Assembly (NCBI GenBank): GCA_022539475.1
Contig: VCMS01000056.1
Span: forward strand, 158,570 to 222,569
Length of the DNA: 64,000 nt
Reading direction: 5' to 3'
DNA from: Gracilaria domingensis
Lineage: Eukaryota; Rhodophyta; Florideophyceae; Gracilariales; Gracilariaceae
Part shown: positions 1-64,000 of the stretch, piece by piece
Layout of the letters: the number at the start of each line of letters is the position of its first letter
Numbering within the stretch: the first letter of the stretch is position 1
The notes under the pieces: generated by a model
The model's database searches: none
What the model was told of the DNA's origin: nothing
What the model saw: only the letters and a program-made list of their open reading frames with translations
Translations under genes and position numbers: made by a program

Positions 1-2157
1 CCGGCGACAGTCACCAAGGATTGCTGGAGTTTCGATTCCTACAATCCCTGCGAAGCGCGCGCGAGCGATGCGTCACGGGGAGCCTCAGTGCGGAAAAATC
101 CCGTTTAGGTCGACAGTCTGATAAGCAAACCAGAAACAAATTCCAGACCAATCTGGATCCCGGTTGGGCAAGCTACGACTGAAACAAGGTTCGCGGTTGC
201 TCCATAATGCAAGAATCCCACGCGGGGTTCAGCGATGCCAAGTGTGCAAGAGCAGGTTCGAACCTTCCTCAGAAGTCCCAGAGGGGTGATACGCCATGCA
301 CGGATTCATGAGTAGAGCCCATGGTTAACGACTGTCCTTTCGAGGAGAAGCTAGTAGACGCATACCGCATTACGGGGCGGAGCACCTTCCTGTTAGGTCA
401 GTGAAGGTACGAGGAACACGCTTCGATACAGCGAGGCAGTGATTCCCAGCTGGGTCCCTAATGACGGCTGACCTGCTTAGCTTCTGTAGAGGAGTTAATT
501 CCCCAAAGAGCAAGCGTCGCCTTCTCCAGTTATCCCAAAGGGCCGCTGCTTATCCTGCGCAGATGTCACGCAGCGCACTTGTCATGTATCTGTAGAAAGG
601 CAGTCCCAACAGGGCGTTCATGTGGCACGGATACCATCTCCATTATTTCAAATAGCCCATCATGGGATTGATCTATCCAAATTAGAATGAGTCTCGCTCT
701 ACTCCATGGATGGTTGACGCACCTGTGGCCAGTACACGGTTCGAGCTGAGAAGCTCTCCAATCCCGGGGAGGGTCTGAGACATAGTACGAATAATTGGAA
801 ATTCAATCCCATATGGGTCCGTTTCACTCAACCGCATTCTTCTGCAGGCGCTTCAGTTTCTACTGTATCCACCCGTAGGGTTCGTTCCGATTACGCATTG
901 AGTTGAAATGACGCGCGTCGACGACAAACGTTTGTTCCCAATGGGTATAATTTCCTTCCCAGGGGTCTACAACAGGAGAGAGAGGCTCTCGAAGTTGTTT
1001 TCCCAAGCGGTCACATGTCTGAATGACAGGCGTTGGCGTTTCGTACATAGATTCTAACGATATCCCATAAGGGCCCTGCGCGTCGTCACGAATCGCTTTC
1101 TCTCCAGCAAAGACTTCCACTGATCCTGCTGGGTGCTACGCGTCTCAGTCGACCCGCTATCTGCTGCCGACGGTCGCAGAACTGTTCAGATGTCCCGCAT
1201 GGGTCGTGTCGTTTGCCGGTTCCAAGGGCAGCCAATCCCACAACGGGTACTCTTCTTACCGTGTACGACCCTGGCGAGGGGCATTCCGAAAAGGTTCCAG
1301 GTTCACTGGTGGGTGATGGTCCTGGTGGGCTTCGCTCGCTGCACGCGCCTGCGAAAGGTGAGTCTTCTAACGCGTCTTTCGAATCGGACATGGACGTTCC
1401 CATCAGTGCCGTCCGTCGCCGTCTTCGTACCCGTGGTGGGAATGGGTAACGCGCTTCTGCTCTCTTGAGTCAATAAAAAGCTTCAGCTTGCCCTTTTCCC
1501 CTAGCGGGATGCGTGTTCGAGATCTGTTTGCGGCGAGATTATCCCTCCCGAGGGCCAGCGCGGGCACTTCGCTGATGCGCGCGCAGATTGCGCAGCGTGC
1601 GGCACGGCGCTCAGGGCGTAAATTGAGCCCTGCTCGGGTCCCCTCCCCTTCTTGGGGCGCGCTTGGACTCCAAGCGCCGAGATTTCCAGGCCGGGTGGGC
1701 CGAAGAGCCGTTGGTGGCACGCGCGCGCGTGCGCGGCACTGCGCGCGTGCGCCCGGCACTTGCCAGCAAGGCTGGGAGGGTGCACAGTACGCGCAGCGGC
1801 TAAGTGGGCATGCCCTCGATAGGTGAATAGCCCAGAATCGGCTGATTTCCCAGAGGGTTACTTGCAAGGCGAATCAAAACATTCGCGCCGCAAATTACCC
1901 TCCCAGATGTGGTGGAGAACGCCGATTCTTTGTTCTGCCCGTAGCTCGGAAACGCGGGCGTTTCAGCGGCTCGCAATGCCCGATTTGGGGTGCGCGGCAC
2001 ATCAAAATACTTAGGATTGTTTGATCGTGCCAGAACGCATCCCTACGGGCAATACTGTATACCCAATCGGCTACCGACAGGCGTGGGCCACGTGGCGTTT
2101 GGCACGCTTGCAACGGCGCATGGCGGTGCACGCGCTTGTGCATGGCGCGCGCGTGTC
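1..2157. other. Non-coding flank of Gypsy-1, possible 3' region
   Basis: No convincing gene was seen. The short minus ORF at 860-1120 (86 codons) has no family I recognise and could be an eroded extra ORF of the retroelement. Positions 1680-1800 and 2090-2265 are GC-rich and contain loosely related segments (TGCCAGCAAGGC and alternating GCGCGTGC), perhaps a diverged duplication. The TCCC..GGG palindrome occurs here at, for example, 158, 216, 276, 444, 533, 604, 807, 936, 1063, 1236 and 1848. Confidence 0.4.
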
Positions 2158-3477
2158 CTACGTGGGTATTCCGAGCGTGCAACAGCACGCGTGTGTCCAT
2201 CGTGGCCGTCCCACGCGTGCAACGGCGCATGCCAGCAAGGCCGTGCGCTGCACAGAGTGTGCACAGTTTTCAAAAGGTCGGCCGCTCGGTACTGCGAGTG
2301 TTATAAGTCGTCCTAGATCATCCAAAACGAGCCCAAACTTCTCCAAATACCTTGCGAAGCCTTCCAAAGGCCTTCGCGAGACCCATAGGGACTTTGAAAG
2401 CGCGCTATCCCGCCGGAAAAATTGTGGCTGCCATGGCCGGGGGGAGACCATGTCAAAATTTTCCTTACCCAAAACGGGAATAGTACTCCAAAGACCTCGA
2501 AAGAAATTGCGTTCAGTTGCCCGAGCTTTCGCGATCACGACGGGCGCAAAATCGGGCGACATCGTTAAAGGGAGTGTTGTTGAGAGGCTCCCAGGAGTTC
2601 CTCGAAGGTGGGTAACCGTACCATCGGACTTCAACCACAGCGGACCCATCGGTGGCCACTCCCTCGTCAAGGACTTTTCTACGACCCGTTCGCGGGAATC
2701 GTCGCCTTCCTCCTCGAGGAGCTCAGGCGGCAATTCCACGTCTGTATGGGGTATCCCAAAGGGTTCAGGCAAGGTAGTAAGATCGACCGAGACCTGTTTA
2801 GGGCCAGTAGGCTGTGACTCAGAAGGAGTGTTCCCAGTGGGGTCAGACACCTCGGAAACCGGCGTCGGCCTTCCCTGTGGGGCTGATGCGGGCTGAGGCG
2901 ACTGCGGCAGTGTCGTTGGTGACTCGGCTGCGTCAAGACCCCGTGGGCCTTTCGTGATACGGTCGATGGAGACCGTGTCGTGCAGGTTGCCGTCCAAGAT
3001 GGTCACGGTTGTGTCTGTAGCTTTGAAAACCCGAAAGGGACCAGTTGTCCTAAGAAGGAGTTTGCGGGAGACACCTTCTTCCTCCGCAGTCTCTGTAGCT
3101 TTCCGTGGAGGGCGGTCTAAAAAGATGTAGTCCCCAGGGGATAGTGATAGCTGAGCCCGTACACGAGAATCGGAGTCGGCCTTGTAGCTCCGCTGGACAC
3201 GGTCCATTGTCGCTTCGGCCTTCGAAAGGGAATACCGAATACGCGCGCGTTTCCGACGTTTCACTGCGACCGAATTCGGATTGTCAGACCCAGCTGGGGA
3301 GAGAGCGGTAGTTGGGACGTTCACGACGATCCCAGGTGGGTGTCGCGTTAGCACCAAGTCAAAAGGTGTCGTCCCTGTGATTCCATGAACCTGGGAGTTG
3401 TACGCGAAAACCAAGAAATGAGCGAAATCATCCCAGTCTTGCTCGTGCTCAGACACGAAATGCCTGAGGCCTCCCAA
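2158..3477 (-). pseudogene. Ty3/gypsy integrase C-terminal fragment (pol)
   Basis: This 439-codon ORF covers the end of a retroviral-type integrase, which inserts element cDNA into chromosomes. Residues 1-50 match the end of the catalytic core (W..F..F..YN...H..TG..PF.L). Residues about 109-160 match the C-terminal module, with GDYIFLDRP, then TGPFRVFKA and a hydrophobic TVTILDG strand, as in GPY/F-type integrases. A Pro/Ser/Thr-rich tail follows from about residue 175, and its last ~100 residues may be chance read-through. The catalytic D-D-E residues would lie upstream of 3477, where the frame is broken, so the fragment cannot be active. The first residue is only the first Met in the open frame, not a real start. 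Confidence 0.75.
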
Positions 3478-4356
3478 AAGGGTTCGTCATAGATAAAAGG
3501 AAAGGAAAGACCATCAGGGAAAACGGAAAAGAATAACCGCGTTGCCCGACAAGAAAGTCAAGGGAAAGCGATTGAATCCCAGAAGGGTGTACTTTTCAAG
3601 CAGACACTAATGCGAAGAACCAACGAAAAACGGGTTGAGATTAGTTCGATTCCCAAACTGAGGCTTGAACCGTTTCGGTTATTTCACGACCGTAACGCAT
3701 GTTCAACCAACCCTTTCCCTTCTTGGGCGACCGCACTGCGTGAGCGGAACCACCGGAAAGGAAACAGTGCGCAAAAGCCTGCACAACTCCAATTGAAGTG
3801 GAGTAGAGCATAGAAAGAGTCCCGTTGGGTAGTCAAGACTCTGAAAACGTGTACGTTGTCCGACGAACAAAACAAACTGTCCCAGCCAGGGCTATTTTCC
3901 TTTAAGGAACAGTAGTGGACAACACGTTCACAGAGAACGGTGTTCCTCGCAACCGGAAAACGTTGTCGAGAAAATAATAAGGCAGTTAGTGATGGGCGAG
4001 TATCCCGTACAGGGTGATCCCAGAGTGACATGGGGATTCAATTAACTTGTGTAACAAGTGTAAATGATTCCCACATGAGGGTACCTGCACGAGACAAGTC
4101 GAGAGGTGTAGGACCAGTCCTTGTCCCATATGGGTTCCGAACCGATCCATGTTCCATGACGGTGGTGACAACGTCCTAGTTAAGTCATGTTAGACTTGTC
4201 AGGAGTTAGATTAAGGGGGAGGGACAGAAGCATACATTTGATACTTCTGCGTGTCGAAGAGCAGAGCTTGGAGTTAAGCGCCTTCAATTAGTTCCCGTGT
4301 GGGGGTAGAATGCTTTGAAATTCGTCCCGCTCAGGGTCGGAGCAGTCCGAGTCGCT
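3478..4356. other. Eroded Gypsy-1 interior
   Basis: No coding signal could be recognised although the full-length element should carry protease and reverse transcriptase here. At about 880 bp it is too short for them, so an internal deletion is likely. TCCC..GGG palindromes continue at 3577, 3880, 4003, 4069, 4124 and nearby. Confidence 0.45.
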
Positions 4357-5202
4357 TCACTGGGGCATATCTGAGCTCAAGTGAGAGTCGTCCGAGTCGG
4401 AAAAGTCAAGACCCAAAAGGCATGACTTCCTCCGGTTCCGACTTCGGCCTGGACGTCTTCTTCTTCCCCTTTTGTCGCGTCCCAATTGGGTCACGCCACC
4501 GGTACTCTTCTCTTTCCCTAGAGGAGGAGTTCCCAAGTCGGGTCTATCACTACTGAGGTCCCTGCCGGGTCTTGAATCTGCTTCATGTTCGGCAGGGATA
4601 GTGGTCGGTTGCCATACCAAGGCGGCCGGCTGACGGTTGACAGTTTGCTCGTACTCAATGGCAGCGAGCTGGAGACGGCGCTGTACCTCAGTGTGCACAC
4701 TGGTGGCAATAGCACCGTCCAGAATTCCGGTGACGGTCATCTTAGAAGCGACCCGCTGGACAGGGGTATCCAGCAGGCCATCCACTTCAGCATTAACCCT
4801 GTGGGGAATACGGCGCTGGACCTCAAGTGTCACCATAGACTTCACGAGTGGCCTCAGGGCTATGAGTGGCTCTCTCGTAACGGGTTGAACCTCACTCCCT
4901 GCGGGTCGTTGCGGAGTCCCAAGGAGGGTCTCGGGCGCTGTTGCCCTGGGGGTCTGCCGCTGCGGAGTCGCTTCTCGAGAGGCATGCTGACGCATGGCCT
5001 CGAGACGGTTCCGAAAGTCGGTCGGGGAGGACTGACGGAGTATGCGCTCCGGGTCCTCCACAGGTCGTAGAATCCCTCCATGGGTACTTCGGGTGCTCGG
5101 AGCCCCTGAACCGGGAGCAGGAGGCACTTCGTGAGTGCCGTTATCCTGATGGGGTTGAGCAGAGCCGGCGTGTCCATGGAAGCATCCCGGTGGGGTGGCC
5201 AT
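4357..5202 (-). pseudogene. Gag-like protein of Gypsy-1
   Basis: The frame is open up to 5253. The first sensible start is the Met at 5202 (MATP...), which aligns with the Met opening the gag of Gypsy-A near 39126. Both have a Pro/Ser-rich leader followed by a short motif of the type DPE/NPEELLR. The ~281-residue product is rich in Arg, Gln and Pro. It has a central amphipathic stretch (residues ~125-200) and ends in a basic run (GRRRRPGRSRNRRK) followed by an acidic tail. No capsid core or zinc knuckle is visible, so this is at most the N-terminal part of Gag. The assignment rests on position and on similarity to the Gypsy-A leader. Confidence 0.5.
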
Positions 5203-5293
5203 AACGGTAGGCGGAAAGGACTTTTCGTCCGGCTTGCGACAAAATGAACCCAAATGCGGGCACGTTCGACAAAACCCTAGAGGGAAAAGCGAC

Positions 5294-5308
5294 GGAGCGG
5301 TGAAACCA
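5294..5308 (-). other. Candidate tRNA primer-binding site of Gypsy-1
   Basis: Read on the minus strand the sequence is TGGTTTCACCGCTCC, two bases inside a putative LTR end (...GATCA). A TGG start and this distance match the primer sites of Gypsy-A and Gypsy-B, which sit two to four bases inside their LTRs. The tRNA it would pair with was not identified. Confidence 0.4.
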
Positions 5309-5310
5309 AA

Positions 5311-5802
5311 TGATCTGCGACGGGTCTAAAAGGTTCGAGAGGGAAGAAATGATTCGAAAGCTATGAAGCGAATCGCGTGAGGGTCGAATTAACTAGAAAA
5401 GACCCGAGAGGGTTCTTCTAAGTCTGGAGACCAGTTGTAGTACAGCCACAGGCCGTAACAACGTACTATGCCCTGATAAAGGAACAAATTGCGCAGCACC
5501 CAAGTGGGGACGAAGGAGCACTCAACGGACGCTAACAACGGGACGTGAGATAGGCGCGCAGCACCGGTAGTGATGGTAGGATGACCCTTGTGGGAAACTA
5601 AACGATGGAAGAATCGGCCACGGGGTGCTTGAGGTTTACCACGGTGAGCTCTGCCCGGTGGGAGATGCTTAAGTGCACCTACCACGGGCACAAGCCACGT
5701 GTCGAAAATAATAAACTATCTACCTATAAGGGGGGTCCCGAAGGGCTACACGACAACTGTCACAACCCTACACATGTGGGACCCCGAGGTGCACCCTGTG
5801 CA
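5311..5802 (-). repeat. Candidate 5' LTR of Gypsy-1
   Basis: The interval starts TG and ends CA on the plus strand and lies directly outside the candidate primer-binding site. There is no second copy in the window, so the outer boundary (about 5802) is only a guess from the terminal dinucleotide. No gene lies in it. Confidence 0.35.
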
Positions 5803-5886
5803 TACTAACTAAATTAACTAATTCTATGCACCCGTCAGGGCGATGCCTCTCACTGCACTACACTCCTCTTACACCCTGCCGCCATC

Positions 5887-6735
5887 ATGGCACAGCTCGG
5901 CTTTCTCCTCGACCGTTCCGGCAACGACTTCTGGTTTCCCGTCACCGCGCCGACCCAACAGCAGCTCGTCGACTTCATCGCTCAGCACTACGCATAAATC
6001 CGCTCGCTCACCATCGTCAACAAGGATGTCGATTCCCGTTCCGTGCTCAACTTTGCTCGTGCCGGAGAGATGCCAAAGCTCAAACGTCTGCACCTCAACT
6101 GCGTGCGCCTGAACGTCATTTCCTTCAACGCGTCGCATATGCCCTCTCTCGAGACTCTGCAGATATCCAACCACATGGGCCCTCGAAACGACCAAGTGAT
6201 TGTGGACTTTGCTTTGTCGCAGCTCAAGGAGTTTCAGATTGATTACTGTCGTTTGGACGCGCGTTCAGAGTTTGCGCTCAGTCTCTCGCGCTGCCCCAAG
6301 CTGCAGACCTTCAGGTCGCACAAAATGTGGTTTGCTTACTGTCCCAACTACAGGGTGTTACCGAACTGTACCTCGTTCGTGCTGATACGCTCAGAGGGTA
6401 CGGGACAGATTGAGATTCTGTCCGCGCCCAAGTTGGAGATGGTGAACCTTGCTTGTTGTTATGAGATGTGTCGCTTCCGCATCTGGGATATTAACAAGCA
6501 CATTACGGAGAAGGACGTCAAGAGCTTGAACGGCAGGAGGAACCAGAGCCCGAGTCGTGCGCCGGAAATTTGGAAACGCTTCTCGGATTCTCGGGAACAG
6601 CGGCCACAGCTATATGACTTGTCGAAATTACCACAATGTATAGTCTCTCATTACAATGTGGATTTGGAAGAGGAGTTCATAGAGGAGGCTCAGGGCACCA
6701 GAGTTCATCTTACGGAGGAACAAGTTCTGTTCTAA
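5887..6735 (+). pseudogene. Leucine-rich-repeat-like protein gene with one in-frame stop
   Basis: The ATG at 5887 lies in a good start context (CATCATGG). The frame runs 36 codons to TAA at 5995-5997 and continues in the same frame without another stop to 6735. The second part has repeats of the form PKLKRLHLNCVRL...MPSLETLQISN...LSQLKEFQIDYCRL...CPKLQTF, typical of irregular leucine-rich repeats in F-box/LRR proteins. These proteins bind protein partners, often as ubiquitin-ligase adaptors. An acidic tail closes it. No F-box was recognised in the short N-terminal piece. Either the gene is a recent one-base pseudogene, or translation starts after the stop (first in-frame ATG at 6070), or a sequencing error is present. 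It stands alone with no clear partner genes. Confidence 0.5.
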
Positions 6736-7082
6736 ATTCTAATCAACATATGCAAGCAATTGGGGGCTGTATCTTGCACCTTGACGATAACACTCATTCT
6801 TGAAACAGAAAAGATGACAAATCTTCAGAAGCTTGAGAACGTGCTGCTACTCTATGACTCTCTCTTGGGTTCTTGTCAATAAATCAGGGATGTCCTCCTT
6901 TGCTTGGACTTCTGCGCAAAGGCGAGCTGAAAGTTCAACGCATCTATCTAACGTAGCGTACACCAAGCCAGACGGACCGAGGGTATTTACGTTATTAATA
7001 TTGCGGTGGGGTCTCTACCCGGGCAGGAGGATGCGGGAATAGCATCAAACTGGCGCGCGGTGCCTATGGGAACAGCTACGAT

Positions 7083-7200
7083 CGCCCGGGGCGCTTTATC
7101 AGCTTATATACACCCGGGTGCCTTTACGTCTTATAGTCACCCGGGTGCGTTACCGCTTAAAGACACCCTGGTACCATTAGGCTTTCGTAGCACCCGGGTG
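7083..7200. repeat. 27-bp tandem repeat with CACCCGGGTG core
   Basis: CACCCGGGTG, a perfect palindrome, occurs at 7111, 7138 and 7191, with diverged copies at 7083 (CGCCCGGGGC) and 7164 (CACCCTGGTA). The spacing is 26-28 bp. The sequence between cores varies but often contains TTATA or CTTTA. This is a small minisatellite or an array of protein-binding sites. Confidence 0.7.
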
Positions 7201-7977
7201 ATGATCCAAAGCCCTTTTGCACCTTAGTCATACGTAACCGGCTACATTGAAGCTACATAGGCCTAATAGGATTTAAAAACTACTCTCTTCATGCCTCTTC
7301 AACGCGTTATACCGTTCCAGTTTTACGCCTCACGCGTGTGCCAACCAGACACACTGTGAATCACATGGACAAGGCGACGTTTTCATAAGAGTGGTTACGA
7401 TTTCTGCAAAATGCTTGATCAGCAGGTCTTGTTGGTCAGCATCGCCATCGTCTTCGTGTTAAATCGAAGTTAGATAGCAACGCTCACCTCGTCACGGCTT
7501 ACGTTACTAGCATAAAGATTTTCTACGCATCTACTGTTCGATGAATGCTGGTCTTTAAGCATTCTGCGGTGGTCTCTGAATGCGGCACCCGTTCGTAGAT
7601 TGCAGGATGGGAAGCCAGTTGACTCGTGCATTTGAATGTTAGCTTTTTGTTCGAAATCTTTACTAGAGGCGGCGCTATATGTCTGTTGAGTACTAAACAG
7701 GGGCTCGATGCATCAGAAAAAGGGGCCACATCTTGATCTGCATTGGAAAATCATTGGTCTAATCTGTATATTGCGGCACCAGACGCATTGGTTGGTTGTT
7801 GATCTTAACCTCTTTGTACTAAACAGAGTCTTGAGGACCCAAAGCCTAGCTTGGGTGTTCACGAATGCCATTAAGGCTACTTGGATGCGCACAGAACGGC
7901 ATACTGATGTGACAGTGCGACGTCAGTACCATCAAGTGGAGGACAGAACCGATCAAAAAACCAGAATTGGTGTGAAT

Positions 7978-8035
7978 CCGGGGTAATATAACGGCTATAT
8001 CCACCGGGGGTAATTTAGTCGTTATATTACCCCGG
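7978..8035. repeat. Hairpin with 16-bp perfect arms
   Basis: CCGGGGTAATATAACG at 7978-7993 is the exact reverse complement of 8020-8035. The 26-nt loop contains a further partial copy (ACCGGGGGTAAT). It could be an eroded terminal repeat or a folded RNA element; nothing links it to a gene. Confidence 0.6.
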
Positions 8036-8627
8036 GAAGCCTAATCCGTACCCGCATCCCCCTAGTATAGCACGTTGCGAGGCATCTCGCGACTTGGCGG
8101 GATTCTCGGAGTATGGCCGTCTTGTTGTATTTGGCGTCGTGGATGCAGCTAGAAATACTCTGGCAGACGAAGTTCAGGCTGTCAAATCATGGTTTGGAAC
8201 GCTGATAGAGTTGCCATGACGGTTTGACTTCAGTGTGGTTGGCCAATAGTTTTGCCCGTCATTTATGCTTTTTATGCATTTTACCCCTACACTACATACG
8301 GTGAGCCTCACCTTGTCGGTGAGGAGACGGCGGCAACAACGCAGATTGAAGTGAGAAGAATCCTCCCCCACATGTCTTGGGGTTACTCGAGTGAACCATC
8401 CGCCAAGGTAACACATCGCTCGTCGCTTTGTTACGCCGCTTCATTCGCCTCGCTCTTCCTCGCGCTTGTTTGGCGTTGCTCGCTGCACCATCCCCGTCCG
8501 GTATGACACTCAGATCGATTGTCAAACCGCCTGTCTGAGTCGTTCGTCGTCATCACCACCGCGCCGAACTTCGTGCAGCTGACTGCGATACCGGCCGCAA
8601 CTGCCGTACTCACTTTGCTCAAGCAAC

Positions 8628-8657
8628 GTGATTGTTTGCAAAGTTGCAAACAATCAC
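8628..8657. repeat. Perfect 14-bp inverted repeat, 2-bp spacer
   Basis: GTGATTGTTTGCAA, spacer AG, then the exact reverse complement. It lies about 270 bp upstream of the nuclease-like start codon, so it could be an operator-like or cruciform site, but position is the only argument. Confidence 0.55.
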
Positions 8658-8923
8658 CCCAACAGCATATATTTCTTCTACCTGCCATACTTTTGCTTCA
8701 CCGCCAACAACGCGGAAACGACGAAATCGCTGTCTTTTTGCAACTTCCCCGTCACCGTAAGGCCCATTCGCGCGACAACGTCGCCATCACCCGTCGCTAT
8801 AAGAACGGCGATCGCCACTGAATCCTCCATCGAATAGCTTCATCTCACCCGTCTTAGTCTGTCCGAACCCTGAGCCCAGCCCTCCACGGAATTGATCTTT
8901 CCAGCCACACCCCCCAGTTCGTC

Positions 8924-9487
8924 ATGAAGTGCATAGTCTTTGCGTCTCTCGTCCTGAGCCACGTGCTCACTACCCAGGCCGCCTTCCTCAACAAAACGCT
9001 CGTCCGCCCCCGCTTTGACCAGGTGGATCAGTGGAAAGAAGACTTCTGGAATTGTGGCGGCACCCTGAGCCTCTCTGATCATCCTGACAACAAGCCCGCC
9101 TCTCATATCGTTGCCCTCATCGATATACCCTGCCTTGGACTTGGAAGCGACGTCCAAGATAGAGACATCTACGGCTGGGAAGACTTCAAGAAGTTTGTCA
9201 CCGACAACATGGACGGTAGGGAGCTGTTGTCGAGGTGTCACATCATTTGCAGGCAGCTTGGAGGGAGAGGCTTGTACGCAAATTTGTTCCCCTGTTGGCG
9301 GAACAAGTTTAACGATCCTGTAATGGCCGGATACGAGCGAGAGGCTGCCGCAGTTGTCGCTCGAGGAGAAAAGGTACAATACGAGGCCCAACTTCAGTAT
9401 GTAGACAAGAGAAAGAAGTGGCCGAGCGCTATTGAAATCAAGGCGTCTTCGAATGGCAGGAAGATATTCCACGTTTGGATTGTGTGA
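8924..9487 (+). pseudogene. Secreted DNA/RNA non-specific endonuclease-like protein, 3' end replaced by Copia-1
   Basis: Residues 1-20 form a signal peptide (MKC, a hydrophobic core, TTQAA cleavage region), so the product should be secreted. Residues ~100-187 resemble the DNA/RNA non-specific endonuclease (beta-beta-alpha metal) family: SRCHIICRQLGG with H106 in the place of the catalytic His, YANLFPCWRNKFN with N120 in the metal-binding place, then a Glu-containing helix and a strand pair with VQYEAQLQY. The usual DRGH is here SRCH, so activity is doubtful. The TGA at 9485-9487 lies inside the copia LTR that starts at 9483. The native C-terminus is displaced to 14029-14080. Family assignment is moderate; disruption by insertion is well supported. 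Confidence 0.55.
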
Positions 9488-9590
9488 TCCGTGCGGACCG
9501 ATGGCGGCACTCGTCTCGCCATCTTCGGCGCACTTGCCCTTACTTGTGTGGTGCGCTGCGTGGTGTGCACGTGGTCCACGCGTGCTGAAC
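9483..9590 (-). repeat. Copia-1 3' LTR
   Basis: It matches 13921-14028 over its full 108 bp. The most conserved block is GTGGTGCGCTGCGTGGTGTG; the first half is more diverged. It is very short for an LTR. Its first five bases provide the premature stop of the nuclease-like ORF. Confidence 0.8.
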
Positions 9591-9604
9591 GGCGTGCTAA
9601 CTGA

Positions 9605-11653
9605 CTATTTCATCTGAAATCGCGCCGGCGTCTTGTGAGTGTGGCGCGTGCTAACAGACCCCCCGACGGTGGCGCGTTTCCTGATGGGTCGGAGCGGGAG
9701 CATCTTGACGTTGGCGGCAAACTTGTGCGGGCGTTGCACTTTGGTAAGAATGTCGGCTCGCATCTGGTCCGTGGGACTGTGCCGAACTGCCAGAGGGTTG
9801 TTACGTACGTGGTGTCGCAGAAAGTGATGGCGCAGGTCGATGTATTTCCTCCGTTTGGTTGCTCCGCTTTTGAGAGTGACCGCGATGGCTGCTTGGTTGT
9901 CGAGTATTATGAGAGTCGGTTGTGGAGTTTCAAAGCCTAAGAAGTTGAGTATCCGTCGGAACATGAGCGTGTCTCTGGCGGCGTTAGTAGCGGCTATATA
10001 TTCCGCTTCTGTCGTTGATAGTGTCGGCACGGGTTGCTGTTTGGAGGAGCAGTGTATCAGATTGTGTTGGAGATAGTGGACTGCGCCAGAAGTGGACCGT
10101 CGGTTTGAGGTGTCGCCTGCGAAGTCGGCATCACTGTATGAGGTGAGAGGGTTCTGTGGTGACTTCGCAATTTCTGTACTGGGATAATAGAGGCCGTGTC
10201 TCGCGGTTTCTTTCAGGTATCGTGCGACCGACTTGATGTGTTTCCAGTGACGTTCTGTGGGGTTGGCCAGAGCAAGGGCTAATTTGGAGGTTACATATGC
10301 AATGTCGGGGCGCGTGCAGTCCGCGAGCCATCTGAGGCATCCTACCACTTGGCTGTATAGCGCTTTAGGTTTCGTTGATGTTGTATCTTCTTCGTTGGGC
10401 GGGTGATAGCCTAGGCTGGCTGTGTAGAGGTGCTTCTTGCCATTGGCGTTTTGGAAACCAAGGAGTTCTAATATCTGTTGTACGGTGTGTGGTTGAGAGA
10501 TAGATACAGAGCCGTTCTCGTGTGCGTTGATGTGCCGACCGAGGTACTGTGTGGGGGTACCTAGCCGTTTGATGTCGTACTTGACTTGGAGTTGTCGGTA
10601 GAGCTGATCTATGAGATGCTTCTCTGTCGCTGTAACTATGAAGTCGTCCATATTTAAGCAGATGATGATGAACGTGTTGGGGTTAAATCGTTGAGTGAAA
10701 AGAGCGGGATCATCCTCCGATTGGCTGTAGCCCAGACTGATGAGGTATTCCCAGGCTTTGGTGAGAAAGTTGTGTCCTGCTGGTGGGGTCCCATATAGGT
10801 TCAGCATTAGTTGGCCTCCTGTGGTGGGGTGTTTGAGTGTACCGTCGAAGTTGGGGTGTTGTCGGACGAACAATGGCTTGTCCTGCGTGTATAGCTCATG
10901 TGTCTACGCGGATGTGATGTCGAAATGTTCCAGTTCGAGGTTGTGCTGCGCTTTGAGTGCCAGTAAGAGGCGTACAGTGGATTTCTCCGAAAGGTGTGCT
11001 GCTGTCTTGAATGGGTTGAAATCGACGTGGGGTATCATTTTATCTCCGCGAACGGAGCAGCGTGCTTTTCGTGATTTGATTTCTCCGTTGGGATCTCGTT
11101 TGTATCGGTATGACATTTTTAGTGGTATCAGGCGTTTGGGAAGTTTGTGTTTGGGAAGCCATTTGATGGCTTGCAGTTTGTCTAGCTTTGAAAGTTCCGA
11201 GTTGTGGGCTTCTGCCCATTTTGCTGCATCTGGGTACTGTTGGGCTTGCTTTCTGCTTTTTGGTGCTGGTGTGTGTTTGGTGATGTTGGATGGTGCACGG
11301 TGAGGTAGATGTGATTTGAACGCTGTGGACTGAGTAGCTACCGGGTCCGAGGTCCTTGTGTATGGGTGGAAGTCACCGGCAGGCACTCTGATGTATTTCC
11401 TTGTGCCAAGTTCCATGGTCATGATCGTGTGGGCGTTGATTCCATACATGTAGCGGCAGGGGAAGCCGCGGCTGTCCAGTCTTGTTGGCTTGCGTTGTCC
11501 ACCGGGAGGTATGCGTAGCCCACTTGGCCGAATGCGTATAGATGTTTTGGGGAAGCCGGCGTGGCGAATAACGCTTCGTGTGGTTGTTGCCCTGTTGTGG
11601 TGTGAGGGGTGTGATTGTACTTGTATGCGACGTCTTTGACGGCATCCTCCCAA
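9605..11653 (-). pseudogene. Copia-1 reverse transcriptase and RNase H
   Basis: One frame covers 11653 to 9605 with a single internal TAG at 10904-10906. The fingers part includes KSRKARCSVRGD and LEHFDITSA (the D of the first catalytic aspartate box). After the stop come LYGTPPAGHNF, then LNMDDFIV, where YVDD has become NMDD, keeping both Asp. The RNase H carries SDADFAGD, LSTTEAEYIA and DNQAAI followed by a HFLRHHV motif. The stop replaces what is usually Tyr (AYL/AYT), so here the change is a transversion. The N-terminal ~100 residues belong to the integrase/RT linker. This is pol of a degraded copy. Confidence 0.85.
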
Positions 11654-12759
11654 TGTTCGTTTTTGAGGTTGCTGTGAATGAGGTTGGCGCGGGCTGCTGA
11701 CATAAGTGTTTGGTTGATACGTTCCGCAATTGCGTTGTGTTGAGGCGTGTATGGTGTGGACGTTTGATGTACGGTGCCCTGTTGTTGCAATTGGTTGTGG
11801 AGGGTCTTGCTCAGGTACTCCTTGGCGTTATCGGTGGTGAATATGTGGAGGTATCTGCTTGTGAGGTTGTGGAAAAAGCTAGAGACGAATGCATATTCCT
11901 TGGGAAGGTCCTTCCGGTTCGGGCTGAAATGAAGATAGAGGTATCTGCTGTGGAGGTCTATGAACGTTGTGAAGTAGCGGTTTTGCTTTGTTCAGGGTTG
12001 GGGCATTGGGCCACAGATGTCTGAGGTTAAGATGATGCCTCGCTGTGTATTGTAATGGCTTTTGCGGTGCGGTCGCTTCTTGATTCGACCTTGCTTGCAT
12101 GCACTGCATGATATCTTGTGAGTGGCCGTGTTCTGAAGTCTTCTGTCGGGTATAATGTTTTTCCTAGACATTACGGCAAGTGGTTGGGGGGTTGTGTGAT
12201 TAAAGACAAGATGCCATTTGTGTACGGGGTTGTTGCGGGCTGCCTTTGTTAGGGGTTTGGGTGTGGGACTCTCTGCGGTTTTGTAGAATGCGAGTGGTGT
12301 TGGTCGGTATATTTTGTGTTCGGACTTTGGGCGCTGGGTGCGTGTAGATTTTGTTTGGGTTCTGCCCGAAGATATGGGCGGGGGTATACGTTTTGTGTTC
12401 GGTGTTTGCTTGCTGAGAGAAATATGCGTTTGTGATGTGGAAGATGCAGGCTTTGCTGTTGATGGCTGCGCTAGATTGAGTGTGTAAGCATTGCGGTTCC
12501 ATGAAGCTGTTCCAAGGAGTTTAATGGGGATGGAACGGCTAAAGATGTACGCATGTTTGCGGGTGAATACTACTGGTCCGTACTTCTGTGCTATGAAATG
12601 CACTGATATGAAGATGCCCAGCACATCGTGGTTGATGAGGGTTGGTATGCTCAATGTGTGTCCCGCGCTAGTGTTGATTATGAGTGTCTCCTTCCGGCAT
12701 GTCTGTAACACATTCTTGGTCGCAGTGGTGGTGATGATGGGAGAGCGAAGGTTAGTCAC
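11419..12759 (-). pseudogene. Copia-1 GAG-pre-integrase and integrase
   Basis: Two frames. 11992-12759 ends in a GAG-pre-integrase/HHCC zinc region (HKWHLVFNHT...ISCSACKQGRIKK) and the first integrase strand with the catalytic Asp (ILTSDICGPM). 11419-11790 carries the last third of the core (TPYTPQHNAIAERINQT, with the catalytic Glu in AER). The middle core between 11791 and 11991 is out of frame, so at least one indel separates them. The retropepsin was not identified upstream. Confidence 0.8.
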
Positions 12760-13916
12760 ATCCTCTGTGTCGTGCGCGACAATGGAGGGGTGAGCCGCCG
12801 AATCGAGTGTGTACTTACACTCGTCCTTGCGTTCATGGTCGGCTTGGAGTTGTTCCAGGGACTGTAGAGCGGTGGCAATTTCTTCCGGGAGCGACGTGGA
12901 AGATGATGAAGCTTGTTTGGCGCTAACGTGACCTCGGCTACGGCGCGGCTTGGCCGCTTGTAGCGCGTCTAGCTTCTCGTTGACGCTCGTGATAGCATTT
13001 CGAATATCGCGGTTGCTAGAAGCGCCGTATCGTCCTCTGTCTCTTTCTTTTTAGTTGCGTGCTCCCCCTGGTACTGCCTTGGGGTTTGTACCTAGGTGCA
13101 GAAGGTGGGCTCTTTTGTTGTCCTAGTAACCTTTCATACTGCTCAAGACGATGCTGTGTATCTATTATAGTGTGTGGGGGTGAGTCAACCATCATAAATT
13201 GGGCTCTCTGTCCGAACTATTCATCATGAACCAGCCCTTGAAGAATATAATTGATTGTGATTATTTCATCTGTAATTCCGAGTGCGTGGGCAAGGATTTG
13301 CTTGCGTCCTACGGCGAGGTTTTTTGGAGATGTATTTGGCGACAGTCTTAGTTCTTTGGATGTTCATTGCTTCGGAATTAAGGCTAAAAAAGTCTCTTCT
13401 TGCCTTTGAATCTTTGCATTGTTTGACTACTTGCACGATGGTGGCAAGTGGAGATTCGAAAATAGTGGGATCAGCAAGTATATTGGAGACTTTACTAGTG
13501 ATGCTGTTAGTGATATCGCGGCGTAAAGAAGCTGTGGCTTTGTGATTATCTGGTGTCAGTGGTCCGAAAGTTTCTTCAATTGGTTGTAAGTACTAGTGTT
13601 CTACCAATATTTCTTTCAAATTGCGGTGCCATTGTTGGAAGTTTTCAGTTGTGAGTTCAAGAAGTTTTTCGGTAAAGCGTCACAGTGGAAAGGAACTAAA
13701 CGGTGATGTGACTTGAAAGGATGTATTCGATGCCATGTTAGCTTTCTCGTTTTGCCACAGTTCTAACCAAATTTCTTGTGTGTTACAGTAGTGATGGCGG
13801 CGTTTCCTTGGTGTCAGAATTTGGAAGTTTTTATGTTGTTGCACGGGAGCGACGCTTTGACCGTGGATCAATGTTGTGGGTTTAAATCGTGTGCTGTGTA
13901 CGTAGGTGGTGCCCAT
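12760..13916 (-). pseudogene. Copia-1 gag region, degraded
   Basis: A Met at 13916, four bases inside the LTR-proximal primer site, opens a 78-codon frame (MGTTYVHSTRFKPTT...) that is a plausible Gag start; it stops at 13680. Downstream to 12760 the coding sense is scattered over several short frames. No zinc knuckle could be read. The assignment is from position in the element. Confidence 0.45.
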
Positions 13917-13920
13917 AACC
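13907..13920 (-). other. Copia-1 primer-binding site (initiator tRNA-Met internal type)
   Basis: On the plus strand the site reads ..GGTGCCCATAACC directly inside the LTR. That is the sense of an initiator-Met tRNA anticodon arm (CAU AACC), so the minus-strand RNA would pair with the anticodon stem-loop of that tRNA. This half-tRNA priming is known for Drosophila copia and relatives. Copia-2 has the same 13-mer at the same place. Confidence 0.65.
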
Positions 13921-14028
13921 TGTGATCTGTGCGGACCAATTGGGGAACTTTTCTCGATATCTTTAGCGCACTCGCTTTTACTGGTGTGGTGCGCTGCGTG
14001 GTGTGCACGTGGTCCACGCGTGATGACA
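13921..14028 (-). repeat. Copia-1 5' LTR
   Basis: Partner of 9483-9590, the same length. It begins TGTGATC and ends GATGACA on the plus strand. Host DNA resumes at 14029. Confidence 0.8.
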
Positions 14029-14080
14029 GATTAAGAACACCTATCAGGCCTTGGCGTTTGACTTGCCTCGTAGGGTTTGA
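14029..14080 (+). pseudogene. Displaced C-terminal exon end of the nuclease-like gene
   Basis: If the element and one copy of the five-base target duplication are removed mentally, the nuclease-like frame continues from 9481 into 14033 and runs 15 codons (KNTYQALAFDLPRRV) to TGA at 14078-14080. That the frame carries on to an early stop is what an insertion into the last codons of a real gene predicts. The piece is short, so it is supportive rather than conclusive. Confidence 0.6.
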
Positions 14081-15651
14081 GTACCCTCGCTGAAAGCACC
14101 TGCTGTGAGAACAAATTCACAAATCTGTTCATGTTCATTTCACCACTTGTAAATGCTTGCTGCATACATTTGCGTAATAAACAAAATTAATTCGCATCTC
14201 AGTCAATCAGCGCTTAAATTACGGAGAGGGATATTCACTGATATAAGCCTTATAATATTACCCATTCAAAACTCGGGAAAAACATGCATTTGCGTACATT
14301 GTGATATAGTTTAAGTAGGTAACATTCATCTACGAAGAGGTGTTAAGAATTATTAATAATCATACTAGAATCTTGATTGGTTGACGCGTTCGCCTTCTTC
14401 ACGTAAACCACGGCGCGCGTGGGAGCCTCCACTTCGTGTACACGTATATGTCCGTTACACGCAGATTTCCAAAGCAGAAGTATAAGCAAATTGGCCTGAG
14501 CAGCAAAACCCGCTCAGTTTGCATTAAGGCCTTATATAAGGAACCTCTTCCAAGCAAATCAGCCTTGCGGCGGAGAGAAGCGTCAGAGGAGCAACAGAAC
14601 GGGCACGTGGTGCGTGGCGATGTGCTCTCGTTCAGCACGTGTCCCACAGGTTTGGCAGCGGGCGCCCTGTGCCCTTGAGGCAATTAGTTCTGGAGCAGAA
14701 AGGGAAGGGACTGGTCTGAAAGAGTAGTTTTACTGTGCTTGTTTAAGCCACGGTGTCAGGTAGCGCATGGGAACAGGAGATGCTGGTGTATGCCAGAGAA
14801 AGGTGTAAAGAGGTTGTTTATTGTCGATTACACGCTCTGTTCTCAGGTAGATGGCTGATGTACGAGGCTGTGTCTTGTTACTCTGCGCGGCACTCCCGAG
14901 CGCTTTTCCCTTCTGGTTTACAACATTCGGGGCACAAAATCAAAGATTGTCAGATGCCGAACCATTGCGGACATTGTCATAATGAACTACATTTCCGGAG
15001 CACACAGCTCCGAGCATTAGACTGGCTTATTGAGAAAAAACGCGCTCTTAGAACCCCCTCGCGTTGTGAACTCGAAAGGCAAGACCCGACTTCGCCTTCT
15101 GCCCAGCCGTCGGTCAAACTGTTCTGCGAGACATACAGACCTGAATCGATCTTCCTTACTCACGATGATCAAACCATGGGCAAGGCACAACCAGTGGCTG
15201 ACACGACTCAAATACAATCCGTTCCCGTTCCCCGCCTATCTACCCAAAGTCACATCTCACAGAACGACAACACTCCCTCCCCCATCGCCGCCGCGCCGCG
15301 CGGCAGAACTGAGGTGCTCTCGCACCACACGCTGAGAGGAGTCGAGCAGCAGCACAAAAAAACCAATCGCGTTGCCGAAGGTGAACACGAAGTGACTTTA
15401 CAGTGCGCACGCGTCACTGTCATCATCCTTATTGCCGCTGCACGCTCGTGAGTGGCTCTTACGTGGAACGCGGCGTCAGCCAAAACTCCGATCTCCGCGA
15501 CAAGAGCGTCCTGTCCGACAGCTAGCAAATCACTCAATGCAGTTCACCCCCAGCCCCATCCCCATCGCTGCACATGTTCACCGCATAAAACGCGCGCCCG
15601 CTCGCAGTCATGTGACGTTCACCACAACACGTTCACCGTTCAACCTGCACA
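14081..15651. other. Repeat-rich stretch upstream of the bZIP gene
   Basis: 14081-14451 is AT-rich with no gene. 14452-15152 is a copy of a dispersed repeat (separate entry). 15153-15651 should hold the bZIP promoter; it is GC-rich and contains no TATA box that I can defend. The long plus ORF at 14753-15451 runs from the repeat into unique DNA and is not a gene. Confidence 0.5.
14452..15152 (+). repeat. Dispersed ~700-bp repeat, copy 1
   Basis: The reverse complement of 24099-24826, with clear similarity along the whole length and small indels. Shared landmarks are CTTATATAAGG (14531-14541), GGCAGCGGGCGCCCTGTG and CCTGAATCGATCT at the right end. A TATA-like box and lack of coding capacity fit a solo LTR or a non-autonomous element. 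No terminal repeats or target duplications were found. Confidence 0.75.
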
Positions 15652-16290
15652 ATGACGCTTACCACCGCTATGAGTCACCCAGTCTCCTCTGCCGTCGCCC
15701 CAACCTCTCTAGTCGCTGGGAACGCTGTCCTGCCGCAGTCAGCGTTACTTTCCTCCTCACCCGTGTCGCACCATGCCTTACCGTCAAATCTGGGCGCTCC
15801 GTCGACGCCAGCCAGTGCCATCGCCACGCCGCGACCGAAGCGCGGTCGCAGAAAGAAGCGTCCGGATCTCACCGATGAGGAGCGAAAAGCACTTCGTGCT
15901 CTTCAAAACCGTGCCGCAACGCGGCGTTCGCGTGAGCGAAGCCGCCTCCGTGCCGCCGAACTCAAGAGTCAGTTGCAGCGATCGCTGCAACACAATCAAG
16001 TCCTGCAGCGTGAGCGAGATACGCTGTTGTACTGCATGAAGCAGGTTCGTGTGAAGAACAGTGTGTCGCGAGCACCTCCGAAGCGACCGAACCCGATGAG
16101 TCTTTCCGTCATTCTCAACAAACAGGATCAACCAGTACCGGATCGTCCCACATATATAACAACCCCCCCTTCTAAGATATCGTTAAACGTCGCTGCAACA
16201 CATAGTTCGCCGCTGTCGGTGACTTCCGCAGCCTACACGCCGACCGTCAACGCCGCCTTTCGAAAGACCTATCACTCGCAAACTCCCTGA
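15652..16290 (+). CDS. bZIP transcription factor
   Basis: A 212-residue nuclear protein. After a Ser/Ala-rich leader with a basic cluster (PKRGRRKKR, ~62-70) comes a basic region with the diagnostic N-x7-R (NRAATRRSR, N86 and R94). A short zipper follows with L104, S111, L118 and L125 at heptad spacing and N115 in the buried polar position. Such proteins dimerise and bind palindromic ACGT-type sites. The C-terminal half is Pro/Ser/Thr-rich and probably an activation or regulatory region. The start ATG follows CACA, and no in-frame ATG lies just upstream. It converges with MED12 (stops 476 bp apart). The target genes cannot be told from sequence. Confidence 0.88.
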   Translation: MTLTTAMSHPVSSAVAPTSLVAGNAVLPQSALLSSSPVSHHALPSNLGAPSTPASAIATPRPKRGRRKKRPDLTDEERKALRALQNRAATRRSRERSRLRAAELKSQLQRSLQHNQVLQRERDTLLYCMKQVRVKNSVSRAPPKRPNPMSLSVILNKQDQPVPDRPTYITTPPSKISLNVAATHSSPLSVTSAAYTPTVNAAFRKTYHSQTP

Positions 16291-16765
16291 ATACGTCATC
16301 AAACTGCGAAAATATCCGCCATCTCCACACGTTTTTCCGTTTCTTACCTGCGGAGAGCGCACTCTCAACTTGCACAGCAATTTCCTGTGAGTGCGCTCGT
16401 CGCCACGGTCTCTTCATTGCGTAGCTATGGTTGACCAATCCACCGCCACCTCCTAACAATAACTGCACTACTACAACAAACTTTTCTAAATTAAATATAC
16501 ACAAACGTTGTCCTCAGCGATTCACAACTCTCTTCATACTCTTTTCCCAAGAACGTTCAACACTCCCGCTCTCAGTATCCACCACCGCAGGCCAGCGTAC
16601 TGCTCCGAAACATGCATAAACCACCTGCATCTTACAGGGTTGTGGCAAAGCTTACCTGCTTCTTGACCGCTCGGATCCCGTCCGACCTCTTTTGACCTGT
16701 TCTTCGCTTTGCAAGATGTTATGGGCCATCAGGTACGGCCGACATAATATGTTGTTCCTTTGAAC
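16291..16765. other. Convergent intergenic region, bZIP / MED12
   Basis: Holds the 3' ends of both transcripts. No ORF or repeat of note; AT-rich tracts around 16440-16500 would suit 3' UTR and polyadenylation signals for both strands. Confidence 0.5.
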
Positions 16766-19700
16766 CTATACAGCCAGACTAGCAAATGTCGAGTACGTAC
16801 GTTTCAGATGTACGGTCCCAGCTGCACTATCCTTGTCGATTATCGTATCACTCTGTCTCCACATGTTCTCCGGAGGGATAGCACTTTCTTGATTCACCCC
16901 TCTGCCATAACCCTCCAACAAAATCCAGTTGTCCACAACGCTCCCATCGCCCTTCAAAACCCTCACGGCATTCATGCCGGAACTATTGTACGTGGAACTT
17001 GGTGGCATTAGCCGAACCATCAAATCCCGTTCAGGTTGCTCTACCCACCGCATGGCAGGTACCAATGCTGCTTCCAATTGTCGCTTCAGTTCTTGGTTGG
17101 CAGGCCATTCCAAAATCTGGCTTACCGCTACACCCTTATGAATACTGTCATCACTTGTAGTTACCTCTTTGATACTCTTAAGACAAAGATCCAGCAAGTT
17201 GCAGGCAGCAGTTATTGCGCTTCGCGTCATGAGTCCTACCGCGGCTTTCAATAACTCAGCCACTAGCGGTGCTCGCTTTCGCCACCAATCGGCATGGTGC
17301 GACACGCTTCGAGCTCTCAGAATACACAAGAGCCTTGATTCTAATGCGTCTGATATCATCTGCCCGTTTCTCAAAATACTGCTGGGTGCTCGCCTCTCCG
17401 CAATTGCTTCGTTCAATATAGTAGTTGCCTGTTCCAGCTGTTCAAACAAAGACTCTTGCGCATCTCCCGCATGCTCGGGCTTCAAATGCTCGATACATGC
17501 CTCTAAGAGGCTTCTTCGTGCTGCGTCTATTTCACACCATTGCAAAGAAATAGTGCGAAAGTCATTGTACTGGGATGCTTCCACAGTTAGACCTTTCAAC
17601 ACGTAGGTGAGACTCCCTAGTGATGCACGCGAAGCCTCATGACCAATACACCCAGCGACGGACTGACTTGAAACTTCTTGGGGACAACATCGTAACGCAA
17701 TCAGCACCAGAGTCCGAGACAAGTGCTTGCATCTCAGCTTAGTAGCATGCTGACTCACTTGGAGGCCGAAATCATCTTCCGCTCCACTATCGCGCCGGTG
17801 TTGGGCAAGAAGCGCCAATAGCATTTCAACCTCCCCAAATGGAGTGGTGCCAATTGCCTTTAGAATCATCTCCTCATTGACTTCAGTTCCCTTCCGACAT
17901 AGACTTGAAACCATATGGAAAAGAGCCGCGGAAAGGTCTTTCTTGTCGACTACAACATTCTTGCTGTCAATCACAACGCGACCGCAATAGAAATCCACCC
18001 TGTTGCGAAGGCGTTTCGCCAATTCCACACTTCCATACGGTGCAAAGATCCACCAGACCCATTCTATCGAGAACAACACTTCCAATGACTCATCTATGTT
18101 GGTATATCCATAATAGCATCCCAAAAAGAGCAGCGTCACCAGCTCTAAGAGAATAGCAGGCCTCATGCCTTGGAGGCGAACATCGTGTCGATGAGAGCAT
18201 ATGAGATTTAGAGTGGTTGCCGAGTGAAGAGAAAACAAAGATCCCGGTGAAGAACCGTTCTCTGACCCTAAGAAAGAGTTTCGCAGAACCGGAATAACGA
18301 CACTACCAAATATATCATTTGCGGTAAACCCAGACCCAAAGAGATCATCGATAGGAAAGATTCCATCGGTGCTGACAAAACGTGCTCGAAGTTCGGACAT
18401 CTGGTAGCCAAGCAAATCTGTTCGTGATGTAAGCTCAGCTACATCTTCATCCGCGGGTACGCCGAGATTTTCCCTATCGCTTAAGTTCAGAACATCAGCC
18501 AGAGTGATACTTCCAGCTTGTCTGGGCTTCTCACGGCCTCGCATGCACGCCAACGCGAACGGAACACACGTCAGTCCCTTTCCACCGTCCGCAAACTGCC
18601 GTAAATGTCTCACACATATTCTTGTCCAGTATGAAGTCATTATTCGAGACCCACAGTACCTCGCAAAAGATGATAAAGTTCGTCTTAGCTGGGTTTCCAG
18701 CTCTGGAGTTATCCAAGGACTAAACCAAATAGTTTTCAACAAAGTGAAGATGCTCTCAAGATATCCACATGCTGCAATATACCGCGAAAGATTTGACACG
18801 AGTCGGACAAACGCGATGGACAAAATCGCTCTTCTAGGTGCCATGCTTTTCTCCTTCCATACACCACTACTTCCTGCAAGAGTGCTCAGCGAGTCTATCA
18901 CCCATTCTGCAGCGGTGCCCGCCTCTCCGAGCGACACCATAAAAGAGGCCATCGTTGAGAGCTTGTTCTGCACTTCAGCATCGTCACCAGTTATCAAAGT
19001 CAAGTCTCGATGACTTAAGGCATCTATAGTGGAAAGAATTACGTTTGTGTCTCCCTTGTTTGCAAGAGACTCAACCTGAGCCTCCACTGACTCTGCATCA
19101 CCACTGCAGGCAATCAAAACACTCTCTTCACAAACGCCATGGGCATAATACTGCCTGGTTGGTGAAATGTACCCATACTTCCTTAGAATCGAGCGACGGC
19201 AATCTGAAACCGACTTGTCCACGGGATCCGGTAATAAAGATAGGCATTTGACAAGGAACGAGGCACCCCGATGATTGGTAGCTGCAAGTCTTGATACATC
19301 ACGCACGAATGCCGGAAGCGACAGCAAGTCATGCCTGCAAAGATGAGCAATAAAACGAACTACGGAATCATCGTCATTCGTGTTCTCCGTCTGCAGTCCT
19401 CCATTTAACTCCTTTACAATGGCCTCGTTCTTGTCCATATTTTCGGGTATTCTATCATTGGCGTAATGCTTCATGAAGTGCCATATGTCGCGTTGCAATG
19501 GGGGTAACTGAGGGTTACCGGTCAGGTTGTTCAAGGATGATGGGGAGGCCTCATTCCGCACTTGGTGGATTCCTTTCTTGTAGCGTTTCGGAGTTGTACC
19601 GTTCTTGGTTGATCTTGAAGCTGAGCCAGCGTTCGTTAGCCCCGAAGCAAGCTGATGTAGCACGGCTGTTGCGACGCAGATGGCTTCCGCACGGTCCGCA

Positions 19701-21361
19701 ACCATAGATGATAGAGCCCATTCACATACCATCCGCACAGCCGTCGACGTACCACCACGCTCTTTATACGCTTGTCGCAAACTCGCAGTAACGCGTGCGA
19801 CATCTCCATGGGTAGAAAGTCGTTCAAAGTGACGCATGGCTGTATTCGGTGAACCCATTCTTTCCTCTTTGGTACGATAGTCAGGTTTGGGCTCTCTCTC
19901 TTTCCTTCTGTCCTTAGAACCTTGAATGGTATCAACGGCCTTACGAACTAGTTGTTCGAAGGCGTGCATGCTAAACTCCTTGCTTTTGATTTGGACGCGT
20001 ACTTGCAATGCGTTCAAACCGGCTTGCAACAGATGCATGACTTCAAGGTGGCATGCATTCGGTGTGAACTTAGCCGGTGTAGTCACAGTAGCAAGCGAAG
20101 AGGCAGCATTGGAACCTCGTTTCGTTACCTTGCGTTGCACGTTCTTTCCCTTGGCACCTTCGCGGGCAGCGGCAGAAGATGCACGAGGCGCACTAATGAT
20201 AAGGCCCGATCCTCGCAAAAGCGCCTCGAGCAGAATCCTAGCACCTTCTGGAGACGATAGAAACTCCGGTAAGAACCGCCGAGCGGCCATAATGGTGATC
20301 TTGGTACCAGGAGCGCTGAAGGACTGTGACGACACTAACTCTACTCGCAACGCTTGTGCAATGGCGGAAATCCATTTTGAGACATCAAGAAGCCCTTCGT
20401 CGGCCTGCCATCGTGCAAGGTCTAGCACATACTTCCAGAAGGCCACTCGCTCCATGCTGCCCAACATGGGGGTCTTGCGCGCTCGAATGGCGTCAATCTC
20501 GGTTTTGAGAAGACCGCAGAGCTGCTTCGTCCAAAATAGCTTCGGGCTTGGCGGAGGTCGATCTGGTCGAATTTGTTTGACGCATTCGTTTAGCACGGCG
20601 ATGCGGATGTACCAGGCTGCTCGCTGCGTGGGAATGCAACGAGTGGCCATCATCTCGATGACCTTTCCAGCCGCACGTACGATGGCAGGCCCCAAGGGGA
20701 CAGAATGGGACAAATCTGATAGAGGGTTGTGAGATCCTTTCGAAAGTCGATTGAACCAATCATCAAGCAGGTTCTGAGACAGTGGATGCTTTTGAAGCGG
20801 GAAGGCTCGAGCGTTTGCGCGTGATGTGGATGGTTTATGGGGTGTTGGGGTTTCGACGCGCTGCAGCTTGGTGGGACGCGCGCGACGGAGTGCATTAAGG
20901 CCATTCTTGAGTTTTGTTAGATCGGCTGGTGTAAGAGCAGGAGTTAGATGTTGAGGTGGTGAGGATGAAAGTGATGGGGGTCTTTCTGATGGAAGAAGAG
21001 AATGGAACTCGTAGGGTAAGCGACGTTCCGAGTATCCATAGATGACGGCAGCACGGTCCAGACGAAGCTCTTCTGGATACTGGAAGTGGGGGTTGTCAGA
21101 GTTTCGGGTTGGTTCGACGGGATAGACGTCGGCGTGTACTCCCGGAGCAACCTCGGGGACCCAGGGCGGAATGTGGTCGTCCATGGGGGGTGGAGGAGCA
21201 AGTTGGCTGGGGGAGTTGGGATGCGAGCGGGAAGGAGCGGTGGAGGGATGCGTGGCCAAGGGCAGATAGATGGAGATGGCGGCTTTGGCGGCTTTGGTTC
21301 GGAGAGCATGCGTGTGCAGATGATGGCGTTTTCTGCGAGTGGCGCGGCTATGATACGTCAC
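16766..21361 (-). CDS. MED12: Mediator complex subunit 12-like protein (kinase module)
   Basis: A single-exon 1531-codon gene. Residues ~70-110 carry PGVHADVYPVEP...EELRLDRAAVIYGY, like the N-terminal block of MED12 that activates CDK8/cyclin C. Residues ~198-300 match the Med12 domain: LLDDWFNRLS...LSHSVPLG, then RCIPTQRAAWYIRIAVLNE and FWTKQLCGLL. The remaining ~1200 residues are helical and Leu-rich, as in the MED12 superfamily. The length is close to yeast Srb8 and shorter than plant or animal MED12. The protein links the CDK8 kinase module to Mediator in the nucleus. Start chosen at the first ATG (21361); the Pro-rich stretch around residue 60 leaves room for a start at M60. It is divergent from the small gene at 21576, sharing a 214-bp promoter region. 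Confidence 0.75.
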   Translation of the reverse strand: MTYHSRATRRKRHHLHTHALRTKAAKAAISIYLPLATHPSTAPSRSHPNSPSQLAPPPPMDDHIPPWVPEVAPGVHADVYPVEPTRNSDNPHFQYPEELRLDRAAVIYGYSERRLPYEFHSLLPSERPPSLSSSPPQHLTPALTPADLTKLKNGLNALRRARPTKLQRVETPTPHKPSTSRANARAFPLQKHPLSQNLLDDWFNRLSKGSHNPLSDLSHSVPLGPAIVRAAGKVIEMMATRCIPTQRAAWYIRIAVLNECVKQIRPDRPPPSPKLFWTKQLCGLLKTEIDAIRARKTPMLGSMERVAFWKYVLDLARWQADEGLLDVSKWISAIAQALRVELVSSQSFSAPGTKITIMAARRFLPEFLSSPEGARILLEALLRGSGLIISAPRASSAAAREGAKGKNVQRKVTKRGSNAASSLATVTTPAKFTPNACHLEVMHLLQAGLNALQVRVQIKSKEFSMHAFEQLVRKAVDTIQGSKDRRKEREPKPDYRTKEERMGSPNTAMRHFERLSTHGDVARVTASLRQAYKERGGTSTAVRMVCEWALSSMVADRAEAICVATAVLHQLASGLTNAGSASRSTKNGTTPKRYKKGIHQVRNEASPSSLNNLTGNPQLPPLQRDIWHFMKHYANDRIPENMDKNEAIVKELNGGLQTENTNDDDSVVRFIAHLCRHDLLSLPAFVRDVSRLAATNHRGASFLVKCLSLLPDPVDKSVSDCRRSILRKYGYISPTRQYYAHGVCEESVLIACSGDAESVEAQVESLANKGDTNVILSTIDALSHRDLTLITGDDAEVQNKLSTMASFMVSLGEAGTAAEWVIDSLSTLAGSSGVWKEKSMAPRRAILSIAFVRLVSNLSRYIAACGYLESIFTLLKTIWFSPWITPELETQLRRTLSSFARYCGSRIMTSYWTRICVRHLRQFADGGKGLTCVPFALACMRGREKPRQAGSITLADVLNLSDRENLGVPADEDVAELTSRTDLLGYQMSELRARFVSTDGIFPIDDLFGSGFTANDIFGSVVIPVLRNSFLGSENGSSPGSLFSLHSATTLNLICSHRHDVRLQGMRPAILLELVTLLFLGCYYGYTNIDESLEVLFSIEWVWWIFAPYGSVELAKRLRNRVDFYCGRVVIDSKNVVVDKKDLSAALFHMVSSLCRKGTEVNEEMILKAIGTTPFGEVEMLLALLAQHRRDSGAEDDFGLQVSQHATKLRCKHLSRTLVLIALRCCPQEVSSQSVAGCIGHEASRASLGSLTYVLKGLTVEASQYNDFRTISLQWCEIDAARRSLLEACIEHLKPEHAGDAQESLFEQLEQATTILNEAIAERRAPSSILRNGQMISDALESRLLCILRARSVSHHADWWRKRAPLVAELLKAAVGLMTRSAITAACNLLDLCLKSIKEVTTSDDSIHKGVAVSQILEWPANQELKRQLEAALVPAMRWVEQPERDLMVRLMPPSSTYNSSGMNAVRVLKGDGSVVDNWILLEGYGRGVNQESAIPPENMWRQSDTIIDKDSAAGTVHLKRTYSTFASLAV

Positions 21362-21476
21362 GTAGGCTACGTGTGGTTGAATTTGTGCAAATATTTTTGG
21401 GGCGGCAGCGCAGCAAAGTGGCTGCGCCTCTGCGCGTGACGCGACACATGCAACATCATGATGATGACAGATGACT

Positions 21477-21513
21477 GCCTACTAACCTAGGCAGTGCCTA
21501 GGTTACGGTAGGC
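21477..21513. repeat. Hairpin in the MED12 / small-gene divergent promoter
   Basis: GCCTACTAACCTAGGCA, one-base spacer, then the reverse complement with mismatches at two positions. It lies midway between two divergent start codons, so it may be a shared regulatory site or part of the 5' UTR of the right-hand gene. Confidence 0.55.
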
Positions 21514-21575
21514 TTGGTACGGCTTCTTGTCTCCGCACCGACTTGCGCGCAAAACGGAATCGCTTCGCTCGAGAG

Positions 21576-21902
21576 ATGGACTACACGCCGGTCGCCCTCT
21601 ATCGCCAGACGCGCGCCTTCGCCGTCGTGAGATCGCCCGACTGGCAGGGCCCAGAAGCGCGCGCTGGCCCGAGACTTGCAGCTGCGGCGGACGGCGATGC
21701 ACGTGAGGTGTCCATGCTGCCCACGCACGGTACGGCGCCGCCGCGAAGTGGCGGACCCTCGCCAAACGAGGGCAGTGTTTGGCACCGCATTGAGAGCTTG
21801 CTTGGTGCGCAGAGGGGAGAGCAGATGGTAAAGATGATCAAGGAGCACGTTACGAAGCATGTCCGCTCTTTGTCCCTGGCTGAGATTGAACGAATGGCGT
21901 GA
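21576..21902 (+). CDS. Small conserved-looking protein of unknown function
   Basis: A 108-residue ORF from an ATG in good context (GAGAGATGG). The first 25 residues (MDYTPVALYRQTRAFAVV) look like a folded strand-rich start. A Gly/Pro/Ala-rich middle follows, and the C-terminal 40 residues form an amphipathic helix (VWHRIESLLGAQ...MVKMIKEHVTKHVRSL). I do not recognise the family. It lies between MED12 and the globin gene, divergent from the first and convergent with the second (94 bp between stops). The GC content resembles the neighbouring host genes. Whether it is expressed is unknown. Confidence 0.5.
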   Translation: MDYTPVALYRQTRAFAVVRSPDWQGPEARAGPRLAAAADGDAREVSMLPTHGTAPPRSGGPSPNEGSVWHRIESLLGAQRGEQMVKMIKEHVTKHVRSLSLAEIERMA

Positions 21903-21995
21903 GGCGTGTCGGAGCGGTTTCGCGGACGTGCGCAGGTGCGACCAACGAGCGTTTGGCTGCGTTTTGTGACACAATGTTTACATAGTATACCGGGC

Positions 21996-22869
21996 TTACG
22001 TTCTGCGTGATCCGCACGGGACTGATACCCAAATCTTACTCCCTTCCGTGCATGCTTTCAAAGCCCTAGTCGCTTTCTCTTCATTATCCGCCACTTCGAT
22101 CTTAAGGCAATCCTGGTGACTCTTCCACACATTCATGGTACACATGCCATGTTCCCCATCCGCGTATTCAACGCGGATGCCCACAAACTGCCCTTCCTCA
22201 TGCTGCGGAACATCGTATTGCTTTGGAACGACGCTCAAAACAGTTTTGCCATCATGTTGCTCAACTCGTTGCACAATCATTTCAACCAAACCGCTATATC
22301 CCGCCTTCGCCTCCAGTTCCTCGCGGAGCTTATTCTCAACGTCGATAAACACGCTTGCCAGATTCTGTATCGCTTCCTTCCAAGCATCGAGAAATTGTTG
22401 TGAGGCCAAGTCCCTCAATTCTAATTTCATGGCGATGAGAAGACACTCACCTACCGCAGCGTATTGTTCAGCACGAACATCTCGACATATGTGACGGTAT
22501 GCTATGCGACGCACTGCCGGTAGGAGCGCTTCGATCTTATTGATGTTCTTTGCATAAGCAAGGACTGCATTGGCCAATCTCGAAATCTGGGCCGGAATAC
22601 CGTTTTCTTTGGTTGTACCTCCTCTCTGTCGATCGCTGTGGTTAGAGGCATTGAATTATGTATGTCAGTTCGGACTTCGAGTTTGTGTGTATACTTTGTT
22701 CGGCGTCGAACTGAAAGAGGAACAGAACTTACGCGTTGAACTGCTGACGAACCTGCGGGTATCGCTCAAACAGAGTATCGTAAAACGTTTCGACGACTTT
22801 AGTGCCTTTTTGTCTCAAGAGCGGCAATGACTCTCTGACAACTCGAGCAGTTTCCTCTGAAATAGCCAT
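21996..22869 (-). CDS. Flavohaemoglobin-like globin, spliced, apparently without the NAD domain
   Basis: Exon 1 is 22869-22733, exon 2 is 22635-21996. The 97-bp intron begins GTAAGT and ends CCACAG, and the joined frame is 258 codons. The globin part has FYDTLFERYP (helix B with the distal Tyr), a QR motif after the splice, LANAVLAYAKNI, and the proximal His in IAYRHICRDVRAEQY, all as in bacterial and fungal flavohaemoglobins (nitric-oxide dioxygenases). It continues into an FAD-binding barrel (PQHEEGQFVGIRVEY to KIWVSVPCGS) that then stops. The NAD-binding half (~110 residues) is missing. A second GTAAGC just before the stop (22001-21996 region) could be another donor splicing to a distant exon, but the next 100 bp are taken by the opposite gene. 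Confidence 0.75.
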
Positions 22870-24098
22870 GACAATAAGACGATAGGGTGCAAAGACTCCT
22901 TAAGAATGAGGTTCCCCCCACCATTGCCCATTCGCACCCGAACCTCCACCTATTTATACTCTCGTAGGCCGGCCGAGATTAATCGCCATTAGAAAAGACT
23001 CACGCACAGCGACCGAAGTGTTGCGAAAGCAAGGTGTTGCTGCTGCAGTGCAGCGAAACACGTGAGATGGTAGTGAAAATGATTGGCGCTCATTGTGCAG
23101 AGCTTGTCGCGTATAGCTTCCATTGACCCATTCAAGTGCTCACATTCAGACCAGGTCATCCGCAAGACCTGGATATCGCTTGGGACTCAAGAGTCCCAAG
23201 TTGGAAGCACGGTGTTCGACGGTTGCACACGCTGGTGACAACCGACAGAAGCCAGTGTGGCTCACGTCCTGTCAACGGCAAATTTTGTGACATGCTACCC
23301 AGCATCCGGATGACACGTAGTATACAGTCGTATAGATTGTTGTTCGAATGCGGGCTTTTCGATATAACTTAACGGATCACGAGTCTCATTATGAAGGGTA
23401 ACCTTAAAACACAAATATAGACCCTCGTTCGTTCGTTAACCTTCGAAAGCAGGCGGAACAGCCACCCAATGCGCCAGGCAAGCGGTTTTTGTTCTTTGCA
23501 GAACCATTTCTCGGCAAAGGACTGGCCAGCTCTTCGATGGGTAGAAATCCCGAATCACATTGAGACAGAAAAGAAAAGTCCTGCTAAGAACAGGGAAATG
23601 ATGGGAAGGTTTACATGTATCTCGAAGAACTGCTAAACATAGCATTCCCCAAATAGGGTTTCCCATTGGGATCTGATCCCCGGGATCGCTTCCCTTATCT
23701 TCTTTCTTTTCTTCTTTCTTTTCTTCTTTGTTTTGGACATCAGAATTCAATTACTAAACTGAAGTAAAGCTTGCATTAAGCTTTCTCTCTGTAGGAAGGC
23801 CAAAAACTTCTGTGGAGCTTGTCTTATAATGTTGCAAATCGATGCGCGAGCAAGAGGTGTAAGCTTGGCCATCAGTTCTCGTCTTGAAGATTTGTGGCCA
23901 GAACATCAGAAGATGACATGTTCGCAGTCTTTTTTCATGTTCGTTCCACATTCCCAAACTTTGGGAATGTGTTCCCTTCTCTTTGGCATCAAATGCGAGT
24001 GAAGTATGACCGCAAAAAATGAAAAAGATGTTGTGTTTGCACAGAGTTGTATTTTCTTTTCTATGTGAAGTTTAGTGCTGTTTCTTGAGTCTGTCTTC
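22870..24098. other. Gene-free stretch after the globin gene
   Basis: 22870-23130 is the globin 5' region. No gene was found in the remainder. A Gypsy-1-like patch lies at 23640-23700, with three TCCC..GGG palindromes within 60 bp and a run of TTCTTTCTTTTC. The short minus ORFs at 23436 and 23754 have no recognisable family. Confidence 0.45.
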
Positions 24099-24826
24099 AG
24101 ATCGATTCAGGTCTTTATATCTCGCAGAACACTTTGATCGACAGCTGTGCAGAGGGCGAAGTCGGGTCATGTTTTTCGAGTTCTCAACGCGAGGGGGCTC
24201 TAAGAGCACGTTTTCTCTCACTAAGCCAGTCTAATGCTCGGAGCTGTGTGCTCCGGAAATGTAGTTCATTATGATAATGTCCGCATCGGTTCAGCATCTG
24301 ACACTCTTTGCATTTGTGCACTGAATGTTGTAAACCAGAAAAAAAGAGCTCGGGAGTGCCGCGCAGAGCAACAAGACACAGCCTCGTACATAAGCCACCG
24401 ACCTGAGAACAGAGCGTGTAATCGAGAACAAACAACCTCTTTACACCTTTCTCCCGCATACACCAAGCATCTCCTGTTCATGCGCTACCTGACACCGTGG
24501 CTTAGACAAGCACAGTGAAACTACTCTTTCAGACCAGCCCCTTCCCTTTCTGCTCCAGAACTGATTGCCTCAAGGGCACAGGGCGCCCGCTGCCAAACCT
24601 GTTGGACACGTACTGAACGAAAGCACATCGCCATGCACCGCATGCCCGTTCCGTTGCTCCTCTGACGCTTCTCTCCGCCGCAAGGCTGATTTGCTTGGGA
24701 GAGGTTCCTTATATAAGGCCTTCTACAGCGAAGATCATCAAATGTTGTAAACTGAGCCGGTTTTGTTGCTCAGGCCAATTTGCTTACACTTCAACTTCGG
24801 AAATCTCAGATTTTAGGCTTGTAACG
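24099..24826 (-). repeat. Dispersed ~700-bp repeat, copy 2
   Basis: Inverted relative to copy 1 at 14452-15152 and diverged by point changes plus small indels (for example 24725-24740). The two copies face each other across the bZIP-MED12-globin island, an arrangement that would permit inversion of the island by recombination. Confidence 0.75.
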
Positions 24827-25100
24827 TATATGTAGTAAATAATATGTGTTATGTAGTACATATTACGCGTATCTACAAACACCCAATACACAAGGCGACC
24901 CCTAAAAAACCCCACGTCCGCCAAGAGTTTGGGGTCAAATCCCCTAGTAATCCTATATTATATAACGTCCTTTACACGTTATATATTCTGCAACGTTACT
25001 TTCGTGTAACATATATTTCGTTTTGAAATATTGATCCACACGTTAAAGGGTGACTACCGGGCATGTGCCACCCCTTCAAGCAGATCGCCACGATATTTTC

Positions 25101-25384
25101 TCAGAGAGAAAAGCTTTAATGGAGTTGGCTTGGAGATCGCCATGCAACCAAGAGCACTCTGGGTCTTATATAAACACAGGTCAAAGCCTAAAGACTCTAT
25201 GTAAACCAAGTGTCGCAACATAATTCAAACGAGAGCGGGCGCCATGTAAACAAAGATACAAACTTAAATGGACGCGACGCAAACATAAGCATAAACCCTC
25301 AAATTCAAACCAAGTACAAACATTGAACTACAATTCACAACCGCAGCACATTAGTGGCTCAATTCACTTACTGAGATCTCCCTC
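25101..25384 (-). repeat. Copia-2 3' LTR
   Basis: Matches 29328-29615 nearly throughout (shared blocks GAGTTGGCTTGGAGATCGCC and AGAGCGGGCGCCATGTAAAC), with roughly one change in ten bases. Ends are approximate. Confidence 0.8.
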
Positions 25385-26567
25385 GAACTGAAACAAAATC
25401 ATCTTCAAGGCTGCACGATGCTTTAAAAATACATCATGACCCAAACCCTAAGTTAAAATATCAGCATGAATAGCATTAAAAGAAACATGCTTTAGTGAAA
25501 CAAGGTTTTTACCAACGGAATCTAACACATGATAATGCCGCAAATCAATTTGTTTCACATGGCGTAATCCAAGAATAACTTTCGACCACCAAATAGGACC
25601 CAATTTATGATGTCTAATAATCATTGGCTACTGGAATTCTGCTCCATGTTCGACGAAGATATTTCTTATCCATGTCAGCTGTTTGATACATCTTAAGAGA
25701 GCATAGAACTCCGCCTCAGCTGTAAAAACTGCGGTAGATCGCTGAAATTTTAAACTCCATACAATATACACAGACTGAAAAGTAATATATAATCCTCCAC
25801 GAGATCAGCTATCGGCTTTTGTTCAAGTCGCGTCCCCAGTCGGCATTGCACCACGCTTCAACCTTAAGATTACAGGTTAAACTTTCAATAGCCAGCCCAT
25901 GATTCATTGTGCCCTTCAAGTATCGGAAAACATGTTTCATGTTACGCCAATGACACGGAAGAGGAGATGCAGAGAACTTTCCAAGCAATGGTACTGCTGT
26001 AGAGATGCCCGGTCGGGTTTGAGTACTTAGAAAAAGCAGAGTCCCCAAGATTTCACGATATGGTACAGGGCGCATATTAAGATCCTCGGAGTCAGTTGGG
26101 ATGCGTCCGGCGTCATACAGACTGTTTTCACTTGGAAGAGGTGTCGAGACAGTAGTTGCATCTTCAAGTCTGGTTTGTTGAATAAGGTCCTAAATGAGAG
26201 GACGCTGAGGAAGAACAACACGATCTCTACCATCTTCAATAGAATCTCCAAGGTACAGGTCTGTACGGCGAAGATCTGAAATTTCAAATTGTTCGCAGAT
26301 TTTCTCTTCAGCTCATTTGATGAAGTGAGGTGGTCCGAAGGAAACAAGATCATCAACATAAGCCAAAATAATTACTATGTCGTTCGAAATACGATACACA
26401 TAGATGCATGGTGTAGATTCAACCTTCTGAAATCCGAGCGAATATAAAAACTTCGACAAGCATTCGTGCCAAAGTCGGGGAGCTTCTCTAGTACCATACC
26501 AAGATTTGACCAGCTTGACAATCCTTCCATTAGCAGCCGCAATTCCAGGAATGTTTGGAAGTTTAAT
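25385..26567 (-). pseudogene. Copia-2 end of reverse transcriptase and RNase H, frameshifted
   Basis: 25809-26075 reads RPVPYREILGTLLFLSTQTRPGI, then YLKGTMNHGL and WCNADWGRD, the connection and first RNase H aspartate of copia pol. The RT palm is split among frames at 26027-26359 and 26375-26656. The remaining RNase H motifs (25385-25808) are scattered. It is not functional. Confidence 0.7.
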
Positions 26568-28471
26568 TCACACGGGATTGTCATCGGGCATGTACGCATG
26601 GAGGAATGCACCTTTGACGTCAATTTGCTGCCTCTCCCAACCCCGATATACAGCAACTACGAGCATCAAACGAAATACTTCAAAGTTGAGAACTGGAGCG
26701 TAAAGATTATCTGCTTCTGCACTGTTCTGAAAATTGCCTCTGGCAACCAGACGGGCTATGAAACGTTCAGGGGCACCGGTATGGTCGCGCTTCAATAGCA
26801 AGATTACACCAGATGGAATCGAGCGTCCGTGTTGTCCATCAACTTCTTCATAAGTGCCTAGCTTGCCGATGGTTTCGAACTCAGTTTCAATTGCAGCCTT
26901 CCAAAATCCAGCCTCCGGTGAACGAAGAGCTTCCTTCAATGAATGGGCATCCAAGGTGCTAATCGCCTGCGGCAGAGCAGCATTACTTCTTTCGACTGGC
27001 ACAATTGAGATTTCGTCGTCAACTGCATCCTCAAAATTATCATGTGCATCATATTCTCTAGTGTCTGGGTTGTACGTAGAATGTCTGGGAGGAAAATGAG
27101 TGTGCATTCCGGCATCAGAAGAGTGAGATGAGTGAATATCATTCGGGGATGCAGAACCTGTATCATTAATGTCTGATACCTCAGAGTCTGAATCAAAAAC
27201 AAGATCTGGAATATCACTTGATGAAATGCACTCCACTTCTTCCGCAAAATCTTGTACAGAGCACGGAGATGCTGAAGGAAGGGCGGGTGGAATGGAATCA
27301 TTTGCACTAAGATTAGACAAGCCTGGAAATTCGTTCTCAATGAATCTCACGTGCTTCGTAACCGTTACTCCAGCATTGGTAAGTACCTTATATAGTCCAC
27401 CTTGTGTATGTCCAAGATTGATACCTTCAAGGAGACGTGAGTCAAACTCCTTCAATTGATCTCCTTGAATCATAACCAATACACGGCAGCCAAATACACG
27501 TAAATGCTTAATGTAACTGGGCTTTTCCTTGAGAAGAGATACATACGGAATCTTTGCAGTTGTTGTGTGTACCACAACATTCTTTGCCGTTGTGTACTGT
27601 GCAAGAGCATCAGTCCAGAATGAGATTGGCAGGTTAGCTTGCTGGAGGTACGCTCGGACTGTTCCCATCGGTAAAGATATATGGCGTTCAGCCAGTCCGT
27701 TCGAAGACGTAGTATAAGGAGAAGTCGTAGATATGTTAACTCCTTCCTTTCTTAACCTCTTCTGAGCTCTGAAAAACTCCGAACCGCCATCAGAGTGCAA
27801 GGACAGAACCACAGCTCCTGAATTACGTTCAAACCACTTGACATACTCGAGAATAACTTCAGAAGCTTCACTTTTGAGACGAAGAGGCCTTGTGCAGAGG
27901 AATCTGGTGTATTCATCCACAATAACGATGTAGTACTTGAATCCATCATGAGAATCTGTTCCTGCGGTAGTGATATCTGTATGAAGATGACCAGGATGTG
28001 AGGCAGTACTGGGAGATCCGCGAAATGACTTCTTGAACTTACCAGATACACAAGGGATGCTGATGAACTTGGAATAATCTGATCCTTCTTCAGTCTCTTC
28101 ACCAGTGAGGCAGAGACTGTATGTGCCAACCGACGATGCCAAAGTTGCACTGCATCTTTCGGTGTTGCCACAACATTGGTCTCGGCACAATGGTCAGGAT
28201 TACTTACCGGTGCATTAGCAACATCGACAACATCCTCAAGATCCGCCACTTCGTTCCTAGAGATAAATTCTGAACCTTGAGTAGCATCCAAAGATTCACA
28301 CTCATCATCTTCATCTTGAGATTGCTCTGCAATTTTGCGTACCTTCGCCATCAAGGAGGCTATGTTGACGTTCGGGTGTGGCGATGTACTGTGTTCAGAA
28401 GATGAACAGTCCGAAGAAATGTAGTAAAGTCCGTCAGACTGCCTAGGAGCAACCCCAAGCAACTGCAGCAT
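26568..28471 (-). pseudogene. Copia-2 GAG-pre-integrase, integrase and start of reverse transcriptase
   Basis: Two overlapping frames. The upstream one (28471 to about 28080) contains LWHRRLAHTVSASLVKRL, the GAG-pre-integrase histidines. It shifts frame near 28090 into a 540-codon ORF (28190-26568) with the integrase core: catalytic Asp in LHTDITTAG, second Asp in LHSDGGSEF, catalytic Glu in NGLAERHI, followed by the GCRVLV strand and a Ser/Asp-rich linker. The ORF ends within reverse transcriptase (RFIARLVARGNFQ, QQIDVKGAFLHAY). Integrase is therefore formally intact in this copy, but the polyprotein is not. Confidence 0.85.
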
Positions 28472-29258
28472 GGCTTCTGTTCTCTGTTACCTTCCCGTTG
28501 TTGATGACCTCTTTGTCACGAGAGGTACCTTCTTTCTCGAAATTAGAAACCTGAATACCCAGTTTATTCTTAGAGTACAACGGATTGAGAAAGCATGTTT
28601 CCGTAGTGTGATTGTCTTTCTTACATATAGCATACTTTCGGCGAGGTGCGTTTGCATTCACACGCTCCGTTCGTACTTTGCCAGCGGACTTCTGCTCATC
28701 TAGCAAGCGAGCGGTGACGAAGTCCCACGTCGTATTCTCCGGAGACAAGGTCTTGATTGCTGCACAAACAGGTTTTAACTCCTGTACAGTAATCGATGAG
28801 ACCAACAAAGCAATGGTAAGTTCTTCTGGAAGGTCCGTATTCATTGCAGCTAGCTGCTGCACAATGCTCGCCATCTTATCTACATGATGACCCAGGTTCC
28901 GATTGATATCAGAATATCGCAAAGTCACGAGCTCGCACATTTTTGAAATGCGAGAAGCCGTTGACTTAGATGCATATCGATCATCTAAACGCTTAAGCAT
29001 TCTGTTCGGATTTCCAATTTCCATTTGGACAACTCGTAATGCTTCATCTGACAAAGCCGAGACGATAAGGCCACTAGCCTTCTTCTGATTAAACTCGAAT
29101 TTTTTCTTCTTCTCATCATCAGTTCTAAACGGATTACGGCCATGCTTAAGAACAGAACCAATTCTTTTTGCATCACAAGCCGCCTTAATGCGCACGCGCC
29201 ACAACTTGTAGTCGTGCGACTCTTCGAAAGGTGTTATCTTGACTTTCTCGGTCTCCAT
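28443..29258 (-). pseudogene. Copia-2 Gag
   Basis: The start is taken at M 29258 (METEKVKITPF), because the upstream part of the frame lies over the primer site and LTR. The product is a copia-type Gag (UBN2/retrotran_gag family): DYKLWRVRIKAAC..., MLKRLDDRYAS, ELVTLRY, a long helix set and a zinc knuckle. The knuckle reads YAICKKDNHTTETC, so the first Cys of C-x2-C-x4-H-x4-C is Tyr, a single G-to-A change. The frame ends HAAVAWGCS just where the retropepsin should begin, and GAG-pre-integrase sequence follows at once, so the protease is deleted. Confidence 0.8.
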
Positions 29259-29313
29259 AATAACAAAAGCACTGATTGATTGATATTGCGAAACGTTGCA
29301 GAGATTAAGATGA

Positions 29314-29326
29314 GGTGCCCATAACC
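29314..29326 (-). other. Copia-2 primer-binding site (initiator tRNA-Met internal type)
   Basis: GGTGCCCATAACC on the plus strand, identical to the Copia-1 site and directly adjoining the LTR at 29327/29328. Confidence 0.65.
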
Positions 29327-29327
29327 T

Positions 29328-29615
29328 CTTAGAGAGAAAAGCTTTAATTGAGTTGGCTTGGAGATCGCCATGCAACCAAGAGCACCCTGGGTCTTACATA
29401 GACACAGGTCAAAGCCTACAGACTCTATGTAAACCAATTGTCGCAACATAATGCAAACTAGAGCGGGCGCCATGTAAACAAAGATACAAACATAAATGGG
29501 CGCCACGCATACATAAGCACAAACTTTCAAATTCAAACGAAGTACAAACATTCAGATACAATTCACGACCGCAGCACGTCAGCCGCTCAGTTCACTTACT
29601 GAAATATTTCCCCTC
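29328..29615 (-). repeat. Copia-2 5' LTR
   Basis: Partner of 25101-25384. It contains no recognisable TATA box, although GGTCTTATATAAACAC occurs at the equivalent place in the other copy (CTTACATAGAC here). Confidence 0.8.
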
Positions 29616-30043
29616 ACGAGCACAGACGGTTACTTTCATGTTTGGGGCTTTACGCCTGCATGAATGGCTCATAGTGACCACGCCACACGTTTGAGAGTCT
29701 TCATTGGAACAAGCGCTTATGGCGGCAATGCGTACGGAAGGATTCATACGCGTTTGGCAATGAAGACAAAGGTGGTCAAGAGACAAAGTCAGAACCATGT
29801 AGCAATCTTAAACAACAACGGATAACAGTGTGAGAATCCTAATTGCAAACACTTTGACAAAGGGAATGTGGGGTGGATAATGAGATTACGCGAATAATTG
29901 GAATAATTTGTTCTGCGTGTTTCATAGTATGGAAAAAATGCAAAAGTATAAGGGGCAGCCAGTCATTTTGACTTCTAGTTTGAAATGAAACACAAGAAAA
30001 AAAACCCTAACCTCCCAAAGCCATGCCTAAAAGGTTCCAAAAG
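29616..30043. other. Gene-free stretch
   Basis: AT-rich to neutral sequence between Copia-2 and the MITE-like element. No ORF, repeat or structure stands out. Confidence 0.5.
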
Positions 30044-30564
30044 TGGGAGCATCCTGAAACCGCAAAAACGCAATTTGGTCTCGACGCGCAAAGTCACGAT
30101 TTGATCGCACAGAGTGACTTTGCGCTTGCGTTTGAGCAGAACTCGGTCAGCGTGCTCACCTCGCTGACTGATTTTAGCTCCCGTCACAAACACGCAATTT
30201 CTGAGCGCGTGCTCTTCTGAAATGAATACGAGTTGGCTGCTTTTGCTGCGCGTTTTCTTTTCGGCGCATTCACCTCGTTGCGCGTTTTTCTCGCTGCGCG
30301 TTGGGTTTAAGATGGAGGACGCTCACCGTCTCCATCCTGAACCAAACAAAACACTTGTGTGTTGAACCGCAAGCACCCCTCAGGCCTAGCACACTAGGTA
30401 CGAGAGGAATGCGTTTTGAATAAATGACTGAAAAGAACTCTTCAAATGACTCTTTAATTGCGTTGGAGGTTTACGTTTTTGTGGTTTCAGAAAGGCTTAT
30501 GCCTTGCAAATACACAAACGCACACAATGCGATTTTCTGCGTTTGGTGTTTCAGGATGCTCCCA
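30044..30564. mobile_element. MITE-like non-autonomous element
   Basis: TGGGAGCATCCTGAAAC at 30044-30060 is the exact reverse complement of 30548-30564. The inverted similarity fades over the next ~20 bases on each side (GCAAAAACGCA against CCAAACGCAGA). No coding capacity; an 11-bp hairpin (GCGCAAAGTCA) lies at 30086-30125. The flanking trinucleotides (AAG, GTA) do not match, so the target duplication is unproven. It lies ~0.5 kb from the Harbinger element but does not share obvious termini with it. Confidence 0.5.
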
Positions 30565-31097
30565 GTAATTGTATATAATCACAATATAATGTTACAAACG
30601 GTATGTAATTGTCACATATGTAACGAATGTACATATTGTATACGGAGCTGCTAGGACCCAAACAAGCCGTGTTTTACGTCAACATTTGATAGGCGGCCTC
30701 TTTCGTTTTGGCTGATGAGCACGATTTGGTTCAAGTAATGGGCGTCTTCTGAAATACCAAATCGCAGAACAGTAAATCTGCGTTTCTGTGGTTTTGCGCG
30801 TTGTCAGTCGTTCTGAGAACGAGCTTCACCCAAAAGTTCCGCGGAGCACAGAGATCCAAACGAGTTGAGACCAGAGGGTATCCGCACAATTTTCAACGAC
30901 TCCCACTGCCCCTTTCGCTTCTCTGACACACTCGTCCCACTGCGACATGCGCATACCCATCTTTCTCAGCAACATTCGCACGCAGAATGATTTTCGGGTC
31001 TCGTCCTCCAATATGGCTCCTGATTTCGAAGACGAGTTCGAAGTCTTTCCGACGCAGTGTCTCCGCAAGGCCCCAAAGGGTGCGGCAAGGTAGAATC
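30565..31097. other. Upstream region of the Harbinger transposase
   Basis: Probably the left end of the PIF/Harbinger element. Terminal inverted repeats matching 33300-34000 could not be found by eye. The frame of the transposase is open from 30987, but those residues look non-coding. Confidence 0.4.
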
Positions 31098-32150
31098 ATG
31101 CGTGCTGCATTACGTCTACGACGTCAGTCGCCGTTTGCCTTCTTATTTGGCAGCGGCTGTGAAGCATCGCTGATAACGCTTACTGGTATGAACCACACCG
31201 CATTTCGCTACATTCTTCGCAAGTTCCGTCCCTTGTTCGAGAACTATACAGCCTACTCCTCTGACGGATACGTGAAGATGTGCACAGCGAAAAGGAAAGG
31301 CCGACCGCGAGTCATGAATGCAACAACATGTTTGGGACTCTTGCTCGCTCACAACCACACCAGAGGATCTGTAATGACGTTGTCATTGATATTCGGATGT
31401 ACGAGCAGCGCTATTTCTTTGTATGTACGATTTGCTCGTCAAATATTGTGTCATGTACTCATGAACGATACCAACGCCGCAGCACGCATGCCGTCACTCG
31501 AGGAAGCGCAGCATGCAATGCGCCTGATTTAGGAGTTCTATCCTTGTCTGGAAAATGTGTACTGCTTCGCTGATGGGCTTAAACTATACCTGCAGAAGTG
31601 CGGAGACGAAGTTATTCAAAGTCGGTACTACAATGGCTGGACTCACGATCATTACGTGTCGAATGTATATTTGTTCAGCCCCACAGGAGTCATTATTGCC
31701 TGCGGGCTGAATACCCCGGGGCCAATGCATGATTCTAATATATGCGATAAGTCCGGTCTGTATGACAAGTTGGCGGATAGCCACGATGCATTCGGTGGTA
31801 AATGTGCTATTGATTCAGCGTTCGCGAGGGTCCAATACCCATTCCTGCTGAAGAGCAGCCCAAGTCATGCCAGTTTTGCCACCAATTCGCGTGACATCGA
31901 AACCGCGCGACAAGCGACTTCTCTTAGACAAAGCGCCGAATGGGGGATGGGAGCATTTAAGGGCTGCTTTCCTAGAGTGCAAGATCGAATCAGGTATGAA
32001 GAAAGAGGGGAACGCAAAATGTTCCACACATCATTGGTGCTTTTGTTAAATCTTAGGACGCGTTTGGATGGGCTCAATCGGATACGAACTGTCTTTCAAA
32101 GGGCCTTGACAGGTGACGTTGAATCTCTCTTTTCTCACCTTCATTCTTGA
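31098..32150 (+). pseudogene. PIF/Harbinger transposase (DDE_Tnp_4 type), one in-frame stop
   Basis: From ATG 31098 the frame runs to 32150 with a single TAG at 31530-31532. The N-terminal half has the helix-turn-helix-like region (GRPRVMNATTCLGLLLAHNHTRGSVM). After the stop the frame continues at once with EFYPCLENVYCFADG (first catalytic Asp), YYNGWTHDHYVSNVYLFSP, then PGPMHDSNI, AIDSAFA (second Asp) and RQSAEWGMGAF (Glu), ending RIRYEERGERKMFHTSLVLLLNLR. This is close to the DDE endonuclease family common in oomycetes, fungi and algae. The stop sits where Gln is expected (CAG to TAG). One base separates it from an intact gene. It converges with the Myb-like partner, overlapping it by 10 bp. 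Confidence 0.85.
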
Positions 32151-33295
32151 TTGTTATCGTTGTTTTTTGCGCCAACATTTGCCATATGTTGACCGCCCAG
32201 CAGTGCGACAATCATGTTCATCATATTCTGATGATTCTGACGCCCAGATTCCATCACTCGCTCATGGCGAAGCGCTTCGCGCTCATCCCGCTCCATCTGC
32301 ATCTGTTCCATACGCTCGACTCGTTCCATCTCTCGCTCGCGTTGCTGCTGTCGATCCCTTTTATCATCCATCATCTGGAGTTTGTATAGACTAATCAAGT
32401 CATTCCTGTTGTCATTCTGCCTCTTCCTGCCGTGCACCAAGCGACGCCTACCAAATTGTAACGCCGCACTGCCCACCCTTTCACTTGCCGACATTCCTTC
32501 ACTGCTTTCGTTTTCTTGTGCATCATCAGGGTGTACCTCATCTTCTCCATCCGTTGTGCATTCTCGTTCAATTTCCTTGACTTGTAGGCCAACGTCGTCT
32601 TCGGCGTTTCCTATATCTGCCTTTCCCTTAATCATTAGATTGATCTTCTTTGTTCGTGAAACAGGGTCAGGACAGTGCGGGTCCCCAGTTGGGATTCTTG
32701 TGCGGTAGAGGCTTGCAAATTTCCTCCGGAATGAATCGGCGCTTCATTTGCATGAAGGGTATGCTTGGCAATGCTTACTGGTTAAAGTGTCCCACTCAAC
32801 CGTTCCTATCGGGAGCCTGTCCTCCAAGAGATCCAGAAAACAGTCTACCTCTTCTTTCGAGAACCCGAACCCAGTTTTGCAACCAGACTTGCTTTTCTTC
32901 GGAGCCGTTCCAGCGCCCTGGCTGGGGTCAGGTGCATTTCGCTTCCTCCTCGATGATCGTAGCATGTTACTCCGCGGTTCTGATCCCTCAGACATTGTGG
33001 GCGATAGGTACTCCCCCATTTCATATTGTTGCACAGGTTCATCTGGAGCGTGTTGTCTGGGAACGGAGTTTTGGATTGTCTGAGTTTGATGGCACGGAGC
33101 AGGGTGTGTGGATTCACGAGGGAGCGGCGGCACGCGGGGACGGGCCAATGCGGGCAGACGAATCGACGATCCTCGGAATTCGCCGGCCCGTAGAGTGGGA
33201 CTATGATTACTGAAACGTTGTCGTTGAGAAGTAACGTCAGTTCCCCACGACAAGCGTGAGAAAGGAGGCCGGGGTACGTCGTTGTCGTTCTTCAT
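32141..33295 (-). pseudogene. Myb/SANT-like DNA-binding partner of the Harbinger transposase, one in-frame stop
   Basis: The frame from 33295 to 32141 has one TGA at 32744-32746. Before it: GFGFSKEEVDCFLDLLEDRLPIGTVEW, the first helices of the Myb/SANT-like domain that accompanies PIF/Harbinger elements. Directly after it: SADSFRRKFASLYRTRIPTGDPHCP, the diagnostic second half. The expected residue is Arg, so the change is CGA to TGA at a CpG. The C-terminal ~110 residues form a Gln/Glu/Arg-rich coiled coil ending in NMIVALLGGQ. In known Harbinger elements this protein brings the transposase to the termini and into the nucleus. The N-terminal ~110 residues are Pro/Ser/Arg-rich and less certain. 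Confidence 0.8.
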
Positions 33296-34280
33296 CGCGC
33301 TCGTCGTGAGAATGGTATGCGTCAGAGGTGGTCGTTGTAGCGAAAGATTGGTTCAAAGCAACACGTACCGTCGTTTTGTGCCTGTGAACGGCTTTCGATA
33401 TGAGGCGCTTGCGTTTCGTCGCGGTGGGCATCGCAGTTGCGCTTTGCCGTCGGACGGAGCGGATCGGGGATGTTTCGGTCCGGGACTACGTGCGATGCAG
33501 TTGAGAGGAGATGTGCAGTATAATACAGGAAGTTGTGAAGCCGGCGTTCTTGCTTCGCACGTTGGCCCACGCCGCCCAAATTTGATGCGCATTGTCACGA
33601 CAAACGCTTTTTGCGTGATGATTTACGCAGTTAAAAAAGGGTGTTTCTGTTTTCAGAAGACCCCCAATAACAAAAGTCTTCAAAGCCCTCTTTCAAACGC
33701 ACATTTCCTAAAATGGTATCTAGGACTTCGCCAAAGGGATTTTAGCTTTTGGTGCAGTCTTCCACAACGAAGTCTTCTCTCTCTGTTCTCTCTTCCCATA
33801 TCTGCAATAATGCCAATTGCATCCTCTTAGCCAGGCATAGAGTTGGGGTCTCGAATGTTGTCATTTCCAGACGTCCCAGGATATGGAGATTTGTTGATGC
33901 TTTTTCCCTCTCTCTTCTCGAAGTGGTACAAGACGAGCACGGGGGCGCTTAGCAACTCACATTGATTTATTTAGTCACGGTTTCTCACCGTCATTAAACG
34001 TACCCATCATTTATTACATGTCTTTGTCAAAACGTTATGTCAGTGAATCAGGAAAAGGAGGCGTTAACGTTAACACTAGATAGCGGACGAGATTTTTCAA
34101 GCCCAAGACCGCGTCGAAACATTCTATTCAGCGGTCCATCAAAATATGACGGGATAGACCATGATGAATTTTGTTTCGCCATTAAATGAGCTCTTCTCGC
34201 ACCTCGAAATCCGTCTAGAACTCGTTACCATCATAACTCTGACGAGAATATGTCACTGCAAACTATCCTCTCTTCTCCTG
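33296..34280. other. Gene-free stretch, likely right end of the Harbinger element and spacer
   Basis: Short ORFs occur on both strands at 33282-33830 but are mutually overlapping and show no family. No terminal repeat could be paired with 30565-31097. Confidence 0.4.
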
Positions 34281-34620
34281 TAGCGCAACGCATTTCGCGG
34301 TTGATGCTCGCTTTTTGCGACGGCGCTCTTAGGCATGCTGCGCAGGGACGTTGAAGAGCACCACTGAGGTTGGCACAGCATTGCTAGCTTGTCACAAACG
34401 TGTCACACGGTTGCAAGGGACGGGTTGCACAGCATTGCTGGTACTTAAGATATTATTTAGATAGTTTTTGCACCTAATGTAGGGAGCTCACTACAGTATA
34501 TAGTGGCTCGGCCCTCGGTCTTTGCCGCCAAGTAAAACTCCCCAACCTGGGTTGAACAATCCTTCTCGGCACTAATCTACGCCACCTTCGCGTGTTTCTT
34601 CACCTCTTCGAAGGTTGGCC
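34281..34620. repeat. Inverted-repeat arm R, left copy
   Basis: The reverse complement of 47524-47872, with ~85% agreement by eye over 340 bp. Shared landmarks: GCGAGCATCAACCGCGAAATGC, AGCAATGCTGTGC, and GTGAGCTCCCTACATTAGGTGC next to a TATATA box. It abuts the Gypsy-A LTR within 12 bp. It could be an older solo LTR into which, or next to which, the gypsy elements landed. Confidence 0.7.
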
Positions 34621-34631
34621 CAATCGTGTAC

Positions 34632-35006
34632 TGTTGTATAACCAACGGGCGGTGGGAGGCTGTGGTAGGGAGCTGACGGAGGGCTCGACCTGAAAGGTAG
34701 TAAACGAGAGACAAACCGCGACGGTAGTTGAGCACCTGGATACGAAGTGGTACAGTAGGTAGGATTGCTAGCTCCGGCCGTATTGGTGACGGTTAGCGAG
34801 AGCGCGAGCGTACGCACAAGACCTTAACGGTGGTAGCTTTCGAACAGAAAGGCGAGAGTTTACCAAGATGGTGCTTAGTTTACAATTCCTAGGAGGTGGG
34901 GACCTCGGCAGCGTCTAAGTGTGTCTGCGAGGTCGACGCGACCTGTCACACGTGTACGACTTACCGTCTGGTGCATCACTATCTGTACAGGTGCACCTCG
35001 TGCGCA
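34632..35006 (-). repeat. Gypsy-A 3' LTR
   Basis: 375 bp, TGTTGTATAACC...GTGCGCA on the plus strand; the same length as its partner at 39263-39637. Confidence 0.88.
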
Positions 35007-35965
35007 TCAAAAATAAAGGACATGATTTCCGTCCAGGATCGCGACGCTTTCGCTTCCTGAACCGCACGGAGATTGCGCTCGGCAACCGAAAGGCGACCTA
35101 GGCTAATTGTATGGCCCAGGTAGTCCACTTTGGTATCGAAAGAGAAGCACTTTCGGAGCTTCAGCGTTACCCAGCGGTTTGTAGCAATCTCAAAACCTGA
35201 CGAACATGCACGAAATGTTCTTCCACCCATCTGGAATAGATGATAACATCATCTAAGTATACCAATGCGGTTCTCCATTTCACCTTCGATAGGATGATAT
35301 CTAACGCTCGCTGGGAGTAGCGGGTGCGTTACAAAGACCAAATGGCATACGCGTAAAGCGGAAAAGACCAGCGTGGAATGTAAAGGCCGTCTGGTCTCGG
35401 TCTTCCTCCCTTATAGGCATCTGCCAATAACCACAATTGGCGTCCAAAGTGGTGAATATTTGTGCATCCCCTAGGAATCAATGCACTTCTCCATCCTTCG
35501 TATTCGATAGGAATCCCGTACGGTCACATTGTTCAACCTCCTGTAGTCGATACAGAACCGCATTCTGGGATCTCCACGTCTCTGAACCAAAACCACTGGG
35601 CTGGCCCATTCCGACTGAGCGGGCTCAATAACACCTTCACGGGGCATCCTCTCCACCTCTTCCAACTCCACCCTACGGGCTTTCGGACCTGCACGGTAGG
35701 GTTGTTGCCATATTGGTTTAGCTTCAGGAACGAGTCCAATGCGGTGTTCCGCCGCCTTGATCTAACCTAAATGGCCAGACCACATGGTTTCAAATTCTTC
35801 CAGGAGACGGAGGATATGTCGCTTGTAGGGCTCGTGCTCGTCACCTACATGGGCTTCCTCTCTCCAATCCTTCACTGGGTCTAACTCCAGTCTCTTCCTG
35901 GCTTCCATCGAATCGGTCTCAGTGTCAACCAGTACAATCTTTTCGTTCGCATTCTTCGATACCAC
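35007..35965 (-). pseudogene. Gypsy-A reverse transcriptase, broken
   Basis: Reading from 35965: a linker, then an in-frame TAG near 35762-35764 (expected Gln, CAG), then LVPEAKPIWQQPYR and VIEPAQSEWASPVVLVQRR with FCIDYRRLNNVT. A frameshift near 35480 leads to TTLDANCGYWQMPI (first catalytic Asp), DQTAFTFHAGLFRFTRMPFGL, and the YLDD box in LVYLDDVIIYSRW near 35230-35260. Then comes KCFSFDTKVDYLGHTIS, after which the LTR starts. The palm is complete; connection and RNase H are gone. Confidence 0.85.
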
Positions 35966-36120
35966 TTGGTTTTCCGCAATTGAATCCCTCCCCCTTTCTT
36001 AGAGTAGGCGACCTCGCCGTAATCAGTTTGCATTGTGAACACACCTCGAGGGGCAGGAAGAGCGACACCTATGACGGTATTCTTAGGCACGTTAACCACG
36101 TGGTTTCCGAAATTACTGAG

Positions 36121-36870
36121 TTATACCTGAAATGGTCTGTGAGGTACGTTACCAACAATTCCGTTTGCCATTATAGTGAGATGTCGTTCCGCTGTCCTCG
36201 GATGGTTCTGTAAGGTTACCAGGCCTGGTGTATCACATGAAACCGTTACCGTGGCCTGGTGCATGGGTGGTAAAGAAACCTTCTTGCTGAGACGAATCTT
36301 GTTCGAAACCGTATTGGTATGGAGTTTCCGTGCCCGTGTTTGAGACCATCCATTCTTGGTCGTCGTATGACCTTGAATGGAAATCTTTCCACCGTAACGG
36401 AGCAGGATTGGTTGTGATCCTTGGAATATCGCTCTAACATGACTGTCAATGAAGCTCGTTCCCAGGATACAATCCGCTGCCAATCCGTCAACAACAAGAA
36501 ACTTCACTCGTACCTTCCAGGATCCTAATTGCACCATGGTGGTCAGCGTTTCTCTGATTAGCAGAGGGCGGTTGTTAGCGTCTACCAAAGGGGTGGATGA
36601 CTTCTCCTGCTTCAGTGATTTCATTACCGATTCGGGAACTATGCGAGCATTCAGTACGCATGGATCGGAACCGATATCGAGCACAGAAATCGCATGCACC
36701 GCATGGGACGGTGAGAAGCACAATGAAACACCAACTCTATAGTTATTGTATTTCATGAACATAACCGGAATCGGTGCTGTGCAAACGTCTTCATCTTCCG
36801 TAACGGTGTCACCCGAACCACCTGGTATCAAATGGCCTTCCAATTCCCGGTTGGGCGTGGCCTCGAACAC
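36121..36870 (-). CDS. Gypsy-A retropepsin region (start of pol)
   Basis: A 249-codon frame overlapping the end of gag by 62 nt in the +1 frame relative to it, the arrangement used by Ty3 for programmed +1 frameshifting. It contains a retropepsin fold: SVLDIGSDPCVLN in the place of hDTGA (the catalytic Asp kept, T and A changed) and CILGTSFI in the place of hhhG-D/S. It is followed by a linker leading to reverse transcriptase. The frame stays open, but the rest of pol is interrupted. The start residue is arbitrary, since pol is expected as a Gag-Pol fusion. Confidence 0.7.
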   Translation of the reverse strand: MFEATPNRELEGHLIPGGSGDTVTEDEDVCTAPIPVMFMKYNNYRVGVSLCFSPSHAVHAISVLDIGSDPCVLNARIVPESVMKSLKQEKSSTPLVDANNRPLLIRETLTTMVQLGSWKVRVKFLVVDGLAADCILGTSFIDSHVRAIFQGSQPILLRYGGKISIQGHTTTKNGWSQTRARKLHTNTVSNKIRLSKKVSLPPMHQATVTVSCDTPGLVTLQNHPRTAERHLTIMANGIVGNVPHRPFQV

Positions 36871-39126
36871 AACCAGTTTCAGTTTTCCTCCTGCTCTGAA
36901 ACAGGGGGTTTCTCCAAGATCGGTTCAGATTCGAGTAGATTGACTTGACGGGACCCAGAAGGTGCTGCTCTGTTACCAATTGGTGCGCTACGATCAGAAC
37001 CAAATAGATGAGAATGATTCTGCTGCCTGACCTGCACGAGTCCATCTCTGAGACAGGTGGTAATTTGTCACACCTATAGGCAACGTGTTCAGCCGAAAGG
37101 CAGAACCAGCAAAGCAGACCCCCTGCGGTTGGGTCTCTCATTACCATAGAGGTTGGTTTGCGTTCCTCCGGGTTCGCCTTCGTGTAAGACGAACTAGAAC
37201 CAATAGGTACATTCCGTTGCGGTACACGATTACCAACCGAAGCCGGTGACTGAGTTGCAGTACTGGTCGGTGGTGTGACGGACTGGGGGGTACCACTTGG
37301 TGTAGGTGACCAGTTTCCTATCGTAGATGGTCGAGAACCTCCGTGTGGTGCAGCAACCAAATGAACTGCCGTATCAGTGGGTATCCTAATCAATGAATCC
37401 CCATCTGTGGTAGTGCTCTCCTCGATTTCCATCACAGACCGTTTCGGTTTCTCCTTTGAGTTTGTACCGTAAGCAGACTTCTTATCCATGCGGAGTGTGT
37501 TGCCAAGACCCTGAGCATACCTCGCGAGGGCTTCGTAGTCTATCTTTCGGTTAGTAGTCAGAAAGTTAGGCACCTGAGATCGAATGGCTCTGTCGATGTT
37601 ATCAGAGAACATTGAATTTAACCTGGTGGTATTGATAGCGTTACCGCATCGAGTGGCTAGATTCCACAAGGCAACTGAGAATTCCATTTCGGTTTGTCCA
37701 CACCTTTGACGGTACGCGAGCAATTCCGAATAGGATTCCTGCATTACCTCATCGGTCGCGTACGTCTCCAGCAGGAAATTAACCACTTCGGGGTAGCTCT
37801 CCAACATCTGCGTCTCTTCGTCGTCAACCAGTAGGGTATTTCCTCAATGGCGCCCCTGCAGGCGGTGGTAGGCCTATCCTTTAAGGTAGAACTGGAACAA
37901 CCACATGGCAGCCCCTTCGGAAAGACCATTCTGGTCTCAGGCCATCTTGAATTTCTGCAGAAACTCAATCACCGCAATGGGATCCTCACCGGTAAATTTA
38001 GTATCACGCATCTGGAAGCTGAGCTTCTTGTGATGCTGGGTAATTTTCTGAGCTACCGCATCGGTGTAGTCAGAATCCTTGTTCCGCAACCAGTAGGTCC
38101 TGTCATCACCCGCTTTAGTAAACAAGTTGTTCAACGGCTGAATAACCTCTAGGTCGGAAACAGTGTCTGATTTGGTATCAGAATCATCCCTTCTTTTCCT
38201 ACCCTTGCGAGTTCCCTTAGATTTTCTTCTAGACCTCTTTGTTTTGTTCCATCTGCTTCTCTTACCTTTACGGTCGTCCTTCGAAGACTCCGAATCGGTT
38301 TCGGAACTCGAGGAGGTAGATCTAGAATCTTTCCTATATTTACCTCGACGGCTTTCCTTCTTTCTTCCTTTACGATTTCTTGGCCGCTCATTCTCCGAGT
38401 CGGACGAATCACCCTCTGGATCACCTCCTCCGGCACCCTCTCGAGCGATACCAATTGGTTTGGGCAAATAGTAACCTGTCGGAACATCTGCTGCCGAGCC
38501 CTTGCGGTCACGTCCCAACGAACCCTTGTGGTCCCCACTGTCAGTCGAGAAAAACTGAGGATATTGTAGCGAACACCTCGAGACATCATGAGGTTTCGTG
38601 CTTGCCCTGTTCACCCTAGATGGTTTTCCTTCTGCGTACCCTTCGGTGATCCATAAGTTCTGAACCATGTGGTATATCTCATCCATTGCACCAGTCCGTA
38701 GGTAATCGCGCACCAATTCAGGTAGCATAGCCCTAACTTCCACAACCGCGCGGTCAATCACCACTTGGGTAAGTGTGTCCACATTCAAAGAGGGTGCAGC
38801 TATTCCACTTTCAAGGTCTACCTTAGTGGCTGTGGTATTTTTCACAACTTGGGTCACGAGATTTCTGGCTCACTCCTCAAGACGAGCCCAGATCTTCTCA
38901 ACCATTTCACCATAAGGATTGACCTTCACGGTGTCCGACGGCGCACTCGCCACTGGGTCGCCGTGACGGACAGCTTTACATCTGGGTTACGTAGCAATTC
39001 CTCTGGGTTATCCAAAATTGGGTGTACCGAAGGTACAGAAGGTCCACCTGCAAGGCTTGATGGGGCACTAGACCCATGAGGACTCCTTTTAGGTTTCACA
39101 ATTGTTTGGCTAACGGGGGTAGCCAA
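36809..39126 (-). pseudogene. Gypsy-A Gag, three in-frame stops and one N-terminal frameshift
   Basis: The main frame runs from 38857 to 36809. Stops at about 37939 (TGA), 37864 (TAG) and 37833 (TGA) fall in the capsid, and reading continues in the same frame across all three. The N-terminal ~65 residues (39126-38926, MATPVSQTIVKPKR) lie in another frame. Features in order: leader; a highly charged Arg/Ser/Lys region (GRKKESRRGKYRKD..., ~150-230); capsid with ELLAYRQRCGQTEMEFSVALWNLATRCG; zinc knuckle CWFCLSAEHVAYRC (C-x2-C-x4-H-x4-C). All three stops can come from CGA or CAG by C-to-T. Confidence 0.8.
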
Positions 39127-39244
39127 TTGTTTCCTTGGTATTCCAACTACCGAATCGGTTCGAATTCCTTTCTATCTACGAAAGGCTTCTTTCCAAAATG
39201 GTACGACAAAACCCTGTCGGGTGTTATCCAACATCAACCTTCTA

Positions 39245-39257
39245 GGTCGGGAGACCA
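39245..39257 (-). other. Gypsy-A primer-binding site
   Basis: TGGTCTCCCGACC read on the minus strand, a few bases inside the LTR. The identical 13-mer serves Gypsy-B at 40307-40319. Confidence 0.65.
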
Positions 39258-39262
39258 AAATA

Positions 39263-39637
39263 TGTCGTATAACCAACGGGCGGTGGGCGGCTGTGCTAGG
39301 GAGCCAACGGAGGGCTCGACCTGGAAGGTAGTAAACGAGAGACAAACCGCGACGGTAGTTGAGCACCTGGATACCAAGTGGTATAGTAGGTAGGATTGCT
39401 AGCTCCGGCCGTATTGGTGACGGCTAGCGAGAGCGCGAGCGTACGCACAAGACCTTAACGGTGGTAGTACTCAACCAGAAAGGCGAGAGGTTACCAAGAT
39501 GGTGCTTAGTTTACAATTCCTAGGAGGTGCGGACCTCGGCAGCGTCTAAGTGTGTCTGCGAGGTCGACGCGACCTGTCACACGTGTACGACTTACCGTCT
39601 GGTGCATCACTATCTGTACAGGTACACCGCGTGCGCA
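39263..39637 (-). repeat. Gypsy-A 5' LTR
   Basis: 375 bp, TGTCGTATAACC...GTGCGCA. It contains ACCAAGTGGT at 39373, a copy of the Gypsy-A palindrome; the other LTR has one mismatch in it. Confidence 0.88.
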
Positions 39638-39798
39638 TCTAAAATATCAATGTAATTAAATAATTATCTAAATTAGTAGCTAGTTAGTCGAATGTTCACA
39701 AACCTGTCAACACCCACGTGGTAGATCTGTAGAATATTCTCAATACCCAGATGGTAACCCTTGTAGACAGACCATTAGGCAAAGTTCATTACACGACA

Positions 39799-40304
39799 TG
39801 CAGGGCTCGCTTATCATCCCTGTTCAACAGGAGCGTCGCCGACACCGTCGTCGTCATTTATCGTTTATTGTTACACATTGTCGTGGATATGCACCGCTGT
39901 ATAAAGTCCTTTCTTGTTCGTTCGCGGCTCTCTCGGCCCTACTCTCGTTCGTCCCGTTGCCGGTTTTCCCTTTGGCTTTCCTCATTATATTGGGTTTTCC
40001 TTGTCCTCTTTTTGGGCCAGTCGCCCACTCTTTCGCGGTGTGTGGACTTCCGACACAATGTCGTTGTCTCTGCCACTTCCGTGGATTATTGTAACTCATC
40101 TGAGGATTGCACACACTCACATGTATCTCTCTCCGACTTCGCGGCCATCACTCACACTCACACGTACATCTTGACGGTAGATCCTGGTTTACGCCCGGCT
40201 TGTGCATCTATCAGTGAGGGGCTCTACTGCTGTTGCTACCGTACTGAGGGGAGGGCTCCGAACACCTTTCCTATGTTTTTCCCGTTCTCGGGGTTTGCAC
40301 CACA
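39799..40304 (+). repeat. Gypsy-B 5' LTR
   Basis: 506 bp, TGCAGGGCTCGC...TTGCACCACA. The primer site follows after two bases. The reverse-complement copy is 47009-47517. It is pyrimidine-rich on the plus strand with repeated CTCACA/CACTCACAC. Confidence 0.8.
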
Positions 40305-40306
40305 TT

Positions 40307-40319
40307 TGGTCTCCCGACC
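40307..40319 (+). other. Gypsy-B primer-binding site
   Basis: TGGTCTCCCGACC, identical to the Gypsy-A site although LTRs and coding parts are unrelated at the nucleotide level. Confidence 0.65.
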
Positions 40320-40701
40320 TAGAACTGGTTCATCCACTTTCGTGTGTTGTACTCTCCTTTGAGATCAATCTACGATTCTCTGGTTTTCTCGGATCCTTTT
40401 GGAAGTTCCTATCGACATGGGTCGAATTGCCAGAAGGCGTCATCCACTCCTATGTGAAGCGCAAGATGCCCTCGTAGAGGAAGTCGAAGCCTTGTCCTGA
40501 AAGTTGGCGCGCACTCCTGTGGAGGATGTTTCTCAGAATCATTTCGATTCTGAGTTGGATGCGTCCGAGTCCTCGGACTAAACTTGGACTGCTTCCCATT
40601 CAAATGGTTCAAGTTATTTCGATTGCTCGTCAGACTCTTCCTCCGATATCTGGACTTACACTCGTTCCCTAACAGGAGATTGTCGTCCTGAAACGGAAGC
40701 T

Positions 40702-41145
40702 TTGCTTACCAGAAACGTGGAACACAAGCTGCATACTGCAGATGCTCTCCGTGTTCACGGGTTGCCCACTGGTTACAGTGAAGTGTCTCAACATGTTGGT
40801 ATTGTACAGGAATATACCCGCCAAGCGGTGGAATGTGATGACCTTCTTCAGATTTCCGATGGTTCAAGGTCTGGTACTATCTGCCATATGTGCTATGGTC
40901 GCGGTCATATGTCACCGGAATGTCACCTCCCTTTGAGAGAATGGTCCTCTGTTGCCAGGAACTACGAGAATCTCACTCCAAAGGAGGCTGAATCCGTTCC
41001 TATGTCCTCATATCTTCGTGCTATCGAAGATTTCCCACCGGAGATTCCGGCTTTTCAACCGCAGACTGCGTTGCCAAACACTGCTCCGCAGACTTTCGAA
41101 ATTCATCTTTGCGTACGGACTTCGCTGCTAGCACCCTACTGCTAG
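40702..41145 (+). pseudogene. Gypsy-B Gag C-terminal part with zinc knuckle
   Basis: A 147-codon frame with CHMCYGRGHMSPEC (C-x2-C-x4-H-x4-C) from residue 61, preceded by a helix-rich segment and followed by a Pro/Ala-rich tail. The capsid between 40320 and 40700 lies in other frames with stops (an acidic, Ser-rich stretch around 40550-40680). It binds element RNA in intact relatives. Confidence 0.7.
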
Positions 41146-41233
41146 TGGTTCAGGATTCTGAGGCTTCGCCCCAGGCGGTTCACTCTCAGAAAAACTGGTA
41201 AAGGGAGTCTCTAGTTCTGGAGAGGCGTCTTCA

Positions 41234-42448
41234 ATGAAGAGGTTGCTGATGCCCGAGGCTTTTCCGCCTCGCTCCCAGGTCAAAATCCTTACAAGGAAAC
41301 AGGCCATTTCAGACGTGGACTCTGAACACTTCGGTGTTTTTCGTCGACCGTGGCAACGGGTTTTCCATAATCGGTTCTCGGATCGAGTCATGGTCATGTC
41401 CAAACGACACTTTAAACTATTCGCTGACATTGGCCACTCTACCCAGTTCATGGTGCATTATCTCACGGTTTTGGATACAGGTGCCGGTCTGAACTTTGTC
41501 GTGGAAGCACTTCTACCGCAGTCATTGCGTGATCAAATCCGAGATTGCGTTCTTCCCGATGTCGCTGATGCGAGTGAAAGCTCGTTATCAACGGTTGGAA
41601 AGATAGAAATGGTTGTTCGCTTGGGATGTGCAGTTGTGAAACTCGACTTCATTGTGTGTCGATCACTGCCTGCCCCCATCATTTTGGGTTGTGACTTCTG
41701 CGACAAGTTTGTCGAGGCCATTAGGCCCCGCTCAAAGCGTGTTTATTTAGCCGATGCTTCGTCTGTTCCAATCGTGCCTCGTCCGCTTAAGCGTGCGTCG
41801 AAGAATAAGGTTCTTCTATCTGTAGCACAGGAATATCTACCGGCTTCCCGGGAATCTAACAAGCTTCGTGTTCACGGATCGCTCTGCATACCACCGCAAT
41901 CCCAAGCTTGGGTTCAAGTGAGGTCCCGTCATCACGGAGTTCGGTTTGTTCAACAGATTCCATCACTGTCAAACAGGCACAATCTCGCCTTCTCGGAGGT
42001 ACTCGTTCACATTGAAACGCGCAAACCCTTTACGGTGTTGGTTTCCAATATTGAACAAAAGCATCAGTCTCTGGCCCACAACCAAGTCATTGGATCTGTC
42101 CTGCCTCATCCTATGGCAGTTGCCACCTCTGAGGGACATGCAGTCGATGCGATCGATCTACTTCACTCCGAGGAGGGGGAACATGATTCCAGACATTTAG
42201 AAGAGAGACCGAATGATTCGGAGTTACTGCCCATTTCAATGGTTGTGTTTGCCAAGCTGTCGGATGGATCTTGGTTTGCTTGTCTCGACTACTGTTGGTC
42301 TTACGCGAAAATTTTGTCGAAACCACATCCTCTGCAAAGAGAGATGATGCTCAGCTGCTGCTGGATAGAGTACCATATTCTACGGATTATGAGAGATGCT
42401 GGAAGTTATGGCTCACAGAAATGCCAACCGCTGTACAGCGTGCGATGA
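41234..42448 (+). pseudogene. Gypsy-B retropepsin and start of reverse transcriptase
   Basis: A 404-codon frame. VLDTGAGLNFV is a complete retropepsin active-site motif, followed ~65 residues later by APIILGCDF. Next comes a beta-rich spacer (VPIVPRPLKRASKN...). The end (DGSWFACLDYCWSYAKILSKPHPL) has the shape of the RT segment R-F-C-V-D-Y-R-x-L-N but is much changed and then loses the frame. The protease looks intact; pol as a whole is dead. Confidence 0.75.
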
Positions 42449-42550
42449 ATCGCGCTTGCGGACGGCTTGTCGAGAAGCAACACGATATTGAGTGGACATT
42501 TTCAAACACTCATCTCGAGGATGCTTTTCCAAAGAACGTTGAAGTAGTTA

Positions 42551-43759
42551 ATGATCCGGTCCTTATGGAGGAAACTACAGTTCCTATACAAGTGGTTTTT
42601 CAACCTATGGGACAGAGAATGCTTATGCGTCCCCAATCTTTGGGAATCTCAAAACTACCGAACCTATCGCCCGTTGGCCAGAATGGCTTTTATTTTCTCA
42701 GGCAAACGCGCGGCGTTTATCCCCGTCGGTTGGGTGTTTCTGTCACTCTACATGACGCACCGTGTAAGGAGGGGGAAGGAGGACACCAATTCTCATAGAG
42801 AATCGGTAACCGCTACTGCGCGTCATGGTTCCCGCGTAGCACGGACGACTGGACACATCAAGAAGGATGTCAGTGGACCGGAAGCTCCGTTAGTATGTGA
42901 CTCGTCTCCCATTCCAGATTCTGGAGCCGTCGTCAAAGCCTCGCTGAGGAAGAGTACCGCCGCTGCGTCACATGTTGCCCGACATCAGGATCCTGCTTCG
43001 ACTTCAATGCCACGGAGTGAAGTGGTGCTCGCCTCGGCGGATTCTTCGAATCAAACTTTTCTCACTCATGAGAAAGTACCGGTTTTACCGTGGTTAACGG
43101 ACACTAAATCTTGGGCACAACAGTCTTTGAGACACGGTTCGTTGTCGACAGCGTTGCTGGAGTCTCAGGAGATGACACTCGCGTGCCCATCTGAACCGAG
43201 AACCTCGGAGAGGCAGGACCGAATGGATCAGGATGCATCGCCGACCGAGTCGATCAGGGACACCGCATCATGCGGAGAAGTAGACGCACACAACGTGGTT
43301 GGTTCTCAGAATGAGATTCGCAGTGGCGATCGTAGCCCGAGTATTTCGGTTCCACTGGACAGTCTTGTCGAGGATGCGCCGCTCTCTCCGGGTGATTTGC
43401 ACGTTTATCACGACACAATCTCGGCTTCGAGGGAATGTGTTGTCCCAACAAATGCTGGCTTGGTCTTGAACGCTCCTGATGGAGATAAAACTCACCGTCC
43501 TGCACGGGATGTCGGCACGCAGACCTTGATGAAGTCTGGAATGCACGCTTATAGTGGCACTCTTATGCCGAGGTGTTGGAAGTGCCCGGCACAGCCGTTG
43601 CACAAGCTCTCACTGGTAGAAGAGGATTGCACCACGTCGTGGAGCTCTCTGGACCATCAAATGGAACTTGCACGTGACCGCACGGAACGTGGCCCACGGA
43701 TGGCCCCAATCAGCACCCATGGCGGTCAACTCCAACAAGCACAGTGCACAGTTGCCTAA
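42551..43759 (+). CDS. Ser/Thr-rich ORF of Gypsy-B, unknown
   Basis: A 402-codon frame rich in Ser, Thr, Asp and Arg with no recognised domain. It lies between the broken reverse transcriptase and the chromodomain, where integrase should be. It may be a pol tail or linker that stayed open by chance, comparable to the Pro/Ser-rich tail after the integrase of Gypsy-1. It has a possible C-x2-C pair (RCWKCPAQP, ~340). Its status as a gene is doubtful. Confidence 0.4.
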   Translation: MIRSLWRKLQFLYKWFFNLWDRECLCVPNLWESQNYRTYRPLARMAFIFSGKRAAFIPVGWVFLSLYMTHRVRRGKEDTNSHRESVTATARHGSRVARTTGHIKKDVSGPEAPLVCDSSPIPDSGAVVKASLRKSTAAASHVARHQDPASTSMPRSEVVLASADSSNQTFLTHEKVPVLPWLTDTKSWAQQSLRHGSLSTALLESQEMTLACPSEPRTSERQDRMDQDASPTESIRDTASCGEVDAHNVVGSQNEIRSGDRSPSISVPLDSLVEDAPLSPGDLHVYHDTISASRECVVPTNAGLVLNAPDGDKTHRPARDVGTQTLMKSGMHAYSGTLMPRCWKCPAQPLHKLSLVEEDCTTSWSSLDHQMELARDRTERGPRMAPISTHGGQLQQAQCTVA

Positions 43760-44215
43760 CCGACTCCGTCGTGCTCTGCACCGTCAAGACGTGAAAATGT
43801 TCTCAGACTCTCTGACCAAGATACGGATGCTGACCATGGAGATCCTATGACGTCCCCTTCAATGGTGATTCACGCTCGAGACAACTCGGTAATTATTTCT
43901 ACCCCAACTTTGGGACAGTTCGCCATCGGGATGCCCTTCTGTCGAACGATTCGAAATGACGAGTTCTGTCACACCGCATCGCGGGAAGTTTCACGCACAG
44001 CGGCCGAATCACCCCCAGCAACTGGTCTCACTCCCTCATCAGGTTTTGGAAAGACGTTTTCAGATTTTGGACCCTTACAGGGACGGATACAGTACGCAAC
44101 ACGCGATTGCGGAAAGGGATCTTTATGATGAAGGGCACTCACGGCAGAGCCGGATGGGTTCCTTACTGAAGGCTAATATCAGCCACCTCGTGAGACACTC
44201 ATACCATGTAGATGG

Positions 44216-44330
44216 TACTTGCAGTATCGAGTCCGTTGGCACGGCGTTGGTCCAGAATATGATTCGGTTCGGCCAATATGGCATCTCCCACATTCAATCG
44301 TTGGGCAATATCAACGTCGAACGGGTACAG
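44216..44330 (+). pseudogene. Chromodomain fragment at the end of Gypsy-B pol
   Basis: The frame starting at 44219 reads LQYRVRWHGVGPEYDSVRPIWHLPHSIVGQY. This matches the chromodomain core Y-L-V-R-W-x-G-x-x-x-x-x-x-T-W-E-P-x-x-x-L, with the two expected aromatics (Y, W) and the third position W-to-V changed. In chromoviruses such a domain steers integration to histone-methylated chromatin. It ends in a broken frame. Confidence 0.7.
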
Positions 44331-44453
44331 GTATCCCGCGACGATCGCAGACGCCCTCATGGGATAACTATGCCACCGAAGAAGAATGTGCCCCGCTATG
44401 CGGTAGAGAAGAGAAGACGTACTATGGTTTGGTTTTTGTTATGCCGTTTCTAA

Positions 44454-46996
44454 CGGAAGTGATAACCACCCGGTGTGGGGTCACATTGTTGCTCGCTTAC
44501 TGCGGTTGGAGTCCGACTCGCTTCGTGTCTAATCGTGGTTTACTTGTTTTCGATGTTTTTCACCCTGTTAGGTTTTTTCCCCCAGCTTGCTGGTTTGCTA
44601 CTACTGTGGTGGAATGCAATCACGGTTTTTCCAGCCTTAACAGAATTATGTGCTTTTTCCGTGTGCATCACGTGTATATACCGTTTTGATCACCGTTGGG
44701 GTAATGCGTCGAGCACGGCTCGTTCTCCTTTACTTCCTGTTGCACAGGTTTCGTTCCAGTCAGTGACGGTTGTTCCCGGTTGCACGGCGATTGGTGCTTG
44801 CCCATAACAATGGAGACGCGAAAACGTCACTCAAATTGCGGCGGAATCACGATTGCAATCAGTTCTGTTTACCTTGGTTAGGTTACGTCACTCTCGTGGT
44901 GGAGGATAATTTTTGGTTGACCGATTTCTCGGAAGTCTCGTTTGTCCCGCACTGCGGTTGATCTCGCCGTTTCACCGTTTACACGCGCCTTGAGGCACTT
45001 TCCAAACCGCTTTCGTGTGTTCCTACATTGTCTGATACCGGAGAATACACTTCTTGTTCGAAGGTTTCATGTTGTGATTTTACCCATTTTTCACGGTGTC
45101 ATTGTTTGTCCCAGCTAATCTGGTTTGCTGGTTTTTTGTTTTCACAGGCCCTCAATGAAGTTTGCTGGTCGCCTTTCATAAGGATTCCACATTGCGCCAA
45201 GTTGTTCTCACCGTCTTCGGGTTGACTACACTCACGGACTACGGGTTTAATTTATTCCCGAGAGTCGGAGGTCCATTTCTTCTGTGACGGTGTCTCTTCC
45301 CCCCATAACTGGGTTTGGCTTCCTTGTTTGCAGGCGCTGTGCATCGCTGATTTACTCCCGGCTGGGGTCTGGTCACGTCAGAGACGGTGGGAGAACGCCG
45401 AAGTTTCTGGATGTTGAGTTTAATAATATGTTTATTGAAAACATACCCGTATCTTCACGGTGATGACTCCCTTTCGTCAACGGGATGATTCCCCTCAAGG
45501 GGTGGTTTTCACGCTATAAGCGCGCAAAGCGAACTCATCATCTGATGGTTTTCATCCGCGTTGCGGTATCTTTTTCACTGCCCTAATGTGAGAATGGACG
45601 GGAAACCCGATATCTCGGTTTGACGACCCCCTTTGGTGAAGAGAAACCGCCGTGTGGCGCGTTATGAGGCTGGCAAGCCAACCGCAATAATGCGTGGTAG
45701 TCTCAGTTACCGTCAAAGACGTTGAAGGGTTTTTGAAGACCAGTTATCAGGAGAGACATCATGAATTGTCGCCAGTTTTCTGGGAGTTCGTTTGCCGCGT
45801 TGCGCGTGTGCTGCCCCGTCATGGACGTCGATCGCACACCCATTGCGTAACTTAGACCGCATTTTGCGTGGACTCTACCACCAATATTGGGACGTCGAGG
45901 AAGCGCAAGGAACCCCAGCCTTATGTACTGTAAGCAATCTCCGACAATGTCGGGAGTGTTGGGGTGCGTGAAGCGACGGTGATTACAAATCCGCAGGAGG
46001 TTCAGAAGGTAGGAGAAGGACCCGGAAACCGTTGTGGAAACGGGAAAAATTCAGAAGTACTGACATTAACCGCTTTTGCGTATTGTTTCACAACAATGTT
46101 GGGATGCAGACCCCGGAAAGGTGGACACAAACAGAGATATTGCCCGTCGTGGTACTCAAAGGCCAACCGCAATGTCGCGTGATGTTTTCGAGTTCCGTCA
46201 ACGACGTGGTGTTGTATTTAAAACCCGTTTCGAAGAGGTTGTTGGGGTTTCGCATCCAAGTACCTGGGCAGTTACTGATCGTGTTGCACGATGTGAAGCC
46301 GTCATTGACGTGATTAGAGAACCTATCGAGCGAAGCATACAGCAATTTTGCGTAATCTTTTGGTACTGTCAGAGACGTTGATGTGGAATTCGTACCCCGC
46401 TCACGGGAAGTTTGTGAGATGGTGTCGCCAGTGTTCTGGGAGTCCGCTCGTTGCATCGCGCGCTCTACTACCGTCATGGACGTTGTTCAAGCACCCGTTG
46501 GGGACATCAAACCGCAGTGTTGCGTGATGATTTTGGGCACTCCGTCTGTAACGTGGCGAGGATGTAAATACCCCGTTTCGGGGTGATGGTGGGCGTTTTA
46601 AACATATGGTTTTAGGGTTCGGTTGGTCGTGTCGGACGACGGGTTTCCGTCATTGACGTTGTTTGGAAACCCATTGTGGTTATCACACTGCACCTTTGCG
46701 TGGTCATGTTATCGACAAACGGACGCCGTTCAAACGCGAAGAACCCCACTCTGGGCGTACTGTAAGCAATTCTGCGACAAGGTTAGGAAGCTCGAGACAC
46801 GTCATCGGATGGTAATACTAACTCCGAACGAGGTTTGCGAGGACGAAGAAGGACACGGGGAACCGCAGCGTAACCAAGAGGATTGGGAAAGGCTTGCACG
46901 TACCGCTTCTGCGTGATGTTGCACAACTTTGTTGGCTTTCCGGTGCGTCAAACATCATCTCGAAGTGGTGTCCGCACCTCAGGATGGGGATATGTA
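44454..46996 (+). repeat. Repeat-rich 3' non-coding part of Gypsy-B with diverged tandem units
   Basis: No gene. Segments of ~650-835 bp recur in direct order: GTACTGTAAGCAAT at 45921 and 46758, GACGTTGA...TGGGAGT..CGT..GCGCG..CCGTCATGGACGT at 45718-45840 and 46370-46485, and ACCGCTTNTGCGT at 46069 and 46902. Agreement is only moderate, so the duplication is old. The motif ACCGCA-N-TGCGTG punctuates the whole stretch. Confidence 0.6.
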
Positions 46997-47008
46997 GTGC
47001 GACGCAAA

Positions 47009-47517
47009 TGTGGTGCAAACCCCGAGAACGGGAGAAAAAAGACAGGAAAAGTGTTCGGAGCCTTCCCTTCAGTAGGGTAGCAACAGCAGTAGAGCCCCTC
47101 ACGGGTATATGCACAAGCAGGGCGTAAACCGGGATCTACCGTCACGATGTACGTGTGAGTGTGAGTGATGGCCGCGAAGTCGGGGAGAGATACATGTGAG
47201 TGTGTGCAATCCTCAGATGAGTTACAATAATCCACGGAAGTAAAAGAGACAACGGCACCGTGTCGGAAGTCCACACATCACGAAATAGTGGGCGCCTAGC
47301 CCAAAAAGCGGACAAGGGAAACCCAATATAATGGGGAAAACCAAAGGGACACCCGGCGACGGGACGAACGAAAGTAGGGCCACGAGAGCCGCGAACGAAC
47401 AAGATAGAACCCTATACAGGGGTGCGTATCCACGACAATGTGTAACAATAAACGATAAATGACCACGACGATGTCAGCGACGCTCCTGTTGAAGAGGGAT
47501 GATAAGCTAGCCATGCA
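47009..47517 (-). repeat. Inverted copy of the Gypsy-B LTR
   Basis: 509 bp, the reverse complement of 39799-40304 with scattered changes. No primer-binding site follows it on its inner side (the next bases read TTTGCGTCGC instead of TTTGGTCTCC). It is therefore either a solo LTR of an independent insertion or the product of an inversion that replaced the 3' LTR. Confidence 0.75.
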
Positions 47518-47523
47518 CAACGC

Positions 47524-47872
47524 GGCCAACCCTCAAAGAGGTGAAGAAACACGCAAAGGCGGTGTATCTTGGAGCCAAGAACGATGGTTCAACCCTGGTT
47601 GGGAAGCTTTACTTGGCGGAAAAGGCCGAGGGCCGAGCCACTATATACTGTAGTGAGCTCCCTACATTAGGTGCAAAAACTCTCTAAATAATATCTAAAA
47701 TACCAGCAATGCTGTGCAACCCGTCCCTTTCAACCGTGCCACACGTGTGTGAAAAGCCATCAATGCTGTGCCAACCACAACGGTGCTCCTCAACTTCCCT
47801 GCGCAGCAGGCTTAAGGACGCCTTCGCAAAAAGCGAGCATCAACCGCGAAATGCATTGCACTACATCTTCTA
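47524..47872. repeat. Inverted-repeat arm R, right copy
   Basis: Partner of 34281-34620. It adjoins the inverted Gypsy-B LTR within 7 bp, just as the left arm adjoins the Gypsy-A LTR within 12 bp. Contains CTATATACTG, a TATA-like box. Confidence 0.7.
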
Positions 47873-48260
47873 CTGGTTTTGGTTCCGTTCTTCTCTCCGA
47901 AAGGAATTCGAGCAGGGTGGCCAGCTGGCAAATCAGAGGACGTCCTTCGATGTTTGAACAACCATTGGTGTTTAGGCGAAAGCTCTTTCTTCAAAACCCG
48001 GAAGCTGAGCATCCCGAGGCTATCATGTGACAGAGGTTCTTTGTTCTATTCTATATATATTCTATTCACACAATAGAAAATGGAATATAAGAAAATTCTG
48101 ATCTGGGACGCCAAGCGAAGCAGAATGACATTCTGTGCTTCAGATGGAAGGGGCGCATTGGCTTGTGTTTACTTTCTCGCCGTCGTCGGGTGTCTTATGT
48201 ACAGCTTATCACTGTAATGCTGTTTGACGGTTGAAAATGTGATGCATCAAGATGTGATGG
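47873..48260. other. Spacer
   Basis: No gene. An AT-rich run with TCTATATATATTCTATT occurs at 48045-48065. Confidence 0.45.
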
Positions 48261-49723
48261 CTATTTGACAGTCCCCGGTTCATGCATCGCATTTTGCGGG
48301 TCGGGGAGTAACTTGAAGCTTGTCCCGAAGGGTTTCCTAGCTGTCAAGGGGTAGTAGCTTTGTGACGATGTCATCTTTCCTTTCGGCTGAGCGTATTCGG
48401 TGTAGCTTGATTTCCCGATTGTTAACGTGGTGTTCCAGGTAACGATATCTAATATTCGTTTATTTGTGGCGCCTCGTGCGAGCTTGATTTTGAGCGATAA
48501 GGATTGCTGACCGGTCGTCGATAGAGTGCGGAGTTGGCCGGTTTTCGCCGTCAATGGCGTCCTTAAGCAGCTTGTTGAGCCATTTGGTACGCCTTGCAGC
48601 CTCTGTCGCAGAGATGTATTCAGCTCCAGTGGTCAACATTGCGACCACATTTCGGCGCCGAGATTTGCAAGAAAATAGCGTTTAGTGTACAAAGTGAAAG
48701 GTAGCGCTGATTGATTTGCGGTCTTTTCCGTTGGAATATTCTGCGTCGTAGTAAACCGTAATTGATGTTTCAGATTGGTTGCCTGCTACCTTCCTTTAGC
48801 AGAGTCCGTTGGTGAGTGTGCCTTTCAGGTACCTCAGAAGAGATTTGAGTGCTTGCTTCTGGTGCTGTTGAGGTGCAGCCATATATTGTACCAGTCTGTT
48901 GGTGGCGTAATCTATATCGGTACGCGTGCTGTCGGTAATGTACCGTAGTTCGCCTAGAGTTTGACGATAGCGTTTGGCCTCGGTTGCTATTAATGACTTC
49001 TTTGATCCTGCTGGTCCAGTGGCTTCTGGTTGTTCTATGGAGTCCTGTTGGGAATGCAGTCGGTCATTTGGGTTTAGGTCAATGAGGCGTCTATAGCATC
49101 CGGCTGGGATATGTGTGTTCCTTTCTCCGTTTGCGTTATGGTCCAGTTCAGGAGTCGGGTTGGGGTGCCGAGCCGCTTCACTTTGTATTTGGTTAGCAGC
49201 GGTCGATAGAGGTCGTCGATTAGAGAGGATTGTGAGCCAAGGACTAGGAAGTTGTCGATTGTTGTGCTGACGACACTGTATTGTTCTCCTTTTGTGAGCA
49301 TGTATAGGCAGGATCATGTTCGGACTTGGTGAATCCAAAGGAGGTCAGGAAGATTTGAAGGCCGACGTTGTAGAAGTATGCTGCGGGTGGTGAGCCGTAT
49401 AGGTTGCCAATCAGTTGGCCATACTTGCTGTTTTGTTGGTAGCTGCCGTCGAAGCTAAGCATCTGTCGAACATAGATGGGTTTTTCGTGATCATATTTCT
49501 CGTGAAGATATGCGGAATTGATATGAAATTGTTCTAGGGGGAGGTCATCTGCAGCATGTAGGGCAAGTAGCATGCGTTGAGTGGTGCGATCGGCTGTGTG
49601 TGTGGTCGAGTGCGTTTGATCAAAGGGTAGGCCTGGTTTCATGAGGTCACCTCGAAGGTTGCATCGTGCTCTCCTTTGTGTAATATGTCCTTCTGCTGAC
49701 CGCTTGTAGCGGTGCACCATCAT
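48261..49723 (-). pseudogene. Copia-type pol fragment Copia-3 (reverse transcriptase / RNase H), frameshifted
   Basis: 49723-49244 begins in the fingers (RRARCNLRGD, PLEQFHINSAYLHE, LIGNLYGSPPA). 49338-48796 carries the connection (TLGELRYITDSTRTDIDYATNRLVQYM, LKSLLRYLKGTL). 48648-48261 carries RNase H (TTGAEYISATEAARRTKWL, DDRSAILIAQN). The YVDD box has become TIDN. The closest relative in this window is Copia-1. LTRs, integrase and gag are absent. Confidence 0.8.
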
Positions 49724-50179
49724 TAGCGGAATTACCTGTTGCTGGGGACGTCTGTCTCTTGCAGATGCTAGTTTTCGGCGAGGGTCGTCCAGAAATTGGC
49801 AAGGGTCGTCCAGTAAATTTTTTGAAAAAATATCTAGATCAATTATTTCAAAATTTGGAGATAATTGCTTGGGTCGTCCAGAATCGCTGTGCAGTAAATA
49901 CTGGTGGGTTTTCCACTCATGCTAGTTCTTTAGTCGAGGGCTACCTGAACCGTATTTCGCGAAGTCTAGGTTAAGTTTCCATTAAGGTGCACATTACACG
50001 ATACCTTCTGCGGAATGATACCCTGCAACGCATGGAATACTAGTGCTAGTACAGATGATGCCCATTATGAAATCATACCGTTTTATTCGTATCTATTCTT
50101 CTATCGACCGCTTTTGCTAACCACTACTTCGCTATATTACATGTACCATTTCCCCATGATGGAGCGGGTGTAGGCGCAA

Positions 50180-50327
50180 TCTGCGGCAGATGCCGCAGAC
50201 TGCACCTCCACCATAGTGCTATCGGTAGAACAAATACGCACTCCGAGAAGATGAGGCGCGAAGCGCCTCATCCTCTCCGTTCCTCATGTAGGGAACCATG
50301 CCCAGATGCATGGTTCCCTACTTGAGG
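50180..50327. repeat. Cluster of three hairpins
   Basis: In order: TCTGCGGCA / TGCCGCAGA (50180-50199, 2-nt loop); GATGAGGCGC / GCGCCTCATC (50250-50272, 3-nt loop); CCTCATGTAGGGAACCATG with its near-perfect complement (50282-50327, 8-nt loop). The first two have perfect arms. Confidence 0.75.
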
Positions 50328-50371
50328 AACCTGCACCCGCAACTCGTGAGCTACGTCCGCATCAAAAGTCA

Positions 50372-50514
50372 TTTACCTATATACGCAAGCAGAAAGTATC
50401 CATAAGTTAGTCAATGATCCGTTGGATACATTTGAAATGGGATGGAACGTACCATTGATAGAGCAAAACAGAAATGTTGCGCTAGAAAAGTCGAGGGACC
50501 TAGTAACTCGCAAA
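50372..50514 (+). repeat. 143-bp direct repeat, copy 1
   Basis: Matches 50745-50887 at all but about six positions and has the same length. The unit contains GTATCCATAAGTTAGTCAATG and ends at ACTCGCAAA. The copies are 373 bp apart. Confidence 0.8.
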
Positions 50515-50744
50515 CGGAAGAAGAAGCAGGAAAGGGAGCGGTTAGATTACCAGCCCACCATCATCGTAAAGCGCGAAAGGTTTCGAAGCGAGAACTCACA
50601 AGCAAGGACACCAAGAATGCCCATGCAGCAAACATACCGAAAGATGCGATAAACGAAAGAGCAGCCTATGTCCCAACCAAGCACCAGAATCGCCTATCCC
50701 GAACAGCCAGAGATCGATCTTGAGAGACGAAATGAAATTGGTTG

Positions 50745-50887
50745 TTTACCTGTATACGCAAGCAGAAAGTATCCATAAGTTAGTCAATGCTCCGTTGGAT
50801 ACATTTGAGATGCGATGGAACGTACCATTGATAGAGCAAAACAGAAACGTTGCGCTAGAAAAGTCGAGGGACCTAGTAACTCGCAAA
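50745..50887 (+). repeat. 143-bp direct repeat, copy 2
   Basis: Second copy of the unit at 50372-50514. The sequences that follow the two copies differ. Confidence 0.8.
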
Positions 50888-51079
50888 AGTAACCCAAAGC
50901 CTTTTTCCTGCCGTTTACATGTCGCAGAGCGCGAAGAGACGTGGTGAGGATTGGTTAGTTTAGAACAAAGATACGTAGAAGGATATGGAAGCACGTACGA
51001 AAAGACTGCACGGAAAGGCTGCACGGAATACATCCGTGAGATACGGATGCTGTCCGCTTTATGGAGGCGTCCGAAGAGG

Positions 51080-51166
51080 GCGGAGAAAGAGAATGAGGTA
51101 CGCTTCATGTCCGCTTAATGGAATCCATTAAGCAGAGATGAAGCGTACTTCATTCTCTTTCTCCGC
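51080..51166. repeat. Long hairpin, ~43-bp arms
   Basis: GCGGAGAAAGAGAATGAGGTACGC... pairs with ...GCGTACTTCATTCTCTTTCTCCGC; three mismatches in 43 positions and almost no loop. A near-perfect palindrome of this size could form a cruciform or a double-stranded small-RNA precursor. Confidence 0.8.
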
Positions 51167-51572
51167 ACGCTACTTCGTAGCGAGTGCGAGAGCGGAAAAA
51201 AGTACGACGGAGCGGAGTAGAACGCGAGGATGGCACGGATCACGACGGTAACAGAAGGTAGGACGTCGGACGGGCGGCGGCGGCGGGGGGAAGAGATTTA
51301 TTTTTCTGTGCGAGATTGGACAAGTGTACAGCGTACAACGTTGGGAAACCACAGGTTTATAACCAGTGGTAGATAATACGAGAAGTACACCCTTGTGTTG
51401 AGGTCGACGTGTACCTACGTTCCTTTTTGAACGAAAGCACGTGATTTAAACTCAAAATATATTCTCCGTTCTCAGCTTGACGTCGATCTTGACTGTCGCT
51501 CGACCTCCTACTCCCTTTGGACGACCTTCCTTTGCAGTCTTTGTCGTCATTTCTCGTTCATTTCTTCTTCCC

Positions 51573-54500
51573 ATGGTCTACTACTGTACACATAAGAAGC
51601 GTGGGTGCCCCTTCATTACTCGCCAAGGAGTCTTATCTCTTCAACAGCATGTCAACCATTGCCCGTTTCGTCTGAAAGCAGCGCTGGAAGACCACAATAG
51701 GCGGCCCATTCGGAGAAGCAAGCGTCTCAAGCTTTCCGCGCACGCGGCCGCATCTTCCGAAACGGTCACTGCCCCTTGTCGCCTTCCCGAGCCTCCGGTG
51801 TCCGAGGACATCGTCGACCCCACTCCGTGCGCCCCTCCCATTCCGGACACTTCGCATTGTGTTTCTCCTTCCCCGGGTCCCGCGTCATTGGAGCGAGAAC
51901 ACGGAAGCAGTTCCCGCCCAGTGCCTTCTGAGGAGGCCCTCGGTGATTTGCATATGGATTATCTCACGGTTTGTCTGGCTTCAGTAGCTTCCAACCTTGG
52001 TCATCGTGAGGCAGACGAGCTAATTGGGCTACTTCGGGACACGCGATTCTCGCAAAAGCGATTCAACGAGACCATAACAAGTTCCAAGCGCTGTACAGAA
52101 CTGAAGAACGCCATTTTCGAACGATACGCCTCAAAGGACGGTTTCAATCGAAGAACTGTCTCGCCAGAAGGATGTAAGTTCAGCGCCACCCTCTACACGA
52201 GAGACCCCGTTCAGACACTTGTGAAACAGCTCCAGTTGGCTAACAACGAAAACACATTCTTCCACCCTATACCTCAGACCCACTCCACGAAAATATCTCA
52301 CCCCATGTCCGGCTCTCTCGCAAGAGACGCCACCTCAAAACTTAAGGAAATGGTCATGGGCTCTTTGGATAGTAGAATAGTGTGGTACTCCCAAGAAATA
52401 AGTTACAGTGAATCTTTCGTAGGTCTTCTGCAGGTATACACCGATAAGTCTTCAACAACTCTAAAGCAAACATCGGTTACCGCCTTTCCTCTTCACCTCA
52501 TATTTCTCAACTTCTCCGACGAGCTTCGCCGTAAGTGTATCCGTGATGACCTCACAGTAGTGGCATACTTCCCTACCACACTGATCGAGGTTTCCGCATC
52601 TGAAGCAGACGCAATGCCATTCGTTTCTAGCAAGTCTCTACGCGAGTCCAGGATGCAAATCCTTCAAGAATCTCTTCGTCAAGTCCTGGAGCCCATTCTA
52701 AATCTCACGCAGAAAGGTTTTCAGTTCATCGGCGAAGACAAACTAAGTCGACTGTGCCATCCTCTGCTTGCCAGTTATTGTGCGGATATTCCTGAGGCTA
52801 AGGACATTCTGTCCATTCTTGATGGGACCAAAACGGAAAGCCCGTGTCATAGATGCAAAGCCCCTCGCTCATCTTTATGCAGTCCTATTCCCACCTCATT
52901 CAACGGAAGTTCTCAAAAGCACACGAAAAGCATCCGAAAGACATACACAGCTCTCTTGCAACATGCACAAAAAGACGAGGCGGAAAGACGTCCACGTCGT
53001 GTGAGGGAGAGGAGATCTCAAGCGGATACTCTGATGCGTTCAAATTCTATATATCTCATTCCTTCGTTCCTCGAAACTTCCGTAAGCCTTGGAATGATCC
53101 CGGGATTGTCTCCATACAGTCTGTTCTCATTCGAACCATTACACAACTTGCATCTCGGCATCTCAAAGCTGATAAAAACGGCCACAATCGAGTGACTGCA
53201 GTCAGACACCCTGTGCACCACAATAGGAACATCTGCATCGCGTTCATTTCGAACGATACGCACCCAACTCCTCAACCATGCAAACGCAATTCTAGCTGCC
53301 ATAGAACGCGATTATCTTGCCAAAGGTTTACATATCGATTTCTCCACGCAGGAGAAAGGCAAATCTTTGAATGGTATCTTCACGAAAGACGGTCTCCGTG
53401 GAATGCTGGAGGCCAAAAACTACAAAGCACTTGACATGGTCTTCCCCTTCATAGGAGCATTCTTTGACATATGCTGTGGAGAACAGGACGTTGCCCCAAT
53501 CACAACCGTTTTCTCTCAGTACTCGGACTTGCTTTCGACCTTATTCAGATACAATCGTGACCCGTATTGGACTGAAAGCTCTCTCCCGTGTCTTAGTTCG
53601 GAGATTGAAGCCTTCAAGCGTTCCGCAACAGAGACTCTGGCGGATTTTCATCCCTCCAGACTGGGAACTCTGAAGTTTCATCTTCTCGATCATCTCGTGG
53701 ACGATATTCGCCGTCTGGGAAGTATCAAGTACTACGACGCAGGCATATACGAACATACACACCTGCTATTTAAGAGACACTACAAAAAGACGTCCAGAAG
53801 AATAGCAACGGCTGTAGAGGAGACTATTCGCTCCATTGAGCACGGAAATGTTAGAAAGCAATGGAATGGCAATACTCCTTACCAGCGTAATCCAGGTTTA
53901 CCAGGAACTTCCACACAGCTTCCTCGGTTTGCAATGAGAGGGCGTTCTTTCACTTTACGAGCTCTTCAACATTTTGTTTCAAGTATGTCCAGTTCAAAAA
54001 CATGGACTGCTGTTAGAGAGATGTTCTCAAGTACGGACACAAGGTCGATTCCTGACCAAATTGGTGAACAGGCCCTTCCTCCTTTCTTCAGTCTCGTGAA
54101 AGAAACACTGTATTAGCACTCTATTACATACTTCCCAGAAAAGACAAGGATAACTGTGGTGAATTCGGCTCTCGTGAAAGGCGGTTTCGTTCCGACTCTT
54201 GAACACTTCGATTCGTCTTCTAAGGCACTTAAGCTGGGACGACCCAAATACCCCATCATCCAAAGTGTCTTCGCTTCTCCAGCATTTGGTCCCAGTAGAA
54301 AGCCAAAGTTTTCCACTGTATTGGTAAGCGGAGAAGATTCAGAGACTTGAGTTGCCCAGGTAGTCGCTCTGATTCGAATATCTCTCCTTGATTCTGCACT
54401 TACCGCACCAGAGGTGGCATTCGTCCGGTATTTCGAGGTTTTACCCCCCGCAACAAACATCGACCACATATTGAAATGCATATCTTTACGGTGGGCTACA

Positions 54501-54752
54501 AACGATGAAAAGAACCACACTCTTCCGTTCCCTCCTCATTCCAAAGCGGAGACTATCGTAGAGTTAACTCCTTGGTACGGGATGGTTCCGGCTTCTGCAC
54601 TACAGGGAACTGTCCATGTTCTTCGATCAAACTACCCTGCTCCACCTTTTTGTCCTCCACTTCAATGGTTTCAACACCGATTCTACATCAATCGATTCTA
54701 TCATGATTCAGATGAGGGACCAACTGAGCACGTTGATCTTGTACAGCCTTAA
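51573..54752 (+). pseudogene. KDZ/Plavaka-like DDE transposase with three in-frame stops
   Basis: One frame of 1060 codons from ATG 51573 (CCCATGG) is interrupted only by TGA 53193-53195, TAG 54114-54116 and TGA 54348-54350; sense continues in the same frame after each. Residues 5-30 form a zinc-finger-like motif (C-x6-C-x13-H-x3-C). Then comes DPVQTLVKQLQLANNE and VWYSQEISYSESFVGLLQVYTDKSS with the first catalytic Asp (~D291), TAFPLHLIFLNFSDELRRK, PCHRCKAP, and FEPLHNLHLGISKL, where the second Asp of the family (D-x-LH-x-LH-x-G) is Glu. After the first stop: HLLDHLVDDIRRLGS and YEHTHLLFKRHYKK, the E-x-x-H end motif. This is the architecture of Plavaka, a Kyakuja-Dileera-Zisupton branch. All stops can derive from CGA or CAG by C-to-T. 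Confidence 0.75.
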
Positions 54753-57145
54753 ACATTAAGGGCTCCATCCTCTACATGTTCACCTCGTGGTGCCTTTTTT
54801 TGTGATCCTGTGCTACTTCCGAAATCGTTCATGTCCATTTCCTTGAACTCCATATCCCCTTCCTCGCATTCACCAACGAAACAATCGCTAATAGAACCCA
54901 ATCTTCGGCTCACACTGTCAATAAAAAAATGTTCTTTTACAGTGAGGTAAAGTCTTCCGTTCGACGGCATTCGATATCCAAATGTAGCCTCTCTCATGTC
55001 ATTACCAAGAACCTTAGTCCAATCTTCCGTTGTCGTTCCAAAATTATGAAACTCGCTGGAATTGGTGCTCAAGACACGTTGCCCAACATCCCCCAGAACA
55101 TTGTTTAAACACAGAGGTAGCAGTTCGTCAAACTTCTTTGTAAACAGTCTCTGTCTCTGGCCACCCCTTGACACATCCGTACTTAGAAGGGTCACAACCG
55201 TCAACACCCAAGCGTCCAAACGTGCGAGCAACAGTATTGTGCCATCTAAAAAGGTGCCCGTATCCTTGTCTTCCACATCATACCCAATAAACTCCTTCAG
55301 TACTTGTACCCCGACACGGTTTCGGAAGAACAAGTCTTGATCTTCCGTCGGCATATCTTCGACATTGTCCGCATTAGAGTACTTTAGACGAACAAATGGG
55401 GCTTTTCTCCACCATGAAGTGTTCGGTACACCATTTTCGTCAAGACGCAGTATGTTCTCCTGCGCTTCCTTCAACTGCATTGTGAGTTCGTCAGCATTCT
55501 CTTCTACCAGCTTTGTTCTTCTCCAAATCAGATCGTACCCCAGGAGCAGAAATAGTTTATCCCTCTTATTTCTCTTCCGAACGCCCACGACGTCACTCAT
55601 GGTCTGCCGCATTCTCTGCCTAAGGCACATATCTGCACAAAGTTCCAGTATACACCTGTCGGTAAGAGATGCTTTTCTAATACCTTCCCAGCTCAACTCC
55701 TTCAACTCGCTTTCAACCATTTTCTTCAGCAAAGCATCTGGCCCCCCATCTACCGACGGTGTGAACATGCTAAAACTGCCCAAGAGCTCCACGGGGTTTT
55801 TAGGAACCATGTATGAACCACCGTCCTCCGGCTCAATAAGTCCTTCCCCACTCTCAGTTGCGTCTTCCACCTTCTCGACACGGTTACCCCAATTTCGGGT
55901 GAGCGACTCACCTTCGAGCCATAGCTCACTTGTTTCTCTCCTTGCCCACGTCAGCATGTTTTGATACACTGCTCGAGCAACCCCTCGAAACTCGTCGCAC
56001 ACCTCAATTTTATGCTTCTTTCGACCTATCTGCCCAGGTTCACCAGCACGTGTACTCCTATCTCCCTCCTGTCTCAGTGCCTCTCTTAGCTCTTCAATGA
56101 CTAGATCCTTCTCTTCAAGCCTCTTTTTCAAAGCCGTACTCTGCTCTTGGGCGACCTTCACTAGAATTCCCCGAACCATCAAGTCCTCTTGTAGCGTCTT
56201 AACCTTTTCTTTCAAGCAATTGAGTTCATTTAAAAGATCACGTCTATTCATAGAGGTTGATTTCACAACAGTGTGGATATCTTCCGGTATTTCCCTAGCT
56301 TCTTCGGCGACAGGCCCCGGTAATGCCGCAGGATTCGGTGTTATTTCGTTATCGGAACTATCGTCATGTGCCATACCTTTAGACACGAGAGGCCGCAGGC
56401 GTTCTGTGTCCACCTTTAGCACGGCTCCGAGCTCCAACTCCCGTGTCTGTCTCCCTCCATGGCATGGTATATCAGATGAATTGGGCCTCGTACGAGCTGC
56501 AACGGCCCCCGTTCTGGAAAGAGGGGAAGGTCGAGGAGTACCTCGTCTATCAGTTGTCTCTCGATTTCTTATTGTCTTTCTCCCTTGTCCGGACCCATTG
56601 CCAGGCATGATACGATTCATAGCGGCCCCAGTTCTAGAAGACAGGAATGGACGTGACGATCTTAATATACTAGGGCTCTCACGACTTTTCGTCATTGTCC
56701 CTTGTTGTCCAGATCCACTGGGCGGCGTAACCCGCGCCCCAGTAGCTCCGGTCTTCGATATCGGCCGGGGACATGAAGGTTTTGGTGTCATACGAACCTC
56801 TTCAGTTCCAGTTGTCATGCCCTCCTGTCCTGACCCGCTGGGCCGAGTTACCTCATCTTCTTGAGGAGCAGAGACAGATGCACGATTTGCATTATCGGCA
56901 GTTGACGGCACGACATCGTTCGCTGATCCACGAATTCTTGACGCAATCCCGGAAGACGCTCCGCTTAGAGATGGGCGAGAGAGTACTGTAGAAGGACGCC
57001 CACTGACTCTCTCCTTCGTCGAGGACGACTTCCGTTTAGGAAGTGCGGTGCTTGTAGCCTGATTCGTATCATCCGATGCTCTTCTCTTCTTCTGTCCACT
57101 CTTGTTCCGCTGCGTACTATTTCGCTTTCTCGGCGTTATACCCAT
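54749..57145 (-). CDS. Coiled-coil nuclear-type protein of unknown function
   Basis: The frame is open from 57352, but the Met at 57145 (MGITPRKRNS) is the better start, since the residues before it are of low complexity. The ~798-residue product starts basic (SGQKKRRAS). It has three or four degenerate repeats of ~35 residues with the core PSGSGQ.G.MT...E (~110-230), then a coiled coil (LLNELNCLKEKVKTLQEDL... to EELREALRQE, ~300-370). A 400-residue mixed alpha/beta part has no recognised family (for example LFLLLGYDLIWRRTKLVEENADELTMQLKEAQ). It ends four bases past the transposase stop on the other strand. The role is unknown; association with the transposase or DNA termini is conceivable. 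Confidence 0.65.
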   Translation of the reverse strand: MGITPRKRNSTQRNKSGQKKRRASDDTNQATSTALPKRKSSSTKERVSGRPSTVLSRPSLSGASSGIASRIRGSANDVVPSTADNANRASVSAPQEDEVTRPSGSGQEGMTTGTEEVRMTPKPSCPRPISKTGATGARVTPPSGSGQQGTMTKSRESPSILRSSRPFLSSRTGAAMNRIMPGNGSGQGRKTIRNRETTDRRGTPRPSPLSRTGAVAARTRPNSSDIPCHGGRQTRELELGAVLKVDTERLRPLVSKGMAHDDSSDNEITPNPAALPGPVAEEAREIPEDIHTVVKSTSMNRRDLLNELNCLKEKVKTLQEDLMVRGILVKVAQEQSTALKKRLEEKDLVIEELREALRQEGDRSTRAGEPGQIGRKKHKIEVCDEFRGVARAVYQNMLTWARRETSELWLEGESLTRNWGNRVEKVEDATESGEGLIEPEDGGSYMVPKNPVELLGSFSMFTPSVDGGPDALLKKMVESELKELSWEGIRKASLTDRCILELCADMCLRQRMRQTMSDVVGVRKRNKRDKLFLLLGYDLIWRRTKLVEENADELTMQLKEAQENILRLDENGVPNTSWWRKAPFVRLKYSNADNVEDMPTEDQDLFFRNRVGVQVLKEFIGYDVEDKDTGTFLDGTILLLARLDAWVLTVVTLLSTDVSRGGQRQRLFTKKFDELLPLCLNNVLGDVGQRVLSTNSSEFHNFGTTTEDWTKVLGNDMREATFGYRMPSNGRLYLTVKEHFFIDSVSRRLGSISDCFVGECEEGDMEFKEMDMNDFGSSTGSQKKAPRGEHVEDGALNV

Positions 57146-57391
57146 GTTGTGGAGATAAACGGGGTAATGAAACGAAATTGTTGGGGGGGGAAGGGGTGAG
57201 GGGGGTGGTGCATGGTTCAGATATTCCGGGAGACTCCGCAGTTTCTGTTTTTTAGGAATTTGAGGTGCCCAATGGGTCGCAAATATCGCCGTTACAGATG
57301 AAGAGCTCCAGTGTACATGTACAACAACGCGTATTGCAGACAGCTGCAACATTCACAAGCATATTTACTTTCTATTCGGTACTGAACTCAT

Positions 57392-60148
57392 CTATTGCTC
57401 CAATGTCAGAGCCCAGTCCCAGGCGTACTGCTCTCCGTAGTTGAAATACAGCTCTTCGCCCCTCTCAATATCTCTTACTGCTCTACAACGAAGTAGGGCA
57501 TAGTTAGAAAGGTCGGACTTAAACTGTATCACGGACTTCGCTTCCACCACCTGCACATTGGCACTTCGAGTCCTGTTTGACCGGGGCTGCGTTAAATCGG
57601 GATCCCCGGCATGATATCCGGCGTCGTTAATGTAGCCCCCGATACAAAAAGGCGCCGGAACAATGTAGACTTCGCTCTCCTTTCTATCCTGAGCCTGTCC
57701 TGGTCTGTTCCTCAGGTGCAGAAACTCCGTACCAGTCACAGTGACCATCATAGAAAACAACTTGTACCGCACTGGAGTTGCTCCGAGACAGCCACTTCCA
57801 TACGTAAAGTGTCTTTCCTTCCGGTTCGTCAGATCCGTGTATACCAAAGTTCCATAAAAATGACAGATAGTTTCCCCAGCCAATATCTTATGTTCCGTGA
57901 ACACCCCCATACCAGCACGGGGATGTCGAATCTTAGAAGATGCTACATGTAAGCGATAACGATTGGCTTCAACAGTCAACAGCATATGCATATCCATTAG
58001 ATTCAGAGCTCCTCGGTACTTCTCCTCCCAAAGATCTACAGTATGCTGTCCACACTTGTCGACAAAGTCCCAGTCCTTCCAGTATATTCCTAGGAACTGA
58101 GTAATATGTGCAGGCATCACTTGGTACTGAGGGTAACCAAATGGAGCCTCCCATTCAAGCCGACCTCGGTCTCGATGTGGAACCCGTTCATAAGTCGTTG
58201 AAGCCGCATCCACCACCTCCTGTTCAACCAGGATGTCATTCTTCCCCCCGCGAATGACTTCGGCCATAAGAGTCGTTATATGGTGCTTCGCATGGCTGAA
58301 ACATGGCCTATTCTTCTCGCACCCCAAGAACTTCCTATGCTTTGTCAGCGACAGGCACGCCATACCCGTAGAAAAAGTTCCCGCGAACATGTCCATGACA
58401 AGATCACCCGGTCTTGTGAAGCGACATATCAACTCGTTCATCAACTCCCTCGACTTCTGCTCCGGTCTTATGTACTGCCCACCTGGTACTGAACTACCTG
58501 GCTCATGTACCTTCCATGTCAACCACTCTCCCGCTCTCGGTTTTGGCACCCGGTCAATTACATTCCTGTTAGCCGGGAAAGTAGAAGGAATAAAATTGTT
58601 CTCCTCAAATGGAGTAAGACTGGCTTCCTCCGATGGTCGCAATCCACGCTTCACCCCATGAACGGCGTACTCCGTTACGGGCTGTATCCCAAACTTCCGT
58701 GGATTCCCTCCAACATTACTTCGATCCCGGATGAACACCAGCGGATTCGCATCCACTTTAAACGAAGGCGTGAGTTCTGGTTTATCTTCGCTTCCAGCTT
58801 CATCTTTAGTACTCGCCGTTTCCGAAAGTATCCTGTGCCAAACATGAAACTGTGCCATGGCACAGAATACAATGAAGTGCCCACCTGACCGAAGCGCGGA
58901 ACTTATTAAGTCAGCCGTACGGATCATGTCATCCTCACTGAAGACATCGTGAGCACTATTCCGTTTGTTCCTCTTCCTTCGAGTGTTAAAGGGAGGGTCT
59001 GTTAGGACAAGCTGTGCCTCACCCCATAAAATCTCACTCTGATTCACAAACGTTTCGTGTGTGTGCCTCAGGTCCTTCATGTCACAGTTGTACGCTACAA
59101 AGTGTGACTTTCTCATCCCCTTCCACACCTTGTCCATATTCATTCGAAGGAGACTGGATATCCCCTTCATGGGCGGCTCAATACCAGTCTTTTGGATGTT
59201 GTAACCGGCAACCCGAGATTCATGCTCCGCAAGATTCACCGGCTTCTCGAAGTCGTCGCTATCGGAGCTCACGAGGTTCATACACTCTCGACGAGGTGGG
59301 GGTGGGGCAGACTTGGTCGAAGAAGGTTCGGCCTTACCGGAATTTTTAGGGGTTTTCGTCAGTTCAATATCAGGTTTCGCGTGAATGCCGACATGGAACC
59401 CTGCCGCATGACGCATATCCTGTATCGGTTTCCATAGCAACTCCGAAAACTTCTGAAATCGAGCAGGCAACGCACCGGAGTCAGAACCAGATACGGTATC
59501 CATCCGTATCTCCGAAAACTCTATCCAGTTCCTCATCTGATCAGCCCGTAAGCTATAGAGGCTATCGTGGGTGCATATGGTTTCGAGGTCTGTCAAAAAT
59601 TCCTCAGCCAGTATTCGGAGGTTTGTATCGCATCCATCACTCAAGGTCTCCACCGATCCACTAGTACTGCTCTGTGGCACATCCTGTGTGTTGAATCGAG
59701 TACTCTGGCTCGGCGGGGCATAACCAGACTCCCGTGTCTCTAGCGCCGTATACTTCAACGTCTGCATATTCATGTAAATGTATGGTTTCACCATGTGCTG
59801 AACGTTCGTGTATCCAAGATGAGCCGCAAAACAACTCCATGCCCATACGACCTCACTGATAGCGAATCCCAGTCGATCACAGTTGTCTTTGGAGAACGAC
59901 GTAAAAGTGGGTATGTACACAGATGGTGCATGGTTCACTTTTCGTTTCTTTTTCGGTTGTTTCTTCTTCATCATTCGGATGTTGTCGTTCTCTCCCATTA
60001 TGTGGCCGAGGTATGATAAGTATATAACGACTTCAAATGGGTTCACAGCTGTTGGTGGGATGAACACTGTCGTCTTCAGAACCTGCTTTCTCCTGGTCAT
60101 GAAATAACCAACCAGGCATCGCACCGGTAGGTATATACCCATATCCAT
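57392..60148 (-). CDS. Beta-class DNA amino-methyltransferase fused to a SET domain
   Basis: 918 codons. A nuclear localisation signal KKKQPKKKRK lies at 61-70. Residues ~380-630 form a CcrM-like methyltransferase with catalytic motif IV first (LTDPPF, 384-387) and the S-adenosylmethionine motif I later (GDLVMDMFAGTFSTG, 588-595). The order IV then I defines the beta class, and DPPF points to N6-adenine or N4-cytosine. The second Gly of F-x-G-x-G is Phe. Residues ~728-912 form a SET domain: GMGVFTEHKILAGETICHFYG, YINDAG with ANVQVVE in place of NHS..PN, and RDIERGEELYFNYGEQY. It should thus modify both DNA and a protein, probably a histone. The upstream frames (60149-60527) suggest a longer N-terminus. 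Confidence 0.8.
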   Translation of the reverse strand: MDMGIYLPVRCLVGYFMTRRKQVLKTTVFIPPTAVNPFEVVIYLSYLGHIMGENDNIRMMKKKQPKKKRKVNHAPSVYIPTFTSFSKDNCDRLGFAISEVVWAWSCFAAHLGYTNVQHMVKPYIYMNMQTLKYTALETRESGYAPPSQSTRFNTQDVPQSSTSGSVETLSDGCDTNLRILAEEFLTDLETICTHDSLYSLRADQMRNWIEFSEIRMDTVSGSDSGALPARFQKFSELLWKPIQDMRHAAGFHVGIHAKPDIELTKTPKNSGKAEPSSTKSAPPPPRRECMNLVSSDSDDFEKPVNLAEHESRVAGYNIQKTGIEPPMKGISSLLRMNMDKVWKGMRKSHFVAYNCDMKDLRHTHETFVNQSEILWGEAQLVLTDPPFNTRRKRNKRNSAHDVFSEDDMIRTADLISSALRSGGHFIVFCAMAQFHVWHRILSETASTKDEAGSEDKPELTPSFKVDANPLVFIRDRSNVGGNPRKFGIQPVTEYAVHGVKRGLRPSEEASLTPFEENNFIPSTFPANRNVIDRVPKPRAGEWLTWKVHEPGSSVPGGQYIRPEQKSRELMNELICRFTRPGDLVMDMFAGTFSTGMACLSLTKHRKFLGCEKNRPCFSHAKHHITTLMAEVIRGGKNDILVEQEVVDAASTTYERVPHRDRGRLEWEAPFGYPQYQVMPAHITQFLGIYWKDWDFVDKCGQHTVDLWEEKYRGALNLMDMHMLLTVEANRYRLHVASSKIRHPRAGMGVFTEHKILAGETICHFYGTLVYTDLTNRKERHFTYGSGCLGATPVRYKLFSMMVTVTGTEFLHLRNRPGQAQDRKESEVYIVPAPFCIGGYINDAGYHAGDPDLTQPRSNRTRSANVQVVEAKSVIQFKSDLSNYALLRCRAVRDIERGEELYFNYGEQYAWDWALTLEQ

Positions 60149-60527
60149 AGAGAGAAGAAAAAATCGCGCAGTCTCTGGTCCTCATCCCCGTCCTTCTGGT
60201 CAAGAAGCTTCGTTACAAGATATCGTTGTTCCACAGGTTTGTTATTCACAAAACTCTTTCGCAGCTGTTGCAGTGTCAAGTTCTGCAGGTTCTTGGAGTT
60301 AGTGGCCTCCTCAAACATCTTCCTTGCCTCCGGAATATCTTATAGTTCTCGGCGCAGAACTCTATTAACCCTCTAAACCCCACGTCCCGTGGCCGATCAG
60401 GGCCTCCATCGCTGTTTGCCAAAGCATCGCGAAGAACCAAGAAAAGTCTGACATATGCATGGAACGCCGGAGGCGGAGCACTCATGTCGATAGGATGTAT
60501 CTCCTCTCCATCATCGGTGGAATCCAT
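60149..60527 (-). pseudogene. Probable out-of-frame N-terminal part of the methyltransferase-SET gene
   Basis: Two short frames line up end to end with the fusion gene. 60527-60276 starts MDSTDDGEEIHP and is coding-like to AENYKI. Near 60330 the sense moves to the next frame (EARKMFEEATNSKN...), ending around 60160 in a run of six A (T on the coding strand). Past the run, the fusion gene frame takes over. Two one-base shifts, or tiny introns or assembly errors, would join all three. The Met at 60527 lies 29 bases from TTTAAA at 60556-60561. Confidence 0.5.
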
Positions 60528-60849
60528 GCTTCAGCGCAAACAACGGATGCGAGCCTTTAAATGGCGACTTACGCTGGGCACCCCCGCTTTCGGCAGCTCC
60601 TCCCAGCGCACTGCCAGTCTCGTCCGTGTCCGTGTCCGCTTGGTGCGATAGCGTCGCGTGTCGGCCACGTCGCGATTCGGAGCTATTGCAAAGGTCGCGT
60701 ATTGTGCTAAAAGTCGCGGATCAAGTGGGTGTGAAGCGCTAGTTTTCTCTAGTTTGATATATGTGCACGGCGTGTGCAGCGAAATCACTGCCGGAAGAGC
60801 CGGAGGAGTGCTTTGGGAGGTCTCCGGAGGGTGCCGGAATGTGGCCAGA

Positions 60850-60935
60850 ACGTGCCCGCGGGCGGGGGGGGGGGGGTCGGTCGTGTTAGGGTAGGTACCC
60901 TAACACGACCGGACCCCCCCCGCCCGCGGGCACGT
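60850..60935. repeat. GC-rich hairpin 1
   Basis: ACGTGCCCGCGGGCG, a run of 13 G, GTCGTGTTAGGGTA, centre GGTACC, then the complement with a run of C. Arms of ~43 bp with differences only in the G/C run length and one or two bases near it. The run of G could also form a quadruplex. Confidence 0.85.
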
Positions 60936-60969
60936 TTTGGGCGATTTTTTGAAAAATGTGCGATTTTAT

Positions 60970-61040
60970 GCCCGCGGGCGGGGGGGTCCGGTCGTGTTAG
61001 GGTAGTACCTAACACGACCGCCCCCCCCGCCCGCGGGACG
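60970..61040. repeat. GC-rich hairpin 2
   Basis: A second, slightly shorter version of hairpin 1 (CCCGCGGGCG, G run, GTCGTGTTAGG, centre GTAGTAC, complement). It is separated from hairpin 1 by a 34-bp AT-rich spacer (60936-60969). Confidence 0.85.
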
Positions 61041-61462
61041 TTCTGGCCACATTCCGCTCCTTCCCGGGACCTCGCAAAACACGCCGCCGCGCAGTGATTT
61101 CGCTACACCCGGCCGCCGGTACGTTGGCGCCGCTGTCCACGTGTATTTGCGGGAGTAGGCTGTACATGGAAGTGAATGAGTGTACTCTTGACTACTATGC
61201 AAAGCATTTGAAGAGCTTGTTAGAGAGCGCGACCATTGCTCGCGTGAGTCATCATTGCGCGAACTCCACGACTCTAAAGCGTACAATCAGCGTGCGAGCG
61301 GCCACGGACAGGACACGGACGAGACTGGCAGTGCGCTGGGAGGAGCTGCCGAAAGCGGGGGTGCCCAGCGTAAGTCGCCATTTAAAGGCTCGCATCCGTT
61401 CTTGTATCGTCCAGAGCGAGCGTATTGTTGATATACACCTTTCACTGCAATAGCTGTTCAAC

Positions 61463-63486
61463 ATGAAGCCAACTCGTGTTCGAAAGCGTACGCAAAGCGT
61501 GACTCCTCGCACTCGGCGGAGCACTCGATTATTGCAAGGTGGAATGCGGGTTTCTCTGCAGATGGATATTGAGAATGAAGGAAAGGTGATAGTCGGGGAA
61601 GCGTTGTTGCATGGAATTGGAAGTGTTCTACGCCGCGAGTTGCACGGAAGCAATTGGACCCAGGTCTTGTGGTGGTTCATAATATTCTCATCAGTCGAAG
61701 CGGTCAGACGTTCTACCCTTACCGGGCGGAGGGCCTGGATCTTCCACAATATATCCAGGATCTCCGGACGGCCGCTCCTTGGGATGAGAAAATGATGGAA
61801 CCGGTGGCAGCCAGCATTCCGGCGTCCAAGCGAGGAACGGTGAGCGCTATGAGTGAGGTGATGACGCCGACAAGCCGCACGGAGCCAATTCGAAGTTCAT
61901 CAACACCGAGAGGTAGCGCATCAGTAGCACCTCCGCGGGCAGGTCCGTCGTCTGTTACGAAGCGGTCTATGGAGACGAGAGCATCCCCAGCTACGAAGCG
62001 GACAGGTCAAACAAAGTCTACCTCCGCTACGAAGCCCACTGCGTCGAAAAGGGCTTCTCCTGCGATGAATCAGACCGTCGACACAAGGGGATCTTCTGCG
62101 TCGAAACAGACGGTTCAGCAGGGGACGGCTGTGCAAGAGGAGGAAGATGAGATCATGAAAGGTCCCCTTCCAGACGCGGATGCGCAATCCGCGCAAGGAG
62201 CTGGTCCATCTGTACCCCAAACTGCACCAGAAACTGCGGAGCAGCAGGACGATGACGTTGTGCTTCTGTCCGCAAGAATGGCACGTTCAAGTGTTTCTGG
62301 CGAGCGGTCTGGAACACAAGGGACACCTACTCGGAGCAAGACGTACAGACGAATTCGTCAGAAGGTACCAAAGGTGAACCTCAATCAGTACCGGATGGTT
62401 GTTGTTACTGTTGACATCACTCTGGTGGACACTCCGCCCAATTTACTCCGTGGAGTAAGTAAACGCCACGTTGAAGCCCTTGTGAAGAGTATGGAGGAGC
62501 GGGGGATATTGCAGTCGATGGGTTCTCCAGTGGTGGCCTTACAAGATGCTACTACGGGAGAGAGGGATACTGACAAGGGACGCCTAACGAAGAAGTGCTT
62601 CATTGTAGATGGTTTGCATCGTCTGAAAGCTATACAATATTTGGCAGCGACTGGTGCACCGAAGTGGAAGCGATTAGCCAAGTTTTGGCGTTGCAATCTG
62701 CTGATACGAAGAGATGGGAGGCCCATTGGGATGAAGGAATTGTTATGTGTTGCTTCGTACCTCAATGAGTCGACGAGTACCATGCGAAGGATGATGTTTG
62801 CAGACAAGATACACTCTATAGTTAGTGTGGTCGCCATTCTAATTGAAGATGTTGAGGGGGTGACGCCGGCAGACGTGGATCCTGCAGAAGTGACAGAAGT
62901 GTTGAAGGAGAGCCAACTGATTGGGACTGTGCAAGAGCGTCAGTATCTGAGATATGCCAATGTCGCCCTGCAACTCATGTCTCGTGAGGGAATGCTGGCC
63001 CATTTCGAGGATATATGTGAGACTGTGAGTGACATAGGTCTCACACATCTGTCCCATACTCCGCTATATGTTTTGGATGCCGAGGAGTTTTCCTTCATTC
63101 TTGATTGTCTTCAGATGTTTCTATTGAAGGGCAAGTCGACGAAGACAAAGCAATGGAAAAGCTTTGAGGAGGTTCGAGGTTTCTTTTATGATAGAGCAGT
63201 GTCTCTGTTCCGCGCGGCTCGAGCAGTGAGGAATGAACTGAACGAGGAAGAGTCCATGGAAGTGTTCCTGAAACGCGAAGTCAGTCTTTCTGCTCCATCG
63301 AATGAAGATGACGTTGAAGACCCAGACAACAACGCAGCTGTGTATCAGTTCCTTTTGGGACAAGTTGTGAACTTCAACACATTGCCGCGTGTTCGGAGCA
63401 GGACGAACTCAATTAGAACTGCCACGACTTCCGTTCAGAATCGATTGCGGACGATGCTCAAGGTAATTCCGCCCCCGCACCAGTGA
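61463..63486 (+). pseudogene. ParB/Srx-like domain protein, one frameshift near the start
   Basis: The ATG at 61463 opens MKPTRVRKRTQSVTPRTRR... in one frame; near 61650 the sense passes to the frame that stays open to 63486. The N-terminal ~50 residues are basic. From ~61860 to 62160 the protein has a run of repeats of the type SPATKRTGQ/SSASKQTVQ. The domain at 62390-62760 resembles ParB/sulfiredoxin-like NTP-dependent proteins: RMVVVTVDITLVD, RGVSKRHVEALVKSMEERGILQ, FIVDGLHRLKAIQYLA, with the DGxHR box at 62608-62622. In bacteria ParB proteins bind CTP and centromere-like DNA; in mobile elements related domains cut DNA or act in modification systems. The role here is unknown. The indel could be a real lesion or a sequencing error. 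Confidence 0.65.
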
Positions 63487-64000
63487 AGCAGTCCGTGACG
63501 AAGAGGAGGACTCCCGCTGCTGCTGCTGCAACATCTGCCAGTGAAGAAGGGGAGCCGCGAAGAAGTGCACGAGAACGGGCGCAGGTGAGTTATAGGGAAA
63601 TTGAGCACGGCCGAAATCGAGGTGCCATAGAAGTTCTGGATAGCTCTGAAGAAGAACAGCGGGCTCCGCCGAGGAAGAAACGGAGAAAGACTTTCACACA
63701 ACAGATGAGATCTACTCTGAACAGCATGACACCGGATGACCTGATGTCTCAACTAAATGAACATGTGCTGAGAGTAAGGTCGATGAAGGTTCAGTTCGTG
63801 GCATTGGGAGAGGGAGCGAATGCAGAGACGCAGGCAGTTCTGCATTTGTGGGATGACGAAGAGCTTCTTTCTGTGACAGTTCCACGGGTTGTCACCGTCG
63901 AGAAAGATGCTGCGCCAGACGATCAGCAAGAGACAGGTGGGGGGTCATTTGATGACGAGTTACCTACGCTCTTCCGGAATCCTGAGAAGCACGGACTTGT
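63417..64000 (+). CDS. Charged nuclear-type protein, 3' end outside the window
   Basis: An open frame, -1 relative to the ParB-like ORF, overlaps its last 70 bases and runs off the window. It reads KRRTPAAAAATSASEEGEPRRSARERAQ, then APPRKKRRK (a nuclear localisation signal), TFTQQMRSTLNSMTPDDLMSQLN, then a strand-rich part (MKVQFVALGEG, LLSVTVPRVVTVE). No ATG precedes 63699 in this frame, so it may be the continuation of the ParB-like protein by a -1 shift over the C run at 63472-63476, or via a small intron. No family is recognised. Confidence 0.5.

Follow-up and report, generated by a model that had tools for sequence, protein, structure and literature searches.

Judged by its sequence, an element in the red alga Gracilaria domingensis is a Plavaka-like DNA transposon that carries as cargo a gene for a DNA amino-methyltransferase fused to a SET domain. 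The fused frame is conserved, it lies in the transposon together with a transposase, and both of its halves are under constraint. The stretch that was analysed, called the window here, comprises 64,000 nucleotides and runs to the end of contig C56; the element is larger than the window shows. Its features are summarized in Table 1.

Table 1 Features of the element by position in the window.
Feature	Position	Strand	Remarks
Transposase-side (Plavaka-side) terminus	49749..49771	+	5'-CGTCTGTCTCTTGCAGATGCTAG
Other element terminus			5'-CGTCTGTGTTCTGCAAAGTGG, read in other copies
Three subterminal repeats	49770..49881	+	ending GGGTCGTCCAG
Plavaka-like transposase, in pieces	51477..54752	+	ORFs 51477-53195, 53367-54116, 54414-54752
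CC867, conserved partner protein	54749..57352	-	adjoins fusion gene in copies
DNA amino-methyltransferase/SET fusion	57392..60148	-	918-aa open frame
SET domain	57434..57913	-	residues 746-905; Pfam
N6_N4_Mtase domain	58301..59014	-	residues 379-616; Pfam
N6_N4_Mtase motif order			DPPF motif IV first, DMFAGTFSTG motif I last
Basic stretch KKKQPKKKRKV	59936..59968	-	residues 61-71 of fusion protein
N-terminal ~127 codons of fusion gene	60149..60530	-	out of frame in window copy
93-bp arm just upstream of fusion gene	60539..60631	-	99% complementary to 61311-61403
Palindromic centre	60835..61056	.	tandem GC-rich palindromes (CGGTCGTGTTAGGGTA..TACCCTAACACGACCG)
Matching 93-bp arm upstream of ParB-like gene	61311..61403	+
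ParB-fold protein with C-terminal HxD..H..R part	61463..64000	+	2OG-dioxygenase-like part

The original prediction had placed both domains in one polypeptide, and the profile search for the two families agrees with it. Both Pfam profiles matched the single open frame above their curated cut-offs (N6_N4_Mtase, E 8.7e-15, 55.7 bits against a cut-off of 26.7; SET, E 1.7e-7, 32 bits against 22.4). The predicted frame, strand and motif positions were correct, with DPPF at residue 384, FAGTFSTG at 588, and INDAG and ELYFNYGEQY in the SET region. A nuclear localisation signal had also been named; the basic stretch is present, and KKKQPKKKRKV is a putative signal of this kind. The claim that the methylase half is CcrM-like is supported by its sequence and predicted fold. 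The nearest NCBIfam families are CcrM-type adenine methylases, with scores far short of the cut-offs (26.1 bits, where 830 is required for CcrM), and the predicted fold is closest to those of CcrM, M.BceJIV and MboIIA. The fold of the beta-class enzymes and their permuted order (DPPF 384 before FAGT 588) are both present.

The SET half matched viral SET proteins in a Foldseek comparison with predicted viral structures (best E 2.2e-6), and SET chains were absent from the best 50 PDB structure matches listed, which the methylase half fills. Against solved structures it gave weak sequence matches to EZH2, SETD8, KMT2C and KMT2A, with EZH2 at the top by profile (5.4e-4) and KMT2A by single sequence (0.0015). 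Because these matches are weak and split between families, they do not indicate a target lysine. The Pfam results for the fusion protein contained no chromodomain.

The same frame continues upstream to an ATG in L024, L025 and the right-hand L028 copy; there the product has 1,045 aa and is encoded by a single exon. L027 has one stop within the added part. In the window, the matching ~127 residues (to about 60530) are divided between two other frames, a sign of N-terminal damage to this copy. N-terminal introns were considered and rejected, since the L024, L025 and L028 copies are open in one exon.

The methylase profile gave at least 150 matches in the host genome, all over the cut-off (150 of 150 scored; 328 candidates found). 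A search of the same genome with the fusion protein returned 52 rows from 50 candidates scored of 967; 35 of these rows were full length over the 918 residues, 13 of them without a stop. Outside the genome, 16 proteins cover 83-97% of residues 330-918 at 28-46% identity, among them a Chondrus crispus protein named 'adenine specific DNA methyltransferase'. By precomputed annotation, 11 of the 16 have both Pfam domains and five have the methylase only. Many contigs break within the element and the window stands at a contig end, as might be expected if two adjacent genes had been read as one or if the DNA were a contaminant. Against such an artefact of annotation or assembly, which we consider extremely improbable, the fused frame recurs in many copies and in the 16 outside proteins, and the host is Gracilaria. 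From the sequences compared, the fusion is not due to chance.

Three near-identical fusion frames of ~1,170 aa lie on contig C382, including L031 (2414-5923, EPPY). The fusion frame of the window is identical to that of C378, whereas C505, C169, C187 and C465 have ParB-like frames identical to the one in the window. As the two frames are identical to different contigs, the window copy, or its assembly, is a mosaic.

We estimated dN/dS from 20 pairs among seven copies, leaving out the identical pair of the window and L027 and including L007, which has a stop. The pooled value for the fusion gene was 0.43 overall, and by part it was 0.32 for the methylase, 0.40 for SET, 0.49 for the linker and 0.54 for the N-terminal part; these values are rough, as recent, perhaps neutral branches and overlapping pairs are included. 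Both halves of the gene are under constraint.

The methylase and SET trees of 19 sequences had eight of 16 splits in common (permutation mean 0.27, maximum 3 of 500), and two methylase-tree splits with support of at least 90 were missing from the SET tree. This agreement is consistent with a single old fusion that has been passed on as a whole. The 19 family methylases formed one clade with support of 100 against 22 viral and prokaryotic methylases, chosen for longer matches from 135 loci. A viral or prokaryotic origin of the fusion was rejected on the matches listed, obtained with search patterns drawn from the methylase half: at least 71 viral and at least 64 prokaryotic loci match this half (within query residues 21-330 of 589), and the SET half was covered in none of those listed.

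DPP[FY] and GTFS were each found in all 17 aligned family members. By pattern, the SET Tyr and Asn-Asp were each found in 15 of the 17 rows, the exceptions being P0014 and P0016, in which the SET Tyr is missing. The window protein has the catalytic Tyr (GEELxxxY) and the Asn of the NHSC region; His and Cys of this signature are not kept, and N-H is replaced by N-D in the same number of rows (15/17). Among the diverged copies, L031 (26% identical) has EPPY in place of DPPY, with GTFS and Asn-His, and L032 (44% identical) has DPPY, GTST in place of GTFS, and Asn-Asp. L033 (31% identical, interrupted) has DPPY, and a pattern search did not find motif I in it. GTFS was also present in one of the 22 bacterial and phage methylases examined, L121, a methylase of Psittacicella hinzii that shares this motif I with the algal family.

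The original prediction had raised the possibility of altered activity, given that motif I has Phe where its second Gly is expected. This suggestion is weakened, as the Phe is common to the 17 relatives and L121, and the second Gly is a common, not a defining, feature of beta-class amino-methyltransferases. With GTFS in every aligned family member, the Phe is no lesion of the window copy. Catalysis is nevertheless not assured, given this Phe and the change of NHSC to N-D. One or both halves might serve as a non-catalytic scaffold that binds SAM, DNA or histone tails, and the Phe of all 17 aligned rows, the N-D replacement, the two losses of the SET Tyr and EPPY in L031 all point that way. We regard such a pseudo-enzyme as quite unlikely, however, because most members retain DPPF/Y and the SET Tyr, constraint acts on both halves, and GTFS also occurs in a bacterial methylase. 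In PMC8885841, DPPY is assigned to bacterial N6A enzymes and SPPY to most N4C enzymes. Thus, with a DPPY-type motif and not SPPY, adenine-N6 is the better bet for the predicted specificity of the fusion methylase.

The placement of the gene in a transposon, which had been proposed from the window, is real and multicopy: other copies have the ends, the transposase and the same gene order. A search with window positions 49700-50000 scored 40 of 612 candidates, namely the window itself and 39 others starting at query position 45-51; this common start identifies 49749 as the true element end. The far terminus reads CGTCTGTGTTCTGCA in L106, L108 and L110, where the transposase side reads CGTCTGTCTCTTGCA; none was shown in L109. 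C187 is the sole copy with both ends read: they are at 23263 and 46077, a distance of 22.8 kb, and TT flanks the element on either side; the Plavaka target-site duplication is 2-3 bp. The termini, CGTCTGT..ACAGACG, fit neither PlavakaA nor PlavakaB, and we thus call the element Plavaka-like only. A sharp boundary at L034:4963 was rejected as the second terminus, being a truncation of the C378 copy, with the terminus read elsewhere. A giant palindromic element in C465 was also rejected, because its left arm is joined across a run of N.

The order in the window is terminus (49749), transposase (+), CC867 (-), fusion (-), palindromic spacer and ParB-like gene (+). Fusion, CC867 and transposase occurred in this order in 15 of the 20 loci examined, which were mostly chosen at contig starts; L020 is without the transposase, L023 is without CC867, and L026-L028 end too early. 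Beyond the ParB-like gene there is a HAD-hydrolase-like frame (PF08282, 23.6 bits against 20.9) and two further frames without a Pfam match. Parts of the order also occur in diverged copies: L032 has the transposase end (43%), CC867 (48-50%) and the fusion together, L033 has the ParB-like gene (30%), the fusion and CC867 (35%), and L031 has the dioxygenase-like part (37%) beside its 1,170-aa fusion frame.

The outer part of the element (L034:4963-7797) yielded 1207 first-look candidates, compared with 779 for the ParB-like gene; these numbers refer to candidates and not to copies. Short derivatives of this outer part may exist. Many contigs break inside the fusion gene, mostly in one orientation: of the 24 profile-match rows that begin no more than 10 kb from a contig start, 18 are on the plus strand; the breaks are perhaps caused by reads failing at the palindromic spacer. 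By eye, frames resembling LTR-retroelement polyproteins were seen at 9605-12759 and 26568-29375 of the window.

The first transposase ORF matched PF18759 (E 1e-17, 64.8 bits against 26.3), and the last one matches the end of a long frame in L023. CC867 had no Pfam match to E 1 and no NCBIfam match to E 0.1; it adjoins the fusion gene also in the diverged L032 and L033, at 35-50% identity. The linkage of the fusion gene to the transposase and CC867 would also suit control of transposition, with methylation placed on the ends of the element or on newly made copies, and with a non-histone protein (transposase or CC867) as the substrate of the SET half. Dam methylation gates some bacterial transposons, and the beta-class, CcrM-like fold and the lack of a chromatin reader domain by Pfam are in line with such a role. 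The basic stretch and the SET domain, however, fit chromatin at least equally well, and we consider transposition control unlikely, though worth keeping in view.

The ParB-like frame of the window is interrupted and cut by the contig end, with its main ORF at 61654-63486. A ParB/sulfiredoxin fold is present in the structure model of the protein, whose dioxygenase-like part is of low confidence. The gene had no Pfam match, a dioxygenase family included, and its family profile gave nothing convincing against solved structures. HxD..H..R is complete in six of nine homologues; two gene models skip the region and one ends early. Homologues from Gracilaria domingensis are 95% and 89% identical. The public gene models P0017 and P0018 are without the HxD-core stretch and are named mediator subunit 15-like and SasA, and the homologue P0022 has a Ulp1-type protease domain (PF02902, 55.5 bits).

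The divergent fusion and ParB-like genes have one common upstream sequence, as the 93-bp inverted repeat flanks the palindromes. The exact palindrome motif was found in seven of 175 loci, most others of which do not cover this place. Its half-site, chosen post hoc, is present three times in the window, where 0.02 occurrences are expected. L033 has a 29-nt palindrome at the same place (2768-2834), 97% complementary and of unrelated sequence; long near-perfect palindromes of unrelated sequence thus stand between the ParB-like and fusion genes in two subfamilies. A putative loading site of the ParB-like protein, or a shared operator, is a fair guess for the spacer.

Our tentative preference, held at a little less than an even chance, is that the fusion promotes permissive, self-protecting chromatin for the element. 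We infer each step past the fold, including the substrates, the self-marking and the role of the partner. The fusion protein would enter the nucleus, where its methylase half would methylate adenines on element DNA and its SET half lysines on a nearby protein (histone or transposase). Through these marks, the element would stay in a permissive chromatin state in which its transposase has access to it. The spacer palindromes may be where the ParB-fold/dioxygenase-like partner is loaded, and this partner may read, spread or remove the marks. We favour a permissive role over silencing because 6mA coincides with H3K4me3 in eukaryotes that encode AMT1, although the result of an inhibitor test there spoke against a directing role of H3K4me3 for 6mA (both from PMC12695648).

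The marks on the element could equally well be repressive. By analogy, the fusion might silence its own or rival copies and so limit damage to the host.

Bdelloid N4CMT with SETDB1 has been proposed to silence transposons. The fusion has DPPF/Y, whereas N4CMT has SPPY, and an element with so many copies does not look effectively silenced; we therefore find a repressive or competitive use rather improbable. A further reading is that the element carries a complete epigenetic kit, in which the fusion would be a single-chain writer of 6mA and histone methyl-lysine, and a ParB-like clamp-dioxygenase would load at the palindrome and read or erase the DNA mark. Taken as a whole this is unlikely, if conceivable; H3K4 and H3K27 are both candidates for the histone lysine.

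If the protein is such a dual writer, 6mA would be physically coupled to a histone mark, and we know of no other protein that writes both DNA and histone marks. An adenine-type methylase-SET fusion makes this coupling directly testable in a single protein. The element would also be a case, in red algae, of a transposon managing its own chromatin by means of bacterial-type DNA methylation and a histone-type writer. A mobile element may thus carry its own chromatin-marking kit, and the methylase-SET pairing is kept in related genes elsewhere. According to PMC12695648, 6mA and H3K4me3 occur together in eukaryotes, and which of the two drives the other was left unsettled there.

The methylase half resembles CcrM (6pbd), M.BceJIV, MboIIA and M1.HpyAVI in its permuted order, DPP[YF] and predicted fold; unlike bacterial beta-class enzymes, the fusion has the motif I Phe, a long N-terminal region and a C-terminal SET domain. 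DIRS retrotransposons have a Dam-like methyltransferase domain, that is, a transposon-encoded adenine methyltransferase. They differ from the red-algal fusion in the class of both element and enzyme, and are not known to carry a SET domain. Searches of the open-access literature, outside which most subscription papers fall, turned up no account of a DNA methylase fused to SET.

The AMT1/MT-A70 pathway is likewise eukaryotic adenine DNA methylation, linked there to H3K4me3, and AMT1 differs from the fusion in being of the MT-A70 family and encoded in the host genome proper; a word search of the available text of PMC12695648 found neither red alga nor rhodophyt nor SET domain. According to the available part of PMC8885841, the bdelloid rotifer N4CMT joins a chromodomain reader to SPPY and is a host gene, whereas the fusion joins SET to DPPF/Y and is transposon cargo in many copies. 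These N4CMT-type features were not found: the family has DPP[FY] in 17 of 17 members, and Pfam gave no chromodomain in the window protein.

Transposons with SET genes or TET/JBP cargo are already in print (PMC12730594, from the part available, as for the following points). The HarbingerS and MuDR transposons of Phytophthora likewise bear a SET lysine methyltransferase; they have other transposase classes, and that part mentions no DNA methylase fusion. Fungal transposons, Plavaka among them, carry TET/JBP dioxygenases. The termini of the red-algal element differ from those of PlavakaA (TGT..ACA) and PlavakaB (CATCA..TGATG). As in the fungal Plavaka elements, a Plavaka transposase is accompanied by an epigenetic enzyme as cargo; unlike the fungal TET/JBP cargo, that of the red alga is a methylase-SET fusion with a ParB-fold/dioxygenase-like protein.
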